Under the pieces are notes generated by a model. That model was not told the DNA's origin. It made no database searches and saw only the letters and a list, made by a program, of their open reading frames with translations. A program made the position numbers and the translations under genes. Positions 1-64,000 of a stretch of DNA of 64,000 nucleotides are shown piece after piece. How positions within the stretch are numbered: the first letter of the stretch is position 1; each line of letters opens with the position of its first letter. Origin of the DNA: Pandoraea thiooxydans (GTDB lineage: Bacteria; Pseudomonadota; Gammaproteobacteria; Burkholderiales; Burkholderiaceae). Location: contig NZ_CP014839.1 in the NCBI RefSeq assembly GCF_001931675.1, positions 2,418,001 through 2,482,000 on the forward strand, written 5' to 3'.

Positions 1-198
1 TACGGCGAGCAAATCTGGCGGCTCGGCAAAGCCGGCACCAACGGCCTGTGCGCGCTGAGCGGCGCGCCGATCCGCAAGGGTGACCCGGTCTTCAAGCCCA
101 ATCGCCGCCCGCCCCCGCTGAATGCGGACGCCATGATCCTGCAGCGCGAAGTCCCCGAGTCCGTGTGCGCCGACGACCCCGCGTCGACGCTGCATTGA
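1..198 (+). CDS. DUF3331-type protein, 3' end only
   Basis: This is the last 65 codons of a gene that begins before the window. The readable part contains a CALSG motif, then PIRKGDPVF, then a proline/arginine-rich stretch and NADAMIL. This resembles the C-terminus of the DUF3331 family, which is largely restricted to Burkholderiaceae and has no known function. The TGA overlaps an out-of-frame ATG and lies about 46 bases before the likely start of the next gene, so the two may be cotranscribed. Family assignment is from memory of the motif layout. Confidence 0.6.
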   Translation, partial: YGEQIWRLGKAGTNGLCALSGAPIRKGDPVFKPNRRPPPLNADAMILQREVPESVCADDPASTLH

Positions 199-243
199 TG
201 TTTGCACCTGTGCTCGTGCGCCCCGCCGACGCTATGCCGCGCG

Positions 244-1812
244 ATGCCTGAGGCAAGCCCTGGCGCCGTGCTGCCCTCCCACGCCGCGCAAGTTCGCCTG
301 GCCCCCAGAGCCCGCGCTTTTGTGACGGCCTCGGTGATGCTTGCGACGATCATGCAGGTACTCGACAGCACGATCGCCAACGTCGCCTTGCCGCATATGC
401 AGGGCAGCCTGTCTGCCACGCAGGACCAGATCACCTGGGTCCTGACCTCCTACATCGTTGCAGCTGCCATCGGCACGCCACTGACCGGCTGGCTGGCTGG
501 ACGTTATGGCCGCAAGCGCATATTCCTGATGTCGGTGGCGGGCTTTACGATCACCTCGATCGCCTGCGGCATGTCGATCTCGCTGTTTCAGATCGTCGTC
601 GCGCGCTTGCTGCAGGGCCTGTGCGGCGCCGCACTGGTGCCCCTGTCGCAAGCGGTGATGCTCGACATCAACCCGCCGGAAAAACACGGCCAGGCGATGG
701 GTCTATGGGGCACCGGCGTCACGTTGGGGCCGATTCTCGGGCCCGCGCTGGGCGGCTGGCTGACGGACAATTACAACTGGCGCTGGGTGTTCTACGTCAA
801 CGTGCCGATCGGGCTGCTGGCGTTCTTCGGGATTCTGGCCTTCATGACGGAGACCCGGCTCTCGCCGCGCAAGCTCGACCTGTTCGGCTTCGCGACGCTG
901 AGCATCGCCATCGGCGCGCTGCAGTTGTTCCTCGACCGGGGCGAGGTGCAGGATTGGTTCGGATCGGTGGAAATCTGGATCGAGGCGCTGTGCGCGCTGA
1001 TCGCATTCGCCTTTTTCCTCGGCCATACGTTGACTGTCGAGACGACGTCATTCTTCAACCGCGCGCTGGCACGCGATCGCAATTTCATTACCGGCTGCTG
1101 CATTTACTTCGTGATGGGCGCGGTACTCTATGCCACGCGCGCACTGCTGCCGCCGCTGCTGCAGAATTTGATGCACTACTCGGTATTGGATGCAGGCCTG
1201 GCAACGGCGCCCAGCGGGGCTGGCTCGATGCTGGCGATGGTGCTCGCCGGACGGCTGGTAGGCCCCATCAAGGCGCGCGATCTGGTCGGCGTCGGCTTTG
1301 TGGTCGCTGCGTTCTCGCTATGGCAGATGTCGGGCTATGACCTGGCGATGGGCGAAGGCACGGTCATCTGGTCGGGTTTCCTGCAGGGTCTGGGCATCGG
1401 TCTGATTTCCGTACCGTTGACCACCGCCAGTTTCTCGACGCTCGATCCCCAACTGCGGGGCGAAGGCACGTCGATCTACAGTTTGAGCAGAAATATCGGC
1501 AGCAGTATCGGCATCTCGTTCGTGCAAACGGAGCTGACCCGCAACACGCAAATTGCTCACGCATCCATTGCCGAGCACATCACGGCATACAACCCGGTCG
1601 CCCAGCCCAACGCGCTGCCCGGCGCATGGAATATTCACACCGCGTCCGGTCTGGCGGCGCTGAATGCGGAAGTCACGCGGCAAGCGTCGATGATCGGTTA
1701 CGTCGACGACTTCAAGCTGCTGTTCGTGCTCACTCTCGCGTCGATGCCGCTGCTCATTCTGATGCGCACCACCCGCCGGGTGACGCATGCGGCAGCCGCC
1801 GCCGATCATTAG
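244..1812 (+). CDS. MFS multidrug exporter, DHA2 (EmrB/QacA) family
   Basis: A 522-residue inner-membrane drug:proton antiporter of the 14-helix DHA2 family. The first helix carries the DHA2 signature LDSTIANVALP. Motif A appears as GRYGRKR between helices 2 and 3, and motif C as GVTLGPILGPALGG in helix 5, which is typical of exporters. EmrB-type partners usually work with a periplasmic adaptor (EmrA) and an outer-membrane channel, but neither is adjacent. The frame is open back to a TTG at 202; the ATG at 244 is chosen because the N-terminus then begins shortly before the hydrophobic core. The substrate cannot be predicted. Confidence 0.9.
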   Translation: MPEASPGAVLPSHAAQVRLAPRARAFVTASVMLATIMQVLDSTIANVALPHMQGSLSATQDQITWVLTSYIVAAAIGTPLTGWLAGRYGRKRIFLMSVAGFTITSIACGMSISLFQIVVARLLQGLCGAALVPLSQAVMLDINPPEKHGQAMGLWGTGVTLGPILGPALGGWLTDNYNWRWVFYVNVPIGLLAFFGILAFMTETRLSPRKLDLFGFATLSIAIGALQLFLDRGEVQDWFGSVEIWIEALCALIAFAFFLGHTLTVETTSFFNRALARDRNFITGCCIYFVMGAVLYATRALLPPLLQNLMHYSVLDAGLATAPSGAGSMLAMVLAGRLVGPIKARDLVGVGFVVAAFSLWQMSGYDLAMGEGTVIWSGFLQGLGIGLISVPLTTASFSTLDPQLRGEGTSIYSLSRNIGSSIGISFVQTELTRNTQIAHASIAEHITAYNPVAQPNALPGAWNIHTASGLAALNAEVTRQASMIGYVDDFKLLFVLTLASMPLLILMRTTRRVTHAAAAADH

Positions 1813-1910
1813 GCGGCGTGACGCGGATCACTGCCCCGGCCCACATGGCCCTGTTAGAATCGAATGTAACGCGCTGCATTCCGCAGCCGCATCCAGACCA
1901 GGCACGCATC

Positions 1911-2174
1911 ATGACCAACGACGCTCCCCAAAAACCGCAAGACGACGATCTCCAACAGGAGCACTTCGGCGCGGCGCTCAACCATATCAGCCAGGCGCTC
2001 AATTCAGGCAACATCGCTGTGAGCGCAGCCAAGGGAATCCTGTTCAGCCTGACCGAGACACTTGGCGTGCTGGTGGGTGACCCGGACCTGCCGGCGCATG
2101 TGAAATCCGGCTATGAAGGTCTGTTGGAAACGGCACGCGAATTGAGCGTGCAATTGAACAAGCCGAAAAAGTAG
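1911..2174 (+). CDS. small hypothetical protein, 87 aa
   Basis: A short soluble, acidic protein beginning MTNDAPQKPQ. The body reads as two or three amphipathic helices (ALNHISQALNSG, GILFSLTETLGVL, YEGLLETARELSVQL) followed by a basic NKPKK tail. There is no signal peptide or transmembrane segment and no recognised domain. It lies between the exporter and the DUF2784 gene on the same strand, with 42 bases to the latter. The start is the first ATG of the compact conserved-looking part; the frame upstream reads as low-complexity shadow. Confidence 0.6.
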   Translation: MTNDAPQKPQDDDLQQEHFGAALNHISQALNSGNIAVSAAKGILFSLTETLGVLVGDPDLPAHVKSGYEGLLETARELSVQLNKPKK

Positions 2175-2216
2175 GCCGCAACCCACCACTCGCCCCCCCC
2201 CAAGGCGGCAGGCGCG

Positions 2217-2618
2217 ATGACCTGGCTGGCCAATGTCGTGCTGGTGGTCCATGCGCTGATCGCGCTTTTCATCGTCGGCGCGCTTGGCATGATATGGCTG
2301 GGTGCCATGTTGCGCTGGGCGTGGGTGCGGCAGCCGCTGTTCCGGCTCGTTCATCTGCTGGCGATCGGCACGGTGGCGCTGCTGGCATTGGCTGGCCTGC
2401 CCTGCCCGCTGACGGTGCTGGAAGATCACCTCCGGCAGGGCGCCATGGGGCAGGCGGGCTTCATCCAATATTGGGTCAGTCGCCTGCTGTATTACCGTTT
2501 CCCGCCGTGGGTGTTTACTGCCGCCTATGCCGCATTTGCCGTGCTGGTGGCACTCACCTGGCGCTTCGTGCCACCCCGCCGCCCTGCCACTCCGCCAGAC
2601 GCTAAGGGATCAGCCTGA
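2217..2618 (+). CDS. DUF2784 family membrane protein
   Basis: A 133-residue integral membrane protein with hydrophobic segments near residues 6-32, 40-58 and 98-118. The family hallmark is visible: an N-terminal helix with HALIALFIVGAL, then CPLTVLEDHLR after the second helix, then a short IQYWVSRLLYYRFP segment. The function of DUF2784 is unknown. The 3' end overlaps the 3' end of the convergent RHS gene by 17 bases, so the two transcripts overlap tail to tail. Confidence 0.85.
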   Translation: MTWLANVVLVVHALIALFIVGALGMIWLGAMLRWAWVRQPLFRLVHLLAIGTVALLALAGLPCPLTVLEDHLRQGAMGQAGFIQYWVSRLLYYRFPPWVFTAAYAAFAVLVALTWRFVPPRRPATPPDAKGSA

Positions 2619-3954
2619 CCGGCAAGTCCGGGTTGACAGCACGCAAGCGGTCGACCGTCGCCATCAAATGCTGCCGTGCGTCTCGCTCGCGCCGCGAATC
2701 GCCGGCCCGGTGCCGGGCTGCGACAACCAGCCGGCTCACGCGAATGCGCTCGGTCGGTCTGAAGTCGGCGTGCAGGCTGACGCCCGGTCGGCCGACCACC
2801 AGGATTTCACTGTACTGATGGCGCGGTGACGTTCTCAGTATCGCGTTCGGACTCTTGATGACGTTGTAGCGTTGCACACTCCGCTCATCGTCTTTGTCGA
2901 TTCCACCAAGAATCGCATCCGCCAGCGCGTGAGGTTCAGTAACGGCATGTGTCCTCGGATCGACACCGGCATGATTGGGGAAATACACGTCGCGGTCATG
3001 CGTTCCGAGGATATTTTGCGGCGGGACCTCGAGCACGAAATTGATGTCGGCAATAGCGCCGGTGTCCCGGGTATGCATATCCCATGCCGCGATGGGAGCA
3101 TCGGAAAATTCGCCGATGCGGGAGATATCCATCAGCGAAGTGCTGACCACATCCCATTGCGCCAGCACCTGCTCGGCCGGCTGCTCGAACAATGCGCCGT
3201 CGTTGTGGCGTACCGAATGCACCAACATCAGCGGCGGGCTCAGGTTCGCCCATTTCGCCAGACGCCGGGTGAGTTTCGGGAACTCGATGGAAGCGGACGG
3301 CGAGCGAGAGAATTTTTCGCGGTACCTGGCTGCCGCGCTGGGCGTCAACCGGTCCTTGACTGCATGCCACAACGCCGCCTCATCCTCACGACCCGGCACG
3401 GCTTCGTCGTTTGCCGGCTCCGTCATTCGCCCATCCCGATCCGTGTTCGAGATCGGGTTGTTGCGCACGAAGGCAAACAGGTTCAAGCCGTCCTGCGCGC
3501 CGGTTGGATCGGCGCTGATCCAGCGTCCCAGCCAGGCGCCGTAGGCTCGATGGCCGTAATCGTGCAGCCCGCTCGCATCGCGCTCCTTGCCGCAGTAGTG
3601 CCGGCGCTTGCGGCTCGCCTCGCCGGGGCTGGCGCTCACCCACACCGCCGTGCCGCCGAACGGATAAAACGTTTCTTGCGTGAGCAACACGGCCTGTGCA
3701 TCGGCCTCGACCCGGCAGGAGCCGGTCAGGTCGCGCACCGCATAACGCCACTGACGTTTTCGTGTCTCAGCGGTCGCATTGGCCGGGAACAGAACCATCT
3801 CGGCCCCCGAGCCCGCGGCAACCTGCAAGGTGAAATCGATCGGCGAGCGATGGTCGTGCTGCCCCAGCCACAGGCCCGGCAGATAACGTGTTTCGCCGTG
3901 CTCCCCGATTTTGCGCGCCCGCTGCCCGGGGCGGCTGTAGTTGTATTGTTCCAT
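2602..3954 (-). CDS. short RHS-core protein with ART-like C-terminal domain
   Basis: A 450-residue protein. Residues 1-175 are the end of an RHS core: a YLPGLWLGQH YD-repeat piece, then YCGKERDASGLHDYG, GRWISADP and NLFAFVRNNPISNTDRDG. That last segment resembles the hypervariable junction of TccC insecticidal-toxin subunits more than T6SS Rhs proteins. Residues 180-450 form a distinct domain. R249 (HSVRHND), an STS triplet at 271-273 and E383 (QYSEILVV) follow the order and spacing of R-S-E ADP-ribosyltransferases; this is inference only. The thousand-residue shell of full RHS proteins is absent, and no strong ribosome site precedes the ATG, so the gene may be a truncated orphan. No same-strand immunity gene follows it. 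Confidence 0.75.
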   Translation of the reverse strand: MEQYNYSRPGQRARKIGEHGETRYLPGLWLGQHDHRSPIDFTLQVAAGSGAEMVLFPANATAETRKRQWRYAVRDLTGSCRVEADAQAVLLTQETFYPFGGTAVWVSASPGEASRKRRHYCGKERDASGLHDYGHRAYGAWLGRWISADPTGAQDGLNLFAFVRNNPISNTDRDGRMTEPANDEAVPGREDEAALWHAVKDRLTPSAAARYREKFSRSPSASIEFPKLTRRLAKWANLSPPLMLVHSVRHNDGALFEQPAEQVLAQWDVVSTSLMDISRIGEFSDAPIAAWDMHTRDTGAIADINFVLEVPPQNILGTHDRDVYFPNHAGVDPRTHAVTEPHALADAILGGIDKDDERSVQRYNVIKSPNAILRTSPRHQYSEILVVGRPGVSLHADFRPTERIRVSRLVVAARHRAGDSRRERDARQHLMATVDRLRAVNPDLPVRLIP

Positions 3955-4178
3955 GGGTCAGGTCCGCAGTGTCGTTGTCGAATGGCGCATGCTAGCGAAC
4001 CGGGTTCTGAAAATTCAACGGTGCCGACGGCACCTCCCCAATAATCCTTTGATTTATCGTCAGGATGCGTGCATCTGGCGCACTCGACGAATGTAAGCAA
4101 ATCTTTCAGGCTTGGCGGGCGCGGTGGGTTTGATCTAAGCTGAACTGATCACCACCATCTTCGATAGGGATGCTTAAT

Positions 4179-5723
4179 ATGCCAACCTTCCTCCTGCCCG
4201 GCAGCGAGCAAACCTGCCCACCCGGCGCGCGCTGCGTCGGCAAGGCCGATCCGAGCGCGCGCTTTGAAGTCACGCTGGTCGTGCGACAGCCCGCGCAGGA
4301 CGCATTCGCACGTCACCTGGAGGCCCTGCACGACGTCACTCGACGGCCGCCCGCGCTCACGCGCGAGGCTTACGCAGCGCAATACAGCGCGGCTGCGGAC
4401 GACTTTGCCGCGGTCGAGCAGTTTGCCGCCAGCGAAGGCCTGCAGGTCGTGCGCAGAGACGCGGCTCAACGCACGATAGTACTGTCCGGTACAGTCGCTC
4501 AGTTCAACCACGCCTTCGAGATCGATCTGCAGAAGATCGAACACGAGGGAAAATCGTATCGTGGCAGAGTTGGTCCGGTGCATTTGCCCCAACACCTCAA
4601 AACCGTGGTCGACGCGGTGCTCGGCCTGGAAGATCTCCCGCTGGCCAGAACGCACTTCAGGCTGCAACCGGCGGCCCGCAGCGCCGCCGGGTTCACGCCG
4701 CTCGAACTGGCGTCGATTTATCAGTTTCCGGCCGGCGCCGGCAAGGGTCAGGCGATCGCGCTGATCGAACTGGGTGGCGGCGTCAAAACCAGTGATCTCA
4801 CCACGTACTTCTCACAATTGGGCGTCACGCCGCCGCAGGTCACGGCGGTGTCGGTAGACCAGGCCACCAACAGCCCGACGGGCGACCCCAACGGTCCCGA
4901 TGGCGAGGTCACGCTCGACGTCGAAATCACCGGTGCCATCGCACCCGAGGCGCATATCGTCCTGTATTTCGCGCCGAACACCGAAGCAGGCTTTTTCAAT
5001 GCGGTAAGCGCCGCAGTTCACGACACCACGCATCGACCGACGGTCATCTCGATCAGTTGGGGCGGCCCGGAAGCGGCCTGGACCCGTCAATCGCTGGATG
5101 CCTTCGATCGAGCACTGCAAGCGGCTGCGGCGATGGGCGTCACGGTATGTGCGGCCTCCGGCGACAGCGGATCGAGCGGCAGCCCCGGCAACGGCAGCCC
5201 GCAAGTCGACTTCCCCGCGTCCAGCCCGCATGTGCTCGCATGCGGCGGCACGCGGCTGCACGCCAGCGCCAATCGGCGCGATGCGGAGTCGGTGTGGAAC
5301 GACGGCGCCGGCGGCGGCGCGTCGGGCGGCGGCGTGAGCGCCGCCTTCGCCCTGCCCTCGTGGCAGGAGGGCCTGCAGGTCACTGCCGCCGACGGCACGA
5401 GCCAGGCGCTGACCCAGCGCGGCGTGCCCGACGTGGCGGGCGACGCCAGTCCGGCAAGCGGCTACGACGTCGTGGTCGACGCGCAAGCGACGATCGTCGG
5501 CGGCACCAGCGCCGTCGCGCCGCTGTGGGCCGGCCTGATCGCGCGCCTGAATGCGTCGCTGGGCAAACCGCTCGGGTATCTGAACCCGATCCTGTACCAG
5601 CATCCGGGGGTTCTCAACGATATCACCCAGGGCGACAACGGCGAATTCTCCGCCGCACCGGGCTGGGACGCCTGTACCGGCCTGGGCAGCCCCAACGGCC
5701 AGAAAATCGCCGGCGTAGCCTGA
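4179..5723 (+). CDS. sedolisin (S53) acid serine-carboxyl protease
   Basis: A 514-residue pro-protease of the pseudomonapepsin/kumamolisin type. Residues 1 to about 170 match the activation pro-domain (TREAYAAQYS, then FNHAFEIDLQ). The catalytic domain shows the sedolisin triad E243 and D247 (DGEVTLDVE) and S444 (GGTSAVAP), with oxyanion D329 (SGDSGS). The C-terminal calcium site is visible as NDITQGDNG and PGWDACTGLG. These enzymes are normally exported and self-activate at low pH; no classical signal peptide is visible, as is common in the family. ATG 4179 is preferred over 4170 because an AGGGA motif sits about 8 bases ahead of it. It converges on the S10 peptidase gene. Confidence 0.93.
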   Translation: MPTFLLPGSEQTCPPGARCVGKADPSARFEVTLVVRQPAQDAFARHLEALHDVTRRPPALTREAYAAQYSAAADDFAAVEQFAASEGLQVVRRDAAQRTIVLSGTVAQFNHAFEIDLQKIEHEGKSYRGRVGPVHLPQHLKTVVDAVLGLEDLPLARTHFRLQPAARSAAGFTPLELASIYQFPAGAGKGQAIALIELGGGVKTSDLTTYFSQLGVTPPQVTAVSVDQATNSPTGDPNGPDGEVTLDVEITGAIAPEAHIVLYFAPNTEAGFFNAVSAAVHDTTHRPTVISISWGGPEAAWTRQSLDAFDRALQAAAAMGVTVCAASGDSGSSGSPGNGSPQVDFPASSPHVLACGGTRLHASANRRDAESVWNDGAGGGASGGGVSAAFALPSWQEGLQVTAADGTSQALTQRGVPDVAGDASPASGYDVVVDAQATIVGGTSAVAPLWAGLIARLNASLGKPLGYLNPILYQHPGVLNDITQGDNGEFSAAPGWDACTGLGSPNGQKIAGVA

Positions 5724-5725
5724 AC

Positions 5726-5745
5726 GCTGCCGCCAACGCGGCAGC
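5726..5745. terminator. hairpin between convergent peptidase genes
   Basis: A perfect 8-bp inverted repeat (GCTGCCGC / GCGGCAGC) with a four-base loop lies exactly between the stop codons of the sedolisin and S10 genes. There is no T-run on either side, so it is only a candidate shared terminator or transcript-end stabiliser. Confidence 0.4.
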
Positions 5746-5750
5746 TCCGA

Positions 5751-7361
5751 CTAACGTGCGCGGCGGCGCGCCTGCAGGCTCAGGATGCGCTGCATGGCGG
5801 CGTGGTCGTTCGCGGCACTATCGTAGAACGTCACCAGGTCGGCCTTGAGCGAGGTACGGGATCCGCCGTCGAGATAGACCATATGTCCCGACGGATAGTA
5901 CTTGACCGTGAGATTGTCCCTGACCGCGTGATCCTTGAGCGGCATCGCCTGCAAGTCGAGCGTGGTTTGATAGAACGGCGTTACCGCGTCATAGTACCCG
6001 TTGGCCGACAATACCTTCAGATCGACGTTCAGGCTCATTGCCGCGGCAAGATCGCCAGCGGTGTAGAGCACCACGTTGCCCTTGGCATCCACCCCCTTTT
6101 GCGCGCCGGTCGGATCGATGTGGCTGAAATCCCAGTAACGGAACGCCTGGTCATTCAGATCGGTAAAGGCCGAGTTGGAAGTGAACTTGAGCTGGTCGTT
6201 CAGGTAGCTGTTCCACATGGCCGTGTAGACGCCGCTCACCGCCGTCATGGTCGGGTCGTTCCCGCCGGAATTCGGATCGACCTTGCCGGCAATGCCGGTA
6301 TCGATGCCGGTGACCCGCCCATCGTAAGCCCCGCAGGCAAGCCCCTGCGACTGCAGCAGCGTCACCAGGAACAACAGGGTGCCCAGGTGATTGTAGGTGC
6401 CGACGTTGAGCTGCCAGCTGGTCAGTGTCTGGGGGCTGATGCCCAGATAATCGCTGAGCTTCTGCACCGTGGCCGGATCGGCCTTGGAGAAATTCTTCAG
6501 GGCCATCAAATAATCGGTGGCCGCGAATTGCGCGACGGTCGCCATGAAATGCGGCAAATCCTTGGGCGCCGGTTTGACGGAAATCTTCTTGTGATACCAG
6601 GCATCGGCCGCGCACGTCGGCAACAGGCCGATCGGATTGCCCGCCTGCGTGTAATCGAGAATCGACGATTGCAGCACGACGCCGTTCAGATCCACCCCAT
6701 CCTCGTGCAATGCGTAGGCAAGCACCGCGCTACGGGCAGTGCCATAGGATTCGCCATAAATGAATTTGGGCGAGTTCCAGCGATCGTTGGCGGTCAGGTA
6801 ACGCTTGATGAATTGCTTGATCGATCCGGCGTCCTGGTCGACACCCCAAAAATCGCGATTCTTCTTGGGCGCGATAGCCGCCGAATAGCCGGTGCCAACC
6901 GGATTGATGAATACCAGATCGCTCTTGTCGAGCAGGCTGTCGGGATTCGGCTCCATCGCATAGGGCGCCGGCGGCGTGAACCCCGGCATCGACGTCTTGA
7001 TACGCATCGGCGCGTAGGAACCGAGCAGCACGAAAACCGCCGACGATCCCGGCCCGCCGTTGTAGAAAAACGTGACTGGACGCGTCGTGTGCGACTCGCC
7101 GTCGGCCGTGAAGGCCACGTAAAACATCTTCGCGTCGGGCTTGGAACTGCTTGGGTCGACGGTCACCAAATGGCCCGCCGTTGCCGTATAGCGTATCGTG
7201 CGCCCGCCCAGTGCCAGCGAGTGGTGCGTGATCGCCGCGTTTTCGGTCGCATCGGTGACGGAATCGTCGGGCCCGTTGCCATAGGCGAGCGGATCGAAAA
7301 AGGGATGATCGGCGTGCGCGGCGGACGCCGGCGCGGCGTGATGTGTCGGTTTCGAAGGCAT
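5751..7361 (-). CDS. S10 family serine carboxypeptidase-like peptidase
   Basis: A 536-residue alpha/beta-hydrolase of the serine carboxypeptidase family. The oxyanion motif FFYNGGPGSS is at 99-107 and the nucleophile S205 lies in YGESYGTARS. The acid and base residues fall in DAVTPFYQTT and YPSGHMVYLDGG near the C-terminus. No signal peptide is evident. The start ATG at 7361 is fixed by an AGGAG site about 8 bases upstream; the frame is open 26 codons further. It faces the sedolisin gene tail to tail. Together they suggest a peptide-degrading locus active at acid pH, since both families have acidic optima, but cotranscription is excluded by orientation. Confidence 0.88.
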   Translation of the reverse strand: MPSKPTHHAAPASAAHADHPFFDPLAYGNGPDDSVTDATENAAITHHSLALGGRTIRYTATAGHLVTVDPSSSKPDAKMFYVAFTADGESHTTRPVTFFYNGGPGSSAVFVLLGSYAPMRIKTSMPGFTPPAPYAMEPNPDSLLDKSDLVFINPVGTGYSAAIAPKKNRDFWGVDQDAGSIKQFIKRYLTANDRWNSPKFIYGESYGTARSAVLAYALHEDGVDLNGVVLQSSILDYTQAGNPIGLLPTCAADAWYHKKISVKPAPKDLPHFMATVAQFAATDYLMALKNFSKADPATVQKLSDYLGISPQTLTSWQLNVGTYNHLGTLLFLVTLLQSQGLACGAYDGRVTGIDTGIAGKVDPNSGGNDPTMTAVSGVYTAMWNSYLNDQLKFTSNSAFTDLNDQAFRYWDFSHIDPTGAQKGVDAKGNVVLYTAGDLAAAMSLNVDLKVLSANGYYDAVTPFYQTTLDLQAMPLKDHAVRDNLTVKYYPSGHMVYLDGGSRTSLKADLVTFYDSAANDHAAMQRILSLQARRRAR

Positions 7362-7584
7362 AGCAAACTCCTGATTCGCCACATGCCCCGTACCATATGG
7401 ACTGTTCTTTGATAATAGTCGGATACATTGTAGTACCAAACAACGACGAATTCACCACGTCTATTTCCGTAGCCTCTGCCAACTTCCTCTGCCGGCTTTT
7501 TTTTGCAGGCGTATCATATGGCCGCTATGACAACAGGCTGGCGGCGGGCGCGCCCGCCCGTGCCTTGCGGGAAAAGGTCTTTCC

Positions 7585-8886
7585 ATGACAAATCTTGTAG
7601 TACACGGCGGCCAGCCCCTGCGCGGCCGCATCACGCCATCGGCCAACAAGAACGCGGTGCTGCCGGTGCTGTGCGCCACCCTGCTCACGTCGCAGCCGAT
7701 ACGCCTGCTCGGCGTGCCGGAGATCACCGACGTCAAGAAAATCCTCGATATCTTTCGCGCGCTGGGCAGCGAAGTGCTGGCCGATTTCGGCAGCGGCATT
7801 GTCGAGTTGCACCATCGCGATACGCGGTTCGACCCCAAGGTGCATCGCCTGCCCGAGGAGATGCGCTCGTCGATCATGCTGGTGCCGCCATTGCTGGCAC
7901 GCTTTGGCGCCGCCCGCATCGAGGACAACGTCAAGGGCTGCACGCTGGGCATGCGCGAAATCGACCCGCACGTCGAAGTCCTGCAGCATTTTGGCGCGCG
8001 CATCGAGCGCACCGACGGCTCGCTGCTGATCCTCGCCGACGGCCCCCTTCAGGCGACCCAGCATTGGCTCGATTACGCCTCGGTCACCACCACCGAAAAC
8101 TTCGTTCTGTGCGCGGCTACCGCGGCGGGTACCTCCAGGCTGACCAACGCGGCATGCGAGCCGCATGTGCAGGAATTGTGCCGCTTCATGGCGATGCTCG
8201 GCGTCAGCATCGAGGGACTCGGCACCTCGCAACTGGTCGTCGCCGGCGCCGAGCGTTTCGGCGGCGGTGAATTCACTTTCAGCGAGGATTACCATGAGAT
8301 CACGACGTTCCTCGCGCTGGGCGCGATCACCGGCGGCGAAATCAGCGTCAAGAATTCGATTCCCGAGCAATTCCCGCTGATCGACCGGACCTTCGGCAAA
8401 TTCGGCGTCGAAGTGGTCCACCGCGACGGCTGGTCATGCGCGGTACAGGACGGCCCCTTGCGCGTGCGCAAGCCGTTCACGCCTAATATTCTCACCAAGG
8501 TCGAAGCGGCACCATGGCCCTATTTTCCGGTCGACCTGCTGCCGATTTTCATCTCGCTGGGGGTCAAGGCCGAAGGCAGCGCGATGTTCTGGAACAAGGT
8601 CTACGACGGCGCGATGGGCTGGTCGGTCGAGCTCTCCAAATTCGGCGCTCACGTGTTCCTGGCCGACCCGCACCGCCTTGTCACGTTCGGGGGCCTGCCG
8701 CTGAGCCCGGCGGTGGTCGAGAGTCCCTATATCATTCGCGTGGCGATCGCCCTGCTGATGGTGGCCGCCAGCATCGACGGCCGCTCGGTGATCAAAAACG
8801 CCGCGCCAATCCGCCGCGCCCACCCGCGTTTCGTTGAAAACCTGCGCTCGGTCGGGGCCCAGGTCGAGTGGCACGAAGAGAGTTGA
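7585..8886 (+). CDS. MurA-like UDP-GlcNAc 1-carboxyvinyltransferase paralogue
   Basis: A 433-residue enzyme of the EPSP synthase/MurA fold, expected to transfer enolpyruvate to UDP-N-acetylglucosamine. K22 and N23 (SANKNAVLP) match the MurA substrate-binding pair. C119 (VKGCTLGM) matches the fosfomycin-target cysteine, and the [11 protein letters not shown] segment carries the catalytic aspartate. Several loops differ from housekeeping Mur[12 protein letters not shown] stands where MurA has a YVDELRRMGA-type segment, and there is no mur or cell-division context. It is therefore probably a second MurA or a relative with a changed substrate. It lies 115 bases before fusA on the same strand. Confidence 0.8.
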
Positions 8887-9001
8887 TCCGGCGTGCGCCC
8901 CCGCTCTGGCGGGGCGTACCAACTCGCCGCCAGGCGCGCGACAAAGGAGTATGATTTATCGCTCCTCCCACTTTTGCCAACAGCTTCAAGAGAGGCCCAT
9001 C

Positions 9002-11104
9002 GTGACTCGAAAAACCCCCATCGAGCGCTACCGCAACATCGGCATCAGCGCTCACATCGATGCAGGCAAGACAACCACCACCGAGCGCATCCTGTTCTAC
9101 ACAGGCGTGAACCACAAGTTGGGTGAGGTGCACGAAGGCGCCGCGACGATGGACTGGATGGAACAGGAGCAGGAACGCGGCATCACGATCACCTCGGCGG
9201 CGACCACCTGCTTTTGGCGCGGCATGGCCAACACCTATCCCGAGCACCGCATCAACATCATCGACACGCCGGGGCACGTCGATTTCACCATCGAAGTGGA
9301 GCGTTCGATGCGCGTGCTCGACGGCGCGTGCATGGTCTACGACTCGGTCGGCGGCGTACAGCCGCAATCGGAAACCGTCTGGCGCCAGGCCAACAAGTAC
9401 AAGGTGCCGCGCATTGCCTTCGTCAACAAGATGGATCGCGTGGGCGCCGACTTCTTTCGCGTCAACCGGCAGATTCACGAACGCCTGCGCGGCAATTCCG
9501 TGCCGGTTCAGATTCCGATCGGCGCCGAAGATCATTTTCGAGGCGTAGTCGACCTGATCAAGATGAAGGGCATCGTCTGGGACGAAGCCTCGCAGGGCGT
9601 CAAATTCGAGTATGTCGACATTCCCGCCGAATTGCTCGACACGGCGCAGGAATGGCGCGAAAAAATGATCGAAGTCGCGGCCGAAGCCAACGAGACGCTG
9701 CTTGAGAAATACCTGCACGGAGAAACACTCACCGAGGCGGAGATCAAGGCGGGACTGCGCGCACGCACGATCGCCTGCGAAATCGTGCCGATGCTGTGCG
9801 GTAGCGCTTTCAAGAACAAGGGCGTGCAGGCCATGCTCGACGCCGTGATCGATTTCCTGCCGTCGCCATCCGATGTCCCGCCGGTCACCGGACACGACGA
9901 GGACGACAAGGAAGTGCAGCGCCAAGCGACCGACGACGAAAAATTCTCCGCGCTGGCCTTCAAGATCATGACCGACCCGTTCGTCGGTCAGCTGATTTTC
10001 TTCCGCGTATACTCCGGCTCGGTTTATTCGGGCGACACGGTGTACAACCCGATCAAGGCGAAGAAAGAACGCCTGGGGCGGATTCTGCAGATGCACGCCA
10101 ATCAGCGTGTCGAAATCAAGGACGTTCACGCCGGCGACATCGCCGCCGCGGTCGGCCTCAAGGAAGCCACCACGGGCGACACGCTGTGCGATCCCGAGCA
10201 CATCATCGTGCTCGAGCGCATGATCTTCCCCGAGCCGGTGATCTCCCAGGCCGTCGAGCCCAAAACCAAGGCCGACCAGGAAAAAATGGGCATCGCGCTC
10301 AATCGCCTGGCACAGGAAGACCCGTCGTTCCGCGTCAAGACCGACGAAGAATCGGGCCAAACCATCATCTCGGGCATGGGCGAGCTGCACCTGGAAATCC
10401 TGGTCGATCGCATGCGCCGCGAGTTCGGCGTCGAGGCCACCGTGGGCAAGCCGCAGGTGGCTTACCGCGAGACCATTCGCAAGAGCTGCGACGAGGTCGA
10501 GGGCAAGTTCGTCAAGCAGTCGGGCGGGCGCGGCCAGTACGGCCACGTGGTGCTCAAGCTCGAGCCGCAGGAGCCGGGCAAGGGCTACGAGTTCGTCGAC
10601 GCGATCAAGGGCGGCGTGGTGCCGCGCGAGTACATCCCGGCGGTCGACAAGGGCATTCGCGAGACGCTCAACGCGGGCGTGCTGGCGGGCTATCCGGTGG
10701 TGGACGTCAAGGCCACGCTGTTCTTCGGTTCGTACCACGACGTCGATTCGAACGAAAACGCGTTCAAGATGGCCGGCTCGATGGCCTTCAAGGAAGGCAT
10801 GCGCCGGGCCAGCCCGGTGCTGCTCGAGCCGATGATGGCCGTGGAAGTGGAAATGCCCGAAGAGTTCATGGGCAACGTGATGGGCGATCTGAGCTCGCGC
10901 CGGGGTATCGTGCAGGGCATGGACGACATGGTCGGCGGCGGCAAGATCGTGCGCGCCGAGGTGCCGCTGGCCGAGATGTTCGGCTATTCGACCTCGCTGC
11001 GCTCGCTCACCCAGGGGCGCGCCACCTACACCATGGAATTCAAGCATTACGCTGAAGCGCCGAAGAATGTCGCCGATGCAATTATCAGCGCCAAGACCAA
11101 GTAG
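9002..11104 (+). CDS. fusA: elongation factor G (stand-alone second copy type)
   Basis: A 700-residue translational GTPase that drives ribosomal translocation. The G1 motif AHIDAGKTT, the switch region [13 protein letters not shown]3 DTPGHVDF and G4 NKMDR are all intact. Domain IV/V landmarks such as GGRGQYGHV and [13 protein letters not shown] are present. Translation should start at GTG 9002, which has AGAGG upstream, because [16 protein letters not shown] is the expected N-terminus. The usual neighbours rpsL, rpsG and tuf are absent, so this is likely the extra fusA2-type gene known in Burkholderia relatives rather than the str-operon copy. A strong terminator follows directly. Confidence 0.93.
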
Positions 11105-11140
11105 CCGGCGAGCTTGACCCCGCCGGTTCAGCCGGTCCAG

Positions 11141-11175
11141 GCCCATGCGCGGCACCTGCGCGCATGGGCTTTTTT
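11141..11175 (+). terminator. Rho-independent terminator of fusA
   Basis: An 11-bp perfect stem (GCCCATGCGCG / CGCGCATGGGC, 7-base loop) is followed immediately by six T residues, about 36 bases after the fusA stop. This is a textbook intrinsic terminator. Confidence 0.93.
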
Positions 11176-11299
11176 GTTCGAATCGCCGCTGCCCGCTTGA
11201 TGCATTGCCGCATCCCCGGCGCTGGCCAGCGCAGGAATTTTTCCTGTTTTGCCGACCGCGGCCTATACTCGAATCAGGGTTTGATAATGGGAGGCAGCG

Positions 11300-11482
11300 A
11301 TGGTCCATCTCAATTGGTACGACCTTACCCTGTTTCTGCCTATGGCCATGGCCGGCGCGATTCTGATCGGCGCTATCCCGGTCGCCACGCGTTTGACCCG
11401 CTTCAGTCTGAGGGCGGCCGGCGCCATTGCCGGCGCCCTGATCGCGCTGCTGGTGGTCGAGGCCTTGCCGACGCTGATCTGA
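11300..11482 (+). CDS. small two-helix membrane protein, 60 aa
   Basis: A 60-residue protein with two predicted transmembrane helices (about residues 9-27 and 36-58) separated by a basic RLTRFSLR loop. GGGAGG ends five bases before the ATG, which gives good support for translation. It is bounded by the fusA terminator upstream and another intrinsic terminator downstream, so it is a monocistronic unit. No family is recognised. Confidence 0.7.
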   Translation: MVHLNWYDLTLFLPMAMAGAILIGAIPVATRLTRFSLRAAGAIAGALIALLVVEALPTLI

Positions 11483-11569
11483 GGCTTGTCACGACAACGT
11501 CATAGCTCCGTCCTAAATTCTGTCGTGCATGCTGCGAAGATGCAGCATTGCGGCTGTCCCTCTCCTCAG

Positions 11570-11598
11570 GCCCGCCGGCTCCCTCGCGGGCTTTTTTT
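11570..11598 (+). terminator. Rho-independent terminator
   Basis: A 6-bp GC stem (GCCCGC / GCGGGC) with a 10-base loop is followed by seven T residues. It is located about 90 bases after the small membrane protein gene and ahead of the 95-residue protein gene. Confidence 0.85.
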
Positions 11599-11690
11599 AC
11601 GCCGCCTCGCAAGCGTGTGCCGCGCCGCCGATTTTTTCGCCTACAATCGAAAACTGTATCTCAATCCCGACGACTCACAAGGGAGCCGAC

Positions 11691-11978
11691 ATGCCGGATG
11701 CGCTCAGCAAATCGTTTGCCGTGGTGGTTCATCATTACCGCTCGCCGCGTGACTATGAAGTCAGCGTCGAGCGCACCGGCGAGATGCTGCTCAAGAACAT
11801 CGGCCTGTTCACCGATGGTTTTGCCGGCGAAGCGCGCCTGGTGATGGGACTGTTTGCCAGCGAAGCACAGGCATGGGCGCTGGCCAATCAACTCAAGCGA
11901 TCGCGCACGATGCTCCACGCGCTGTTGCAAACACCCAAACACCCGAAGCGTGCGGAACGGCTGACATCGCCCGACTGA
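11691..11978 (+). CDS. hypothetical protein, 95 aa
   Basis: A soluble 95-residue protein starting MPDALSKSFAVVVHHYRS, preceded by an AAGGGAG ribosome-binding site at a good distance. The middle (VERTGEMLLKNIGLFTDGF, then LVMGLFASEAQAWALANQL) looks like a compact alpha/beta fold. The tail is basic and proline-rich. No signal peptide, no membrane segment and no recognised family. Confidence 0.68.
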   Translation: MPDALSKSFAVVVHHYRSPRDYEVSVERTGEMLLKNIGLFTDGFAGEARLVMGLFASEAQAWALANQLKRSRTMLHALLQTPKHPKRAERLTSPD

Positions 11979-12260
11979 AGCCCGGACCCCGCTCACGCCG
12001 GCGGACATCGACGTCGCACACCACAATAAGCGCATTCCTAATTGCGTTTCAGAACCATCTAATCACTCGCCGCACAGCGCCGCCCCATGCGGCTTCCCCT
12101 GCGATCGTCGCATCCCGAATCGCCTGTTTCCTCGCGTCACACGGCCCAGACACCGACCGCGCTGCATAAATCGAGGCATCGCCTATGCCAGAATGCTCGC
12201 GGTCGCGCCCGGCAGCCGCCGCCGCGACCGTGTGTCGAACTTGCAATATTTGGGAGTCAT

Positions 12261-12638
12261 ATGAAAAAAATCATCACGGCAGTTTCATTGGCGCTGCTCA
12301 GCGCCGCCGCCATCGCGCAATATACGGGCCCCGGGCCGAAGCCCGGCTATACCGGGCCATCCGGCATGCCCGCCGCCCCCGTCAAGCAACTGCTCGAACA
12401 TGGCAAGGACGATCAGTACGCCACGCTGCGCGGACGCATCGTGCGCTACCTGGGTGACAAGCACTACCTGTTCGCGGACCAGAGCGGCCAAATGCGGGTG
12501 GAAATCGACCCCAAACATTTTCCGCTGCACCAGCCGATCGACGACAAGACAACGGTCGAGATCACCGGCAAACTCGACAAGGAATTACTCGGCAAAGCAG
12601 AGCTGGATGTCAAGCAGCTACGGGTTATCCCCAAATAA
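12261..12638 (+). CDS. YgiW/YdeI-type periplasmic OB-fold stress protein
   Basis: A 125-residue exported protein of the bacterial OB-fold (BOF) family. Residues 1-19 form a signal peptide ending AAAIAQ. The linker is glycine/proline-rich (YTGPGPKPGYTGPSG), and the OB domain runs from about residue 40 to the end with ATLRGRIVRYLGDKHYLFAD, VEIDPKHF and VEITGKLD. YgiW/YdeI proteins are linked to peroxide, cadmium and acid stress tolerance in enterobacteria. GGGAG precedes the ATG, and an intrinsic terminator follows 25 bases after the stop, so it is a single-gene unit. Confidence 0.88.
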   Translation: MKKIITAVSLALLSAAAIAQYTGPGPKPGYTGPSGMPAAPVKQLLEHGKDDQYATLRGRIVRYLGDKHYLFADQSGQMRVEIDPKHFPLHQPIDDKTTVEITGKLDKELLGKAELDVKQLRVIPK

Positions 12639-12663
12639 CCGTTGCGCTTCACGCATCTCTTCG

Positions 12664-12688
12664 ACGGCGCAATTCCTGCGCCGTTTTT
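12664..12688 (+). terminator. Rho-independent terminator of the BOF gene
   Basis: An 8-bp perfect stem (ACGGCGCA / TGCGCCGT) with a 5-base loop ends in a run of five T residues, just downstream of the OB-fold protein gene. Confidence 0.9.
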
Positions 12689-12770
12689 GCACCTGCATCG
12701 CACCGCGTGTGCTGCGCACGCACAAAATTGATGCTTGTCCGGCATGGGTATAACTCGATCAAACCGTCAC

Positions 12771-12805
12771 TTATCCACAAAAACACTGAACAACTTTGTT
12801 GATAA
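12771..12805. promoter_or_regulatory. two inverted DnaA-box-like 9-mers
   Basis: The consensus DnaA box TTATCCACA occurs on the plus strand at 12771-12779. A one-mismatch box TTATCAACA occurs on the minus strand at 12797-12805. They sit in a 371-base gene-free gap that is AT-rich compared with its surroundings. The gap otherwise holds only the terminator at its left end and the leader of the FMN reductase gene. Function is unproven; no dnaA, dnaN or parAB is nearby, so this is not oriC. Confidence 0.45.
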
Positions 12806-13010
12806 CTTGCTGATCACCTTTTTCCATATGGCCGGAATCGGGTGTGCTGAAAAATCGGGCTGCGCCCGCCGCTCATTCGTGCCGCCGCATGACCGAGCGT
12901 GCGCATATCACGCGCGCATCATGTGCTGTTGACATTGGCCTATGGTAGAGTCGAGCGACTCGCGATATGCGTTATCGCACATGGCTTTCCCCGTCGACAT
13001 GAGGTCCCCC

Positions 13011-13571
13011 ATGAGCAACCAACCCATCACCGTGCTGGGCATTTCCGGCAGCCTGCGCAAGCAGTCATACAACACTGCGGCACTCGAAGCCGCCATGGAA
13101 CTCGCTCCGCCCGGCATGACACTGGTCAAGGCCGATATCTCCGATCTGCCGCTCTACAACCAGGACCTGCACACCGACGTCTTTCCGGACGTGGTCGAGC
13201 GCTTTCGCCAACAGATCCACGCGGCCGATGCGCTGCTGTTCGTGACGCCCGAATACAACTATTCGATACCCGGCGTGTTGAAGAACGCGATCGACTGGGC
13301 CTCGCGCCCGCCGGCGCAGCCGTTTGCCGGCAAGCCCGCGGCCATCATGGGCGTGAGCCCCGGCGCGATCGGCACCGCCCGGGCGCAATACCATTTGCGG
13401 CAGGTGGCCGTATTCCTCGACCTGAAATTGGTCAACAAGCCGGAAGTCATGATCGGGGGCGCCAAGGATCGCTTCGACGAAGCCGGCAAGCTTACCCACG
13501 AACCTACCCGCGACTTCGTGCGACAGCTGCTTGTCTCGCTCCACGACTGGGCCGTCCTGCTGAAAAAATAA
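13011..13571 (+). CDS. NADPH-dependent FMN reductase family flavoprotein
   Basis: A 186-residue flavodoxin-fold oxidoreductase of the ChrR/YieF/azoreductase type. The phosphate-binding loop GISGSLRKQSYN is at residues 8-19. The flavin motif TPEYNYSIPGVLKNAIDW follows in mid-protein, and AAIMGVSPG is the third flavin contact. Such enzymes reduce quinones, chromate or azo compounds using NAD(P)H. GAGGT lies six bases ahead of the ATG at 13011; an alternative in-frame ATG is at 12999. It stands alone, 65 bases ahead of srkA. Confidence 0.9.
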   Translation: MSNQPITVLGISGSLRKQSYNTAALEAAMELAPPGMTLVKADISDLPLYNQDLHTDVFPDVVERFRQQIHAADALLFVTPEYNYSIPGVLKNAIDWASRPPAQPFAGKPAAIMGVSPGAIGTARAQYHLRQVAVFLDLKLVNKPEVMIGGAKDRFDEAGKLTHEPTRDFVRQLLVSLHDWAVLLKK

Positions 13572-13636
13572 AGCCGCACCCGTCCGCGACTGCAGTAAGT
13601 CAAGCAATCCGTCCATGTGCAGGGCACAATAGCGGC

Positions 13637-14632
13637 ATGCACATGGACTCCACCCCACACCCCTTCTCCACCTTGATGCCCGAGCTCGTGCTCGACGCAC
13701 TCGACAGCCTCGGGCTGCGCAGCGACGGCCGCCTGCTGGCGTTGAACAGCTATGAAAATCGCGTCTATCAGGCCGGCATCGAAGACGCGGCGCCATTGGT
13801 CGTCAAGTTCTACCGGCCGCACCGCTGGAGTACCGAGGCGATCCTCGAAGAGCATGCGTTCACGCAGGAACTGGCCGAGCGCGAAATTCCGGTCGTCGCG
13901 CCGCTCGTGCTCGACGGCCGCACGCTGCACCGCCACGGTGCCTTCGAGTTTGCGGTCTTTCCCCGCCGCGGCGGGCGAGCCCCGGAACTGCAGGATGCCG
14001 ACACGCTGGCCTGGCTAGGCCGCTTCATCGGGCGCATTCACGCGGTCGGCCGCACTGCGGCGTATGTCCACCGCGGCGCGCTCGATCAACGCAGCTTTGG
14101 CAGCGAGCCGCGCGACTACCTGTGGCAACACGATTTCATTCCGGCAGATCTGCGCGAAGCCTGGCGCAGTGTGGTCGACCTGGCCCTGGAGCGCGTCGAG
14201 CACTGCTTCGCGCGCGCCGGCAGCGTATCGACGCTGCGCCTGCACGGCGACTGCCACGCGGGCAACGTGCTATGGACCGACGCCGGCCCGCATTTCGTGG
14301 ATTTCGACGATAGCCGGATGGGCCCGGCGATACAGGATCTATGGATGCTGCTCTCGGGCGAGCGCGCCGACATGACGCGCCAATTGGCCGACGTGCTCGA
14401 CGGCTACCAGGACTTCGCCGAGTTCGATGCGCGTGAGCTGCACCTGATCGAAGCCCTGCGTACGCTGCGCCTGATCCACTACAGCGCGTGGATCGCGCGC
14501 CGCTGGGACGACCCCGCGTTTCCCGCGGCCTTCCCGTGGTTCAATACGCAACGCTATTGGCAGGATCGCATTCTGGAGCTGCGCGAGCAGATCGCGCTGA
14601 TGGACGAAGCACCGCTGGCCTGGTTCGGGTAA
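13637..14632 (+). CDS. srkA: stress-response Ser/Thr kinase SrkA (YihE/RdoA)
   Basis: A 331-residue kinase of the aminoglycoside-phosphotransferase-like fold, the same length class as E. coli SrkA (328). It contains ENRVYQ near the N-terminus, the ATP lysine in VVKFYRP and the catalytic loop LHGDCHAGN. The metal-binding motif FVDFDDSRMGP and the conserved QDLWMLLSG helix follow. SrkA counters stress-induced cell death in enterobacteria. In E. coli the gene precedes dsbA, which is not found here. An alternative ATG is six bases downstream. The stop codon lies inside a hairpin shared with the convergent livF. Confidence 0.9.
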   Translation: MHMDSTPHPFSTLMPELVLDALDSLGLRSDGRLLALNSYENRVYQAGIEDAAPLVVKFYRPHRWSTEAILEEHAFTQELAEREIPVVAPLVLDGRTLHRHGAFEFAVFPRRGGRAPELQDADTLAWLGRFIGRIHAVGRTAAYVHRGALDQRSFGSEPRDYLWQHDFIPADLREAWRSVVDLALERVEHCFARAGSVSTLRLHGDCHAGNVLWTDAGPHFVDFDDSRMGPAIQDLWMLLSGERADMTRQLADVLDGYQDFAEFDARELHLIEALRTLRLIHYSAWIARRWDDPAFPAAFPWFNTQRYWQDRILELREQIALMDEAPLAWFG

Positions 14633-14650
14633 GCCCCGGCGGCTTACCCG
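14626..14650. terminator. hairpin containing both srkA and livF stop codons
   Basis: A perfect 10-bp inverted repeat (CGGGTAAGCC / GGCTTACCCG) with a 5-base loop spans the convergent gene ends. The TAA of srkA and the TAA of livF lie in its two arms. There is no T-run, so it is at best a bidirectional pause or stability element. Confidence 0.45.
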
Positions 14651-15357
14651 GTGACGCCGAAGTAGGCGCGCCGCAGCGCGTCATCGGCGTGCAGCGCCTC
14701 GACCGTACCGCTGAAACCGACCCGCCCGCCGGAGAGCGTCACGACGTGATCGGCCAGCTCGAGAAACTTGATGTTCTGTTCGGCGATCAGCAATGACAGG
14801 CCGGTATTGCGGAATCGGCCGAGCACCTGAATCACCTCCTGCACGAACAACGGCGAGAGTCCGGCCGACGGCTCATCCATCACCAGCAGCTTGGGGTCCC
14901 CGGCAAGCGCCTTGGCGATGCCGACCATCTTGCGCTGCCCGCCCGACAGACTGCTGGCCAGCGCCTTGCGGCGCGTGGCGATGGCAGGAAAAACCTCATA
15001 CAGCTCGTCCATGCGTTCGCGCAGCCGCTCGGCCGGCGTGAACTGCCCGCCGATGCGAATGTTTTCGTCGATCGAAAGTCCCGGAAAGCAGCCGATCTCC
15101 GACATATAGGAAATGCCGGCACGCACCCGCTTGTCGGTGCGCGCATGCGTGAGGTCGGCTCCCTCGAAAACGATCTCTCCCTGCCACGGCTTGATCAGGC
15201 CCATGATGGTCTTGATCAGGGTAGTCTTGCCCGCACCGTTGGCGCCCAACAGCACCACTGTCTGGGCTCGCTGGACCTGCAGGTCCGCGCCCCACAGCAC
15301 CTGCACGCGGCCGTAGCCGGTCTGCAGGTTCTTCGCACTGAAAATTTCACTCGCCAT
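14644..15357 (-). CDS. livF: branched-chain-type ABC transporter ATPase LivF
   Basis: A 237-residue ATP-binding subunit of a HAAT-family ABC importer. Walker A is GANGAGKTT, the signature is LSGGQRKM, and Walker B is LLVMDEPSAGL. The FPGLSIDEN segment is typical of LivF. The gene is last in a five-gene operon (binding protein, LivH, LivM, LivG, LivF) and overlaps livG by 11 bases, so translation is probably coupled. The substrate could be branched-chain amino acids or another amphipathic amino or aromatic acid; the sequence does not decide. Confidence 0.92.
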   Translation of the reverse strand: MASEIFSAKNLQTGYGRVQVLWGADLQVQRAQTVVLLGANGAGKTTLIKTIMGLIKPWQGEIVFEGADLTHARTDKRVRAGISYMSEIGCFPGLSIDENIRIGGQFTPAERLRERMDELYEVFPAIATRRKALASSLSGGQRKMVGIAKALAGDPKLLVMDEPSAGLSPLFVQEVIQVLGRFRNTGLSLLIAEQNIKFLELADHVVTLSGGRVGFSGTVEALHADDALRRAYFGVTG

Positions 15358-16120
15358 GAGAGGTACCCAGAAATACTTCGACTACCTGAGGATCCTGCAC
15401 TGCAGCGGCCAGCTTGCCCTCGAAGATCTCCTTGCCTGCATTGAGCACGATCACGCGGTCGGTAACCGCTTCGAGAAACCCCATCAAGTGCTCGACCACC
15501 ACCACCGCCACGCCGGAACGGGCGATCGTGCGCAAATGCTCTGCCACGTGCCCCATCTCGCCCGGGTTCAACCCGGCGGCCAGTTCATCGACGCACAGCA
15601 GCTTGGGTTTGGTCGCCAGCGCGCGCGCCAGATCGAGCATCTTCTGCTGAATGCTGTTGAGTTCGTCGGCACGGCGCCTGGCCTGATCCGTCAGATCGAG
15701 CATCTCGAGAATGCCCGCCACATCGGCATCGCTGGCGCCGCGCGCGCCATAGGTCGCGGCGATCTCGACGTTCTGCGCCACCGTCAGGCTCAGGAACGGC
15801 TTGGGAATCTGGAAGGTTCGATTGATGCCCGCATGCACCAGCTTGTGCGACGGCAAGCCGCCGATCTCACGCCCTTCGAACTCGATGGCGCCGCCGCTCG
15901 GGGCGTAGATACCGGTAATCACATTGATGCAGGTGGTCTTGCCCGAGCCGTTCGGGCCGACCAGTCCAACCACTTCGCCCGCATGCACGTTCAAACTCAC
16001 CTGATCGAGCGCGACGAATCCGCCGAAGCGCTTGACCAGTTGCTTGACCGCCAAAAGCGGCGCGCCCTTGGCCGAGCCGGCCGAGGCCGGCCTGTCGAGT
16101 ACTTCAGGGGACATCGACAC
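15347..16120 (-). CDS. livG: branched-chain-type ABC transporter ATPase LivG
   Basis: A 257-residue partner ATPase. Walker A is GPNGSGKTT and Walker B is LLCVDELAAGL, with the catalytic glutamate retained. The family NRTFQIPKPF Q-loop region is present. The C-loop is odd: where LivG proteins usually carry an LxxGQQ-type signature, this one reads ELNSIQQKMLDLARAL, so the glycine that contacts ATP gamma-phosphate across the dimer is missing. An N-terminal extension of about 20 residues precedes the ATPase fold. It overlaps livM by 17 bases and livF by 11. Confidence 0.9.
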   Translation of the reverse strand: MSMSPEVLDRPASAGSAKGAPLLAVKQLVKRFGGFVALDQVSLNVHAGEVVGLVGPNGSGKTTCINVITGIYAPSGGAIEFEGREIGGLPSHKLVHAGINRTFQIPKPFLSLTVAQNVEIAATYGARGASDADVAGILEMLDLTDQARRRADELNSIQQKMLDLARALATKPKLLCVDELAAGLNPGEMGHVAEHLRTIARSGVAVVVVEHLMGFLEAVTDRVIVLNAGKEIFEGKLAAAVQDPQVVEVFLGTSHGE

Positions 16121-17027
16121 CTCGCCGCTGTAAAAGGGATGTCAGACCGTTGGGCAGGAACAGCACCAACAGCATGATCAGCGCCCCGTAGATCAATTGA
16201 AAATATTGAGGAGTGGAAATGCCGATTGCGTTGTACAGCCCATAGAGCAGCAACACGCCAAGCACCGGGCCGGTCACCGTCGCGACGCCGCCGAACAGGG
16301 CGAACACCAGCGCGAACACACTGAACTCGGCGCTGAACACCGTCTCCGGATAAAACACCGACACAAACCAGGCAAAATCGCTGCCGATCAGCCCGGCGAT
16401 CAACGCCGAGAGCAGCCACGCGACAGTGCGTCCGCGCACCACCGCCACGCCGGCCATCGATGCGCTGATCGGATCATCCTTGATCGCCTGCAACGACAGG
16501 CCGAAGCGCGAGTTGCGCAAATAAATCACCAGCAGCAGGGTCGCGGCCAGGATCAGCACACCAACGTGATAGCTCAATTGCGGATCGAATACACCGGACA
16601 GGCTCACGCCGTAAGGCCCCTTGGTCAGCGACTCCAGGCTCGGATTGGAAATCACCTGATAGGCGGCCAGCGCCGCGGCCAGATTGGCAATCGCGAAATA
16701 AGCGCCGGACAGCCGCAGCAGCGGCGTGAGCACCACTCCCAGCAGCACCGCGGCCGCCGCGCCGAACAGCATGCCCACCAGCGGCGGTGCGTGCAGGTGC
16801 ATGACCGCCAGCGCAAAACCATACGCGCCCGCGCCGAAAAACCCGACGAAGCCGAACGGCAGGTATCCGGTGAACCCGTAAATCACGTTGACGCCTTGCG
16901 CCAACACCAGGTAGACCAGAAAGTTGAACAGCAGCAACTGATTGGAATAAACGTGCGGCAGCACCAGTGCGGCGCCCACTACGGGCACCAGCACCAGCAT
17001 GATATGGCGCAGGAACTTAGCACTCAT
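16104..17027 (-). CDS. livM: branched-chain-type ABC permease LivM
   Basis: A 307-residue inner-membrane permease with about eight hydrophobic helices. The LivM hallmark GYLPFGFVGFFGAGAYGFA is near residues 52-70, and the ATPase-contacting loop LQAIKDDPISASMAGV is in the second half. The start ATG at 17027 is chosen because MSAKFLRHIMLVLVP begins just before helix 1; the frame continues upstream through livH in a shadow reading. The gap to livH is 32 bases. Confidence 0.9.
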   Translation of the reverse strand: MSAKFLRHIMLVLVPVVGAALVLPHVYSNQLLLFNFLVYLVLAQGVNVIYGFTGYLPFGFVGFFGAGAYGFALAVMHLHAPPLVGMLFGAAAAVLLGVVLTPLLRLSGAYFAIANLAAALAAYQVISNPSLESLTKGPYGVSLSGVFDPQLSYHVGVLILAATLLLVIYLRNSRFGLSLQAIKDDPISASMAGVAVVRGRTVAWLLSALIAGLIGSDFAWFVSVFYPETVFSAEFSVFALVFALFGGVATVTGPVLGVLLLYGLYNAIGISTPQYFQLIYGALIMLLVLFLPNGLTSLLQRRGVDVP

Positions 17028-17059
17028 GAGTGTGACCGTCGATAAGAAGGAAATGAGCG

Positions 17060-17935
17060 CTAGGCACTGCGCACCTTTTTGCCCAACAGACCGCTGGGCC
17101 GGATCAGCAGGATCAGGATCAGCAGCACATAAGGCAGCAGGCCGGCCCATGAGCTGAAGTAGGTCTGCATCAGCATCTCGGAGACGCCATAAATCAGGCC
17201 GCCCAGCACCGTACCCATCGGGCTGCCCAGCGAGCCGATCACGATCACCGCGAACGACTGGATATTGATGTCGACGCCCATGGCCGGGCCGAAGCTGCCC
17301 AGCATGAACGGTGCGAACACCCCGCCGACGGCCGCCAGGGCCAGCCCCACGCCGAACGCAATGGCCGAAACGCGGTTCACGTCGATACCGGTGGCCAGCG
17401 CTTCGTCGCGATGCACCATCACCGCGCGCGTCAAACGTCCCAGACGCGTGCGATAGAGATACAGATACAGGCACCCCACCGCCACCGCGCTGACCGCGCC
17501 GCTGACGATCCACGCCGACGGCAGGCTCTGGCCGAGCACATGCATCGGTGCGGTGCCCAGCACCCGTCCGGGGATCGAGCGATCGCTCGGCCCGAAACTG
17601 ATCGTGGTGATCGCCTCGATGACCTGGCTGAAGCCAAAGAACAGGATGATCGACAGCATCTCCGGATCCTTGGCCTTGAGCAGCCGCGGCACCAGCAGGT
17701 AATACAGCGGGATGCCCAGCGCGATGAAGCCAACCGTCACGATCAGCACCGTCGCAATCGGATGAATGTGAAGCAGGCTGTACAGCCAGAACGCGGAGAA
17801 TGCCCCCAGCATCAGGAAGTCGCCGTGGGCCAGGTTGACGATGCGCATCACCCCGAAAACGAGGTTCAGCCCCAGCCCCACCAGACAGAAATACAGGCCA
17901 AAAACCAGGCCGGCGGTAATCGAATAAGTCAGCAT
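17060..17935 (-). CDS. livH: branched-chain-type ABC permease LivH
   Basis: A 291-residue inner-membrane permease. The N-terminus contains LGLNLVFGVMRIVNLAHGDF, the LivH signature, and the C-terminal part has GSLGSPMGTVLGG and LIRPSGLLGKKV. It forms the channel heterodimer with LivM. The gene is separated from the binding-protein gene by 65 bases with no visible terminator and lies in the same operon. Confidence 0.92.
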   Translation of the reverse strand: MLTYSITAGLVFGLYFCLVGLGLNLVFGVMRIVNLAHGDFLMLGAFSAFWLYSLLHIHPIATVLIVTVGFIALGIPLYYLLVPRLLKAKDPEMLSIILFFGFSQVIEAITTISFGPSDRSIPGRVLGTAPMHVLGQSLPSAWIVSGAVSAVAVGCLYLYLYRTRLGRLTRAVMVHRDEALATGIDVNRVSAIAFGVGLALAAVGGVFAPFMLGSFGPAMGVDINIQSFAVIVIGSLGSPMGTVLGGLIYGVSEMLMQTYFSSWAGLLPYVLLILILLIRPSGLLGKKVRSA

Positions 17936-18000
17936 CCGGCTACCTCCGGCCTACCCGTGAAAGACATTCGCGGCACGGTCATCAAGGGTACTGCTCCAGT

Positions 18001-19257
18001 TTATTGCTGCGGTGCCGGGTAGATCGGTTTGCCGGTGGCCACTTCAGGCGGATACACCACCGTGAATTTCACACCGCCCTTGCCGTCGGGAATGACCTGG
18101 CCCAGCGGCGTGATTTCACCGATCTGCGCGCCGGCCTCATCGATCTGGAAGGTACCGTCCAGCGTCTTGAGCTTGCCGGAGAAATCGCCAATGGTCTTGC
18201 GCAGCGCCAGCTGGTCCATGCTAGGCGTTTTCGCCAAGGCGTTCTCGAGCACCAGGCCGGTGGTATAGCCGGCCACCGCGTTAAAGCCGAAGGTGATCTT
18301 GCCGCCGGCGTTCTTCTTTTCCCACGCGGCACGGTAGTCGTCCAGCCCCATGCCGAATTCCGGCTTGTAGTGCAGTACCGACGACGTCACGTAGGTATAG
18401 GTGTACTGCATCGCCTTGGCGCCAGCCGTCTCGAGCAGGTGCGACGTTTCCAGGCCGGAGTAGATATTGAAGACGAAGTTGAACTTCACCCCTGAATCCT
18501 GCAGATTGCGCAGGAAGGCGATGTCGTTGTTCGGATAGCCCAACTCGACCACGGCGTCCGGATTGGTCGCCTTGATATTGTTGATCAGCACCGTGTAATT
18601 GGTGGTACTGGTCGGCACGCCCTGGTCATAGACGATCTTGACCTGGGAGCCGGCCGCCTTGATGAAATTGCGCACGGCGGTCGCCTGGGTGCCGGTGAAA
18701 TCGTTGGTCGCATACAGCAGCGCCACGCGCTTGACGCCCATCTTCGCGCCATCCTTGGTCAGGAAGTCGGCGACATACTTCGGCCAGATGCTCGACACCG
18801 GATCGGCCGTCAGCACGATGTAGGGATTGTCCTTGGTGAAAAACGAGGCGCCGGTGCCGGTCTGGTCGATCAGCAGCATCTTGTGTTCGCGTGCGATCGG
18901 CACCGCCACGGAAGTCAACACCGAGCCGGAATCGGCCACCAGCAGGTCGACCTTGTCCTGCGTGATCAGCTGATTGTAGAGCGTGGCGGCAGTGGCCGTG
19001 TTGCTCTGATCGTCATACGCGACCAGCTTGATGGGAATCTTTTTGTTGTAGGGCTTGACGAACACGCCGCCCTCGGCGTTCTTTTGTTCGACCCAGAATT
19101 TGAGACCGGAGTAAACCGGCATCGAGATCGCCGCAAAAGCCCCCGACGAAGCATAGAGCGTCCCGATTTTTATTTCAGACGGTGCAGCCGGCGCGGCATG
19201 CGCACTGACCGTTAGGACTGCTGCTGCGACAAAACCCGTAACCATTTTAGTCAGCAT
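18001..19257 (-). CDS. ABC transporter substrate-binding protein, LivJ/LivK type
   Basis: A 418-residue periplasmic binding protein (peripla_BP_6 fold). Residues 1-21 form a signal peptide ending VSAHA. The mature part begins with EIKIGTLYASSGAFA, typical of HAAT receptors, and has DDQSNTATAATLYNQLI and LLIDQTGTGASFF. AAGGAGA stands eight bases before the ATG at 19257. It is the first gene of the operon and so sets the specificity. Many relatives in betaproteobacteria bind ligands other than branched-chain amino acids, hence no gene symbol. Confidence 0.88.
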   Translation of the reverse strand: MLTKMVTGFVAAAVLTVSAHAAPAAPSEIKIGTLYASSGAFAAISMPVYSGLKFWVEQKNAEGGVFVKPYNKKIPIKLVAYDDQSNTATAATLYNQLITQDKVDLLVADSGSVLTSVAVPIAREHKMLLIDQTGTGASFFTKDNPYIVLTADPVSSIWPKYVADFLTKDGAKMGVKRVALLYATNDFTGTQATAVRNFIKAAGSQVKIVYDQGVPTSTTNYTVLINNIKATNPDAVVELGYPNNDIAFLRNLQDSGVKFNFVFNIYSGLETSHLLETAGAKAMQYTYTYVTSSVLHYKPEFGMGLDDYRAAWEKKNAGGKITFGFNAVAGYTTGLVLENALAKTPSMDQLALRKTIGDFSGKLKTLDGTFQIDEAGAQIGEITPLGQVIPDGKGGVKFTVVYPPEVATGKPIYPAPQQ

Positions 19258-19988
19258 TGTGTCTCTCCTTATTACCCTTTTGAGGTTATTACAAAACTTT
19301 GCCATGCCCGTGCGTCATTGCATACCCGTGTTGCCCCTAATTTCCTTCCTGCCAATACTGTCTTCCGTCAAGCCGCCAGGCAGGCGCGCTGTGCTTAGGG
19401 CTACTGCGTGAGCGCCGGACAGGAATCGGCCGGCGACCGCAGTCGCCGATTCCGCTTGGGTCGCATGGAGGATCGGGAATGTCGCGCGCATGCCGGCAGC
19501 ACGGGCCACCTGAGCGAAATATCGCGCTTTGGACTGATTTTACGCATCGCGAAGTTATGGCTATTGCGACAAACACGCCCCAATGTGACTCAACGGGCCG
19601 CCACCTTCTCGCGGCATCCCCCATTCTTCGCTTTGCGAAAAAACGGAAGCCACCGGACCGGAGCAAGGCCCCGGCCAGCGCAGTACCCACCCGCCAAATG
19701 GAATGTCTCCTTTGTGACTGCTATCGATTTTTCTTTTGCGCCATACGGCCCGGTTTGACTGCGCTAGCGTGAACCTGGCCCCCGGGGGTTGTCAAGTCAT
19801 AAGTGGCACCGAGTTGCCGGCTTGACCCGAGCCATTGGCAGCACCGCCGACGTGCCGGACAACCACGTCGCTCATCGCCGCAGGCAACGCTCGATTGCAC
19901 CACGTCAACGCAGCCTTGATCTGCATCAGCCCGGCTGGCGCAGCGCACAAGTAGACTGGCTTTGAGAAAATCCGGTCGCCTCCGCTGC
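19258..19988. other. long gene-free divergent interval
   Basis: About 730 bases separate the ABC operon from the redox operon transcribed the other way. Short frames exist on both strands but lack ribosome-binding sites and recognisable protein character. The interval should hold both promoters. I see no strong palindrome, terminator or RNA gene in it. Confidence 0.5.
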
Positions 19989-20306
19989 ATGCTCATGAAT
20001 ACCTTGATGCCGAGATTCGCGGCGCTTTTGCTGTGCTTCGCTCTGCTGGCCGAATGCGCCCCCGGCGTCGCCGGCCCATGGCGGGCGACATCGCGCAACA
20101 GCTACGGCTGGCAACTGATGACGCCGGATGAGCGTATCGAACATCAACGCCACCTGCGCGGCCTTCGCACCTATGACGAATGCAAGGCCTACCAGCGGGC
20201 ACATCACGCGCTGATTGCCGAACGCGCGCGCCAGGCAGGCGTGGTGCTCACACCCAAGGCGGTATCGGTCTGCGATCGCCTGCGAGCCCGGGGGAGCCTG
20301 CGATGA
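19989..20306 (+). CDS. small exported protein heading a redox operon
   Basis: A 105-residue protein with a signal peptide (LMPRFAALLLCFALLAECAPG). The mature part reads YGWQLMTPDERIEHQRHLRGLRTYDECKAYQRAHH and ends with VSVCDRLRARG. The MTPDERxEH...TYxECxAYQ pattern recurs in small hypothetical proteins of Burkholderiales; its function is unknown. Two spaced cysteines could form a disulfide. Starts at 19962, 19989 and 19995 are all possible and none has a strong ribosome site. The stop overlaps the ATG of the flavocytochrome (ATGA). Confidence 0.65.
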   Translation: MLMNTLMPRFAALLLCFALLAECAPGVAGPWRATSRNSYGWQLMTPDERIEHQRHLRGLRTYDECKAYQRAHHALIAERARQAGVVLTPKAVSVCDRLRARGSLR

Positions 20307-21577
20307 ACGCCGGGCGCCGCTACCTCGGAACCAGCGGCTTGGCGGCCCCGGCATTGTTGCTCGCGCTGAGTCTGGGCGCAGTGTGGCTGAACTTTCCCGG
20401 CGGCTTGCGGTTCTGGCGCGCCTCGGCGATCGTCCTCGCCTGGGCCGGCACCGGCGCACTAGTGGGCAGCCTTACCCTGATGGTACGAGAACCGCACTGG
20501 GCTGCCCTGATGGGCGGCTTGGATGCCATGTACCGCTGGCATCACCGCGGCGGCGTCATCGGGTACGTGCTGCTGCTGTGCCATCCCCTGGCCTTGGGCA
20601 TGGCGGGAGTGCGGGAGTCTCCTCGCACGGCTTGGCTGGCCATCTCGCCGTGGCACCTGAGCTGGCCCGAGTGGCTCGGCTGGCTTGGCGTCCTTTGCCT
20701 CATGGCCGGCCTGACGAGCACTTTCAGCCAACGCACCAGCTACCGGCGCTGGCAAGCATTTCACTATCTCACCGCGCTGGGTGTGGCGAGCGGACTGGCG
20801 CATGTCTTCGTATTGCTCGGCGACGCTAGAAACTTTCTCGGCTTCATCGCCGTTGCCGCCGTCGCCCTCGCCTGGCGCCTGCTGGCAGTGGACCGCGGCC
20901 TCACCGCTCATCCGTTCCGGGTCACTCAGGTCGCACGGAAGGCCGCCAACATGATCGAGGCCTCGCTGGCGCCATGCGCCGGCGCCGTCCCGGCGTCCCC
21001 TGGACAGTTCCTGCTGGTGGCCTTTGGCGATGGCCCCGGCTATCGCGGCTGCGAGGAGTTTCACCCTTTCACGGTTAGCGCGATTGGCGCGCAAGGGGAC
21101 CTCTCGGTAGCCATCAAGGCAATGGGTCCGTGCACCCGCCGGATTCAGTCCCTGCGCCCCGGTGTGCTGGTACGCGTGCAAGGTCCGTTTGGGCATTTTC
21201 TGGCGAGCGCCCCAAACGCGCCCCAGTTGTGGATCGCCGGAGGCATCGGCATTACCCCATTCATCGCGGCGATCCGGGCCGGCGGCATATCGCAACAGAC
21301 GACCCTGATCTACCTGTACCGGGAAGAGCGCGACGCGGCATTTCTGGACGAGTTGAAGGCCCGAGCTGGCGTCGACGCCAATTTCGAACTGATCGCCGAG
21401 GCCGTCGGCAAGCGGCTTCCCGATGTGCCCCGATTACTTTCCCGGGTCACCCGCTTGCGGCAACGGCAGGTGCAAATCTGCGGCCCCGCCGGCTTGGTGA
21501 AGGCGCTCAGGAGCGGCTTGCGCGAACTCGGCGTTCTCGAGCGTTCGATTCATTATGAGAGTTTCGACTTCCGATGA
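20303..21577 (+). CDS. ferric-reductase-like transmembrane flavocytochrome
   Basis: A 424-residue membrane oxidoreductase. Residues 10-200 hold about six helices with histidines suited to bind b-type haem (WHHRGGVIGYVLLLCHP and FHYLTALGVASGLAH). The C-terminal half is a ferredoxin-reductase module: the FAD motif FHPFTVSAI, the NAD(P)H motif GGIGITPF, and ICGPAGLVKAL near the end. This is the NOX/FRE-type architecture that moves electrons from NAD(P)H across the membrane. It overlaps the genes on both sides by four bases, so all three are translationally coupled. The electron acceptor may be the cytochrome b5-like product of the next gene (inference). Confidence 0.82.
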   Translation: MNAGRRYLGTSGLAAPALLLALSLGAVWLNFPGGLRFWRASAIVLAWAGTGALVGSLTLMVREPHWAALMGGLDAMYRWHHRGGVIGYVLLLCHPLALGMAGVRESPRTAWLAISPWHLSWPEWLGWLGVLCLMAGLTSTFSQRTSYRRWQAFHYLTALGVASGLAHVFVLLGDARNFLGFIAVAAVALAWRLLAVDRGLTAHPFRVTQVARKAANMIEASLAPCAGAVPASPGQFLLVAFGDGPGYRGCEEFHPFTVSAIGAQGDLSVAIKAMGPCTRRIQSLRPGVLVRVQGPFGHFLASAPNAPQLWIAGGIGITPFIAAIRAGGISQQTTLIYLYREERDAAFLDELKARAGVDANFELIAEAVGKRLPDVPRLLSRVTRLRQRQVQICGPAGLVKALRSGLRELGVLERSIHYESFDFR

Positions 21578-21939
21578 TGCGCAGACTATTCATTGTTTCC
21601 ACGACGCTCTTCTGGCTTGCCATCGGCGCCTTCTGGGCCGCCGCCACGTGGCTGCCCGAAGCCCTGGACGCGCAACCGCAAGGCCCGCAGTCGCATGTCT
21701 ACACACTGGCTCAGGTCGCCGCCCACGCGACGCGCGAAGATTGTTGGATGGCGATCCGCGGGCAGGTTTATGACCTCAGCGCGTATTTGCCGCAGCACCC
21801 GGCCGATCCAACTGTGATCGCGTCGTGGTGCGGCAAGGATGCCACGCACGCCTACGACACCAAGACCCGGGGCCGCCCCCACTCGCCCTACGCCGACCAG
21901 TTGCTGGCCAAATACCGGATCGGCGTACTCGGCAAGTGA
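21574..21939 (+). CDS. membrane-anchored cytochrome b5-like protein
   Basis: A 121-residue protein with an N-terminal hydrophobic anchor (about residues 4-26) and a cytochrome b5-like haem domain. The segment VYTLAQVAAHATREDCWMAI matches the b5 start. The first axial histidine is in YLPQHPADPTVI (HPGG becomes HPAD) and the second probable ligand is in RGRPHSPYA. The glycine pair of the canonical HPGG loop is absent, so the haem site is divergent. The ATG overlaps the stop of the flavocytochrome gene. The domain should face the periplasm if the anchor acts as a signal sequence. Confidence 0.78.
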   Translation: MMRRLFIVSTTLFWLAIGAFWAAATWLPEALDAQPQGPQSHVYTLAQVAAHATREDCWMAIRGQVYDLSAYLPQHPADPTVIASWCGKDATHAYDTKTRGRPHSPYADQLLAKYRIGVLGK

Positions 21940-21979
21940 AATGGATCCGGTTCAGCCAGCAGGCCCGCCGCGCGCGCCC

Positions 21980-23293
21980 CTATACCGCTAACGCGCTGGC
22001 CGGCGCGCGCCGGCGCATGGCCAGCCCGACAACCGCCAGTGAGATGCTGCTGATCACGGCTGCGGCCAGCACGTAATAGCTGGGAGCGAGCTTGTCGCCG
22101 GTCACGCCGATGAACCACGTGACGATGAACGGCGCAAAACCGCCGAACACCGTCACGCCCAGGCTGTAGGCCAGCGATAGTCCAGTCGAACGGGCACGCG
22201 TAGGGAAAATCTCCGACATCAGCGCGGGCATCGGCCCCGAATAACTGGCTTTGAAAATTCCCGACAACGCCATCAGCGCCATCAGCCAGCCAATGGTTGG
22301 ATGATCGCGCAGCCAGTGGAACATCGGATAAATGGTCACCGCCATCAAAATCGACGTGGTGAGCATGATGCGAATCCGGCCGATGCGATCGGATAGCGCT
22401 CCCATCAGCGGCGAGAGCAGGAATTGCAGCCCGCCATTGAGCACCACCACGCCGAACGACTTGGCAGTCGACAGCCCCAGTTCCTTGACGGCGTAGGTAG
22501 GCATATAGAGCTGCAGCACGTAGACCATCACGGTCGATTGAGCGACGATGCCCACCGCCACCAGCAAATTCGCCAACTGGCTGTCGAATACCGGCGCGCG
22601 AGCAGGCGCCAACTGCTTCTTTTGCAGCAGGAACTCCGGTGTTTCATCAAGGTGACGGCGAATGTAGTAACCAACCGGCCCCACCAGCAATCCCAGTGCG
22701 AACGGCAAGCGCCATCCCCACGCGGCGATCTGATCGTGGCTCAGCCATGCGTTGAGCAGCGCACCAATGGCCGAGGCACTGATCGCCGCCAGACCCTGGC
22801 TGGCAAATTGCCAACTGGCGAAATAGCCGCGTCTATTCGGACTATGCTCGACCATGAAAGCGGTCGCGCTGCCGAATTCGCCGCCAACCGCGAAGCCCTG
22901 CACGAGACGTGCGAGCAGCACCAGAATCGGTGCCGCCAGACCGATGCTGCTGTAGGTGGGCATCACCGCGATCATGAGCGTTGCCAGCACCATCAAAAGA
23001 ATCGATACCGTCAGTGAGGCCCTGCGCCCCCGGCGATCGGCGTACAAGCCCAGCACGATGGCGCCGAACGGACGGGTCAGAAACGACACGCCGAACGAGC
23101 CGACAGCCAGCAGCAGCGAAATCCATTGATCGTGCACGGGGAAGAATAGCTTGGCAATCACCGGCGCGAAAAAGCCGTAGACCAGAAAGTCATACCACTC
23201 GAGCGCATTGCCGATCGACGAGGAGAAAACAATGCGACGCACCGCCGATTTGCTCGGCGGCGCGAATCCCGGCCCCGTGATACCACTGCTCAT
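21980..23293 (-). CDS. MFS transporter, metabolite:H+ symporter (MHS) family
   Basis: A 437-residue, 12-helix importer related to KgtP/ProP/ShiA. The MHS signature SSIGNALEWYDFLVYGFFA is at about residues 25-43. Motif A appears as GLYADRRGRRASL, followed by RLVQGFAVGGEFGSA. These proteins take up organic acids or osmolytes with protons. The gene lies 65 bases downstream of the gamma-glutamyltransferase gene on the same strand, suggesting import of a glutamyl compound or product, but the substrate is not determined by sequence. Confidence 0.9.
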   Translation of the reverse strand: MSSGITGPGFAPPSKSAVRRIVFSSSIGNALEWYDFLVYGFFAPVIAKLFFPVHDQWISLLLAVGSFGVSFLTRPFGAIVLGLYADRRGRRASLTVSILLMVLATLMIAVMPTYSSIGLAAPILVLLARLVQGFAVGGEFGSATAFMVEHSPNRRGYFASWQFASQGLAAISASAIGALLNAWLSHDQIAAWGWRLPFALGLLVGPVGYYIRRHLDETPEFLLQKKQLAPARAPVFDSQLANLLVAVGIVAQSTVMVYVLQLYMPTYAVKELGLSTAKSFGVVVLNGGLQFLLSPLMGALSDRIGRIRIMLTTSILMAVTIYPMFHWLRDHPTIGWLMALMALSGIFKASYSGPMPALMSEIFPTRARSTGLSLAYSLGVTVFGGFAPFIVTWFIGVTGDKLAPSYYVLAAAVISSISLAVVGLAMRRRAPASALAV

Positions 23294-23358
23294 ATTGAAG
23301 TCTCCTCCGTTATTGATTTATCGGTTTCTTGCCGTTCAGCGTGGCCATGCAAGCCGGC

Positions 23359-24981
23359 CTAGAAACCCGCCGCGTGCCCGTCGCGCCGGCTGTCGCTGGC
23401 GGCCACGTAACCCTGGTCCGGGTCATCCGACAAACGCCAGATGAACTGGCCGGAGCCGAAATCCATATACGGGTCGTCGATCGATTTGATCTGGTGCCCG
23501 CGCGCCTGCAGCGCGGCGGCCGTGCCGGCGTCGAGCGTGGCTTCGACATCGAGCGTGAAATCGCGGTTGACCTTCCAGCGCGGCGCGTCGCACGCAGCCT
23601 GCGGCTGCTGCTGATAATCGAGCATGCGCACCAGCGTTTGCAGATGCCCCTGCGGCTGCATGTCGCCGCCCATCACGCCGAAGCTCATCACCGGCGCGCC
23701 GTCGCGCGTGAGGAAGGCCGGGATGATGGTATGGAACGGCCGCTTGCCGGGCGCCACCACGTTGGGCGAGGCCGGGTCCATCGAAAAGCCGTAACCGCGG
23801 TTCTGCAGGCTGATGCCGGTGCCCGGCACCACCACGCCCGAGCCGAACCCCATGTAGTTCGACTGAATGAACGAAATCATCATGCCGCTCTCGTCGGCCG
23901 CGCTCAGATAAACCGTGCCGCCCGCGCGCGGCATGCCGAAATCGAAATGTTTCGCGCGCCCCATGTCGATGAGCTTGGCGCGTTCGGCCAGATAGGCGTC
24001 GCTCAGCATCTCCTGCGGCGTGACCTCCATCGAACGCGGATCGGAAACGTAGCGATAGATGTCGGCAAAGGCCAGTTTCATCGCCTCGATCTGCAAATGC
24101 TGCGAATCGACCGAATCGACCGGCAAGCCCGCCAGATCGAAGCGATCGAGAATGCCCAGCGCAATCAGCGCGGCAATGCCCTGTCCGTTGGGTGGAATTT
24201 CGTGGACGTCATAACCGCGATAGCGCTTGGCGATCGGCTTGACCCACTCCGGCCGATAGTCGCGCAAATCGGCCAGCGTCATCGCGCCGCCCGTCGCGGC
24301 GCTGTAGGCGGCAATCCGCTCGGCCAGCTCGCCCTCGTAGAAGGCCCGCCCGCCAGTCGCGCCGATTTGCCGCAGCGAGCGCGCGGCATCGGCCAGCACG
24401 AATTTCTCGCCTATCTCCGGCGCACGTCCGTGCGGCATGAATGCCTGCGCGAAGCCCGGCTGGTCGCGCAGATCCGGGATCGCCGCCGCCCATTTGTGCG
24501 CGACGATCGGCGAGACCGCGTAGCCGCGTTCGGCGATTTCGGCAGCGGGCTCCAGCACCTCGGCAAATGGCAGCTTGCCGAACCGCTCGTGCAGCGCCGC
24601 CCAGGCGGAAACTGCACCAGGCACGGTCACTGCGTCCCAGCCGCGCACCGGCCGCTTGGCCTGGCCGTTACCCTCTTCGCCGTACTTGCGGCGATAGTAA
24701 TCGGGACTCCATGCCGCCGGCGCCACGCCCGATGCGTTAAGGCCGTGCAGCTCGCCTCCGTCCCACAGAATCGCGAACGCGTCGCTGCCCAATCCGCACG
24801 ATACCGGCTCGACCACCGTCAGCGCGGCGGCTGCGGCAATCGCCGCGTCGACCGCGTTGCCCCCGCGCAGCAGCATGCGCACGCCGGCCTGCGAGGCCAG
24901 CGGCTGGGAAGTCGAGACCGCATTGCGGGCGAACAGAGGGATGCGGACCGTCGGGTAAGGGTTATTCCAATTGAATGACAT
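23359..24981 (-). CDS. ggt: gamma-glutamyltransferase family protein
   Basis: A 540-residue Ntn hydrolase of the GGT family (YwrD-like, no signal peptide, so cytoplasmic). The N-terminal part shows ASQAGVRMLLRGGNAVDAA and VVEPVSCGLGSD. The predicted nucleophile is T356 at the self-cleavage site (AGGTVYLSAADESG), which would become the N-terminus of the small subunit. PPNGQG and the oxyanion region around GGDMQPQGHLQ are intact. It is transcribed divergently from a LysR regulator and upstream of an MHS transporter, so these three probably form one pathway. Confidence 0.88.
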   Translation of the reverse strand: MSFNWNNPYPTVRIPLFARNAVSTSQPLASQAGVRMLLRGGNAVDAAIAAAAALTVVEPVSCGLGSDAFAILWDGGELHGLNASGVAPAAWSPDYYRRKYGEEGNGQAKRPVRGWDAVTVPGAVSAWAALHERFGKLPFAEVLEPAAEIAERGYAVSPIVAHKWAAAIPDLRDQPGFAQAFMPHGRAPEIGEKFVLADAARSLRQIGATGGRAFYEGELAERIAAYSAATGGAMTLADLRDYRPEWVKPIAKRYRGYDVHEIPPNGQGIAALIALGILDRFDLAGLPVDSVDSQHLQIEAMKLAFADIYRYVSDPRSMEVTPQEMLSDAYLAERAKLIDMGRAKHFDFGMPRAGGTVYLSAADESGMMISFIQSNYMGFGSGVVVPGTGISLQNRGYGFSMDPASPNVVAPGKRPFHTIIPAFLTRDGAPVMSFGVMGGDMQPQGHLQTLVRMLDYQQQPQAACDAPRWKVNRDFTLDVEATLDAGTAAALQARGHQIKSIDDPYMDFGSGQFIWRLSDDPDQGYVAASDSRRDGHAAGF

Positions 24982-25126
24982 GATGTGAGCTCGGCAGACG
25001 AAACCGGTGAAAAATCCGCGGCGCCCCGCCAGTGCGCACCAGTCGAGCGCGCCGGCGAAGCCCCGGACCCAGGGTGATTCCTATTATCTGCACCCGCCAT
25101 TCACAAATAAAGCTAAAATTTCTTGC

Positions 25127-25140
25127 TTCTTATATAAGAA
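25127..25140. promoter_or_regulatory. 14-bp perfect palindrome, candidate LysR operator
   Basis: TTCTTATATAAGAA lies 30 bases before the LysR start and about 145 bases before the ggt start, in the AT-rich part of the divergent promoter region. LysR proteins commonly bind interrupted dyads near their own promoter. It could equally be part of a -10 element. Confidence 0.5.
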
Positions 25141-25170
25141 AATCTTGGATTAGATCCGTTCAGGCCTACC

Positions 25171-26046
25171 ATGAGCAGCATTCGCTTTTTGCGCACCTTC
25201 ATCGCCGTCGCGCGCTATGGCTCGTTTGCCGCGGCGGCCGAGCGCGTGGCGCTCACGCAAGCTGCTGTGAGCATGCAAATGCAGGCGCTGGAGGCCGAGC
25301 TCAAGCATCCTTTATTCGATCGCAGCGGGCGCATGGCCAGCCTGAACAGCACCGGCCGCGCGATCCTGCCGCGCGCCGAGCAGTTGGTCGCGCTGTACGA
25401 CGACATGCGCGCCATCGGCGCGGACGCCAACGATGTGATCGGGTCGGTCGCCATCGGCGCGGTGGTCTCGGTCATGGGAGCGCTGGCCTCGATGGTGGCG
25501 CAGCTCAAGGTCACGCATCCGCGCCTGGAAGTGCGGCTGATCACCGCGCGCTCGCTCGATCTGGCGGCTCAGCTCGAGGCCGGGGAAATCGACGCCGCGC
25601 TGGTAGTGGAGGGATCGGGCAAGCTGCCCGCCGGCCTGGCCTGGACACCGCTCTACTCGGAGCCCCTGGTGCTGGTGGCCAGCAAGAAAACCGGCCGCGC
25701 GCCGGCCGCCCAATTGCTGCGCACCCAGCCGTTCCTGCGCTTCGACCGCTCGCAACGCACCGGCGCGTTAATCGAGCGCACCCTGCGCAAACACCGCTGG
25801 GCGGTCAACGATTTCCTCGAGCTCAGCGCCCTCGAGGCGATCGTCGAGCTGGCCCGGCAGAACGTCGGCGTGGCCGTCGTACCCCTGTTGCGAAACAACT
25901 CCTGGCGGGGCGACCCCACGCTGCGAGTGCTGCCATTGCCGCCGTCGACCCCGCGTCGCGTGGTCGGCATGCTCGAGCGGCGCGAGCACGATCGGCACGC
26001 GATCACTGCCGCGATTCGCCAGCGCATCCTCGATGGAATCGCGTAG
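25171..26046 (+). CDS. LysR family transcriptional regulator
   Basis: A 291-residue LTTR. The winged helix-turn-helix occupies residues 3-62 (FLRTFIAVARYGSFAAAAE, then LTQAAVSMQMQALE), and the rest is the periplasmic-binding-type effector domain. It is divergent from ggt with a 189-base shared promoter region and so probably controls ggt and the MHS transporter. The effector is unknown. Confidence 0.92.
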   Translation: MSSIRFLRTFIAVARYGSFAAAAERVALTQAAVSMQMQALEAELKHPLFDRSGRMASLNSTGRAILPRAEQLVALYDDMRAIGADANDVIGSVAIGAVVSVMGALASMVAQLKVTHPRLEVRLITARSLDLAAQLEAGEIDAALVVEGSGKLPAGLAWTPLYSEPLVLVASKKTGRAPAAQLLRTQPFLRFDRSQRTGALIERTLRKHRWAVNDFLELSALEAIVELARQNVGVAVVPLLRNNSWRGDPTLRVLPLPPSTPRRVVGMLERREHDRHAITAAIRQRILDGIA

Positions 26047-26059
26047 ACGCCTGCCGCAC

Positions 26060-26545
26060 TCAGAGCTTATAGCCGATCTGGCGCAGCAGATTCTTGCGCC
26101 ACTCGATCTCCGCGTCGTCCTCGACGCCTTTGGGCGATTGGCCGTCGACCACGCCCAGCACGGCGCGGCCCTGCTCGGTCTGCGCCACGATCACCTGGGT
26201 CGGATTGGCGGTGGCGCAAAAGATCCGGCAGACTTCGGGCACCATTTTCAGCGCGTTGAGCACATTGAGCGGATAAAACCCCTGCGCCAGAAAAACAAAG
26301 AAACTATGGCCCGCGCCAAGTGCAACCGCATTGCGCCGCGCCAGTTCGAGCATGTCGGTGTCGGTGCCCGACCATCTGACCAGACATTTCCCCGAAGCCT
26401 CGCAGAACGCGAGCCCGAACTTGATGCCGGGCACCGCGGCAACCAGCGTCTCGTGAATATCTTCCACCGACTTGATGAAATGCGTCTGGCCGAGAATGAA
26501 GTTGATCGTCTCGGGCTTGTCGATTGCAACCATCGTCAATTCCAT
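26060..26545 (-). CDS. adenosine-specific kinase (PF04008 family)
   Basis: A 161-residue protein of the small family containing archaeal PAE2307, described as adenosine-specific kinases. Recognisable segments are INFILGQTHFIKSVEDIHE, GIKFGLAFCEASGKCLVR, GHSFFVFLAQGFYP and IFCATANPTQVIVA. An ideal AGGAGGT stands seven bases before the ATG at 26545, which discards the longer upstream frame. It converges on the LysR gene with a 13-base gap. Biochemical evidence for this family in bacteria is thin. Confidence 0.82.
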   Translation of the reverse strand: MELTMVAIDKPETINFILGQTHFIKSVEDIHETLVAAVPGIKFGLAFCEASGKCLVRWSGTDTDMLELARRNAVALGAGHSFFVFLAQGFYPLNVLNALKMVPEVCRIFCATANPTQVIVAQTEQGRAVLGVVDGQSPKGVEDDAEIEWRKNLLRQIGYKL

Positions 26546-26979
26546 GATTCGCACCTCCTGCGCCACCTGGCCGAGCGGCAGTCGCAAATGCGCCGCCCGA
26601 TGCTCACAATGCGCCGTCGGCGCCGGGAATGCAAGGCCGCAAGAGCAGTGCAGATAGCGCCGCGATCCCGGTCTCGAGCGGGCAGGTCGGGACCCCATCT
26701 GACAAACTCGCCCACTCGACGTATACTAAAAAGCGTATGACCGTGTCACCCGGCGCATCGATCCAGACAGCATCGATGCCGCGCTCGGGAGCGCGAAGCC
26801 TGCCAGGCTTCATCCTTCGTACCGTTGAATACCTCTTCTGATCGACGCTCGCGGCAATGAGTGAATCACTGCCCGGGCTGGCGTATCGACCTGTTTTCGC
26901 TCCCGTTTGCCGACACGGCAATGCCTCGCGCCCAGCGCGACGGCCTCTTCTGCAACCACTCTGTCACAAGGAGATTGGC

Positions 26980-27747
26980 ATGCGCATGAACGACACAGTA
27001 GCTCTCGTCACCGGCAGCGCCCAGGGCATCGGACGCGCCATTGCGGTACGGCTCGCCCAGGAAGGTGCAAAAATCGTCGTCGAGGATCGTCAGGATGCCG
27101 ATGCGGCCGAACAAACCCTGGCCCAGGTACGCGCCGCCGGCAGCGATGGCTGCGTCATCGCCGGCAACGTCGGCAGCGTGCATGACGCGCGCGGCGTGGT
27201 CGATGCTGCCGTGGCCAAACTGGGCCGCATCGACGTGTTGGTCAACAATGCCGGGGTCGAGCGCAATGCGCCGTTTCTCGAGGTCAGCGAAGCGGATTAC
27301 GACCTGGTGCTCGACGTCAATCTCAAGGGAGCCTTCTTCATGACCCAAGCGGTCGTGCGTCACTTGCGCGACAGCCACCGCGGCGGGCGTATCGTCAATA
27401 TCAGCTCGGTTCACGAAGAACTGCCGTTTCCGCACTTCACCAGCTATTGCGCGAGCAAGGGCGGCATGAAAATGATGGTGCGCAATCTGGCGATCGAACT
27501 CGCGCCGCTGGGCATCACGGTCAACAACGTCGCGCCGGGCGCCGTGGGCACGGCCATCAACAACAAGCTGCTGCACGATCCGGCCGAACTCAGCGCGCTG
27601 CTGGCCAACATTCCGCTCAAGCGGCTCGGCAAGGTCGAGGACGTCGCCAACGCGGTGCTGTTTCTCGCCTCGGACGAAGCCAGCTATGTCACCGGCACCA
27701 CCGTCTATGTCGACGGCGGCCTGCTGTGGAACTACAGCGAGCAATGA
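26980..27747 (+). CDS. SDR sugar dehydrogenase, glucose 1-dehydrogenase-like
   Basis: A 255-residue short-chain dehydrogenase. The cofactor loop is [10 protein letters not shown] and NNAGV is intact. The catalytic Ser lies in [10 protein letters not shown] and the Tyr/Lys in SYCASKGG. The VHEELPFP region and [10 protein letters not shown] resemble glucose 1-dehydrogenases. AAGGAG precedes the ATG at 26980. The stop codon overlaps the start of the trehalase gene (ATGA), so the pair is translationally coupled. Oxidation of the glucose released by trehalase to gluconolactone is a reasonable inference. Confidence 0.85.
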
Positions 27748-29363
27748 TCATGACGCAAACCAGCGATCAAGTATTGGCGCGCGGCGGGCAGGCAGCCGGC
27801 GTCGAACACGTGGCGGCTGCCGACGTGCTGAGCCCGGCGGACCGCTACCAGGAGTTGTTTCGCGCCGTGCAAAGCGCGCGCATATTCGACGATAGCAAGA
27901 CCTTCGTCGATACCGTGCCGCGCCGCGACCCGGCCGACATCCTGCGCCGCTACCGGGAACTGTGCCACGAACCGGGTTTCGATCTGGCGCAATTCGTTCA
28001 CGCGCACTTTCAGCACGAACCCATTCCCGATAATCACTACGATTCCAATCCCGATCAGTCGCTACGCGCGCATATCGATGGCCTGTGGAACGTGCTCACG
28101 CGACATCCCAAGACCCATCCGGCGCGCAGTTCGCTGCTGCCGTTGCCGTTCGACTACGTGGTGCCGGGCGGCCGCTTCAGTGAAATGTATTACTGGGATT
28201 CATACTTCACGATGCAGGGTTTGGCGCAGAGCGGCCGGCCGCATTTGCTGCGCACCATGGCCGACAACTTCGCGTTCCTGATCGATACCTACGGACACAT
28301 TCCCAACGGCAATCGCAGCTACTATCTGAGCCGCTCGCAGCCGCCGGTATTCGCGCTGATGGTCGAACTGTTCGAGACCCACGGCGTGCGACGCGCGGTG
28401 CATTACCTGCCTCAACTCAAGCGCGAGCATGCATTCTGGATGGCAGGCGCCGAAGCGCTCAAACCCGGGCAGGCCTGCCGTCACCTCGTGTGCCTGCCCG
28501 ACGGCGCCATGCTCAACCGCTACTGGGACGAGCGCGATACGCCGCGCGAGGAAGGCTACCGGGAGGATGTCGACACCGCCGCCCGCTCGCGCCGTCCACC
28601 CGGCGAGGTCTACCGCGACCTGCGCGCGGGCGCCGCGTCGGGTTGGGACTTCAGCTCGCGTTGGCTGAGCGATCCAAACGACCTGTCGACCATTCGCACC
28701 ACCGCGATTCTGCCGATCGATCTCAACAGCTTCCTCTACAAACTCGAGCGCCAGATCGAGCGCCTGAGCCAGGCCAGCGGCGACAGCGCGGGCGCCGCCG
28801 CCTTCCACGCGCACGCCAATGCCCGGCGCGCGGCGGCCAACCGGTATCTATGGTCCGAGGCCGACGGCGCCTATGTCGATTACGACTGGCAACTCGAGCA
28901 CCAGCGGCGCGAGCTCTCGGCGGCAACCGCTACCCCGCTTTACGTGGGCATGGCCAGTCAGGAGCAGGCGCAGCGCGTGCGTCACACGATCGCGTCGCGC
29001 CTTTTGGTGCCGGGTGGTCTGATGACCACCGAGCAGCCCAGCAACCAGCAATGGGACCGCGCCAATGGCTGGGCGCCGCTGCAATGGATTGCCATCGCCG
29101 GGTTGCGCCGCTATGGTCTGCGAACGCTCAGCGAGGACATCGCGCACCGCTGGCTGGAAACCGTCAGCCGGCTCTACGAACGCGAGAGCAAACTGGTGGA
29201 GAAGTACGCGCTACGCAGCGCCGGGCACGCCGAAGCCGGCGGCAGCGGCGGCGAATACCCGCTGCAGGACGGATTCGGTTGGACCAATGGCGTCACCCGC
29301 AACCTGCTCGACGCGCATCCGACGCATCGTGCTCACCATGCTCGCGCCGGACGCCGGCGCTAA
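27744..29363 (+). CDS. alpha,alpha-trehalase, GH37
   Basis: A 539-residue trehalase that splits trehalose into two glucose units. Trehalase signature 1 is present as [15 protein letters not shown]. Signature 2 is [13 protein letters not shown], and the glycine-rich [19 protein letters not shown] motif is near the C-terminus. There is no signal peptide, so the enzyme is probably cytoplasmic (TreF-like). The C-terminus is short and basic. It overlaps the SDR gene by four bases. No trehalose transporter is adjacent. Confidence 0.92.
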
Positions 29364-29479
29364 CGGGTCATACATCACGGCTTGAAGCCAGCGCGCGCAG
29401 GCGAAGCGGCCTTAAGTCAGCCGGTCAGGCGTCGAATTTTTCGAAAATGGAATTTTGGCCAGGCAGGCCAGGAAAACAG

Positions 29480-29556
29480 TGGGGTGACCGATGGGATTCG
29501 AACCCACGACAACCGGAATCACAATCCGGGACTCTACCAACTGAGCTACGGCCACC
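29480..29556 (-). tRNA. tRNA-His (GTG)
   Basis: Read on the minus strand, the gene folds as a 77-nt cloverleaf including the extra G at position -1 characteristic of tRNA-His and an encoded CCA. The anticodon loop reads TTGTGAT with anticodon GTG, the D-arm is GCTCAGTTGGTAGAG, and the T-loop is GGTTCGAATCC. The acceptor GTGGCCG pairs with CGGTCAC. Confidence 0.95.
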
Positions 29557-29596
29557 GTTGACCTTGGCAAGGGAGCCCCTGCCGTCAAGAGGTGAG

Positions 29597-29626
29597 ATTA
29601 TACAAAGGTCTCCGCCGTTTTGCCAA
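29597..29626 (-). promoter_or_regulatory. sigma70-type promoter of tRNA-His
   Basis: On the minus strand TTGGCA and TATAAT are separated by 18 bases, with the -10 box about 40 bases ahead of the tRNA 5' end. Both hexamers are close to the consensus. Confidence 0.75.
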
Positions 29627-29671
29627 GCCCTATCAACGTGCCGGGATCACAATTGTTGGCAATGGTCGTAC

Positions 29672-30673
29672 TCAGGCCTCGGCGGCCTGCAGGAACGTGC
29701 GTGCATGTGCGAATGCGTGCACGCCGTCGCTGGCCAGGCGCTTGGATTCGGACAGCGTGCGGCGCCAGCCGCGGGCGCCGGACACGCCGCGATACAGCCC
29801 CAGCGCATGGCGTGTAATGGCACCCAGATAGGTACCCCGCGCCACCTGCCGCGCCGCATATTCGATCAGCCCCGCTTCCACCGCCTCGCGGCTGACGACC
29901 GGGGCGGTCGCGCCATAGAAGCGCGTATCGACGCCGGCCAGCAGATAGGGCTGATGATAAGCCTCGCGCCCGATCATCACGCCGTCGACGTGCTCGAGAT
30001 GCACGGCAGCCGCATCGAGCGTGTCGATGCCGCCGTTGATGATGATTTCCAGATCAGGAAAATCCCGCTTCAGGCGATATACGTAATCATATTTGAGCGG
30101 CGGGATTTCGCGATTTTCCTTCGGGCTCAACCCCTTGAGGATCGCATTGCGCGCATGCACGATAAACGTTTCGCAGCCCGCCTCGGCCACCTGCCCGACA
30201 AAATCGCGCACGAAATCGTAGGCCTCGACGCTATCGATGCCGATACGATGCTTGACCGTCACCGGCACGCTTACCGCATCGCGCATGGCTTTGACGCAAT
30301 CGGCCACCAGCGCCGGCTCGGCCATCAGGCAGGCGCCGAACGCGCCGCGCTGCACCCGCTCGGACGGACAGCCGCAATTCAGGTTGATCTCGTCATAGCC
30401 CCACTGGGCACCGAGCCGCGCGGCCTGCGCAAGATCGGCCGGCTCGCTGCCGCCCAGCTGCAGGGCGACCGGATGCTCGGCGGCGTCGAAATCCAGGTGG
30501 CGCGGCACATCGCCGTGCAGCAGCGCGCCGGTCGTCACCATTTCGGTGTACAACCAGGTGTGCTGCGACAACAGGCGATGGAAGTAGCGGCAATGACGGT
30601 CAGTCCAGTCCATCATCGGCGCCACGGAAATTCTGCGACCCGGGTATTTCAATGCGTGCCTCGTTTTGCTCAC
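29672..30673 (-). CDS. dusA: tRNA-dihydrouridine synthase A
   Basis: A 333-residue FMN enzyme that reduces U20/U20a in the tRNA D-loop. The N-terminal SVAPMMDWTDRHCRYF is diagnostic. The catalytic cysteine lies in NLNCGCPSERVQ, substrate and FMN contacts in HARNAILKGLSPKENRE, and INGGI and GVMIGREAYHQP complete the TIM barrel. The frame begins at GTG 30673; a TTG start at 30652 is also possible. It lies immediately downstream of pcaJ on the same strand but is a housekeeping gene and probably independent. Confidence 0.92.
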   Translation of the reverse strand: MSKTRHALKYPGRRISVAPMMDWTDRHCRYFHRLLSQHTWLYTEMVTTGALLHGDVPRHLDFDAAEHPVALQLGGSEPADLAQAARLGAQWGYDEINLNCGCPSERVQRGAFGACLMAEPALVADCVKAMRDAVSVPVTVKHRIGIDSVEAYDFVRDFVGQVAEAGCETFIVHARNAILKGLSPKENREIPPLKYDYVYRLKRDFPDLEIIINGGIDTLDAAAVHLEHVDGVMIGREAYHQPYLLAGVDTRFYGATAPVVSREAVEAGLIEYAARQVARGTYLGAITRHALGLYRGVSGARGWRRTLSESKRLASDGVHAFAHARTFLQAAEA

Positions 30674-30770
30674 CGGCCGTGCGGCGGCTGCGCCGGCGCA
30701 AGCCCCGCCTCCCGGCTGAAGGTCGCGATTTTACCACCGGCGCCCTCGGCGCGCAGGGTGCCGGGCGCCG

Positions 30771-31409
30771 TCAGCCAAACCGCAGCGGCAAGCCGACCCG
30801 CGCCTCCAGTTCGGCCGCGGCAAGGCCGCTGAAATTGTCGATCACGTGCACCCCGTCGGGTTTCAGATCGAATACCGCCAGATCGGTGTACACGCGCGAG
30901 ACGCAGCCAATGCCGGTCAGCGGATAGGTACACTGTTCGACCAGCTTGCTGCGACCCTCCCTGGTCAACAGATCCATCATCACGAAGACGTGCTTGGCGC
31001 CGATGGCCAGATCCATCGCCCCGCCCACCGCCGGAATCGCGTCCGGCGCCCCGGTGTGCCAATTGGCCAGGTCGCCGCGACGCGACACCTGGAACGCGCC
31101 CAACACACAGATATCGAGGTGCCCGCCGCGCATCATCGCAAACGAATCGGCGTGGTGGAAATAGGCGCCGCCCGGCAGCAGCGTCACCGGCTGCTTGCCG
31201 GCATTGATGAGATCGCCATCCTCCTCGCCCGGGGCGGGCGCCGGCCCCATGCCGAGCACGCCGTTCTCGCTGTGCAACAGGATTTCGCGGTCTTTGGGCA
31301 AATGGTTTGCCACCAGTGTCGGCAAACCGATACCGAGATTGACGTAAGCCCCCTCCGGAATGTCCTGGGCGACACGGGCGGCAATCTGATCACGACTGAG
31401 CTTGTTCAT
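30771..31409 (-). CDS. pcaJ: 3-oxoadipate CoA-transferase subunit B
   Basis: A 212-residue beta subunit of a family I CoA-transferase. The catalytic glutamate E48 lies in the SENG motif (LLHSENGVLGMGP). The G-rich GGAMDLAIGAK segment and the TYPLTGIGCVSRVYTDLAVF tail are typical. It transfers CoA from succinyl-CoA to 3-oxoadipate in the beta-ketoadipate pathway; acetoacetate-specific relatives (ScoB) look similar, and the adjoining pcaF decides the call. AAGGAA precedes the ATG. Confidence 0.88.
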   Translation of the reverse strand: MNKLSRDQIAARVAQDIPEGAYVNLGIGLPTLVANHLPKDREILLHSENGVLGMGPAPAPGEEDGDLINAGKQPVTLLPGGAYFHHADSFAMMRGGHLDICVLGAFQVSRRGDLANWHTGAPDAIPAVGGAMDLAIGAKHVFVMMDLLTREGRSKLVEQCTYPLTGIGCVSRVYTDLAVFDLKPDGVHVIDNFSGLAAAELEARVGLPLRFG

Positions 31410-31437
31410 CGGAATTCCTTGTTCGGTCTGGCCGATG

Positions 31438-32121
31438 CTAGGCCGCCAGCGCGACGGGGGCAGCGACCCGCACCACGCGCTGCACGAAAATGCCCGGCGT
31501 GACGATCGCCTCCGGATCGAGCTCGCCCAGCGCGACCACCTCGCGCACCGACGCGATGGTGGTCCTGGCGGCGGTGGCCATGATCGGACCGAAGTTGCGC
31601 GCGGTCTTGCGATACACCAGGTTGCCCCAGCGGTCGGCGCGCTCGGCTTTGATCAGCGCGAAATCGGCGTGGATCGGATACTCCAGTATGTAATCGCGTC
31701 CGTCGATATGACGGGTTTCCTTGCCTTCGGCCAGCTCGGTGCCAAAACCGGTCGGCGTGAAGAAGGCGCCGATGCCGGCGCCGGCCGCACGAATGCGCTC
31801 GGCCAAATTGCCTTGCGGCACCAGCTCCAGCTCGATGTCGCCGGCGCGGAACAGCGCGTCGAACACTTGCGAATCGGTCTGGCGAGGAAACGAGCAAATA
31901 ATCTTGCGCACGCGGCGCGCCTGCAGCAGCGCGGCCAACCCGGTGGTACCGTTGCCGGCGTTGTTATTGACGATGGTGAGATCCCTGGCGCCTTGCGCCA
32001 GCAGCGCGTCGATCAGCTCGACCGGTTGCCCGGCCGTGCCGAAGCCGCCGATCATGACCGTCGCGCCATCGTGCACCCCCGCCAGCGCCTCGGCGAGGTC
32101 TTCAACTATCTTGGAAATCAT
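31438..32121 (-). CDS. pcaI: 3-oxoadipate CoA-transferase subunit A
   Basis: A 227-residue alpha subunit. The CoA-binding loop is GGFGTAGQP at residues 25-33 (GxGxxGxP pattern), followed by VNNNAGNGTTGLAALL and a GAFFTPTGFGTELAEGKE region common to 3-oxoacid transferases. It pairs with the next gene, 28 bases downstream. It lies 60 bases after pcaF in one operon. Confidence 0.88.
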   Translation of the reverse strand: MISKIVEDLAEALAGVHDGATVMIGGFGTAGQPVELIDALLAQGARDLTIVNNNAGNGTTGLAALLQARRVRKIICSFPRQTDSQVFDALFRAGDIELELVPQGNLAERIRAAGAGIGAFFTPTGFGTELAEGKETRHIDGRDYILEYPIHADFALIKAERADRWGNLVYRKTARNFGPIMATAARTTIASVREVVALGELDPEAIVTPGIFVQRVVRVAAPVALAA

Positions 32122-32181
32122 GCCGTCATCCGCCTCACGAAGAGAGAGCCGCCGCGCTCATCGCGCGGCGGGTCGTGCAAC

Positions 32182-33384
32182 TCAAACGCGTTCGATCACC
32201 ATCGCAATGCCCTGCCCCACACCGATGCACATCGTGCACAGCGCCAGGCGGCCGCCGGTGCGGTGCAATTGGTACAGAGCGGTGGTCACCAGCCGCGCGC
32301 CGCTCATGCCCAGCGGGTGGCCCAGCGCGATCGCCCCACCGTTCGGGTTCACGCGAGGGTCGTCGTCGGGCAGCCCGAGCGCGCGCAGCACCGCCAGTCC
32401 CTGGGCCGCAAACGCCTCATTCAATTCGATCACATCGATCTGCTCGAGGCTCAGCCCCAGCCGCTGCAGCAGCTTTTGCGACGCGGGGGCCGGGCCCATG
32501 CCCATGATGCGCGGCGCCACGCCGGCGGTGGCCACGCCCAGCACGCGCGCCTTCGGGCTCAGGCCCAGGCGCGCGGCGGTGGCCTCGTTGGCCAGCAGCA
32601 GCGCTGCGGCACCGTCGTTCACGCCCGAGGCGTTGCCGGCGGTCACCGTGCCGGCGGGCGAGACCACGCCGCGCAGCTTGGCCAGCGCCTCGAGAGTGGT
32701 CGCGCGCGGGTGCTCGTCGCGCGAGACCAGCAGCGGCTCGCCCTTTTTCTGGGCAATGCTCACCGGCGTGATTTCCTCGTCCAGCACGCCGTTGGCCTGC
32801 GCCTTGGCAGCCTTTTCCTGGCTGCGCAGCGCGAACAGGTCCTGATCGGCACGGCTGATATTGAATTCGGTGGCCACGTTCTCGGCGGTCTCGGGCATCG
32901 AGTCCACCCCATACTGCGCCTTCATCCGCGGATTGACGAAACGCCAGCCAATGGTGGTATCGAAAATTTCCGCCTGACGGGCAAACGGCGTGGCCGACTT
33001 GCCCAGCACGAAAGGCGCCCGGCTCATGCTCTCGACGCCGCCGGCGAGCATCAGCCCCGCCTCGCCGGATTTGATCGCCCGCGCGGCGACGCCCAGCGCA
33101 TCCATGCCCGAGCCGCACAGCCGGTTGATGGTGGCGCCCGGCACACTCTCGGGCAAGCCGGCCAGTAGCGCAGACATGCGCGCAACATTACGGTTATCTT
33201 CCCCGGCCTGGTTGGCGCAGCCGTAAATCACATCGTCGATCGCGCTCCAGTCGAGCCCCGGGTGACGCTCCATCAAAGCCTTGAGGGGCACCGCGCCCAG
33301 GTCGTCGGCGCGCACCGAAGACAGGCTGCCGCCGTAACGGCCGATAGGGGTCCGAATGGCATCACAAATGAAAGCGTCGATCAT
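32182..33384 (-). CDS. pcaF: 3-oxoadipyl-CoA thiolase
   Basis: A 400-residue thiolase that cleaves 3-oxoadipyl-CoA to succinyl-CoA and acetyl-CoA, the last step of aromatic degradation by the beta-ketoadipate pathway. The catalytic triad is in the expected places: C90 (INRLCGSGM), H356 (ALGHPLGMSG) and C386 (CTMCIGVGQG). The start ATG at 33384 has AGGAG upstream and gives the standard length for PcaF. It heads the pcaFIJ operon and is divergent from the IclR regulator. Confidence 0.93.
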   Translation of the reverse strand: MIDAFICDAIRTPIGRYGGSLSSVRADDLGAVPLKALMERHPGLDWSAIDDVIYGCANQAGEDNRNVARMSALLAGLPESVPGATINRLCGSGMDALGVAARAIKSGEAGLMLAGGVESMSRAPFVLGKSATPFARQAEIFDTTIGWRFVNPRMKAQYGVDSMPETAENVATEFNISRADQDLFALRSQEKAAKAQANGVLDEEITPVSIAQKKGEPLLVSRDEHPRATTLEALAKLRGVVSPAGTVTAGNASGVNDGAAALLLANEATAARLGLSPKARVLGVATAGVAPRIMGMGPAPASQKLLQRLGLSLEQIDVIELNEAFAAQGLAVLRALGLPDDDPRVNPNGGAIALGHPLGMSGARLVTTALYQLHRTGGRLALCTMCIGVGQGIAMVIERV

Positions 33385-33441
33385 TGCGTCTCCTGACTCG
33401 AAAGGATTTTTACAAAGGGATGGTATTCGCCCGAGCAATAT

Positions 33442-33481
33442 GTTCTAATTGCGAACATAAGTTCTATTAGCGAATATTCGC
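33442..33481. promoter_or_regulatory. tandem repeats and palindrome, candidate PcaR operator
   Basis: Two 19-bp direct repeats abut (33442-33460 and 33461-33479), beginning GTTCTAATTGCGAA and GTTCTATTAGCGAA. The second runs into a perfect 12-bp palindrome, GCGAATATTCGC, at 33470-33481. IclR-family regulators of aromatic catabolism such as PcaU and PcaR bind repeated 10-bp elements of this kind between divergent genes. The site is 58 bases before pcaF and 88 before the regulator. Confidence 0.7.
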
Positions 33482-33568
33482 AAAGCAGCGCCAACTTGTC
33501 AAGTTGAATGGCATGGGGCGATATGCGACGATTCGCGCTTATTTGCTTCTTGCCGGAAACCCACACCC

Positions 33569-34351
33569 ATGACCGAAGGCAACCGCCCTGCACCGAGCGA
33601 CAGTTACGTCCAGTCGTTTGCGCGCGGGCTTTCCGTGATTCAGGCGTTCGGCGCCGAGCGCCCGCAAATGACGCTCTCCGAAGTCGCCGCGCACACTGGC
33701 CTGACGCGCGCCGGCGCGCGCCGCATCCTGCTCACGCTCGAGCAGCTCGGCTATGTGCGCAGCGAGGAGCGCAGGTTCTTTCTCACGCCGAAAATCCTCG
33801 ATCTTGGCTACGCGTATCTTTCCGGTACCCCGCTGTGGGATCTGGCAACACCTTTCATGGAAGAAGTGGCCAACACGACGCACGAGTCGTGCTCGATCTC
33901 GGTACTCGACGGGCTGGAAATCGTCTACATCCTGCGCATCGCCACGCACAAGATCATGACCGTCAACCTGTCGGTCGGCAGCCGCCTGCCGGCATGGGTC
34001 ACGTCGATGGGACGAGTGATGCTGGGCGGCCTCGCGCCCGCCGCGCGCGACGACATCCTTGCGCGCAGCACGATCGTCGCGCATACGCCTCACACGCTGA
34101 CCGATCCGGCCGAAATCCGCCAGGCGATCGCGACCGCGCAGGCCCAGGGCTATGCGTTCGTGGCCGAAGAACTGGAAGCCGGGCTGCAATCGATCGCCGT
34201 GCCGATTTTCGATCGCAACCGGCGCATCATCGCCGCCATGAACGTCAGCGGGCACGCCAGCCGCAACAGCCGCGAGCAAATGCTCAATGAATTCCTGCCG
34301 TGCCTGAAGCAGGCGGCCGAGCGCCTGAGCGCGACGCTGCAGCGCCGCTAG
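33569..34351 (+). CDS. pcaR: IclR family regulator, PcaR-like
   Basis: A 260-residue IclR protein. The N-terminal winged helix begins with YVQSFARGLSVIQAFGAERPQMTLSEVAAHTGL, characteristic of the PcaR/PcaU/PobR subgroup. The effector domain follows with GSRLPAWVTSMGRVML and AVPIFDRNRRIIAAMNVSG. Its position divergent from pcaFIJ and the repeat-rich interval between them support control of that operon, probably with 3-oxoadipate as inducer (family knowledge). Confidence 0.88.
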   Translation: MTEGNRPAPSDSYVQSFARGLSVIQAFGAERPQMTLSEVAAHTGLTRAGARRILLTLEQLGYVRSEERRFFLTPKILDLGYAYLSGTPLWDLATPFMEEVANTTHESCSISVLDGLEIVYILRIATHKIMTVNLSVGSRLPAWVTSMGRVMLGGLAPAARDDILARSTIVAHTPHTLTDPAEIRQAIATAQAQGYAFVAEELEAGLQSIAVPIFDRNRRIIAAMNVSGHASRNSREQMLNEFLPCLKQAAERLSATLQRR

Positions 34352-34575
34352 GCGGCGGGGCGACTTGCCCCGGTGCCGGCGCGGGACGGGAGACCGAGAA
34401 TCCGGTGTTGGCAGTAGCGCACGAAATAGCGGCGGGCGTCGATCTCCTGGCAGCGCCGACGTCCGGCCACGATAACCGCTGAGCGCGGTGCGGGGGTACC
34501 CATTCGGCATACCAATGCGCCGGACCGAATGATGCAGGCCGGATAAACCGCCGAATCGAATTTTCGAGCGCTCAC
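34348..34575 (-). CDS. small hypothetical basic protein, 75 aa
   Basis: A 75-residue frame that starts at GTG 34575 and has AGGAG a few bases ahead. It contains FDSAVYPACIIRSGALVCRMG and RRCQEIDARRYFVRYCQHRILGLPSR, with five cysteines and a basic tail. It overlaps the end of the regulator gene by four bases on the opposite strand. Amino-acid composition looks protein-like, and the interval would otherwise be about 420 bases of gene-free DNA. No family is recognised, and translation is supported only by the ribosome site. Confidence 0.45.
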   Translation of the reverse strand: MSARKFDSAVYPACIIRSGALVCRMGTPAPRSAVIVAGRRRCQEIDARRYFVRYCQHRILGLPSRAGTGASRPAA

Positions 34576-34770
34576 CTTCTTCTCCTGTCTCCCATCCTAT
34601 CCAGAGCAAGTCACGTGCCCGGCAGGGCAACTCATTGATTTATCGAGCGTTCGAAAAAACCTGGCGGCGTGCGGGCGGCGCGGGCGGCGCAAACTGTTTC
34701 ACGCCTGATACACGCCGCCGGCGCAAGCGGGCAACACAACGCCGAGTGTGCCGCCCGTGCGGCCCACGAA

Positions 34771-36456
34771 TTACTTCAGCTCGGGGAAATCCTCTTCCCA
34801 GAACTCTTGCGGCCGGCGACCGGCATCGCCCCGGTTTTCCTCGGCGCGGCGCAGCTCCACGCGGCGGATCTTGCCGGAGATGGTCTTGGGCAGTTCGCAG
34901 AATTCCAGCCGGCGAACGCGCTTGTAGGGAGCCAGTTGAGCGCGCGCGAATTTGAGGATATCGAGCGCCAGTTCGCGGCTCGGCGTAAAGCCCGCGCGCA
35001 GCGCGACATACGCCTTCGGCACCGACAGGCGCAGCGGATCGGGGCTGGGCACCACGCCGGTCTCGGCAACCGCAGGATGCTTGATCAGTTCGCTCTCCAA
35101 CTCGAACGGGCTGATGCGGTAATCCGACGCCTTGAACACATCGTCCGCGCGGCCCACGTAGGTGAAGTAACCGCTGTCGTCGCACATCGCCACGTCGCCC
35201 GTGTGATAGTGTCCGTCGCGCATCACCTCGCGATTCTTGCCCTCGTCGCCCTCGTAGCCAAGCATCAGTCCGGTCGGACGCTGCGCCAGCGACAGCGCGA
35301 TCTCCCCCTCCTGCACCGGGTGGCCGTCGTGATCGAGCAGCGCCACACGGTAACCCGGCATCGGCCGCCCCATCGACCCCGGCTTGATCGGCTGCCCCGG
35401 CGAATTGCCGATCTGGCAGCACGTTTCGGTCTGCCCATAGCCGTCGCGAATCGTAATGTTCCAGGCCCGCCGCACCTGATCGATCACCTCCGGGTTGAGC
35501 GGCTCGCCGGCGCCGACCAGCTCGCGCAGCTTGACCGGATAGCTCGCCAGATCCTCCTGAATCAGCATGCGCCACACGGTGGGCGGCGCGCACAGCGTGG
35601 TCACCTCGCAGCGGCAAATCGTGTCGAGCACCGCCTTCGCATTGAAGCGCGCAAAGTTGTAAATAAAGATCGTCGCCCCGGCGATCCATGGCGCGAAGAA
35701 ACAGCTCCAGGCGTGCTTGGCCCAGCCTGGCGAGCTGATATTCCAATGCACGTCGCCCGGCTGCAGGCCGATAAAGTACATCGTCGTCAAATGCCCGACC
35801 GGATAGCTCTGGTGGCTATGCAATACCAGCTTCGGCTTGGACGTCGTGCCCGAGGTGAAATACAGCAGCAGCGGATCGTCTGCCATCGTCTTGCCGCTCG
35901 GCTCGAACGCCTCGCCCGCCTCATACGCATCGGCAAAGCGCAGCCAGCCGGGCGCCTCGCCGCCCACGCACAGCCGCGTCAGGCCCGACGGCAATTGCGC
36001 GAACTTGGCCGTCTCCGCGACGGTCGTCACGATATGCTTGACCTGCCCGCGCGTGAGGCGGTCGGCCAGATCCTCGGGTGTGAGCAGCGTCGTGGCCGGA
36101 ATCATCACCGCGCCCAGCTTGATGCAGGCGAGCATCAAATCCCACAGCTCGACCTGGTTAGGAATCATGATCAACACCCGGTCGCCGCGCGCCACGCCCT
36201 GCTGGCGCAGGAAATTCGCCACGCGATTCGAGCGCGCCGACATCTCGGCATAGGTAAGCTTGCGCTCGCTACCGTCCTCCTCCACCACCCATAGCGCCAG
36301 CGTATCGTTGCCGCGCGCCTGCACATCGAAAAAGTCCAACGCCCAGTTGAATTCCTTCAACACCGGCCAGCGAAAATCCCGATACGCCACCTCATACTGC
36401 TCGCGATGCGCCTGCAGAAAATCCCTGGCCTGCAAAAAGGTCTGCGTCAATGCCAC
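34771..36456 (-). CDS. AMP-dependent acyl/aryl-CoA synthetase
   Basis: A 561-residue ANL-superfamily adenylating enzyme. The P-loop is LLYFTSGTTSKPKLV, motif A5 is DGYGQTETCC, and A7/A8 is GDVAMCDDSGYFTYVGRADD. The C-terminal catalytic lysine is in PKTISGKIRRVEL. Overall it resembles acetyl-/medium-chain acyl-CoA synthetases (SPGWAKHAWS is typical of that branch). It activates a carboxylic acid to its CoA ester. It is alone on its strand between the pcaR region and tRNA-Pro, and the substrate is not predictable. Confidence 0.88.
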   Translation of the reverse strand: MALTQTFLQARDFLQAHREQYEVAYRDFRWPVLKEFNWALDFFDVQARGNDTLALWVVEEDGSERKLTYAEMSARSNRVANFLRQQGVARGDRVLIMIPNQVELWDLMLACIKLGAVMIPATTLLTPEDLADRLTRGQVKHIVTTVAETAKFAQLPSGLTRLCVGGEAPGWLRFADAYEAGEAFEPSGKTMADDPLLLYFTSGTTSKPKLVLHSHQSYPVGHLTTMYFIGLQPGDVHWNISSPGWAKHAWSCFFAPWIAGATIFIYNFARFNAKAVLDTICRCEVTTLCAPPTVWRMLIQEDLASYPVKLRELVGAGEPLNPEVIDQVRRAWNITIRDGYGQTETCCQIGNSPGQPIKPGSMGRPMPGYRVALLDHDGHPVQEGEIALSLAQRPTGLMLGYEGDEGKNREVMRDGHYHTGDVAMCDDSGYFTYVGRADDVFKASDYRISPFELESELIKHPAVAETGVVPSPDPLRLSVPKAYVALRAGFTPSRELALDILKFARAQLAPYKRVRRLEFCELPKTISGKIRRVELRRAEENRGDAGRRPQEFWEEDFPELK

Positions 36457-36610
36457 GTTCGTCTCCCGTTCGCTTATTCCGACTTGGTCGCTACATTATG
36501 CGGAGCCCCCCGTCCGGCCGTCATCCGGGATAACCAGCACCGCCGGGCGTCGGCCGGCATGCTCGAATAAATTATTGGCAAGACCCGTGTCTCTTGCGCA
36601 GAAGCTCTGC

Positions 36611-36616
36611 TATAAT
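36611..36616 (+). promoter_or_regulatory. -10 box of the tRNA-Pro promoter
   Basis: A perfect TATAAT lies 11 bases ahead of the tRNA-Pro gene, in the usual place for a tRNA start. No clear -35 hexamer is found at 16-18 bases. Confidence 0.6.
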
Positions 36617-36626
36617 CTTGCGTTCT

Positions 36627-36704
<78 letters not shown>

Positions 36705-36710
36705 GAAAAT

Positions 36711-36744
36711 CAAAGGGTTACAGATTCATGTCTGTAACCCTTTG
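36711..36744 (+). terminator. hairpin after tRNA-Pro
   Basis: A 14-bp perfect stem starting CAAAGGGTTACAGA with a 6-base loop lies 8 bases after the tRNA. A-rich sequence precedes it and only a weak T-rich stretch follows, but the stem length favours a terminator. Confidence 0.75.
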
Positions 36745-36965
36745 TTCATTTCCGTGTGGCGCTGCGTTTGCCCCACACAAGCTTCACCGAAGCATTGCAT
36801 CGGCGAGATTCAGGTGCGAGCGGGAAGGCTCGAAACCGAGCTCGCTCTCTCTGAGAGCACGGCGATGACAACCGATTGCCAATCCTGCCGGCCGCCCGCG
36901 CAATGCATCGCGCCGATCACTCCGGCGGTGAATAAGTGGCGACACAACCGCCCCGGACAAGTCTG

Positions 36966-37307
36966 TCATGCCGTCACAACAAACCAGAATTCCGCATCTG
37001 TGCCGTCATAGCTGACCGTGCTGCCGCGTCGCAGCTCGACGACGTCGCCAGCAAACGCCGTCAGGCACGACCCATCGTCGAGCGTCAGACGCAACTCACC
37101 GGAGCGAACCAGGATGATTTCGTCATAGTCCAACCTCTTCGCGGGCGCCCGCAACTCATGACATCGTCCGATACCTGCCAATAGCGGAGCGCCGTCGCCA
37201 GCCGGAATTGCCCAGGCGATTTCGGCCTTGCCGCTTTGGCTACCCTCACGTGCCACGAAGCTGAGGCTATCACCGCTGACTACACGAGCTTTGACGATCG
37301 TCTGCAT
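36966..37307 (-). CDS. EutQ-like cupin protein
   Basis: A 113-residue single-domain cupin. The core reads LDYDEIILVRSGELRLTLDDG and AGDVVELRRGSTVSYDG, close to the C-terminal cupin of EutQ. The metal-binding histidines of classical cupins are largely replaced (YDE instead of HxH), as in EutQ. GGA lies seven bases before the ATG. It is the third gene after a permease and an amine/amino-acid oxidase, so it may act on or sense an intermediate of that pathway. Confidence 0.75.
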   Translation of the reverse strand: MQTIVKARVVSGDSLSFVAREGSQSGKAEIAWAIPAGDGAPLLAGIGRCHELRAPAKRLDYDEIILVRSGELRLTLDDGSCLTAFAGDVVELRRGSTVSYDGTDAEFWFVVTA

Positions 37308-37346
37308 AAATTTCCTATGATTGATGAGTGAAACGCGACGCGGCCA

Positions 37347-38669
37347 TCAAGCTTCCTCGCGCCCCGCGACTTTCTGCCACGCCATGTTCAAGCGCACGCC
37401 AGCATCCAGCACTGGCCGAGGCGGCAGCCAAGCGGCACGCTCCTGCGCATGGTAAGCGCGCAGAATTTCGCTATCCACGCCGCTCGCCAGATCGGCAATC
37501 GCCAGTCCCGCCGCGGTGTGGCGCACGATGCCGACGCCATTGCAGCACGCGAGCGCCCACAAATGCTCGCTGACGCGACCAAACAGAGGAGCGTGGTTAC
37601 GCGAAATGCTGAGCCAGCCCATCCAGAAATGCCCGATGTTCAATTTGCCCAATTGCGGAAATCGGCGCATCAGCATATCGAGATGACGCTTTCGTGCGCG
37701 ATCTCGAGTTGCGTCGTCGCAGCGCAGATCGGGCGAGTACTCGAACCCGTGGCGCAACAACAAACGGCCATCGGGCGTAAGACGTATCGTTGGACCGACC
37801 ACGCCGTTGGCCGGCGTTGCCCCCCAAACAAACTCGGCGCCCAGCAGAGCGCGCTTTCGCGCATCAAGCGGCTCCGTCAAACTGGCAAACAGGACGATCG
37901 GCAATTGGCGGTTTCGATACACACCGAACTGTGCGGAAAACGCATTGACAGTCAAGACTGCGCGAGCCGCGACAATTCGGCCCGCCGGCGTTTTCACGCT
38001 GGGCTTTGCGCCGTGCAAATCATGCTCAATCACCGGCGATCGCTCGAACAGCCGAACATTGCCCGGCAGCGTATCGGCCAGGCCGCGAGACAGCGCTGCC
38101 GGATTGACCAATGCAGTGCCTGGGGTGTAGATCGCCCAGCCGTAGTAATCGGTTCCCAAGCGCTCGGCGAGTGCCTGCCGATCGAGAATCTCGTGCGGCT
38201 CCTCCCATTGCCGCAGCGCGTGAGCGTAAGGTGCCAGCACGGTGCGACGCGCCCGCTCGCCAACCGCGACGTGGTAGCGGCCGCAATCTTGCCAGTCACA
38301 GTCAATGTGATATGTCCGGACGATTTGACGCAACCTGTCCTGTGCCTGCCGCCCCATGCGGATCTCCCGTTTCGCACCGGCCACCGTCTGCGCATGGCCG
38401 CCGGCCGAATGCGGCAGATCGATCGCGAAGCCCGAGTTGCGACCCGAGGCATTTTCACCAACTTCGCCCGCATCCACCAAGGCGATTGATTCATCAGGAT
38501 GATGCTCGGCCAGTTGGCGCGCGGTTGCCAGTCCTGCATAGCCGGCCCCAACAACCAGCCAGTCGAAATGATTTTCGCCCCTCAATTCGGGCTGCGGCAC
38601 GCGCGATGGAAGAATCGCCGACCATCCGTTGGTCCGGTCTTCTTGCGGCAGAGTGTGAATTTTGTTCAT
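37347..38669 (-). CDS. FAD-dependent amine/amino-acid oxidase, PuuB/DAO family
   Basis: A 440-residue flavoprotein of the D-amino-acid-oxidase fold. The dinucleotide motif VVGAGYAGLATARQLAE is at about 38-54 and VDAGEVGENASGRNSGF follows at the isoalloxazine site. The C-terminal FAD motif is CCNGVGIVRHTAAGLAIADL. The N-terminal NGWSAILPSR segment resembles gamma-glutamylputrescine oxidase (PuuB). It is 14 bases downstream of the permease gene, and together they suggest uptake and oxidation of an amine or amino acid. The ATG at 38669 has only a weak ribosome site. Confidence 0.85.
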   Translation of the reverse strand: MNKIHTLPQEDRTNGWSAILPSRVPQPELRGENHFDWLVVGAGYAGLATARQLAEHHPDESIALVDAGEVGENASGRNSGFAIDLPHSAGGHAQTVAGAKREIRMGRQAQDRLRQIVRTYHIDCDWQDCGRYHVAVGERARRTVLAPYAHALRQWEEPHEILDRQALAERLGTDYYGWAIYTPGTALVNPAALSRGLADTLPGNVRLFERSPVIEHDLHGAKPSVKTPAGRIVAARAVLTVNAFSAQFGVYRNRQLPIVLFASLTEPLDARKRALLGAEFVWGATPANGVVGPTIRLTPDGRLLLRHGFEYSPDLRCDDATRDRARKRHLDMLMRRFPQLGKLNIGHFWMGWLSISRNHAPLFGRVSEHLWALACCNGVGIVRHTAAGLAIADLASGVDSEILRAYHAQERAAWLPPRPVLDAGVRLNMAWQKVAGREEA

Positions 38670-38683
38670 GACGCGAGCACTTC

Positions 38684-40096
38684 TCAAACCTGGGCCTCTT
38701 CCGCCACGCATCTTGTGGCTTTGGCAACCTTCATGCGAAAGGCCGCATAGACCACGGCAAGCCAAACGGGCATCGCATACGCAGAGACCCTGATACCGGG
38801 TGTGAGCAGCATGACCCATACGACGCCGGCCAGAAATACCAGGCAGAGATAGTTGCTGGCCGGGCTACCCAACGCGCGAAAGGACGTCTTGTGGCCGAGC
38901 GCTTGCATGCTTCGGCGAAATTTCAGATGTGCCACGATGATGGTGATCCATATAAAGATCAGCGACGCAGTGATGAGCGAAATCAGTAATTCGATCACTC
39001 CGTTGGGCATCACGTAATTCAGCAGCACGCACAGCGCCGTTAGCGCGCCTGGCAATGCGATAGCCTCGGTCGGAACCCCTCGCCGGTTGACTCGCATGAG
39101 ACGGCGCGGAGCGCTCCCTTGCTGCGCCATGCCGTAAAGCAGACGGCTGTTGCAGTAGACCATGCCGTTATAGACCGACAGTGTCGCCGTCAAAATGACG
39201 AAGTTGAGAATATCCGCTGTGAACTTGAAGTCCAGTACGGAGAAAATCATCACGAACGGGCTGTTGCTGTAGGTACCACCGCCTGCTCGAAGCGACGCGA
39301 GCAGTTGCGTCCATGGCGTCAAGCACAGCATCACGAACATCGAGCCTATATAGAAAATCAGAACCCGGAAAATGACCTGATTGATGGCCCTTGGAATCGT
39401 CTTGCCGGGCTCGGCCGTTTCCGCTGCCGTGAAGCCGAGCATCTCGAGCCCTCCGAAAGAAAATACGATAAAAGGCATCGCCATGGCCAAGCCGCGCACA
39501 CCGTTGGGGAAGAAGCCTCCCGCTCGCCAGAGATTGCCGATCGCCGCCGCACTCCCTCCAGCGCCTGAAACCAGCAGCAGTCCACCAAACACGATCATGG
39601 CGACAACCGCGGCAATCTTTATCATGGCGAACCAGAATTCGGTTTCACCATACAGACGCACACTCACGAAGTTCATGCCGTTGATCATGAGAAAAAAGAT
39701 GGCGGCGACAACCCAGGTCGGGATTGACGGCCACCAGAACTGGACAAACTTGCCGGCCGCGGTAAGCTCGAGCATGCCAACCAGAATGTAGAGCACACAA
39801 CAGTTCCAGCCCGAGAAGAAACCGGCGAACTCACCCCAATACTTCCCGGCGAAATGGCTGAACGAACTCGACACCGGCGTCTCCACGAGCATCTCGCCCA
39901 AAAAGCGCATGATCAAAAATGCGATTACGCCGCCAATCGCGTACCCCAGCAACATCGACGGACCGGCCAGCGCGAGCACGCCCGCCGATCCCAGGAAAAG
40001 CCCTGTGCCGATCGTGCCGCCCAAGGCAATCAGTTGAATGTGCCGGTTGGCCAGCTTCCGCTTTAGGCTATCGGGCCTATGCTCTTGCTCGCTCAT
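38684..40096 (-). CDS. amino acid permease, AAT/APC family
   Basis: A 470-residue, 12-helix amino acid:H+ symporter. The family signature LANRHIQLIALGGTIGTGLFLGS is at residues 16-38. FSFGGLEMLGFTAAETAEP follows in helix 6-7, and GVPTEAI precedes the last helices. A very strong GGAGGAG precedes the ATG at 40096, indicating high expression. It is the first gene of the permease-oxidase-cupin operon, divergent from a TetR regulator. Specificity (GABA, proline, asparagine or another) is not decidable. Confidence 0.9.
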   Translation of the reverse strand: MSEQEHRPDSLKRKLANRHIQLIALGGTIGTGLFLGSAGVLALAGPSMLLGYAIGGVIAFLIMRFLGEMLVETPVSSSFSHFAGKYWGEFAGFFSGWNCCVLYILVGMLELTAAGKFVQFWWPSIPTWVVAAIFFLMINGMNFVSVRLYGETEFWFAMIKIAAVVAMIVFGGLLLVSGAGGSAAAIGNLWRAGGFFPNGVRGLAMAMPFIVFSFGGLEMLGFTAAETAEPGKTIPRAINQVIFRVLIFYIGSMFVMLCLTPWTQLLASLRAGGGTYSNSPFVMIFSVLDFKFTADILNFVILTATLSVYNGMVYCNSRLLYGMAQQGSAPRRLMRVNRRGVPTEAIALPGALTALCVLLNYVMPNGVIELLISLITASLIFIWITIIVAHLKFRRSMQALGHKTSFRALGSPASNYLCLVFLAGVVWVMLLTPGIRVSAYAMPVWLAVVYAAFRMKVAKATRCVAEEAQV

Positions 40097-40163
40097 GTCG
40101 TACTCCTCCTTGATATCGATTCGCAAACAACTTGTCTCTTTACGTTTGCTTTATTAAAAACAA

Positions 40164-40181
40164 ACATTAATTAATTAATGT
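40164..40181. promoter_or_regulatory. 18-bp AT-rich perfect palindrome
   Basis: ACATTAATTAATTAATGT lies about 70 bases upstream of the permease gene, in the most AT-rich stretch of the window. It may be a regulator or nucleoid-protein site in the permease promoter. Confidence 0.5.
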
Positions 40182-40302
40182 AATTTAAGAATAAATAAGA
40201 AGCACCCCGGCCCAGTCACAGGACGGCACATTTAGGCAAGCGCCACCTGGCTGCATCACTTGGCTCCCGATCATGGCAGGAAGTATAGGCAAGTGCCTCC
40301 GC

Positions 40303-40328
40303 ATAAACAATAAAAATTTATTGTTTAT
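40303..40328. promoter_or_regulatory. 26-bp palindrome, candidate TetR operator
   Basis: Two perfect 12-bp arms (ATAAACAATAAA and its complement) flank a two-base centre. It lies 110 bases before the TetR start and 206 before the permease start. Length and symmetry fit binding of a TetR-type dimer or pair of dimers. The 342-base interval between the two genes otherwise holds only the AT-rich permease promoter. Confidence 0.7.
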
Positions 40329-40438
40329 TATTTGTGGTATACCCTAGGGCGAATTCACGCTAAATGCGGGCTTGGGTGGCCTACAGAGGGACATTGAAAA
40401 ACCAAGGGCCTCCCTCGAACCGAGGTCGGATTGACGTC

Positions 40439-41125
40439 ATGAATACTGTCATCAAGAAAGAAGCCTCACGCCCACGGCCGGCGCGCCGAACTCAAGAGCA
40501 GCGCAGCGACACCACACGCCAGCAGATCATTCAGTCAGCACTGACCCTGCTCCGCGAGAAAGGGGTGCGCGGCGCGAACTTGCAGGAAATTGCGCGAGGC
40601 GCGCAGGTCACGCTCGGAGCCCTTCAACACCACTTCCCCAATCGTCAGATCTTGATGGAGAGACTGATCGATGAAGTGATGTCGCCGCTGTCCGACCAAG
40701 GGGCCGTCTGGCCATCTGCATCGCTGCCGCTAGCGCAGAGGGCCAGCGCCTTCGTCCGGACGGCATGGCAAACAATGTATGGGATTCCAAGCTATGTCGC
40801 CGCCTGGAGCCTGTTTTTTGGCTGCAAGGCCTCGCCCGAGCTATTCGAGCGCATCAACGCGAACCGTGTTCGAGCCGATCCGGAATTCTTCAGACGTTTC
40901 CTCGAGCACTTCCCGGAAATTGCCGCATATCATCCGAATCCGGAACAGTTCGGAGGATTTGTGTTCGCCAGTCTCCGGGGCATGGGGATATTCAATCTTT
41001 TCCCCATCTCAAAAAAAGAGATCGACGGCCAATTGAATATCCTCGTTCAGGTCATCGTGCAGGCGGGCACCACCGGCCTCGGTAGCAGGAGTCAGAAACA
41101 AAAGAAAGACACCGGGCGCAGATGA
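40439..41125 (+). CDS. TetR family transcriptional regulator
   Basis: A 228-residue regulator. The N-terminal helix-turn-helix covers residues 25-75: RQQIIQSALTLLREKGVRGANLQEIARGAQVTLGALQHHFPNR. The remainder is a ligand-binding all-helical domain without a recognisable subgroup. It is divergent from the permease-oxidase-cupin operon and next to a long palindrome, so it probably represses that operon. GAGGT stands somewhat far (13 bases) from the ATG. Confidence 0.9.
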   Translation: MNTVIKKEASRPRPARRTQEQRSDTTRQQIIQSALTLLREKGVRGANLQEIARGAQVTLGALQHHFPNRQILMERLIDEVMSPLSDQGAVWPSASLPLAQRASAFVRTAWQTMYGIPSYVAAWSLFFGCKASPELFERINANRVRADPEFFRRFLEHFPEIAAYHPNPEQFGGFVFASLRGMGIFNLFPISKKEIDGQLNILVQVIVQAGTTGLGSRSQKQKKDTGRR

Positions 41126-41176
41126 ACGCGCGATGGCAATCACCCGCGTCGCGACCTGCCACCCCACCGCACCAAA

Positions 41177-42412
41177 TCACGCCGACATCGCCTGTTCGCG
41201 ATCATGTCCCGGCGCGGCGACGCGCACCCGGTTGCGCCCGGCGTGCTTGGCCGCATAAAGCGCAATATCGGCCGAGCCGATCAGCGCTTCCGGGGTGCCC
41301 GCGCCTTCGCGCATGGCCAGGCCGACGCTGATCGTCACGCTCGCCGGGCGGCCGTCCACGACGAACTGCAGGTGCTGTACCGCATCGCGCAGCCTGTCCG
41401 CGGTTTGCGTAGCGTCATCCATCGCCGCCTGCGTCAGCAGCACGGCAAACTCCTCGCCGCCGAAGCGCGCCAGCAGGTCGTCGCTGCGCAAATTTGCCGC
41501 CAGGCACTTCGCCACATGGCAAAGGCACGCGTCGCCGGCAAGGTGCCCATAGCGGTCATTGAACGCCTTGAACCGGTCGATATCGACCAGCAGCAGCGCG
41601 CCGGCCGCGCCTGGCGCGGCAGCCAGCTCGGCGAGCGCTTCGTCCAGTCGCCGCCGGTTAGCGACGCCGGTCAGGGCGTCCGTGTAGGACAGATCGGTGA
41701 GCGCCGCATTTTGCACCTCGAGAGCCTCGCTGCGCAGGCGATCCAGCAGCCGGTGCAAATAGATCCGGCGCGAAGCGCGCTCGTAGGCATGCGCACCAAC
41801 CAGCGACGGCAGCAGCAGCGTCATCATGAAGCCGATCAGGAATACGGCGTCGCCGGGCCGGATCTCGGGCCGGCTTACCAGGACCAGCGCAAAGACGGCC
41901 AGATTGACCACGAAAAACCCCAAGGTCTGGGCAAAGCGCAAGCGCACGAAAACCAGCACGAAGCTCGCCGGCGGAATCGCCAGCAGAAAATCCCGCATTG
42001 TCGCCGGCGCCGGCTTGGCGGTGATAACGAGCATCGCCGCCGTGCTGCAGATCAGTCCGCACGCCAGCAGCCCGTTCTCGCGCGTGGTGACGGCGTTTTT
42101 GCTGCGCAAGCCGAAGTGAAGGATAAGCAGGACCGCCGTGCAGGCGCCGCCCAACTGAATCGCGACGCTCCTCCAGTCGGGGTCGGGAATGACGGTCAGG
42201 TTCAGCAATATGCCGAGACAGAAATAACCGGTTACGCCCCACCAGACAATGGTGCGGATCTCGTGCAGACGCTCCGCGCCGATGTCGTCCCAATAGCGCT
42301 TTTCCAGCGCATCGGGAAACGCCAGCCGAAAGCCGGTTCGGCCCAGCTCCGACTCGGCCAGCAAATCCAGGCGCGGCGCCTGTCCCCGTTGAGTAGCACC
42401 GGAGTGCTTCAT
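41177..42412 (-). CDS. membrane diguanylate cyclase (GGDEF)
   Basis: A 411-residue protein with about six N-terminal transmembrane helices (residues 45-210), a short coiled-coil-like linker and a C-terminal GGDEF domain. The domain begins DALTGVANRRRLDEAL and the active site is ARFGGEEFAVLL, so c-di-GMP synthesis from GTP should be possible. An RxxD inhibitory site is not obvious. The start is set at ATG 42412 because AAGGTGG lies about nine bases upstream. The membrane part resembles no named sensor. It stands alone. Confidence 0.9.
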   Translation of the reverse strand: MKHSGATQRGQAPRLDLLAESELGRTGFRLAFPDALEKRYWDDIGAERLHEIRTIVWWGVTGYFCLGILLNLTVIPDPDWRSVAIQLGGACTAVLLILHFGLRSKNAVTTRENGLLACGLICSTAAMLVITAKPAPATMRDFLLAIPPASFVLVFVRLRFAQTLGFFVVNLAVFALVLVSRPEIRPGDAVFLIGFMMTLLLPSLVGAHAYERASRRIYLHRLLDRLRSEALEVQNAALTDLSYTDALTGVANRRRLDEALAELAAAPGAAGALLLVDIDRFKAFNDRYGHLAGDACLCHVAKCLAANLRSDDLLARFGGEEFAVLLTQAAMDDATQTADRLRDAVQHLQFVVDGRPASVTISVGLAMREGAGTPEALIGSADIALYAAKHAGRNRVRVAAPGHDREQAMSA

Positions 42413-42541
42413 TCGATCTACCACCTTATATGCCGGCCGTTGGATCCAAGCGCAAAAAATACCGGAATCGCCGCGATCTGGCGGCTCGCTTCACACCCGC
42501 GATCGCTTATGGCCGTTTTTAGTAATGGTCAGTAGCATACC

Positions 42542-43129
42542 TCACGTCCGGTGGCGCGTGCGGCGATCTGCCTGATCGGCGATCGAGCGAACGACCCTGG
42601 CCGGATTGCCGGCAACCAGGGTGTTCGGCGCAACGTCCCGGGTGACGACCGATCCGGCCGCCACGACCGAGTTCTCGCCGACCGTGACGCCGCCGATAAT
42701 GGTCGCGCCGGCGGCAATCCAGACGTTCCGCTCGATCGTGATGGGTTTTGCAATGACGCCATTGCGCCGCTGGGCGGGCTCGATGGGATGACCGGAGGTA
42801 ATGAGGCTCACGTTCGGCCCGATCATGACATCGTCGGCAATAGCGAGCCCGCCAAGATCATAAAAAGTGCAATTCTGATTGATGAAGACATTGCGCCCGA
42901 CACGGATATCGACGCCGCCGCTCGTATAGAACGGCGGAATCAATAGAAAGCTCTCGTCCACCGGCTTGCCGATCAGGTCGCCGAACAGGGCTCTGACCTC
43001 GTCGGCGTCGTTGAATGTCAGGCGGTTGAGCGCGGCGGTGATCGCCACCGCTCGTTTGACATTGGCCAGCATGGCCGCCGATTCGGGCGTTCCGCGGGGA
43101 ATTGTCCTGGTGCGATCGTCGTTGGCCAT
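42542..43129 (-). CDS. sugar O-acetyltransferase, LacA/Maa family
   Basis: A 195-residue left-handed beta-helix acetyltransferase. The N-terminal maltose-acetyltransferase helix region is followed by hexapeptide repeats (IRVGRNVFINQNCTFYD, IADDVMIGPNVSL). The catalytic histidine is in TSGHPIEP, and NVWIAAGATIIGGVTVGENSVVAAGSVVT completes the coil. It transfers acetyl from acetyl-CoA to a sugar hydroxyl. It sits 53 bases downstream of the MocR gene on the same strand. Confidence 0.87.
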   Translation of the reverse strand: MANDDRTRTIPRGTPESAAMLANVKRAVAITAALNRLTFNDADEVRALFGDLIGKPVDESFLLIPPFYTSGGVDIRVGRNVFINQNCTFYDLGGLAIADDVMIGPNVSLITSGHPIEPAQRRNGVIAKPITIERNVWIAAGATIIGGVTVGENSVVAAGSVVTRDVAPNTLVAGNPARVVRSIADQADRRTRHRT

Positions 43130-43182
43130 GCGTTTCTCAGCTCCATCAACGCGCCTGCGGCGAGCGGCGACAAATGGCTTGG

Positions 43183-44703
43183 TCAGTTGTCCAGGCACTG
43201 GCGCAATATGCGCGCCAGACGTCCGGCTTGCGCCGCATCGGCGACGTTCGCGAAGCCTATCACGAGGCCGCGCCTGGCGCGCCGCGCGCGGCTATTGGCA
43301 TACCAGATCGAAAGCGGCAGCACCCCAAGGCCCGCGTCGCGCGCGCGTGCTGCGACCGCGACGTCGTCCACCTGCGCGTGCGAGCCGGCGGCGAACTGCA
43401 CCGCGAACTGAATTCCGCCGCACGGCAAGTCGACCATCAGCCGCGGCCCGAACTCCTTTTCCAGTGCACGCACGATCAGCATGCGCCGCTGCGAGTAAAG
43501 GGCTCGCATCCGCTTCAGATGCCGCGCAAAATGCCCGTTCACCATGAAGTCCGCCACGGCTGCCTGCAAGAGCGTCGGCGAGCCGGCGTTCATGCTGTGC
43601 GCCACGCGCGCGACCCGTTCCACGGCCCGTTCGGGCACTACCGCGTATGCCAGCCGCAAGCCGGGAAACATCACCTTGCTGAACGTGCCGCAATAAATCA
43701 CCCGATCGCGCCGGTCGAGGCTCTTCAAGGCCGGCAGCGGCCGGCCCGAGTAGCGAAATTCGCTGTCGTAGTCGTCTTCGATGATCCAGCCGGACGCCTT
43801 CTGCGCCCAATCCAGCAGCGCCGCGCGCCTGGCCAGCGAGAGGGTCACCCCGAGCGGGCTCTGATGCGAGGGTGTCACCAGCGCGAAACGCGCCTGCGGA
43901 TCCAGCCGCATACCTTGCTCGACGTCGATCCCTTCTTCGTCGACCGGCACCGGCACCAGCTGCATGCCAGCCTCGATCAGAAAGTTGCGCGCCAGCAGAT
44001 AACCGGGATCCTCCATCCACAGGCGATCGTTCGAGCGCGCAAGACTGCGCAACACCAGTTCGAGTGTGGCCCGATACCCGCTGGTTACGAACACCTGCTC
44101 GGGCAGGCAGGTCACGCCGCGCGACAGCCCGAGATAAGTGGCGATATGCTCGCGCAGCGGCCGATAGCCGGCCGGATCGGGGTAAGCGAGCATCGCCTGC
44201 GCGCCGCCGCGCGCATGGTGCGACACAAGCCGGTTCCACACCTTGCGCGGAAAAACATCGAGCCCCGGCAGCCCGGGCTGCAACGGCCTCGGCTCGCCGC
44301 TCATGGCCACGGCAATGGGCGTTCGGCGCGCAGCGGCCTGACCGCCACTCGACACGTCGGGTGCCTGGTCTTCCTCGGTGCCGCGCCAGGCCAGCTCCGC
44401 CGCCGGCACCGGCTCGCGCGTCGAACGCGGCAACGACGCCGGCAGCGACGACGAAACGAACGTGCCCGCCGCGCCGCGCATCTGCAGGTAGCCCTCGTCG
44501 ACCAGAATCGTATAGGCCAGCTCCACCGTGCCGCGCGCCGCGTTCAACTGGGCGGCCAGCGCGCGCAGCGCGGGAACACGATCGCCGGGGCGCAAATGCC
44601 CGGCGGCGATCGCCGTCTTGAAACGCTCGCAGATCTGCAAATAGATCGGCAGAGGTTGCCCTCGATCTATTTCGATGGTCAATGTGGGAGGAGGCACGGT
44701 CAT
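43183..44703 (-). CDS. MocR-type GntR regulator with aminotransferase domain
   Basis: A 506-residue fusion. Residues 5-75 are a GntR winged helix (PLPIYLQICERFKTAIAAGHLRPGDRVPALRALA). Residues 130-500 are a class I aminotransferase fold with TSGYRATLELVLRSLA, EDDYDSEFRY and the PLP lysine in GTFSKVMFPGLRLAY. MocR proteins sense PLP or amino compounds. It is divergent from the NmrA-like gene and ahead of the acetyltransferase gene, so it may control either. The frame extends upstream to further ATGs; 44703 gives the family-like N-terminus. Confidence 0.9.
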   Translation of the reverse strand: MTVPPPTLTIEIDRGQPLPIYLQICERFKTAIAAGHLRPGDRVPALRALAAQLNAARGTVELAYTILVDEGYLQMRGAAGTFVSSSLPASLPRSTREPVPAAELAWRGTEEDQAPDVSSGGQAAARRTPIAVAMSGEPRPLQPGLPGLDVFPRKVWNRLVSHHARGGAQAMLAYPDPAGYRPLREHIATYLGLSRGVTCLPEQVFVTSGYRATLELVLRSLARSNDRLWMEDPGYLLARNFLIEAGMQLVPVPVDEEGIDVEQGMRLDPQARFALVTPSHQSPLGVTLSLARRAALLDWAQKASGWIIEDDYDSEFRYSGRPLPALKSLDRRDRVIYCGTFSKVMFPGLRLAYAVVPERAVERVARVAHSMNAGSPTLLQAAVADFMVNGHFARHLKRMRALYSQRRMLIVRALEKEFGPRLMVDLPCGGIQFAVQFAAGSHAQVDDVAVAARARDAGLGVLPLSIWYANSRARRARRGLVIGFANVADAAQAGRLARILRQCLDN

Positions 44704-44738
44704 GGCGGTTTCTCGGGCAACGGACGGCAAGCACATCA

Positions 44739-44782
44739 TGGACCAGTCGAATCGATAAAACTTGGCACTTACGACTGGGTCA
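44739..44782. promoter_or_regulatory. imperfect inverted repeat, possible MocR site
   Basis: TGGACCAGT (44739-44747) and ACTGGGTCA (44774-44782) match in seven of nine positions as an inverted repeat separated by 26 bases. They lie in the shared MocR/NmrA-like promoter region, where MocR proteins usually bind paired half-sites. The match is weak evidence. Confidence 0.3.
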
Positions 44783-44893
44783 TGATGTTCCCATAATAGC
44801 CTCATGCGATGCACCGGCGGCGATGGCTTGAACGAGATGCCGAGTCCGCCGGATTCATTCGAGCGTTCCCTTCCTTTATCTGGAGAATCTGTC

Positions 44894-45643
44894 ATGAAAA
44901 TCGTCGTCATCGGTGGTTCCGGCCTGATCGGATCGCGTCTGGTCAAGCTGCTTGGCGAGGCTGGCCACGAGGCGCTCGCCGCGTCGCCGCGTAACGGTGT
45001 CAATAGCGTGACGGGCGAAGGCCTGAGCGAGGCGCTGGCCGGCGCCGAAGTCGTCGTGGACGTGACGAATGCGCCGTCATGGGAGCCCCAGGCAGTACTC
45101 GATTTTTTCCGTGCGTCGGCGCGCAATCTGGGCAAGAGCGAAGTGGCCGCCGGCGTGCGCCATCACGTCGCCCTGTCCATCGTCGGCTGCGACCGCACGC
45201 CGGACAATGCGTACTTCGCCGCCAAGGTCGCGCAGGAAGAGGCGATCGCGGCGGCCGGCGTGCCGCACACCATCGTGCGTGCGACCCAGTTCATGGAGTT
45301 CATCGGCGGCATCGCCGATTTCAGCACGGTCGACGGCACGGTGCGCCTGGGCGACGGACTGTTTCAGCCGATCGCGGCGGACGACGTCGCGTCGATGCTC
45401 GCGCAGATCGCGCTGTGCCCGCCGCAAAACGGCATCGTCGAGATTGCCGGCCCGGACCGCGCCTCCTTTGCCGAGATCATGACGCGTTATTTGAGAGCCA
45501 CGGGCGACGCGCGACCGGTGGTGACCGATTCCGAGGCGCGCTACTACGGCGGCCTGGTCGAGCAGCAATCGCTCGTTCCGTTGGGCGATGCGCGAATCGG
45601 CCGCATCGCCCTCGACGGATGGCTGGCGCAAGCTACCCGATAA
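44894..45643 (+). CDS. NAD(P)-binding NmrA-like protein
   Basis: A 249-residue atypical SDR. The N-terminal Rossmann loop is VIGGSGLIGSRLVKLL. VVDVTNAPSWE, HHVALSIVGCDR, a YFAAKVAQEEAI (YxxxK) segment and VRATQFMEFIGG follow. Similar proteins act as quinone reductases or redox sensors. GGAG lies eight bases before the ATG. It is divergent from MocR. A decayed copy of its last 24 codons occurs at 50745-50816. Confidence 0.85.
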   Translation: MKIVVIGGSGLIGSRLVKLLGEAGHEALAASPRNGVNSVTGEGLSEALAGAEVVVDVTNAPSWEPQAVLDFFRASARNLGKSEVAAGVRHHVALSIVGCDRTPDNAYFAAKVAQEEAIAAAGVPHTIVRATQFMEFIGGIADFSTVDGTVRLGDGLFQPIAADDVASMLAQIALCPPQNGIVEIAGPDRASFAEIMTRYLRATGDARPVVTDSEARYYGGLVEQQSLVPLGDARIGRIALDGWLAQATR

Positions 45644-45665
45644 GCCGCCAGGAGCCTGGCAGGGA

Positions 45666-46331
45666 TCAGCGCACAAGTCCTTGAAGAAAATCCGGCACCG
45701 GGTATCCGATCGAGACGAGATATGCCGCCATCGCACCGGCCACCTTGCGCACGGCCGGGCGGGCCGTCATCCGCTCGCGCCAGGCCAGCAGGTTGGGCGT
45801 CTGCGCCGTCATCGGCGCTCCCTTGCGCGCCCCGAACAGTTGCGCCATATAAAAGGCAATGTCGGCGTACGAATAGCTCCCGGCCAGAAATTCCCGATTG
45901 CCGATCACCCGTTCCATGTACCGATAGCATTGCGACGCGCCCTCGCGCGCGGCCCGCGCCGCGGGGTCATCCGGCATGGCTTCAAGGCCCATCAGCCGGA
46001 TAATGTGCGGGAAGTAGATCTCATCGGAAGTATGCTCAAGCTGGCGCGCCATCGCGCGCACCCTGGCATCGGCCGGCCATAACGGCGTATCGGGCTGCAG
46101 GTCTTCAAGGTATTCGAAGATTTGCGTGGAATCGAAGATCTCCAGCGTTCCGTCGATCAACACCGGCACCTGACGCTTCGGGTTGATCCGCAATACATCG
46201 GGATGCTTCGGCTCGTAACCGCGCTGCGGATCGAACGGCGCCATCACCAGCTCGAAGTCGATGCCTTTCTCATGCGCCGCTATCTCCACCTTGGCGCCGA
46301 ACATGCTCAGCGGGCCGGAAATGATTCTCAT
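45666..46331 (-). CDS. glutathione S-transferase family protein
   Basis: A 221-residue two-domain GST. The thioredoxin-like N-domain starts MRIISGPLSMFGAKVEIAA and contains NPKRQVPVLIDGTLEIFDSTQIFEYLE, the glutathione-binding cis-proline and STQ motif. The helical C-domain contains GSYSYADIAFYMAQLF. GGGAGGAG precedes the ATG at 46331. It is divergent from the WYL regulator, which probably controls it through the palindrome between them. The substrate is unknown. Confidence 0.9.
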   Translation of the reverse strand: MRIISGPLSMFGAKVEIAAHEKGIDFELVMAPFDPQRGYEPKHPDVLRINPKRQVPVLIDGTLEIFDSTQIFEYLEDLQPDTPLWPADARVRAMARQLEHTSDEIYFPHIIRLMGLEAMPDDPAARAAREGASQCYRYMERVIGNREFLAGSYSYADIAFYMAQLFGARKGAPMTAQTPNLLAWRERMTARPAVRKVAGAMAAYLVSIGYPVPDFLQGLVR

Positions 46332-46469
46332 GGGTCGCTCCTCCCTGGATGTCATGCGCGACAATCTCCACCCGCATCCCGGCTCGACAGGAATCGAACT
46401 GCCCGGGCGTCCCGTCGGCCGTCACGCTGTTTGCCTCGATGGGGGATGTCGACAATAATAGGATCGTTA

Positions 46470-46490
46470 ACATGACATCTTGTGTCATGT
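46470..46490. promoter_or_regulatory. inverted repeat, candidate WYL-regulator operator
   Basis: ACATGACA and TGTCATGT form perfect 8-bp arms around a 5-base spacer, in the 180-base interval between the divergent GST and WYL genes, 22 bases before the regulator start. Confidence 0.6.
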
Positions 46491-46511
46491 ATTTTTACGA
46501 CCATATCCTTG

Positions 46512-47504
46512 ATGAAAGCCAGCCGCCTTTTATCGATCATGATGATGCTCCAGGCGCGCGGGCGCATGACCGCCCCGGCATTGGCGCAGGCGCTGGAGGT
46601 TTCCGAGCGCACCATCCTGCGCGACATCGATCAGCTCTCCAACGCTGGCGTGCCGATCTGGAGCGATCGCGGCCGCAACGGCGGATTTCAATTACGCGAG
46701 GGTTGGCGCACCGAGCTCACCGGCCTGACCGAACGCGAAGCTCATGCGCTCTTTCTGGCGGGCCTGCCCGAGCCGGCCACGGCGCTGGGGCTGGACGCCA
46801 TCGCGGCCTCGGCGCGGCTCAAAATGATTGCCAGTCTGCCGCCCGAATCGCGCGAGCAGGCCGACCGCGTCGCCAGCCGGCTTTATATCGATACCGTGGA
46901 CTGGTACCGCGCGCAGGAAACGCCGCCGCTGCTGCGCGAGGTCGCCGATGCCGTCTGGGGCGCGTACCGCATCGAAGTGAGGTACGAAAGCTGGCGCGGC
47001 ATGTCTCGCCGCGAACTCGAGCCGCTTGGCCTGGTGCTCAAGGGCGGCGCCTGGTACCTGGTCGCCAGGGTCGCGGGCCGGCCCGGCGCACTGACCTTCC
47101 GGCTGGCGAATATTCACGAACTCAAAAGTTCGGGGCGCCGCTTCAAGCGTCCTGCGCGGTTCGATCTGGCCGGGCACTGGCGTGAAGCGATGCATCGATA
47201 CGAGGCCGATCTTTATCGCCTGACGGCACACATCGCCGTGTCGCCACGCGGCGAAAAATGGTTGCTCAACGAGCGCATCAAGACCCTGCCCGTCGCGCGG
47301 GATGCGTGGAGCCCGGAAGTGCCGGCAGGTTGGCAAGCGCTTTCGATGCCCATCGAATCCATCGAGCATGGCGTGCGCAAGCTGCTCGGCTACGCCAGCG
47401 AGGTAAAGGTCATCGGGCCGCCAGCGCTCAAGCACAAGCTCATCGAAGCGCTGTCGCGAGTGAATGACTTGTATCGACAAGCGCACGAATCCGACGAGCA
47501 ATGA
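46512..47504 (+). CDS. HTH/WYL-domain transcriptional regulator (YafY type)
   Basis: A 330-residue regulator. Residues 1-60 form an HTH_11 domain (RLLSIMMMLQARGRMTAPALAQALEVSERTILRDIDQL). Residues 140-225 hold the WYL domain (IEVRYESWRG, GLVLKGGAWYLVARVAGR), followed by a C-terminal WCX extension. WYL regulators respond to nucleic-acid or nucleotide ligands in characterised cases. No ribosome site is evident before ATG 46512, so the transcript may be weakly translated or leaderless. It is divergent from the GST gene. Confidence 0.88.
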   Translation: MKASRLLSIMMMLQARGRMTAPALAQALEVSERTILRDIDQLSNAGVPIWSDRGRNGGFQLREGWRTELTGLTEREAHALFLAGLPEPATALGLDAIAASARLKMIASLPPESREQADRVASRLYIDTVDWYRAQETPPLLREVADAVWGAYRIEVRYESWRGMSRRELEPLGLVLKGGAWYLVARVAGRPGALTFRLANIHELKSSGRRFKRPARFDLAGHWREAMHRYEADLYRLTAHIAVSPRGEKWLLNERIKTLPVARDAWSPEVPAGWQALSMPIESIEHGVRKLLGYASEVKVIGPPALKHKLIEALSRVNDLYRQAHESDEQ

Positions 47505-47672
47505 TCTCGAGTCGCGCCAATATCGGCCGACCGTTCAATCGAGTCACCTCCCGAGGCGACCAAGGGGACCCCGAAGCAGGCGCGCGAAACCCGATTCACG
47601 TCGGCTCAGCCCCACCGCTTGACCGATCCTCTGCCCGCTCTCGCTCCACACGCCTGCATCTGCTGGCGAAAT

Positions 47673-47710
47673 ATATATACAGTTTATCTGTACAGATAAA
47701 CTGTATATAT
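47673..47710. promoter_or_regulatory. 38-bp perfect palindrome, marR operator
   Basis: The sequence is perfectly self-complementary for 19 bases on each side of a TGTACA centre. The inner arms contain CAGTTTATCTG and the outer ends are ATATAT. It ends 14 bases before the marR start, so a bound dimer would cover the promoter. MarR proteins typically autorepress through such sites. A damaged copy lies at 54744-54781. Confidence 0.85.
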
Positions 47711-47724
47711 GCTACATTCCCGCC

Positions 47725-48177
47725 ATGAGCACACTACCCAGCCAATCCGACGCTTCTGCGTCGACCGCCCTGGCCGGCGAATTGCGCATTTGCGTGAGCA
47801 AGCTGATTCGGCGCTTGCGCGAGCAGGCCAATGCGGGCGACTTCACCTCCTCCCAGCGATCGGTGCTGCTGCGCCTCGATCGCGACGGCCCCGCCACCGT
47901 TTCCGCGCTGGCGCGGGCCGAGAGCGTGCGCCCGCAGTCGATGCGGGTCACGGTGGCCAGCCTGGAGGCGATGGGCGCCGTGCGCGGCGAGCCCGATCCG
48001 CACGACGGCCGGCAAACGCTGATCGACCTGAGCCCGAAGTTTCGCAAGACCCTCAAGGCCAGCCGCGCCGCGAAGGACGACTGGCTGCTGCACGCACTGC
48101 AAGCGCAGCTCTCACCCCAGGAGCAGGCCCAGCTCGCCGCAGCGGTAAAACTGCTGGAGCGGCTCGCCGACTTCTGA
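47725..48177 (+). CDS. MarR family transcriptional regulator
   Basis: A 150-residue MarR protein. The winged helix-turn-helix spans about residues 45-105 (SSQRSVLLRLDRDGPATVSALARAESVRPQSMRVTVASLEAMGAV, then the wing EPDPHDGRQ). The flanking helices needed for dimerisation are intact. It heads a four-gene operon with an isochorismatase-fold hydrolase, a small membrane protein and an MFS exporter. That layout is typical of ligand-induced efflux and detoxification. Its front half is duplicated in the chimeric frame at 54796. Confidence 0.92.
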   Translation: MSTLPSQSDASASTALAGELRICVSKLIRRLREQANAGDFTSSQRSVLLRLDRDGPATVSALARAESVRPQSMRVTVASLEAMGAVRGEPDPHDGRQTLIDLSPKFRKTLKASRAAKDDWLLHALQAQLSPQEQAQLAAAVKLLERLADF

Positions 48178-48206
48178 CGCCCGGCAACCCCTCTCTCACT
48201 ATCAAC

Positions 48207-48770
48207 ATGGCACTTACTTCGCTCGACACCAATACCGCGCTGATCGTCGTCGATCTGCAGCAAGGCATCGTCGGTTATCCCCTCATTCACCCGATCGGCG
48301 ACATCGTGGCGCGCACCCGTGCGCTGCTCGGCGCATTTCGCCGGCTCGGCCTGCCGGTCGTGCTGGTCAACGTCGCCGGCGGCGCGCCGGGCCGCACCGA
48401 GCGGCCCCGCCTGCCGGAGCCGCTCCCGCCCGGCTGGACCGATCTCATCCCCGAGCTCGATCGGCAGCCCGGCGATATCGTCGTGACCAAGCGAACCTGG
48501 GGCGCCTTCGCCAGCACCGATCTCGAGCGCCGCCTGAAGGCGCTGGACGTGACCCAGGTGGTCGTCACCGGCGTGGCCACCGGCACCGGCGTCGAGGCGA
48601 CCGCTCGCCAGGCATACGAACAAGGGTTCAACGTGACGCTGGCTCTGGACGCGATGACCGACACCCGGCCCGAGGCGCACGCGTATAGCATCGCCAACGT
48701 CTTTCCCCGGCTGGGCGAGACCGGCACGGCCGAACAGGTCATCGGTCTGCTCGACACACGGAGCGCCTGA
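48207..48770 (+). CDS. isochorismatase-fold cysteine hydrolase lacking the cysteine
   Basis: A 187-residue protein of the isochorismatase-like superfamily. D16 (VVDLQQG) and K95 (VTKRTWGAF) of the usual Asp-Lys-Cys triad are present. The third position is Gly128 (GVATGTGVEATAR) instead of cysteine, as in some isochorismatases and uncharacterised members. A nicotinamidase-type mechanism is therefore unlikely. It is the second gene of the marR operon, 29 bases after marR. Only a poor ribosome site is seen. The substrate is unknown. Confidence 0.82.
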   Translation: MALTSLDTNTALIVVDLQQGIVGYPLIHPIGDIVARTRALLGAFRRLGLPVVLVNVAGGAPGRTERPRLPEPLPPGWTDLIPELDRQPGDIVVTKRTWGAFASTDLERRLKALDVTQVVVTGVATGTGVEATARQAYEQGFNVTLALDAMTDTRPEAHAYSIANVFPRLGETGTAEQVIGLLDTRSA

Positions 48771-48772
48771 CC

Positions 48773-49102
48773 ATGCCCTGGCTTGATCTGCTGTCGTGGT
48801 GCCTCGGCGGCGCCGCGCTCGCCAACGCCGTGCCGCACTTCGTCAGCGGCATCATGGGCAAGCCGTTTCAGAGCCCGTTCGCCAAGCCGCCCGGAGAGGG
48901 TCTTTCATCATCGACGGTGAACCTGCTCTGGGGATTCTTCAATCTATGCGTCGGCTATGTGCTGGTCTGCCGTGTCGGCGACTTCACGCTCAAAAGCACG
49001 ATGGATGCCGCCGCGCTCGGGCTCGGCATCCTGGTGCTCGGCCTGCCGATGGCGCGGCACTTCGGCCGCTTTCACGGCGGCAACCTGTCGGAGCGCGCCT
49101 GA
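48773..49102 (+). CDS. small membrane protein of the marR operon
   Basis: A 109-residue protein with three hydrophobic segments (about 5-27, 48-66 and 77-95). A conserved-looking ANAVPHFVSGIMGKPFQSPFAKP lies between the first two. The start is two bases after the preceding stop and the end is two bases before the exporter gene, so it is firmly inside the operon. It resembles small hypothetical membrane proteins next to MFS genes in Burkholderiales. Function unknown. Confidence 0.75.
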   Translation: MPWLDLLSWCLGGAALANAVPHFVSGIMGKPFQSPFAKPPGEGLSSSTVNLLWGFFNLCVGYVLVCRVGDFTLKSTMDAAALGLGILVLGLPMARHFGRFHGGNLSERA

Positions 49103-49104
49103 GC

Positions 49105-50346
49105 ATGCCTTCGACTGGCGTCTTTCGTTCGCTGCGAAACTACAACTATCGCGTCTGGGCGGCAGGCGCGCTGGTGTCCAACGTGGGCACGTGGATGCAG
49201 CGCACGGCCCAGGACTGGCTGGTGCTCACGCAGCTCACGCGCAACAATGCGTCGGCGGTGGGCATCGTCATGGCACTCCAGTTCGGGCCGCAATTGCTGC
49301 TGTTGCCCTGGACCGGTTTCGCCGCCGATCACTTCAATCAGCGCAAGCTGTTGATGGCGACCCAGGCAATCATGGGCGCGCTGGCCATCGCGCTGGGCCT
49401 GCTTACCGTCACTGGCCTGGTGCAGCTCTGGCAGGTCTATGTGTTCGCGTTTCTGTTCGGCTGCGCCTCGGCATTCGACGCGCCGGTGCGCCAGACCTTC
49501 GTGGGCGAACTGGTGGGCGACGCCGACCTTTCCAATGCCGTGGCGCTCAATTCGATGTCGTTCAACGCCGCGCGCATGCTCGGCCCGGCTGCGGCGGGGC
49601 TGGTCATCGCCTCGGTCGGCACCGGCTGGGCGTTTTTGCTCAACGGCGCCAGTTTCGCCGCGGTGCTCGCCTCTTTGTCGCTGTTCCGGGTCGCCGAGCT
49701 GCGCCCCAACGTGCGGGCTCACCGCGCCCCGGGCGGCATGCTGGAAGGGTTTCGCTACGTCGCCTCGCGCCCCGACCTCGTGGCGATGCTGGTCATGCTG
49801 TTTCTGATCGGCACCTTCGGCCTGAACTTCCCGATCTTCATCTCGACCATGGCCGTGCGCGTGTTTCACACCGACGCGCGCGGCTACGGCGTGCTCTCCT
49901 CGATCATGGCCATCGGCACCGTCACCGGCGCGCTGCTTGCCGCGCGGCGCGAGCGGGCGCGCTTCACTTCGCTGCTCACCGGCGCCGCCGTCTTCGGGCT
50001 CGGCTGCACGCTGGCGGCCATCGCGCCCAGCTACTGGCTGTTTGCCGGCGCGCTGGCCATCACCGGCGTGGCCACCCTGACCTTCACCAACACGAGCAAC
50101 AGCCTAATGCAGCTCTCGACCGAGCCCGCCATGCGCGGCCGGGTCATGGCGCTGCGCGTGGGCATCGCACTGGGCTGCACGCCAATCGGCGCGCCTATCG
50201 TCGGCTGGGTAGCTGACCATCCCGGCCCGCGCTGGTCGCTCGCGGTCGGCGCGGCGTCGGGTTTCGCCGCCGCGCTGGTCGCCGTCTACGCGATCCGGCG
50301 GCAAATGCATTTGCGGCATGTCGAAGGACATGGCGAGGCGGATTGA
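49105..50346 (+). CDS. MFS exporter, EntS/DHA3-like
   Basis: A 413-residue, 12-helix transporter. FRSLRNYNYRVWAAGALVSNVGTWMQRTAQDWLVL is the typical start of the EntS-like branch, followed by FAADHFNQRKLL (motif A) and FNAARMLGPAAAGLVIA. Such proteins export siderophores or drugs. It is the last gene of the marR operon. Its final 71 codons are nearly identical to the second half of the chimeric frame at 54796-55272 (two base differences over about 185 bases), pointing to a recent duplication. Confidence 0.9.
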   Translation: MPSTGVFRSLRNYNYRVWAAGALVSNVGTWMQRTAQDWLVLTQLTRNNASAVGIVMALQFGPQLLLLPWTGFAADHFNQRKLLMATQAIMGALAIALGLLTVTGLVQLWQVYVFAFLFGCASAFDAPVRQTFVGELVGDADLSNAVALNSMSFNAARMLGPAAAGLVIASVGTGWAFLLNGASFAAVLASLSLFRVAELRPNVRAHRAPGGMLEGFRYVASRPDLVAMLVMLFLIGTFGLNFPIFISTMAVRVFHTDARGYGVLSSIMAIGTVTGALLAARRERARFTSLLTGAAVFGLGCTLAAIAPSYWLFAGALAITGVATLTFTNTSNSLMQLSTEPAMRGRVMALRVGIALGCTPIGAPIVGWVADHPGPRWSLAVGAASGFAAALVAVYAIRRQMHLRHVEGHGEAD

Positions 50347-50583
50347 CGCTGATCGGCGTAGCGGCGGCGATAAGCCGGGGCCGGCGTCTTGCACGCTCAT
50401 CGCACGGCCACTTACAGGGAATAATCTCGCGCAGTCGTCACAAGATTTCTGCTTCTTGCGAGTACTCGTTGCTGGGCAGAGCGCTTTACCACCCCAGCCG
50501 CGCGGTTTCTTCAGAACGGCGCGAGGGGTCAGGATGTTCCCGTTCTCGAAAACATTTCTTGAAACACTATTCCCGATTACATA

Positions 50584-50605
50584 TCATCTCAACGAGTTGA
50601 GATGA
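50584..50605. promoter_or_regulatory. 22-bp inverted repeat
   Basis: Perfect 10-bp arms (TCATCTCAAC / GTTGAGATGA) flank a two-base centre. The repeat directly precedes the remains of a nucleotidyltransferase gene. It may be an orphaned operator or a recombination scar. Confidence 0.5.
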
Positions 50606-50704
50606 GAAAAATCGCTACTCGGGGTCGACGTCGACTTGTTGACACCTGGCGACCTGCCGACAAAATTCCGGGCCAAAGTGCTCGCGCAGGCGCAGCCGGT
50701 ATGA
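50606..50704 (+). pseudogene. 3' fragment of a MntA-type nucleotidyltransferase antitoxin gene
   Basis: After an in-frame stop the plus strand reads EKSLLGVDVDLLTPGDLP and then TKFRAKVLAQAQPV before TGA. The pattern (L)LGxxVDLLTPGDLPxxFRxxVLAEAxPV is the C-terminus of MNT-domain nucleotidyltransferases of the MntA/HepT toxin-antitoxin family. The N-terminal part with the GSxxRG and DxD catalytic motifs is gone. Its stop overlaps the ATG of the next fragment (ATGA), exactly as in intact mntA-hepT pairs. The call is by motif memory, not a search. Confidence 0.6.
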
Positions 50705-50744
50705 GCGGAAATCGACTGCCCGATTATCTCGACCACATATGGCA
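50701..50744 (+). pseudogene. 5' stub of a HepT (HEPN, DUF86) toxin gene
   Basis: The stub reads MSGNRLPDYLDHIWQ, matching the first helix of DUF86/HepT proteins (RLxDYLEHIxxAIxxI). The RX4-6H catalytic region is absent because the sequence changes at about 50745 into a copy of the tail of the NmrA-like gene. The toxin is therefore certainly non-functional if this call is right. Confidence 0.55.
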
Positions 50745-50816
50745 AGCAGCAATCGCTCGTTCCGCTTGGCGATGCGCGAATCGGCCGCGTCAACCTCGAC
50801 GGGTGGCTAGCGCAAG
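50745..50816 (+). pseudogene. duplicated tail of the NmrA-like gene
   Basis: About 72 bases closely match the last codons of the gene at 44894-45643 (starting at its AGCAGCAATCGCTCGTTCCG). Several substitutions are present, and there is no upstream portion. The source frame would encode EQQSLVPLGDARIGR. It is fused directly to the hepT stub. Confidence 0.75.
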
Positions 50817-51102
50817 AAAAAATCGTAATTGGCGCCCTGCGTGAAACGTCGATCGAGGATGGCTTCCACTACCCCGGCCGGGGTTGCGCGGGCCGTTTGG
50901 GTTGCATCCGAAGATCGAACACCTGCCGCGCACGACGACTTCCAGCGCCAAAGCCCCCGCGATACCTGATCGGTCATCGCTTTGGTCACACTATCGTGGT
51001 TCGATGTGCTTCCGATGCAAGCTGTGCCCGCTTGCGCACGGCGCCCTCGGGGCGGCGCCGTACACCACGGACAGGCTGGCGGGCAAAGACGGAGCCAGTG
51101 CG
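50817..51102. other. gene-free interval downstream of the autotransporter
   Basis: About 290 bases without a convincing gene. An 8-bp stem (ACGGCGCC / GGCGCCGT, 51038-51061) lies in it but has no T-run on either strand. Together with 50347-50583, which also shows nothing recognisable, this is a decayed interval of about 750 bases holding the fragments listed separately. Confidence 0.5.
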
Positions 51103-54100
51103 TTACCAGCTATAACGGTAGCCCACTTGGCCAAATACGCCGCGCCGCCGCTCGCCGCCCAGGTTATGTGTGTATTTGAGGTTGACATACAACGTCGACG
51201 CCTTGCCCATGCTCGCGGTCGCGCCGACTCCGAGTTCGTACCAGGTTTTCGCCGGAGACTCTGCGAATGAGGTATCGCCGACGACGACCTGCCCCGGCGA
51301 GATGAAATCCCGCAAGAGATCGGCGGTGAAATACGGGGTTAGATGGCTTGTCTTGGCATCGTTCGCCAGATTGGGTCTGAACAGGCGAAAGCCGATCCGG
51401 CCACGCAACTCGTTCGACGTATTGCCCGAGACGGCCGATACGCGGTCGCTGAAGGGGTTCAGATGCACATATTGATAAAGCAATTGCATCTGCGGCTCGA
51501 TGGCGAGCGACGACACGCCGAGCCGCACCGGTTTGCCGGCTTCGGCCGACACGCCTGCGCCTAAGCCATTCTGAGTCGCGCCGCCGCCATAGACGTCGCT
51601 ATATTTGTCGTGATAGTGGGTCAATTGCGCGACGCCGTCGAAGTAAGTGCCGTCGGGCAGATAGCGTGTCCAATAGCCGCCGATCGACTGCGCCTGCATC
51701 GTCAGCGAGCCGGCGCGGGACGTGAGCGCCGCATTGATGGCGCGCTGGCTGTCATCGAAGGTCGACGACGCGGTGCCGAGCGTGACCATCGCGCCGACGT
51801 GCGTGCTGCCGCCGGCAGCCGCATGCGCGAGCGTCCAGTCCTTTCCGAATTGTGCGAAATAGGTTCGCGCCTGGGCAGAGAAGCGGTCGTTGCCGTTCAT
51901 GGTCAGGTTCTGGCCGGCGACCCGCGCCCACACGCCATCGCGATGGGCGGGCTGGGCACGTTCGATCGCCGCGATGTCACCCACCCGTTCGTGCAGGCGG
52001 CTCAATATCGAGAACCCATAATCCGCATTGAGCTGCGGCGCCAACGAGTAGCCGACCACCGCCGGACGGTATGCCGTCGGCGCGGTGGCCGGATCGGAGT
52101 TCGCCGGCGGGCTCGAGCCGCCTGTTGATCCCGAACCGCCGCTGGGCTGTGCCAGGAGCTTCGAGCGCAGATACCAGTCGCTCGGGGTGGCGCCGCCTTG
52201 GTAAAGCAGATATTGATAGGCGCCGGCCTGGACCGGGCTGGCAAGATGAAATGCGCCGGACGCCGACGTGCCGCCGACTTGAACGACGCGAATTCCGTCG
52301 CCCACGGTTTGCGCGCCGCTTCCCGTGCCTTGCACTTGGATGCCGGTAGTGCCGCTGGCATTGCCACCGATGACGAGTGTGTCCGTTTGTGTTGCCGCGC
52401 CCCCTTGGTTGAGTACCGTATTGATAGCGAGCGTGCCCGACGCGCCGACGTAATTGCCGCGAACGTTCAACATGTTGCCGGTTTGGCCGGCTGCGGCGCC
52501 CACTTGCAGCAAGCCGGTGTTCGACAAATCGCCGCCGATCGTAAAAGTTCCACTGGTGTTGCCGGCGAATGCCGGCATCGCACTCGCGACAGCCAGCGTG
52601 CCGAGATTGGTCACGCTGCCAGGTGCGCTGCCGTAGCCGCCGAGCGTCGCGCCGGCGGCCACCAGAGTCGCACCAGTGCCCAGCGAGGCGCTTGCATGCG
52701 CCGAATCGCCGACCGCGAGCGCACCGGCCGACACCGTCGTCGTCCCCAAGTAGGTGTTCGCCGCATCCAACACAGTCGTACCGCTGCCTGTCTGTCCCAG
52801 CGAGCCGCTGCCCGATACCGTGCCGCTGAAAGTCGTTGCATCAGAGCGATCGAACACCAGCGTGCCATTGTCGGTCACGTTGCCGACGATGCTACCGCTC
52901 GTGCCGCCACTGCCAAGCTGCAATGTGCCGGCGGAAATTGTCGTGCCGCCCGTATAGGTGTTCGCCGCATCCAACACAGTCGTACCGCCGCCTGTCTGTC
53001 CCAGCGAGCCGCTGCCCGATACCGTGCCGCTGAAGATCGTCGCGTCAGACCGATCAAACGCAAGCATGCCATTGTCGGTCACGTTGCCGACGATGCTACC
53101 GCTCGTGCCGCCACTGCCAAGCTGCAATGTGCCGGTGGAAATTGTCGTGCCGCCTGTATAGGTGTTCGCGCCGGTCAACACAAGCGTGCCGCTGCCCGCC
53201 TTGGTCAACGCGCCCGCGCCGCTGATACCCTGTCCGAGTTGTGTCGTGAATCCTTGCGTATCGATCGTGCCGTTCGCGCTCGTGATTGAGACCGCGCGGG
53301 TAGGTGCAAGACTCAGATTCTGATTGGCCTGCAGCGTCCCGCCATTCAACACTAGCGCCCCGCTGGCCGCGCCGATCGCGGCGTCGGCGCCGATCGCCAG
53401 CGTGCCCTGGGAAATCGTCGTGCCGCCCGAGTAGGTGTTGCCGTTGGCCCCAGATGGCGCGAGCGTCAAGGTGCCCTGCCCGGTCTTCTCGACCGCGCCG
53501 GTGCCGGACAGCGCGCCCGTGTAAGTGCCGGCGTCTGGCTGCGCGAACCGCACCAGCCCGTTGTCGAGCACCGAGGGCGGCAAACTTTGCGCGCGCGCCT
53601 GGAGCGTGCCGGCCGGATCGACGATCACGCTGCCCGTGTAGTTGCTGTTATTGCCGGTCAACGCTAGCGTGCCGCCTTGCACTTCGGCCCGCGTCACCCC
53701 CGTGATCGTGCCGGTGAGCGACCAGGTTCCAGAATCCGCCTTGTAAAGGGTCTGAAAGTTGGTGAAGTTGCCGGGCAGGCTCGCCGTGCCGGTGCCGTTG
53801 AGATAAACGGTATTGGTGCCGCCCCCGCCGTCCATATTGCCGGTGATCGTCGAGCCGGTATAGAGGCGCAGCGTATCGTCGCCCCCGGCGAAGACGAGGT
53901 TGCCGATGACCTGGCCGCGATTGGTGAAATCCACCGCGCCGTTGCCGCTGGCGCCGATGACATCGCCCGGGGCCTGAATGACACCGGTCGCATCGTTAAT
54001 GATGGTATTCGTACCGCTAAGGTTCTGAAACCAGATGGCCGCCGCGTGATCCGCGCGAATCAATCCGTCATTGACGATGGTATTGCCGCTGCCTTCCAGA

Positions 54101-54549
54101 TTGACCGCTTCGGCAGATGTCTCGGTGCCGAGCGAGAGCACCTGACCGTTTTGCTGGACCGTCAACTGGCCGTTGTTCGCGAACTCGATGGTGTCCGCGC
54201 CGGTGCCGTAGAGCCCGCTGGAACTCACGCCGGTGGCGCTGACCGTGCCGCCCGACTGGACAGTGACGTTCGCGTTGTCGCGCAAGCTGATCGCGTTTTC
54301 ATCGCCAACCGCGACGCTCGAACCGTTCTGGACTGTCACGGTTCGGTTGTCTTCACTCGCTACGTTGCCATTGCCGATCGTCGACGTAGTCGGATTCGGC
54401 GCATTCAAATCACAGATCGTCGATTGCCCGGTGGTCGCGCACGCCGCGTGCGCAGTGCTCATGCATGCGGCCTGAAAAACCAGGAAAGGAAATAGCAGAA
54501 TTGCATAAGCAGCAGGCTTCGCATGCCGTGATTTTGCGTCGCAAGCCAT
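51103..54549 (-). CDS. type Va autotransporter with repeat-rich passenger
   Basis: A 1148-residue protein. Residues 1-35 are a signal peptide (AILLFPFLVFQAACMSTAHA). Residues 36 to about 860 form a beta-helical passenger with many autotransporter-associated repeats (GSGTLVLTGANTYTGGTTI). The last 280 residues are a beta-barrel domain starting around DGVWARVAGQNLTMNG and ending in the aromatic YRYSW needed for Bam-dependent insertion. A 204-bp tandem repeat occupies residues 463-599. No protease motif is seen in the passenger, so a surface adhesin or similar role is likely but unproven. GAGGG precedes the ATG, and a 13-bp palindrome (CCGATT-A-AATCGG) lies 51 bases upstream. Confidence 0.9.
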   Translation of the reverse strand: MACDAKSRHAKPAAYAILLFPFLVFQAACMSTAHAACATTGQSTICDLNAPNPTTSTIGNGNVASEDNRTVTVQNGSSVAVGDENAISLRDNANVTVQSGGTVSATGVSSSGLYGTGADTIEFANNGQLTVQQNGQVLSLGTETSAEAVNLEGSGNTIVNDGLIRADHAAAIWFQNLSGTNTIINDATGVIQAPGDVIGASGNGAVDFTNRGQVIGNLVFAGGDDTLRLYTGSTITGNMDGGGGTNTVYLNGTGTASLPGNFTNFQTLYKADSGTWSLTGTITGVTRAEVQGGTLALTGNNSNYTGSVIVDPAGTLQARAQSLPPSVLDNGLVRFAQPDAGTYTGALSGTGAVEKTGQGTLTLAPSGANGNTYSGGTTISQGTLAIGADAAIGAASGALVLNGGTLQANQNLSLAPTRAVSITSANGTIDTQGFTTQLGQGISGAGALTKAGSGTLVLTGANTYTGGTTISTGTLQLGSGGTSGSIVGNVTDNGMLAFDRSDATIFSGTVSGSGSLGQTGGGTTVLDAANTYTGGTTISAGTLQLGSGGTSGSIVGNVTDNGTLVFDRSDATTFSGTVSGSGSLGQTGSGTTVLDAANTYLGTTTVSAGALAVGDSAHASASLGTGATLVAAGATLGGYGSAPGSVTNLGTLAVASAMPAFAGNTSGTFTIGGDLSNTGLLQVGAAAGQTGNMLNVRGNYVGASGTLAINTVLNQGGAATQTDTLVIGGNASGTTGIQVQGTGSGAQTVGDGIRVVQVGGTSASGAFHLASPVQAGAYQYLLYQGGATPSDWYLRSKLLAQPSGGSGSTGGSSPPANSDPATAPTAYRPAVVGYSLAPQLNADYGFSILSRLHERVGDIAAIERAQPAHRDGVWARVAGQNLTMNGNDRFSAQARTYFAQFGKDWTLAHAAAGGSTHVGAMVTLGTASSTFDDSQRAINAALTSRAGSLTMQAQSIGGYWTRYLPDGTYFDGVAQLTHYHDKYSDVYGGGATQNGLGAGVSAEAGKPVRLGVSSLAIEPQMQLLYQYVHLNPFSDRVSAVSGNTSNELRGRIGFRLFRPNLANDAKTSHLTPYFTADLLRDFISPGQVVVGDTSFAESPAKTWYELGVGATASMGKASTLYVNLKYTHNLGGERRRGVFGQVGYRYSW
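52754..53161. repeat. two tandem 204-bp repeats inside the autotransporter gene
   Basis: Units 52754-52957 and 52958-53161 are almost identical and encode 68 residues each (for example GSIVGNVTDNGTLVFDRSDAT, then FSGTVSGSGSLGQTG). Base differences are few and scattered. Partial related units continue on both sides. In-frame expansion or contraction by 68 residues is expected by recombination. Confidence 0.9.
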
Positions 54550-54743
54550 CGGTACCCTCTGAAGGAGTCAATTCGCGATGGCATTGTATGGTTGGCTGAC
54601 CGATTAAATCGGAATCTTAACAATATTTGATAATTCGGCTTGGCTGTCCGACTGAGGACCACCATTGGTGAAACCACCTATCGACCCGCTCGGAATTTCC
54701 CGACTACGGCACAAAGCCTCGTTGCGGGAATTCCGCCCTATAG

Positions 54744-54781
54744 ACATACACAGTCAATCTGTACAGATAAACTGCATATAT
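54744..54781. promoter_or_regulatory. decayed copy of the 38-bp marR palindrome
   Basis: The right arm and centre (CTGTACAGATAAACTG) are kept, while the left arm carries changes (CAGTCAATCTG instead of CAGTTTATCTG) and the AT ends are altered. It lies 14 bases before the chimeric frame, the same distance as in the intact operon. Confidence 0.75.
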
Positions 54782-54795
54782 GCCACATTCCATCC

Positions 54796-55272
54796 ATGGC
54801 AAAACAATCATGCACACCCAACGCACCGCAAGCGTCCGCCCCGGCCGGCGAATTGCGCATTTGCGTGAGCAAGCTGATTCGGCGCTTGCGCGAGCAGGCC
54901 AATGCGGGCGACTTCGCCTTCTCCCAGCGATCGGTGCTGCTGCGCCTGGATCGTGACGGCCCGGCCACCGCGTCCGCGCTGGCGCGGGCCGAGAGCGTGC
55001 GCCCGCAGTCGATGCGAGTCACGGTGGCCAGTCTGGAGGCAATGAGCGCCGTGCGCGGCCGGGTCATGGCGCTGCGCGTGGGCATCGCACTGGGCTGCAC
55101 GCCAATTGGCGCGCCTATCGTCGGCTGGGTAGCCGACCATCCCGGCCCGCGCTGGTCGCTCGCGGTCGGCGCGGCGTCGGGTTTCGCCGCCGCGCTGGTC
55201 GCCGTCTACGCGATCCGGCGGCAAATGCATTTGCGGCATGTGGACGGCCGCGGGGAGCCCGATCCGCGCTGA
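54796..55272 (+). CDS. chimeric MarR-MFS frame from duplication and deletion
   Basis: A 158-residue open frame. Residues 1-86 copy the MarR protein of 47725 through its recognition helix (RPQSMRVTVASLEAM). Residues 88-158 copy the last two helices of the MFS exporter of 49105 (GRVMALRVGIALGCTPIGAP onward), with a new tail HVDGRGEPDPR. The join falls on TGCGCGGC, present in both parents (47981-47988 and 50132-50139). The implied deletion is 2151 bp, a multiple of three, so the frame is kept. The MarR wing and dimer helices are lost, so normal repressor function is unlikely. It may be a relic or, less likely, a small membrane-bound DNA-binding protein. Confidence 0.7.
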   Translation: MAKQSCTPNAPQASAPAGELRICVSKLIRRLREQANAGDFAFSQRSVLLRLDRDGPATASALARAESVRPQSMRVTVASLEAMSAVRGRVMALRVGIALGCTPIGAPIVGWVADHPGPRWSLAVGAASGFAAALVAVYAIRRQMHLRHVDGRGEPDPR

Positions 55273-55393
55273 ACGGCCCATAGCGGGATCTGTCCAGGTA
55301 CATGCGCCGAACGCTGCGCGCCGTGCGGGCACGGCGCCGCCGACGACCTGGGTATGGTGAGTGCCGCGAGCCATGGCGCTCGACAGCAAGCCG

Positions 55394-56437
55394 TCACTCG
55401 CCGCGCCCGCGCTGGACTCGCTTCAACCGGCGTTGCCCAATGAATGCCGCAATCAGGCCGACGAACGCGAACAGCCCGCCCTCGCCCCAGATCAAAATAT
55501 TCGTCGTTGGGTCTTCGCCCGGTATCTTGCCGCCGAGGGTGATGTCCCGCTTGAGCACCGCAGTCCATGGGCCCACGTCGTAGCCGGCTTCCCGAAAAGC
55601 GTCGGCGACACCTTCACGCGGCCCGCCCGGCGACAGCTCTCCTTCCAATGCGCCGGGCAGATCGGCGATGTCCTGCGCGTCGTGATAGCGCGGAATCGTA
55701 TCGTCCCGCTCAAGCAGATAGATGCGCCCGCCAGAATGCCAGCCGGGCGGAACGATCGGGGTGTAGTAGTCGCGATAGGCGTGCCCACGGATCGAATAAT
55801 CACGCGCGAACACGCCGTCGAGAAGAGGCGTCCCGTTGACCACGTGCACCCAGGGGCTCGAGTTGCCCAGCACGATCGGTGCATCCGGGCGCATCGTCAC
55901 CGGCGTCAGAGGCTTTCCGGCGTCGGTGTTGGTTGCAATATTCGTCCAAACAGCCACGACAAGAGCGATGATGAAACTGGCTGCCGCGAAGTACAGGCCG
56001 GCATTGCGCGTGCGGCGCGCGATCCTCAGTTTCCCGGCGCCATCGGCGGCATCCCATCGTGCACGGGACTCGGCCGTCAGTTCGGCGCGGGATCGGCTTG
56101 CCCTGCGAATTTGCGATCCGAGATCGGCAATCACCGGGTTATCGGGCCACAGCCGCTGCAGCCTGCCAATGACGAACGGCGGCCCCAGGAAGATCACGAT
56201 CGCCGCAATCCCGGCGGCGAGCAAAATATTCGATCCGCCGAATAGCGCTTCCTGCCAGCGCAGCAGGAAAGTGAACGGCCCCCGATCCTCGATGAGGCTA
56301 TAGATGACAGCCCCATAACCCCCGAACCACCAGAGCAGCATCAGGATACCGACCAGCCATGCCGGAACCCGGCGACGGCCGCTCGCAGTCCCGGGTTGCT
56401 GTTGCTTGCTTGCGCCTGCGCGTTTGCCGTTTCGCAT
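55394..56437 (-). CDS. hypothetical multi-pass membrane protein, 347 aa
   Basis: The protein has a basic N-terminus (RNGKRAGASKQQQPG) and hydrophobic segments at about 25-47, 70-92 and 147-168. A large extracytoplasmic-looking domain (170-315) follows and a final helix is at about 318-336. The soluble domain contains PWVHVVNGTPLLDGVFARDYSIRGHAYRDYYTPIVPPGW and GGRIYLLERDDTIPRY. No family is recognised. The gene is 18 bases downstream of the GlxA-type regulator on the same strand, so the two may be cotranscribed. Confidence 0.75.
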   Translation of the reverse strand: MRNGKRAGASKQQQPGTASGRRRVPAWLVGILMLLWWFGGYGAVIYSLIEDRGPFTFLLRWQEALFGGSNILLAAGIAAIVIFLGPPFVIGRLQRLWPDNPVIADLGSQIRRASRSRAELTAESRARWDAADGAGKLRIARRTRNAGLYFAAASFIIALVVAVWTNIATNTDAGKPLTPVTMRPDAPIVLGNSSPWVHVVNGTPLLDGVFARDYSIRGHAYRDYYTPIVPPGWHSGGRIYLLERDDTIPRYHDAQDIADLPGALEGELSPGGPREGVADAFREAGYDVGPWTAVLKRDITLGGKIPGEDPTTNILIWGEGGLFAFVGLIAAFIGQRRLKRVQRGRGE

Positions 56438-56455
56438 TTTTCTGGACTCTTCGGG

Positions 56456-57427
56456 TCATTTACGCTTCGGACTGATGACCGACATCGTAGCAGCGAACCG
56501 GTCGGCGCGGCGAATCGCCTGCGGCGGCATGCCGTAGAGCTTCACGAAGGCCCGCCGCATCCGTTCCGGATCGCTGAAACCCACGGCTTGGGCAATCTGC
56601 TCGATCGGCTCCGCGCCGGCTTGCAAGCGCGTGCGGGCCGCTTCGACGCGCAGCCGTTCGACGGCCCGCGCGGGGGTCTCGCCGGTCTCGCGCCGAAAGG
56701 CCCGCCCGAACTGCCGCACGCTGAGGTGGGCGGCTTGCGCCAGCCGCTCGAGCGGCAACGGTTCGTGCAGGTGATCGCGCGCGAAGGCAAGCGCCAACCG
56801 AATCCGGTCCGATTCCGGCGCCATTTGCGACATGGGCGAGAACTGCGACTGGCCGCCCGAGCGACGATGGTAGACGACCAACTCGCGGGCCACTTTGTGC
56901 GCCACCTCGCCGCCATGATCGGCCTCGATCAGCGCCAGCGCCAGGTCGATGCCGGCGGTGATGCCGGCCGATGTCCAGACACCGCGATCCGCAATGAAAA
57001 TCCGGTCAGCGTCCACGTTGACTGCCGGATAGTCCCGCTGCAATCGTTGCGCCACCCGCCAATGGGTGGTCGCGCGCCGGCCGTCGAGCAACCCGGCTTC
57101 GGCCAGCAGGAACGCCCCGGTACAGACGCTTGCCACGCGCGGCGTGCGGCGGCTGAGCGCGGCGACGGCCTGCACCAGGTCGGGCGCCAGCATCGAAGCG
57201 GTATTACCGCCGACCACGATCAGCGTTTGCACATCCGCGGCGTGCACCGGCAGCGTCGCCACCGGCAGGCCGCCGCTGCCCTGCACCAGGCCGCCGGTGC
57301 GCGAGAACGCCTCGAGCGCGTAACACGGCCGCCCCACGACCGCCGCGACCGATTCGAAGGCACCGAACGGCCCCGCGAGGTCGAGGATCTGATGGCCCGG
57401 ATAAACGAAAAATCCCACTTTGTGCAT
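56456..57427 (-). CDS. GlxA-type regulator: DJ-1/PfpI domain plus AraC HTH
   Basis: A 323-residue regulator. Residues 1-170 are a DJ-1/PfpI domain with LDLAGPFGAFE and the nucleophile-elbow cysteine in ASVCTGAFLLAEAGLL. Residues 215-310 are an AraC double helix-turn-helix (PLPLERLAQAAHLSVRQFGRAFRRETGETPARAVERLR). The start at ATG 57427 gives the usual N-terminus MHKVGFFVYPGHQILDLAGP. It is divergent from a second DJ-1 family gene, which it probably controls. Confidence 0.9.
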   Translation of the reverse strand: MHKVGFFVYPGHQILDLAGPFGAFESVAAVVGRPCYALEAFSRTGGLVQGSGGLPVATLPVHAADVQTLIVVGGNTASMLAPDLVQAVAALSRRTPRVASVCTGAFLLAEAGLLDGRRATTHWRVAQRLQRDYPAVNVDADRIFIADRGVWTSAGITAGIDLALALIEADHGGEVAHKVARELVVYHRRSGGQSQFSPMSQMAPESDRIRLALAFARDHLHEPLPLERLAQAAHLSVRQFGRAFRRETGETPARAVERLRVEAARTRLQAGAEPIEQIAQAVGFSDPERMRRAFVKLYGMPPQAIRRADRFAATMSVISPKRK

Positions 57428-57526
57428 GGTGGCGTATTTTAAGGGATCTACGTCCTTTACGCCATTCCCCGTTGCGGCCATCATCAACCTCGGTACGAAC
57501 ATTCACGCACAGACGGAGAACCACAG

Positions 57527-58204
57527 ATGATCACGGTTGTCATTCCGCTTTACGAGGGCGTCACCCACCTCGATTTCACCGGGCCGCACCAGTTCCTGAG
57601 CATTCTGCCGGACGCCGACATCATCGTCGCCTCGCTCGATGGCGCGCCCATCACCTCGCATGGATTGACCTTCAGCGCGCTCGCCGACCTGGAGACCATC
57701 GAGCGTTGCGACCTGCTGTGCATTCCCGGCGGAACGGGCTGCGTTGCCGCAATTGAAAACACGCGGTTTCTCACGGCGATCCGCCGCCTTGCCGACGGCG
57801 CCCAGCATCTGAGCTCGGTCTGCACCGGGTCGCTGATTCTCGCGGCCGCCGGGCTGCTGGCCGGGCGGCGGGCAGCCTGCCATTGGGCCTGGCGCGACCT
57901 GCTGTCGGGCTTCGGCGCGATCCCGGACGACGCCCGCGTCGTGCGCGACGGCAACGTCATCACGGGCGGCGGCGTCACGGCCGGCATCGATTTCGCGCTG
58001 GCGCTGATCGCGCAATTGCGCGGCGCCGATGCCGCCCAGTTCATTCAACTGCTGCTGGAGTACGCGCCCGAACCTCCATTCGACGCCGGCCTGCCGGAAA
58101 CAGCGCCGCCGCTCGTCCGCGAGGCCGTGCTCGCGCGCATGGCACCCACCCTGGCCGATGCCAGGCAGCGTATCGGCCACGTCGCGCGCCAGCTTCGCGC
58201 GTAG
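57527..58204 (+). CDS. DJ-1/PfpI family protein, isonitrile hydratase-like
   Basis: A 225-residue single-domain DJ-1/PfpI protein. VIPLYEGVTHLDFTGPHQFLS and the nucleophile region LSSVCTGSLILAAAGLLAGRRAACHW match isonitrile hydratase (InhA) of Pseudomonas and relatives, as does ITGGGVTAGIDFALALIAQL. It may hydrate isonitriles to N-formamides, though many members are untested. It is followed 31 bases later by an SDR gene. Confidence 0.82.
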   Translation: MITVVIPLYEGVTHLDFTGPHQFLSILPDADIIVASLDGAPITSHGLTFSALADLETIERCDLLCIPGGTGCVAAIENTRFLTAIRRLADGAQHLSSVCTGSLILAAAGLLAGRRAACHWAWRDLLSGFGAIPDDARVVRDGNVITGGGVTAGIDFALALIAQLRGADAAQFIQLLLEYAPEPPFDAGLPETAPPLVREAVLARMAPTLADARQRIGHVARQLRA

Positions 58205-58235
58205 CGCCGGCGGGCCGATCTCAAAGGAGTGATGC

Positions 58236-58979
58236 ATGAAACTCACAGGCAAAACCGCGTTGATCACCGGCGGCACGAGCGGGATCGGTCTTGCAACCGC
58301 CAGGCTGTTCGTCGATGAAGGCGCGCGCGTGGCGGTGACCGGGCGCGACACACGCCGGTTCGATGAAGTTCGCGCCCAGCTCGGCGACGGTGCGCTGATC
58401 CTCGCGGCCGATGCCGGTTCGATCGCGGACATGACAGCCGTGCGCCAGGCCGTCGGCGAGACCTTCGGCGGGCTCGATATCTTCTTCGCCAATGCCGGCG
58501 TCGCCTACGGAACCCCGCTCGCCACAACCGACGAAGCGCGCTACGATGAGCTCATGAACGTCAACGTGAAGGGGGTCTTCTTCTCGATGCAGGCGGTCTC
58601 GCCGATTTTGCGTGACGGGGCATCGGTGATCCTGACGACGTCCTTCATCATTCACGTCGGCCGGCCCGGGATTTCGCTGCTCGCCGCCTCCAAGGCCGCC
58701 GTGCGTTCGCTGGCGCGCAGCTGGTCGCGCGAATTCCTGGAGCGCAGGATCCGCGTCAACGCCATCAGTCCGGGCAGCATCGACACGCCGCTGATCAGCC
58801 GTCATCGCACCCCTGAGCAATTGGCGGCCTTCAAGGCGCAGATGGCGGCGCAGGTGCCGCTGGGCCGAATGGGGGAAGCGAGCGATATCGCCGCGGCGGC
58901 GCTGTTCCTGGCGAGCGACGATTCCCGATACATGTTGGGCGCGGAGTTGGTGGTCGACGGCGGCATCTCGCAGATCTGA
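58236..58979 (+). CDS. SDR family protein without the catalytic tyrosine
   Basis: A 247-residue classical SDR by fold: the TGGTSGIGLA cofactor loop, ANAG, NVNVKG and the catalytic serine region TTSF are present. The YxxxK motif is changed: K153 is kept but Tyr149 is Leu (ISLLAASKAA). Without the tyrosine, hydride-transfer catalysis should be impaired, so the protein may use another base or act in binding only. AAAGGAG stands seven bases before the ATG. It is downstream of the DJ-1 gene in a likely operon. Confidence 0.82.
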   Translation: MKLTGKTALITGGTSGIGLATARLFVDEGARVAVTGRDTRRFDEVRAQLGDGALILAADAGSIADMTAVRQAVGETFGGLDIFFANAGVAYGTPLATTDEARYDELMNVNVKGVFFSMQAVSPILRDGASVILTTSFIIHVGRPGISLLAASKAAVRSLARSWSREFLERRIRVNAISPGSIDTPLISRHRTPEQLAAFKAQMAAQVPLGRMGEASDIAAAALFLASDDSRYMLGAELVVDGGISQI

Positions 58980-59019
58980 TGTCTCGGGCCGGATGCGCCG
59001 CATTGATGAGTGAGCAGGC

Positions 59020-59562
59020 ATGCATGGTTATCAGCGCATCGAACAATCCGATTTGCCGCCGGCCTCGAGGCTGAGCCCGTCATACGGCCGGGCCGATTTC
59101 GCGGACGCGTTCTCGGTGGCGTTGCCGGACGCCGCCTGCGGCGATGCCGAGGTTCTCGCACGGCACGTTTTTACAAAGCAACCCGCGTGGATCGCGCTGC
59201 TGTTGAGATGCCGGGACACGCTCGTGCAGCCGTTTGGCCTGAAAAGAACCGTTGATCTCGAGGCCGACGGCGACGATCGGATCAGCCTGTTTCGCGTGTT
59301 CGAACGACATGCCGACGAGATCGTTCTCGGAGAGGATGACTCGCACCTGGATTTCCGCGTATCGGTTCTCGTGCAGCCGTCGTCTCGTGGCCAACCCCGC
59401 CGCCTGACAGTGACGACGCTCGTCTTCTACCGTCGAGCGCTGGGGCGGGCCTATATTGCCCTGATCGCACCGTTTCATCGCGCTGTCGTGCGCGCCTCGC
59501 TTCAACGCGCGCAGCAGCATGGATGGCCCGACGCATCACGGCGGGCGGCCGACACGGAATAA
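59020..59562 (+). CDS. DUF2867 family protein
   Basis: A 180-residue soluble protein. Visible landmarks are LPPASRLSPSYGRADFADAFSV, PAWIALLLRCRDTLVQPFGLK, HADEIVLGEDDSHLDFRVSVLV and TTLVFYRRALGRAYIALIAPFHRAVVRASL, which together match DUF2867 (a START-like fold family often found fused or next to NmrA-like proteins). Function unknown. It is 40 bases after the SDR and converges on an epimerase gene, and may belong to the DJ-1/SDR operon. Confidence 0.8.
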   Translation: MHGYQRIEQSDLPPASRLSPSYGRADFADAFSVALPDAACGDAEVLARHVFTKQPAWIALLLRCRDTLVQPFGLKRTVDLEADGDDRISLFRVFERHADEIVLGEDDSHLDFRVSVLVQPSSRGQPRRLTVTTLVFYRRALGRAYIALIAPFHRAVVRASLQRAQQHGWPDASRRAADTE

Positions 59563-59581
59563 ACGTTCGAGCGCCCCGCAC

Positions 59582-60574
59582 TCAGTTGGAGGCAGCGGAG
59601 CGTCGAGCCAACATGCCGTGCGATGCGATGCTTGCCGCGAGATCGGTCATCAGCGATGGCCGGGTGGGCTGCCAGTGCAGTTGCTCGCGCGTGGCACGAC
59701 TCGACACCGGATTGTCCGCGCCGACAAACGGCGCGAGCCAACCGAAGTGACGAACGGCTTCGACAGGCGTGAGCGAAACGGTACGCACACCGAGATGTTG
59801 CCCAATCGCGCCGGCCAGTTCACTGAGCGTAATGCCCTCCTCGGCCACGGCGTGATAGCGGGCGCCCGCCTTGCCGTCCTCCAGCGCGAGCCGGAACAGA
59901 TGCGACGCGTCGAGCCGATGCACTGCAGCCCACCGGTTCTGTCCGTCACCGACGTAGGCCGAGACGCGCTTCTTGCGCGCGATCGCGACCAACTGCGTGA
60001 CGAGGCCCTGGCGCGTCTGGTCGTGCACCGAAGGCGGCAGCCGGATTACGGTGGCGTCGACCCCGCACCCGGCCAGCGCGAGCGCGGCCTTTTCGCATCT
60101 CGCCCTCAAGCCGCCCACCGCATCGGGGTCCGCAAAGTCGGTCTCGACGGCTGGCCGCCCCTGCCTCATGGCCATGGTCGGGAACGCAATCACAAGCGGG
60201 CGGGCTTGTGCGCGCAGCGCATGGCCGAGCGTGTCGATCGCAAGCCGGTCGGCCTCGACGGCAGCGACCATGAACCGCCTGACCAGACCCGTCGGCATCC
60301 CCCCCAGCATCACGCGCATGCGGGTGCCGAAACCGGCTTGCGAGAAGGCGTGGAAAAACGCGGTGTGGATCACGCCATCAGCCTTTGACGCTGCCTCGCG
60401 CAGCGTCCCGAGATCCTCGATCGACCCTCGTTGCACGGTCGCGCCAGTTGCCGCCAGCTTCGCGGCCGCGGCGGCCGAACGAGCGAGCCCGGTGACTTCG
60501 TGGCCGGCCGCGACGAGTTCGCGAACGACCGCGAACCCGATAAAACCGGACGCGCCAGTGACAAATACACGCAT
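59582..60574 (-). CDS. NAD-dependent epimerase/dehydratase family protein
   Basis: A 330-residue extended SDR. The N-terminal MRVFVTGASGFIGFAVVRELVAAGHEV is the NAD(P)-binding Rossmann loop (GxxGxxG). IEDLGTLREAASKADGVIHTAF and WAAVHRLDASHLFRLAL are family features. A canonical YxxxK is not evident in the expected region, where RCEKAAL stands, so catalysis is uncertain. AGGAGGT lies six bases before the ATG at 60574. It is divergent from an AraC regulator that probably controls it. Confidence 0.85.
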   Translation of the reverse strand: MRVFVTGASGFIGFAVVRELVAAGHEVTGLARSAAAAAKLAATGATVQRGSIEDLGTLREAASKADGVIHTAFFHAFSQAGFGTRMRVMLGGMPTGLVRRFMVAAVEADRLAIDTLGHALRAQARPLVIAFPTMAMRQGRPAVETDFADPDAVGGLRARCEKAALALAGCGVDATVIRLPPSVHDQTRQGLVTQLVAIARKKRVSAYVGDGQNRWAAVHRLDASHLFRLALEDGKAGARYHAVAEEGITLSELAGAIGQHLGVRTVSLTPVEAVRHFGWLAPFVGADNPVSSRATREQLHWQPTRPSLMTDLAASIASHGMLARRSAASN

Positions 60575-60682
60575 AACCCACCTCCTGATCGTTTCAGCGA
60601 CAGATCGCAGGTTACGGGGTTGGCGATGGACGATCCATGGCATAAAGTTCGCATTTGGTATCAAATCGTTCGGAGTTTCCAC

Positions 60683-61642
60683 GTGGATTCGCTATCGCAA
60701 GTGTTGTCGTTACTGAAGCTGCGCAGCTATGTGTCCGGCGGCTTCGATGCGGCCGGGGACTGGGCCGTGCAATTCGGCGCGCACGAGGGCATCAAATTCC
60801 ACGCCGTGCTGCGCGGCGCATGCTGGGTGTCGGTCGAGGGAGCGCCCGCTGCCGTGAAGGTCAGCGAGGGCGAATGTTTCCTGCTGGCCGGAGGAAAGCC
60901 TTTTCGGCTCGCCAGCGACATGCGCGCCGCACCGGTCGACGTCAGCACGCTCCTGCCGCAGGTCGACGACGAGCGCATCGTCACGTACAACGGGGGTGGC
61001 GAATTCCTGAGTATCGGCGGCTATTTCACACTGGCCGATGGCCAGGCCGATCTGCTGTTGAGCATGCTGCCGCCGCTCGTCCATGTCCGCGCAGAGGCGG
61101 ATCGCGCAACGCTGCGCTGGTGTGTCGAGCGCATGCGGCAAGAGTTGAGCGACGCGCAGCCGGGCGAATTCATCGTCGCGCAACAACTGGCGACGTTGGT
61201 ACTGGTGCAGACGTTAAGACTGCATTTGTCGAACGAGCCCCGGGAAAAAACGGGATGGCTTTTCGCATTGTCCGACAGGCGCATGCGAGCCGCGATCGAT
61301 GCCATGCATGCTTCGCCAGGGCGTCGCTGGACCTTGCAGACCCTGGCCGAGCAGGCGGCCATGTCGCGCACGACGTTCGCCCTGCGCTTCAAGGAAACGG
61401 TCGGGCTCACACCCATGGCGTATTTGACGCGCTGGCGAATGATGCTCGCCGCCGACCGATTGACCCATTCACGCGATTCGGTGTCGGAAATCGGTCTCGC
61501 CCTGGGCTATGAATCCGAGAAATCCTTCAGCACGGCGTTCAAACGAGCGATGAACTGTTCTCCGCGCCGATATGGCCGGCAGAAGAAGGCTGGCATAGGC
61601 GGCGCTCAACAAGGCGTTGAAAAACCTGGCGAGCAGGTTTGA
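60683..61642 (+). CDS. AraC family regulator with cupin_6 sensor
   Basis: A 319-residue regulator. Residues 1-190 form the AraC cupin_6 domain (VDSLSQVLSLLKLRSYVSGGFDAAGDWAVQF, GECFLLAGGKPFRLAS). Residues 210-305 hold the double HTH (WTLQTLAEQAAMSRTTFALRFKETVGLTPMAYLTRWRM, GYESEKSFSTAFKRAM). GTG 60683 is preferred as start: GGAG lies seven bases upstream and family members start at this residue. An ATG at 60626 is also in frame. It is divergent from the epimerase gene. Confidence 0.88.
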   Translation: MDSLSQVLSLLKLRSYVSGGFDAAGDWAVQFGAHEGIKFHAVLRGACWVSVEGAPAAVKVSEGECFLLAGGKPFRLASDMRAAPVDVSTLLPQVDDERIVTYNGGGEFLSIGGYFTLADGQADLLLSMLPPLVHVRAEADRATLRWCVERMRQELSDAQPGEFIVAQQLATLVLVQTLRLHLSNEPREKTGWLFALSDRRMRAAIDAMHASPGRRWTLQTLAEQAAMSRTTFALRFKETVGLTPMAYLTRWRMMLAADRLTHSRDSVSEIGLALGYESEKSFSTAFKRAMNCSPRRYGRQKKAGIGGAQQGVEKPGEQV

Positions 61643-61682
61643 ATCGGATCAGGCCCACGCAGTCGTCTTTCAACGCCGATCG

Positions 61683-62441
61683 CTAAATCTGAATCCCACC
61701 CGCGACCTCGATTCGCTGCGCGTTGACCCAGCCGAACTCCTCCGACAGGAGTGCCGCGATAACCGGCCCGACGTCTTCGGGCACGCCGGCGCGGCCGAGT
61801 GCGGTGTGATCGGCAACTGCCTTGTTGACCTGGGGATTGTCGCGCACGATGCCGCCGCTGAAATCGGTGGCAATGGCGCCCGGCGCGACGACATTGGCGG
61901 CGATGCGCCGTGGGCCGAGTTCCACGGCCATGTAGCGGGTCAATGCCTCCACCGCTGCCTTTATCGAGCCGTAGCCGATGCGGTTGGGCATCGCAAAGCG
62001 GGCGAGCCCCGAGGAAATGTTCACGATGCGGCCGCCGTCGTTGATCAGCGGCAAGAGCGTTTGCGTGAGAAACAGGACGCCTTTGAAATGGACGTTGTAG
62101 AGCTGATCCATCTCGGCTTCCGTAATGGTCTCCAGGCCGGAGGCCGATGAAATGCCGGCGTTGTTGACGAGGTAGTCGAAGCGCCGCGCGCCCAGCTCGC
62201 CGAGCGCCGTGCGAACCCGCTCGGCAAATCCGTCGAAGGCGCTTGCATCGCCGGTGTCGAGTTGCAGCGCGATGGCCCGCGCGCCCGCCTCGCCAACGAG
62301 CGCGACGACTTTTTCCGCTTCCGCCCGGTTGGATTTGTACGTGATGATCGAATGCACGCCGCGCCGCGCCAGACACAGAACGGCGTTGCGGCCGATGCCC
62401 CGGCTGCCGCCGGTGACGATCGCGATGTGATTGCTTGCCAT
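61683..62441 (-). CDS. SDR family oxidoreductase
   Basis: A 252-residue classical short-chain dehydrogenase. It has the TGGSRGIGRNA cofactor loop, NNAGI, the catalytic serine in VNISSGLARF and Y/K in GYGSIKAAVEAL. PGAIATDF is followed by a substrate loop. The lysine after the Rossmann strand (ITYKSNR) suggests a preference for NADPH. It converges on the first AraC gene and is divergent from the second AraC gene, 156 bases away, which is the likely regulator. Confidence 0.9.
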   Translation of the reverse strand: MASNHIAIVTGGSRGIGRNAVLCLARRGVHSIITYKSNRAEAEKVVALVGEAGARAIALQLDTGDASAFDGFAERVRTALGELGARRFDYLVNNAGISSASGLETITEAEMDQLYNVHFKGVLFLTQTLLPLINDGGRIVNISSGLARFAMPNRIGYGSIKAAVEALTRYMAVELGPRRIAANVVAPGAIATDFSGGIVRDNPQVNKAVADHTALGRAGVPEDVGPVIAALLSEEFGWVNAQRIEVAGGIQI

Positions 62442-62597
62442 GGTTCAGACCCTTTGTCGAGTTCCGTCAATGGATGTTGACGTGCGGGTCCATTATGTCC
62501 ACCCCGGGCCGGCGCTAGAATGCCGAAACCATCCAACTTTCTGCCTATTCCTGCCCGGTCGATGCCGGGTGGTGCAATCGCATGCGAGGAACCCGTT

Positions 62598-63533
62598 ATG
62601 TCGGACCGGTTGGCCGAAGCGCTGCTGCGCTATACGAACACGCATCCCGGCGAGAGTCCGCTCATGACGCCGATCGACGGCGTCGCCATTCTGCGGTCGG
62701 ATCACCCCAAGCCGCCCACCCCGATGGTGTCGAAGCCCGCCCTGTGCATCGTCGCGCAGGGTGCCAAGTGGGCGACGTTCGGCGGCAGCAAGCTGGTCTA
62801 CAGGGCCGGCCAGGCACTTCTGGTTGGCGTCGAAGCCCCTTCGATCGGGCGCGTCGTGGAAGCAAGCCCGGACGAGCCGTGTCTCGTGCTTGCCATTGAA
62901 CTCGACCTCGCCGTGATGCGCGGCGTCGCCGATGAGCTGGATGAACTGCCAGCGCGCAAAGACGAGACCGGCGCCGGCATCTTCGTCACCGACTTCGACG
63001 GCCCGCTCGCCGATTGCGCGCTGCGCCTGGTGCGCCTGATCGACACGCCGCAAGCGATTTCCGTGTTGCGGCCGCTCATCCTGCGCGAAATCTGCTATTG
63101 GCTGCTGACCGGCGCGCAAGGCGGCGCGGTCGCCGCGCTGACGCTGAAGAACGGGCCGTCGCAGCGGATCATCGGCGCGATCAACTGGCTGCGCAGCCGC
63201 TTCAGGCAAACCATCCGAATCGAGGAACTCGCCGAGCTGGCGCAGATGAGCCCCTCGGCGCTCCATCGCCAATTCAAGGCGCTGACCGCACTCACGCCGT
63301 TGCAGTACCAGAAGCAGCTAAGGTTGCTCGAAGCGCGCCGGCTGATGATTTCACACGCGGCCAGCGTCGAGAGCGCATCGTTCGAGGTCGGGTATGAAAG
63401 CGCCTCGCAATTCAGCCGCGAGTACGCCCGCATGTTCGGCAAATCGCCCAAGCGCGACGCGACGGCGATGCAACGCACGCTCCAGACCACTCGCTCCAAT
63501 GCCGCCCGGAAGAGCGCCAGCGGCGCGCATTAA
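62598..63533 (+). CDS. AraC family regulator with AraC_N domain
   Basis: A 311-residue regulator. Residues 20-165 match the AraC_N sensory domain (KPALCIVAQGAKWATFGGSKLVYRAGQALLVGVEAP). Residues 195-290 hold the double HTH (IRIEELAELAQMSPSALHRQFKALTALTPLQYQKQLRL, VGYESASQFSREYARMFG). GAGGA lies seven bases before the ATG at 62598. Members next to SDR genes commonly control them. It converges on the XRE-cupin gene. Confidence 0.9.
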   Translation: MSDRLAEALLRYTNTHPGESPLMTPIDGVAILRSDHPKPPTPMVSKPALCIVAQGAKWATFGGSKLVYRAGQALLVGVEAPSIGRVVEASPDEPCLVLAIELDLAVMRGVADELDELPARKDETGAGIFVTDFDGPLADCALRLVRLIDTPQAISVLRPLILREICYWLLTGAQGGAVAALTLKNGPSQRIIGAINWLRSRFRQTIRIEELAELAQMSPSALHRQFKALTALTPLQYQKQLRLLEARRLMISHAASVESASFEVGYESASQFSREYARMFGKSPKRDATAMQRTLQTTRSNAARKSASGAH

Positions 63534-63564
63534 TCACGCGCCGTGTAACGCGCCGCCAACGCGA

Positions 63565-64000
63565 TCAACCGCCTACCTTGTTGTCCGCCACGATGATCAG
63601 CACCTCGGTATTCGGCTCGACGCCTCGCAGGCGATGCCTGACCAGACCCGGAAACTGCGCATAATCGCCCTGGCGCAGAATCACCGAGTGCGCGGCGAGT
63701 TCGATTTCGATGGCGCCGGACAACACGAAGAAAATTTCGTCGCCGCCGTGAAAGGCCTCTTCGCCAAACACCGATTCGGCCGATAGCTGCAGCAGAAACG
63801 CGGTCGGGCTCTCGTTGCCATCGGCTCGGCTAAGCGGTGCGAACGCATATTTGCCGGCGTTCACGCGGCGCAATTGCCGCTCGGAGGCGCGCACCACGTG
63901 AAGAATGTCTTCGCCGACCTGCTCGCCCAGCAAGGATGCGACCGAGGTGTGCAGCGCCTGCGCCACCCGCACGAGCGCGGCGATCGACAGCGCCTTTTCC
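63565..64000 (-). CDS. XRE-cupin transcriptional regulator, N-terminus outside window
   Basis: This gene runs past the right edge; 144 codons are visible. The first visible residues, KALSIAALVRVAQALHTSVASLLGEQ, are the end of an XRE helix-turn-helix domain. A linker and a C-terminal cupin_2 domain follow, with FHGGDEIFFVLSGAIEIELAAHSVILRQGDYAQFPGLVRHRL and its metal-type HxxxxE and H residues. XRE-cupin proteins usually sense small metabolites and control an adjacent transporter or enzyme, which would lie beyond the window. Confidence 0.85.
   Translation of the reverse strand, partial: EKALSIAALVRVAQALHTSVASLLGEQVGEDILHVVRASERQLRRVNAGKYAFAPLSRADGNESPTAFLLQLSAESVFGEEAFHGGDEIFFVLSGAIEIELAAHSVILRQGDYAQFPGLVRHRLRGVEPNTEVLIIVADNKVGG

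Follow-up and report, generated by a model that had tools for sequence, protein, structure and literature searches.

The N- and C-terminal helices of the MarR fold are its dimerisation helices, and an MFS transporter has about twelve transmembrane helices. Among described proteins, the closest to the two parts of the gene discussed here are the Rv0880-type MarR regulators (PDB 4yif and 2hr3; NCBIfam NF052438) and the MFS exporters of families PF05977 and PF07690. The closest described process is homology-facilitated illegitimate recombination (HFIR), for which PMC3240628 reports illegitimate joins with junction homologies of 3-10 bp and, for E. coli conjugation, duplications of 109-950 bp that followed single crossover of circles missing part of a homology arm. 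The likeness to our locus lies in foreign DNA that adjoins a short resident duplication, with 3-10 bp of microhomology at the illegitimate junction (8 bp here). The difference is that HFIR, as described, removes resident DNA as a rule; at our site nothing native has been lost relative to the nearest relative. Judged by the openings of their abstracts, no published reports of MarR-MFS fusions, or of fusions by tandem duplication and microhomology, were recognised as this case.

The window we analysed is the whole stretch of 64,000 nucleotides from Pandoraea thiooxydans (contig NZ_CP014839.1, positions 2,418,001 to 2,482,000), and coordinates refer to it unless otherwise marked. It contains an open frame of 158 aa at 54796..55272 on the plus strand, in which the N-terminus of a MarR regulator runs on, in frame, into the final ~71 residues of an MFS exporter. 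The MarR-derived part (54796..55051) covers the first four helices, without the wing and the last two helices; the 8-bp junction TGCGCGGC lies at 55052..55059, and the MFS tail (55060..55272) holds two hydrophobic segments. The junction sequence is present in both parents, with copies at 47981, 50132 and 55052. The in-frame MarR-MFS chimera of the preliminary description is real, and so is the spacing of 2151 bp between the parental sites (50132 minus 47981). Two direct repeats in the window connect the chimera to its parents, one MarR-like of 300 nt (54746-55045 versus 47675-47974, 87% identity) and one MFS-like of 231 nt (55047-55277 versus 50127-50357, 94% identity). A random marR/MFS join would share at least 8 bp with a probability of 0.00046, and we therefore take the microhomology as the signature of a genuine recombination junction. 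That the frame survived is unremarkable, because 26 of the 45 position pairs formed by 8-mers common to marR and the MFS gene are in frame; it is weak evidence for a new gene. Chance resemblance of the chimera to marR and the MFS gene was rejected on the identity of the repeats and the junction probability.

The parents belong to an intact operon at 47725-50346 on the plus strand, which we call P1. Its marR (47725..48177) scores above the cut-off for Pfam MarR and MarR_2, and is followed by an isochorismatase-family hydrolase (48207..48770; PF00857), a 109-aa protein (48773..49102) that matched neither Pfam nor NCBIfam at E <= 0.001, and the 413-aa MFS exporter (49105..50346; PF05977 and PF07690); the two middle genes are missing from the chimera. 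A 190-bp tract of the exporter gene, 50132..50321, differs from 55052-55241 at two positions, both synonymous. From 55242 on, the end of the chimeric ORF departs strongly from the MFS end of the operon, a departure that the preliminary description missed. In the marR core (71 codons) the chimera differs from P1 by 11 changes, and the 16 codons ahead of the core hold 21, with the DNA upstream diverged as well; the preliminary description understated this divergence at the 5' end.

The nearest relative genome compared was that of Pandoraea sp. MAG FW106-10_bin.9 (hereafter G024; its locus is L028), the single close relative in the comparison, so that lineage B, as defined below, is one sequence. 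The preliminary description had proposed looking in related genomes for an intact second operon; this one carries a single copy, followed by the same DNA as is found after the chimera. Window 41177-50320 aligns along L028 935-10086, and 55048-56501 matches L028 9894-11349 in one piece at 90%. Since the single operon of G024 directly precedes DNA of the type found downstream of the chimera, the tail of the chimera occupies the ancestral site; and since that downstream DNA is native in G024, everything in the window from ~50322 up to the junction is additional DNA. In five other Pandoraea loci (L029-L033) the operon is common to all and the flanks differ, with flank matches in two loci only, short ones of 102-350 bases at 74-78%. 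Farther downstream, about 100 bp of G024 (L028 11349-11454) are absent at window 56498-56501, close to where the gene at 56456-57502 has its 3' end.

We then compared the operon (P1), the chimera and G024 column by column, counting the columns at which one of the three is odd. Given in the order chimera/P1/G024, the counts were 21/4/6 of 54 at 54672-54741 (poorly alignable), 8/1/2 of 54 at 54742-54795, 19/2/0 of 51 at 54796-54846, 1/0/2 of 72 at 54847-54918, 8/1/2 of 130 at 54919-55048, 2/1/15 of 185 at 55049-55233, 1/9/4 of 39 at 55234-55272, and 8/47/8 of 114 at 55273-55400, where P1 aligns poorly. Ancestry is therefore reciprocal: at the 5' end the outlier is the chimera, and at the 3' end it is the MFS gene of the intact operon, P1 being the odd sequence at 9 of the 39 columns opposite 55234-55272. 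The contrast between the 5' end, 54742-54846 (chimera to P1, 27:3), and the 3' end, 55234-55272 (1:9), has a Fisher p of 7e-6. The exporter gene of the intact operon ends, at 50322-50346, in a C-terminus (HVEGHGEAD) divergent from both G024 and the chimera. By its sequence, the exporter in use thus seems to be of hybrid make at the C-terminal end, and this odd C-terminus probably arose through the same history as the chimera.

The two halves of the chimera also differ in age. In a marR tree of 16 rows chosen from the loci, the chimera, P1 and G024 form a clade with support 98/98, within which P1 and G024 pair at 92/93, just below the tool's star (95/80), and the chimera lies outside the pair. 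Its marR thus split off before or about when those species separated. Polarised by the majority base (4 of 5) of five Pandoraea outgroups, the 21 sites at which P1 equals G024 and the chimera differs show the outgroup base in the chimera at 7 and in P1/G024 at 9, with the remaining sites (at most 5) showing it in neither, in a tally that pools all kinds of site. This split indicates that the chimera owes much of its distance to changes along its own branch. Within the marR core dS is 0.13 between P1 and the chimera, 0.11 between P1 and G024, and 0.195 between the chimera and G024; in the MFS tail it is 0.038 between P1 and the chimera as against 0.271 between P1 and G024. Changes between P1 and the chimera relative to those between P1 and G024 number 11:7 in the core and 2:17 in the tail (Fisher p = 0.0019; 0.023 per site). 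The separate ages suggested in the preliminary description are borne out by this difference, although the contrast is weaker on synonymous changes alone (7:6 in the core and 2:12 in the tail; p = 0.046, or 0.17 per synonymous site). From these distances we conclude that the marR half is old, as old as the separation of the species or older, whereas the MFS tract is of recent date. The core dN/dS is 0.20 between the chimera and P1 versus 0.06 between P1 and G024, and the higher value may reflect the chimera's past as an intact gene.

The extra DNA consists of a divergent MFS end, gene debris, a minus-strand autotransporter gene, and an operator with the 5' part of a marR. The debris (50357..51099) resembles the end of an ORF in another locus (L112) and includes an NmrA-like fragment. 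Translated by eye, the fragment 50615-50704 is similar to the final part of an ORF, L112 1547-1843 (3' end), which we take to be an MNT-type nucleotidyltransferase, and 50615-50747 also holds what we read by eye as presumably the start of an overlapping HEPN-like frame. This MNT-type/HEPN-like fragment, 50615-50747, is fused to the NmrA-like gene fragment. The latter, 72 bp at 50745-50816, is 90% identical to a gene end at 45561-45632, the gene itself being presumably NmrA-like. Gene order is alike in the two places, with an NmrA-like 3' fragment ahead of the chimera's marR and an NmrA-like gene ahead of the native one, which points to a block-wise second copy within the clade and not to a distant donor. 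Matches to the debris (50314-51150) were found in 9 of 32 genomes of the genus, and matches to 51103-55060 in 26 of the 32, this genome included in both counts.

The autotransporter gene (51103..54549, minus strand) was assigned by Pfam. G024 has a counterpart of its block (51100-54657) with 95% identity, but elsewhere in the genome (C12), and a 12-kb query around the G024 autotransporter (L145 4000-16000) found in this genome the block and three weak places at 70-78%. With a dS of 0.142, the gene is closer to its G024 counterpart than are 11 other genes compared (0.188-0.412), and the block was probably transferred horizontally, either later than the core genes diverged or independently of their divergence. 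Among the matches listed for the 32 genomes of the genus, none outside the window places the autotransporter beside a marR match. Within the gene, at 52724-53131, lie two tandem 204-nt repeats that are 90% alike.

We think it probable that the chimeric ORF is a recombination scar between two diverged operon lineages and not a working gene, and most likely a non-adaptive remnant. The locus contains DNA of two lineages of one marR-isochorismatase-orf-MFS operon: lineage A, native and common to G024, and lineage B, which split off before or about the separation of the species. Material of lineage B (the MFS gene end, the debris, the autotransporter gene and the 5' marR with its operator) lies between the A-type operon and the A-type MFS tail. 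The fusion would have been made by a microhomology join at TGCGCGGC, and the 190-bp MFS tract would have been made or homogenised recently through homologous exchange with the intact operon. A second operon lineage, with recent exchange or import, is needed because ancestry is reciprocal at the two ends and the downstream DNA is native. Lineage B is most likely an old tandem or imported second copy that has since decayed. Several points temper the reading of the ORF as a scar: lineage B is known from one sequence, the support for P1 with G024 is under the star, much of the chimera's distance lies on its own branch, the contrast in age is weaker on synonymous changes, the frame is still open, the marR core keeps a dN/dS of 0.20, and the operator is preserved.

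As to the order of events, which we infer, we slightly prefer a route in which most genes of an old tandem copy disappeared, the autotransporter came in, a deletion took place at the microhomology, and 190 bp of the copy were recently homogenised with the intact operon. The duplicate would then have been lost in G024, where recombination that collapsed the two copies into one yields precisely the observed hybrid. A one-step route is possible, though we hold it somewhat doubtful: lineage-B DNA would have entered via a homologous crossover in the MFS tail together with an illegitimate join at the 8-bp microhomology, either by homology-facilitated illegitimate recombination or by single crossover of an illegitimately closed circle. 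It would produce the fusion and the duplication of ~190 bp of MFS tail at once, with no 2151-bp deletion of a resident copy, and G024 need not have collapsed a duplication. In favour of this route, the microhomology limits the near-identical tract on the left and the switch of P1 to divergent sequence limits it on the right, and PMC3240628 reports junction homologies of 3-10 bp and duplications of 109-950 bp. Against this, the tract would keep an A/B difference after a reciprocal single crossover, save where repair converts it to one parent. The donor, moreover, must carry a lineage-B MFS end upstream of a lineage-B marR, in tandem or circularised. We prefer the tandem-copy route because such an arrangement appears in no listed match: among the matches listed in 32 genomes, the autotransporter stands beside marR in the window alone (surroundings were inspected for G024). 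As to a homologous crossover at the other end, P1 switches at 50322 from G024-like to divergent sequence, and the search of 32 genomes of the genus turned up no donor genome.

Could the chimera nonetheless act as a gene, with a product that carries an HTH fragment tethered to the membrane and contacts MarR or the MarR operator? We consider this very unlikely. The open frame speaks for it, and so does the control region. A pattern match predicts an operator palindrome, CAGTTTATCTGTACAGATAAACTG, for the intact operon at 47680..47703, and an operator predicted for the chimera, CAGTCAATCTGTACAGATAAACTG, lies at 54751..54774 with 10 of 12 symmetric pairs. Allowing up to three mismatches, CAGTNNATCTGTACAGATNNACTG has just two matches in the genome, one ahead of the intact marR and the other ahead of the chimera, while its reversed control had 0 matches in the genome. 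In 51 of 72 loci marR is preceded by a CTGTACA/TGTACAG core, a count from which six loci that repeat a contig already included (L034, L037, L040, L045, L049 and L052) were dropped, and from which 5 of the 77 other loci (L028-L110), those without a marR match or upstream DNA, were excluded. Neither copy showed a sigma-70-type promoter in consensus scans of 54550-55400 and 47500-50500, and 54550-55400 was also scanned for terminators with no match. Because the operator sequence is intact the chimera may be transcribed, possibly under MarR control, and if intact MarR binds the palindrome, the chimera is probably co-regulated with the operon.

The predicted product argues against function. In the model of the intact MarR (mean pLDDT 84.4) helices span residues 7-34, 42-54, 59-66, 70-82, 104-128 and 131-149, and the strands of the wing 86-90 and 98-102. 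A fold search with it gave Rv0880, Rv0042c and 2hr3 as the best solved-fold matches, which confirms the family and nothing more. Since the MarR part of the chimera ends at residues 86-88, the wing strands and the helices at 104-128 and 131-149 lie at or beyond the junction; the recognition helix is presumably retained, but the complete winged HTH of a MarR-family regulator is not. The mean pLDDT of the chimera model is 58.9, with ten-residue blocks over the MarR part at 43 to 63, values that compare uncleanly with those of the intact protein because the two AlphaFold models were built on different alignments; the low confidence may be partly due to this. The chimera had no Pfam MarR or MarR_2 match at E <= 0.001, and matched HTH_20 alone, at 19.8 bits versus 27. 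The intact MarR matches the Rv0880-type family NF052438 over nearly its whole length and the chimera over residues 17-86 only, lacking the wing and last two helices; both scores, 90.2 and 37.4, are far under the cut-off of 220. An alignment of 31 sequences (A1) has 30 invariant MarR columns, of which 11 come after residue 88. Three substitutions in the chimera's core relative to P1, T41A, S42F and G84S, occur in none of the 31 sequences (position 41 is T in 30 and S in one), and a fourth, V59A, is present in one, 29 having V. DNA binding and dimerisation have, we infer from these losses, disappeared.

The tail fares no better as a transporter. By hydropathy, its two hydrophobic segments span roughly residues 90-114 and 119-142, which could favour a membrane-bound product; they correspond to the last two of the 413-aa exporter, and by a simple scan the chimera lacks the other 8 of 10. 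Its MFS_1 score of 22.0 bits is below the cut-off of 33.4, and a protein predicted to have two hydrophobic segments presumably cannot act as a transporter. The preliminary description had proposed a DNA-recognition helix on a membrane tail; with the wing and both C-terminal helices gone and the HTH modelled at low confidence, such a DNA-binding, membrane-tethered product is not supported by the models, and the product is probably inert. The open frame and the 190-bp tail with 0 nonsynonymous changes (n = 2) may reflect weak constraint.

Nor did we find a second chimera of this kind in relatives. The 26-mer across the junction has an exact match in this genome only, among 398 genomes searched, and matches with up to 3 mismatches in 16 of the 398; it is a weak test, since its first base alone separates the chimera from an intact MFS gene, and the matches in two of these genomes (G334 and G338, 3 mismatches each) likewise start with G. 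We also examined 77 loci drawn from relatives, with the best 80 of 177 retained. In nine of them the matched range starts at residues 60-80 and crosses the junction (L089, L095, L097, L098, L099, L102, L104, L107 and L109). Eight of these have a separate marR match ~2-2.4 kb upstream, that is, an intact operon, and in the remaining one, L099, the range begins at the end of a contig. Conservation of the fused ORF was accordingly seen in neither the 398 genomes, by the weak 26-mer test, nor the 77 loci. Among plasmid records, 14 matched, with 0 covering 80% of the query.

The origin first put forward, a recent copy of the present operon (47725-50346) followed by internal loss of 2151 bp, we now regard as highly improbable. 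The junction, spacing and frame are all as that account claims, and a fast-decaying copy would show much of its marR distance on its own branch, as the chimera does. Against it, the chimera's marR falls outside P1 and G024 and is older than the MFS half, the 5' end of the chimera and the MFS 3' end of the operon are each odd relative to G024, and the DNA downstream is native to the site. An assembly artefact through a collapsed or mis-joined repeat, for which direct repeats of 231 and 300 nt provide the material, can hardly be credited in a genome that is one contig of 4,464,185 bases, with many private bases in the chimera and an adjoining 3.5-kb gene, absent here in G024, that is beyond the reach of a self-mis-join of the operon.

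There is a small chance of a regulatory side effect via the chimera's operator or product. In one version, to which we give scarcely any credence, the chimera would be expressed only upon release of MarR from its operators, and its truncated, membrane-anchored HTH would pair with MarR monomers, draw the repressor to the membrane and so prolong induction of the exporter operon; if true, it would be a dominant-negative regulator born from recombination. The locus is a readable case of two histories: its ends differ reciprocally in ancestry, a microhomology join connects them, and one tract was homogenised not long ago. A warning follows too: because over half of the 8-mers shared by these parents are in frame, little can be concluded about a new gene from a chimera that keeps its frame in GC-rich, codon-biased DNA.
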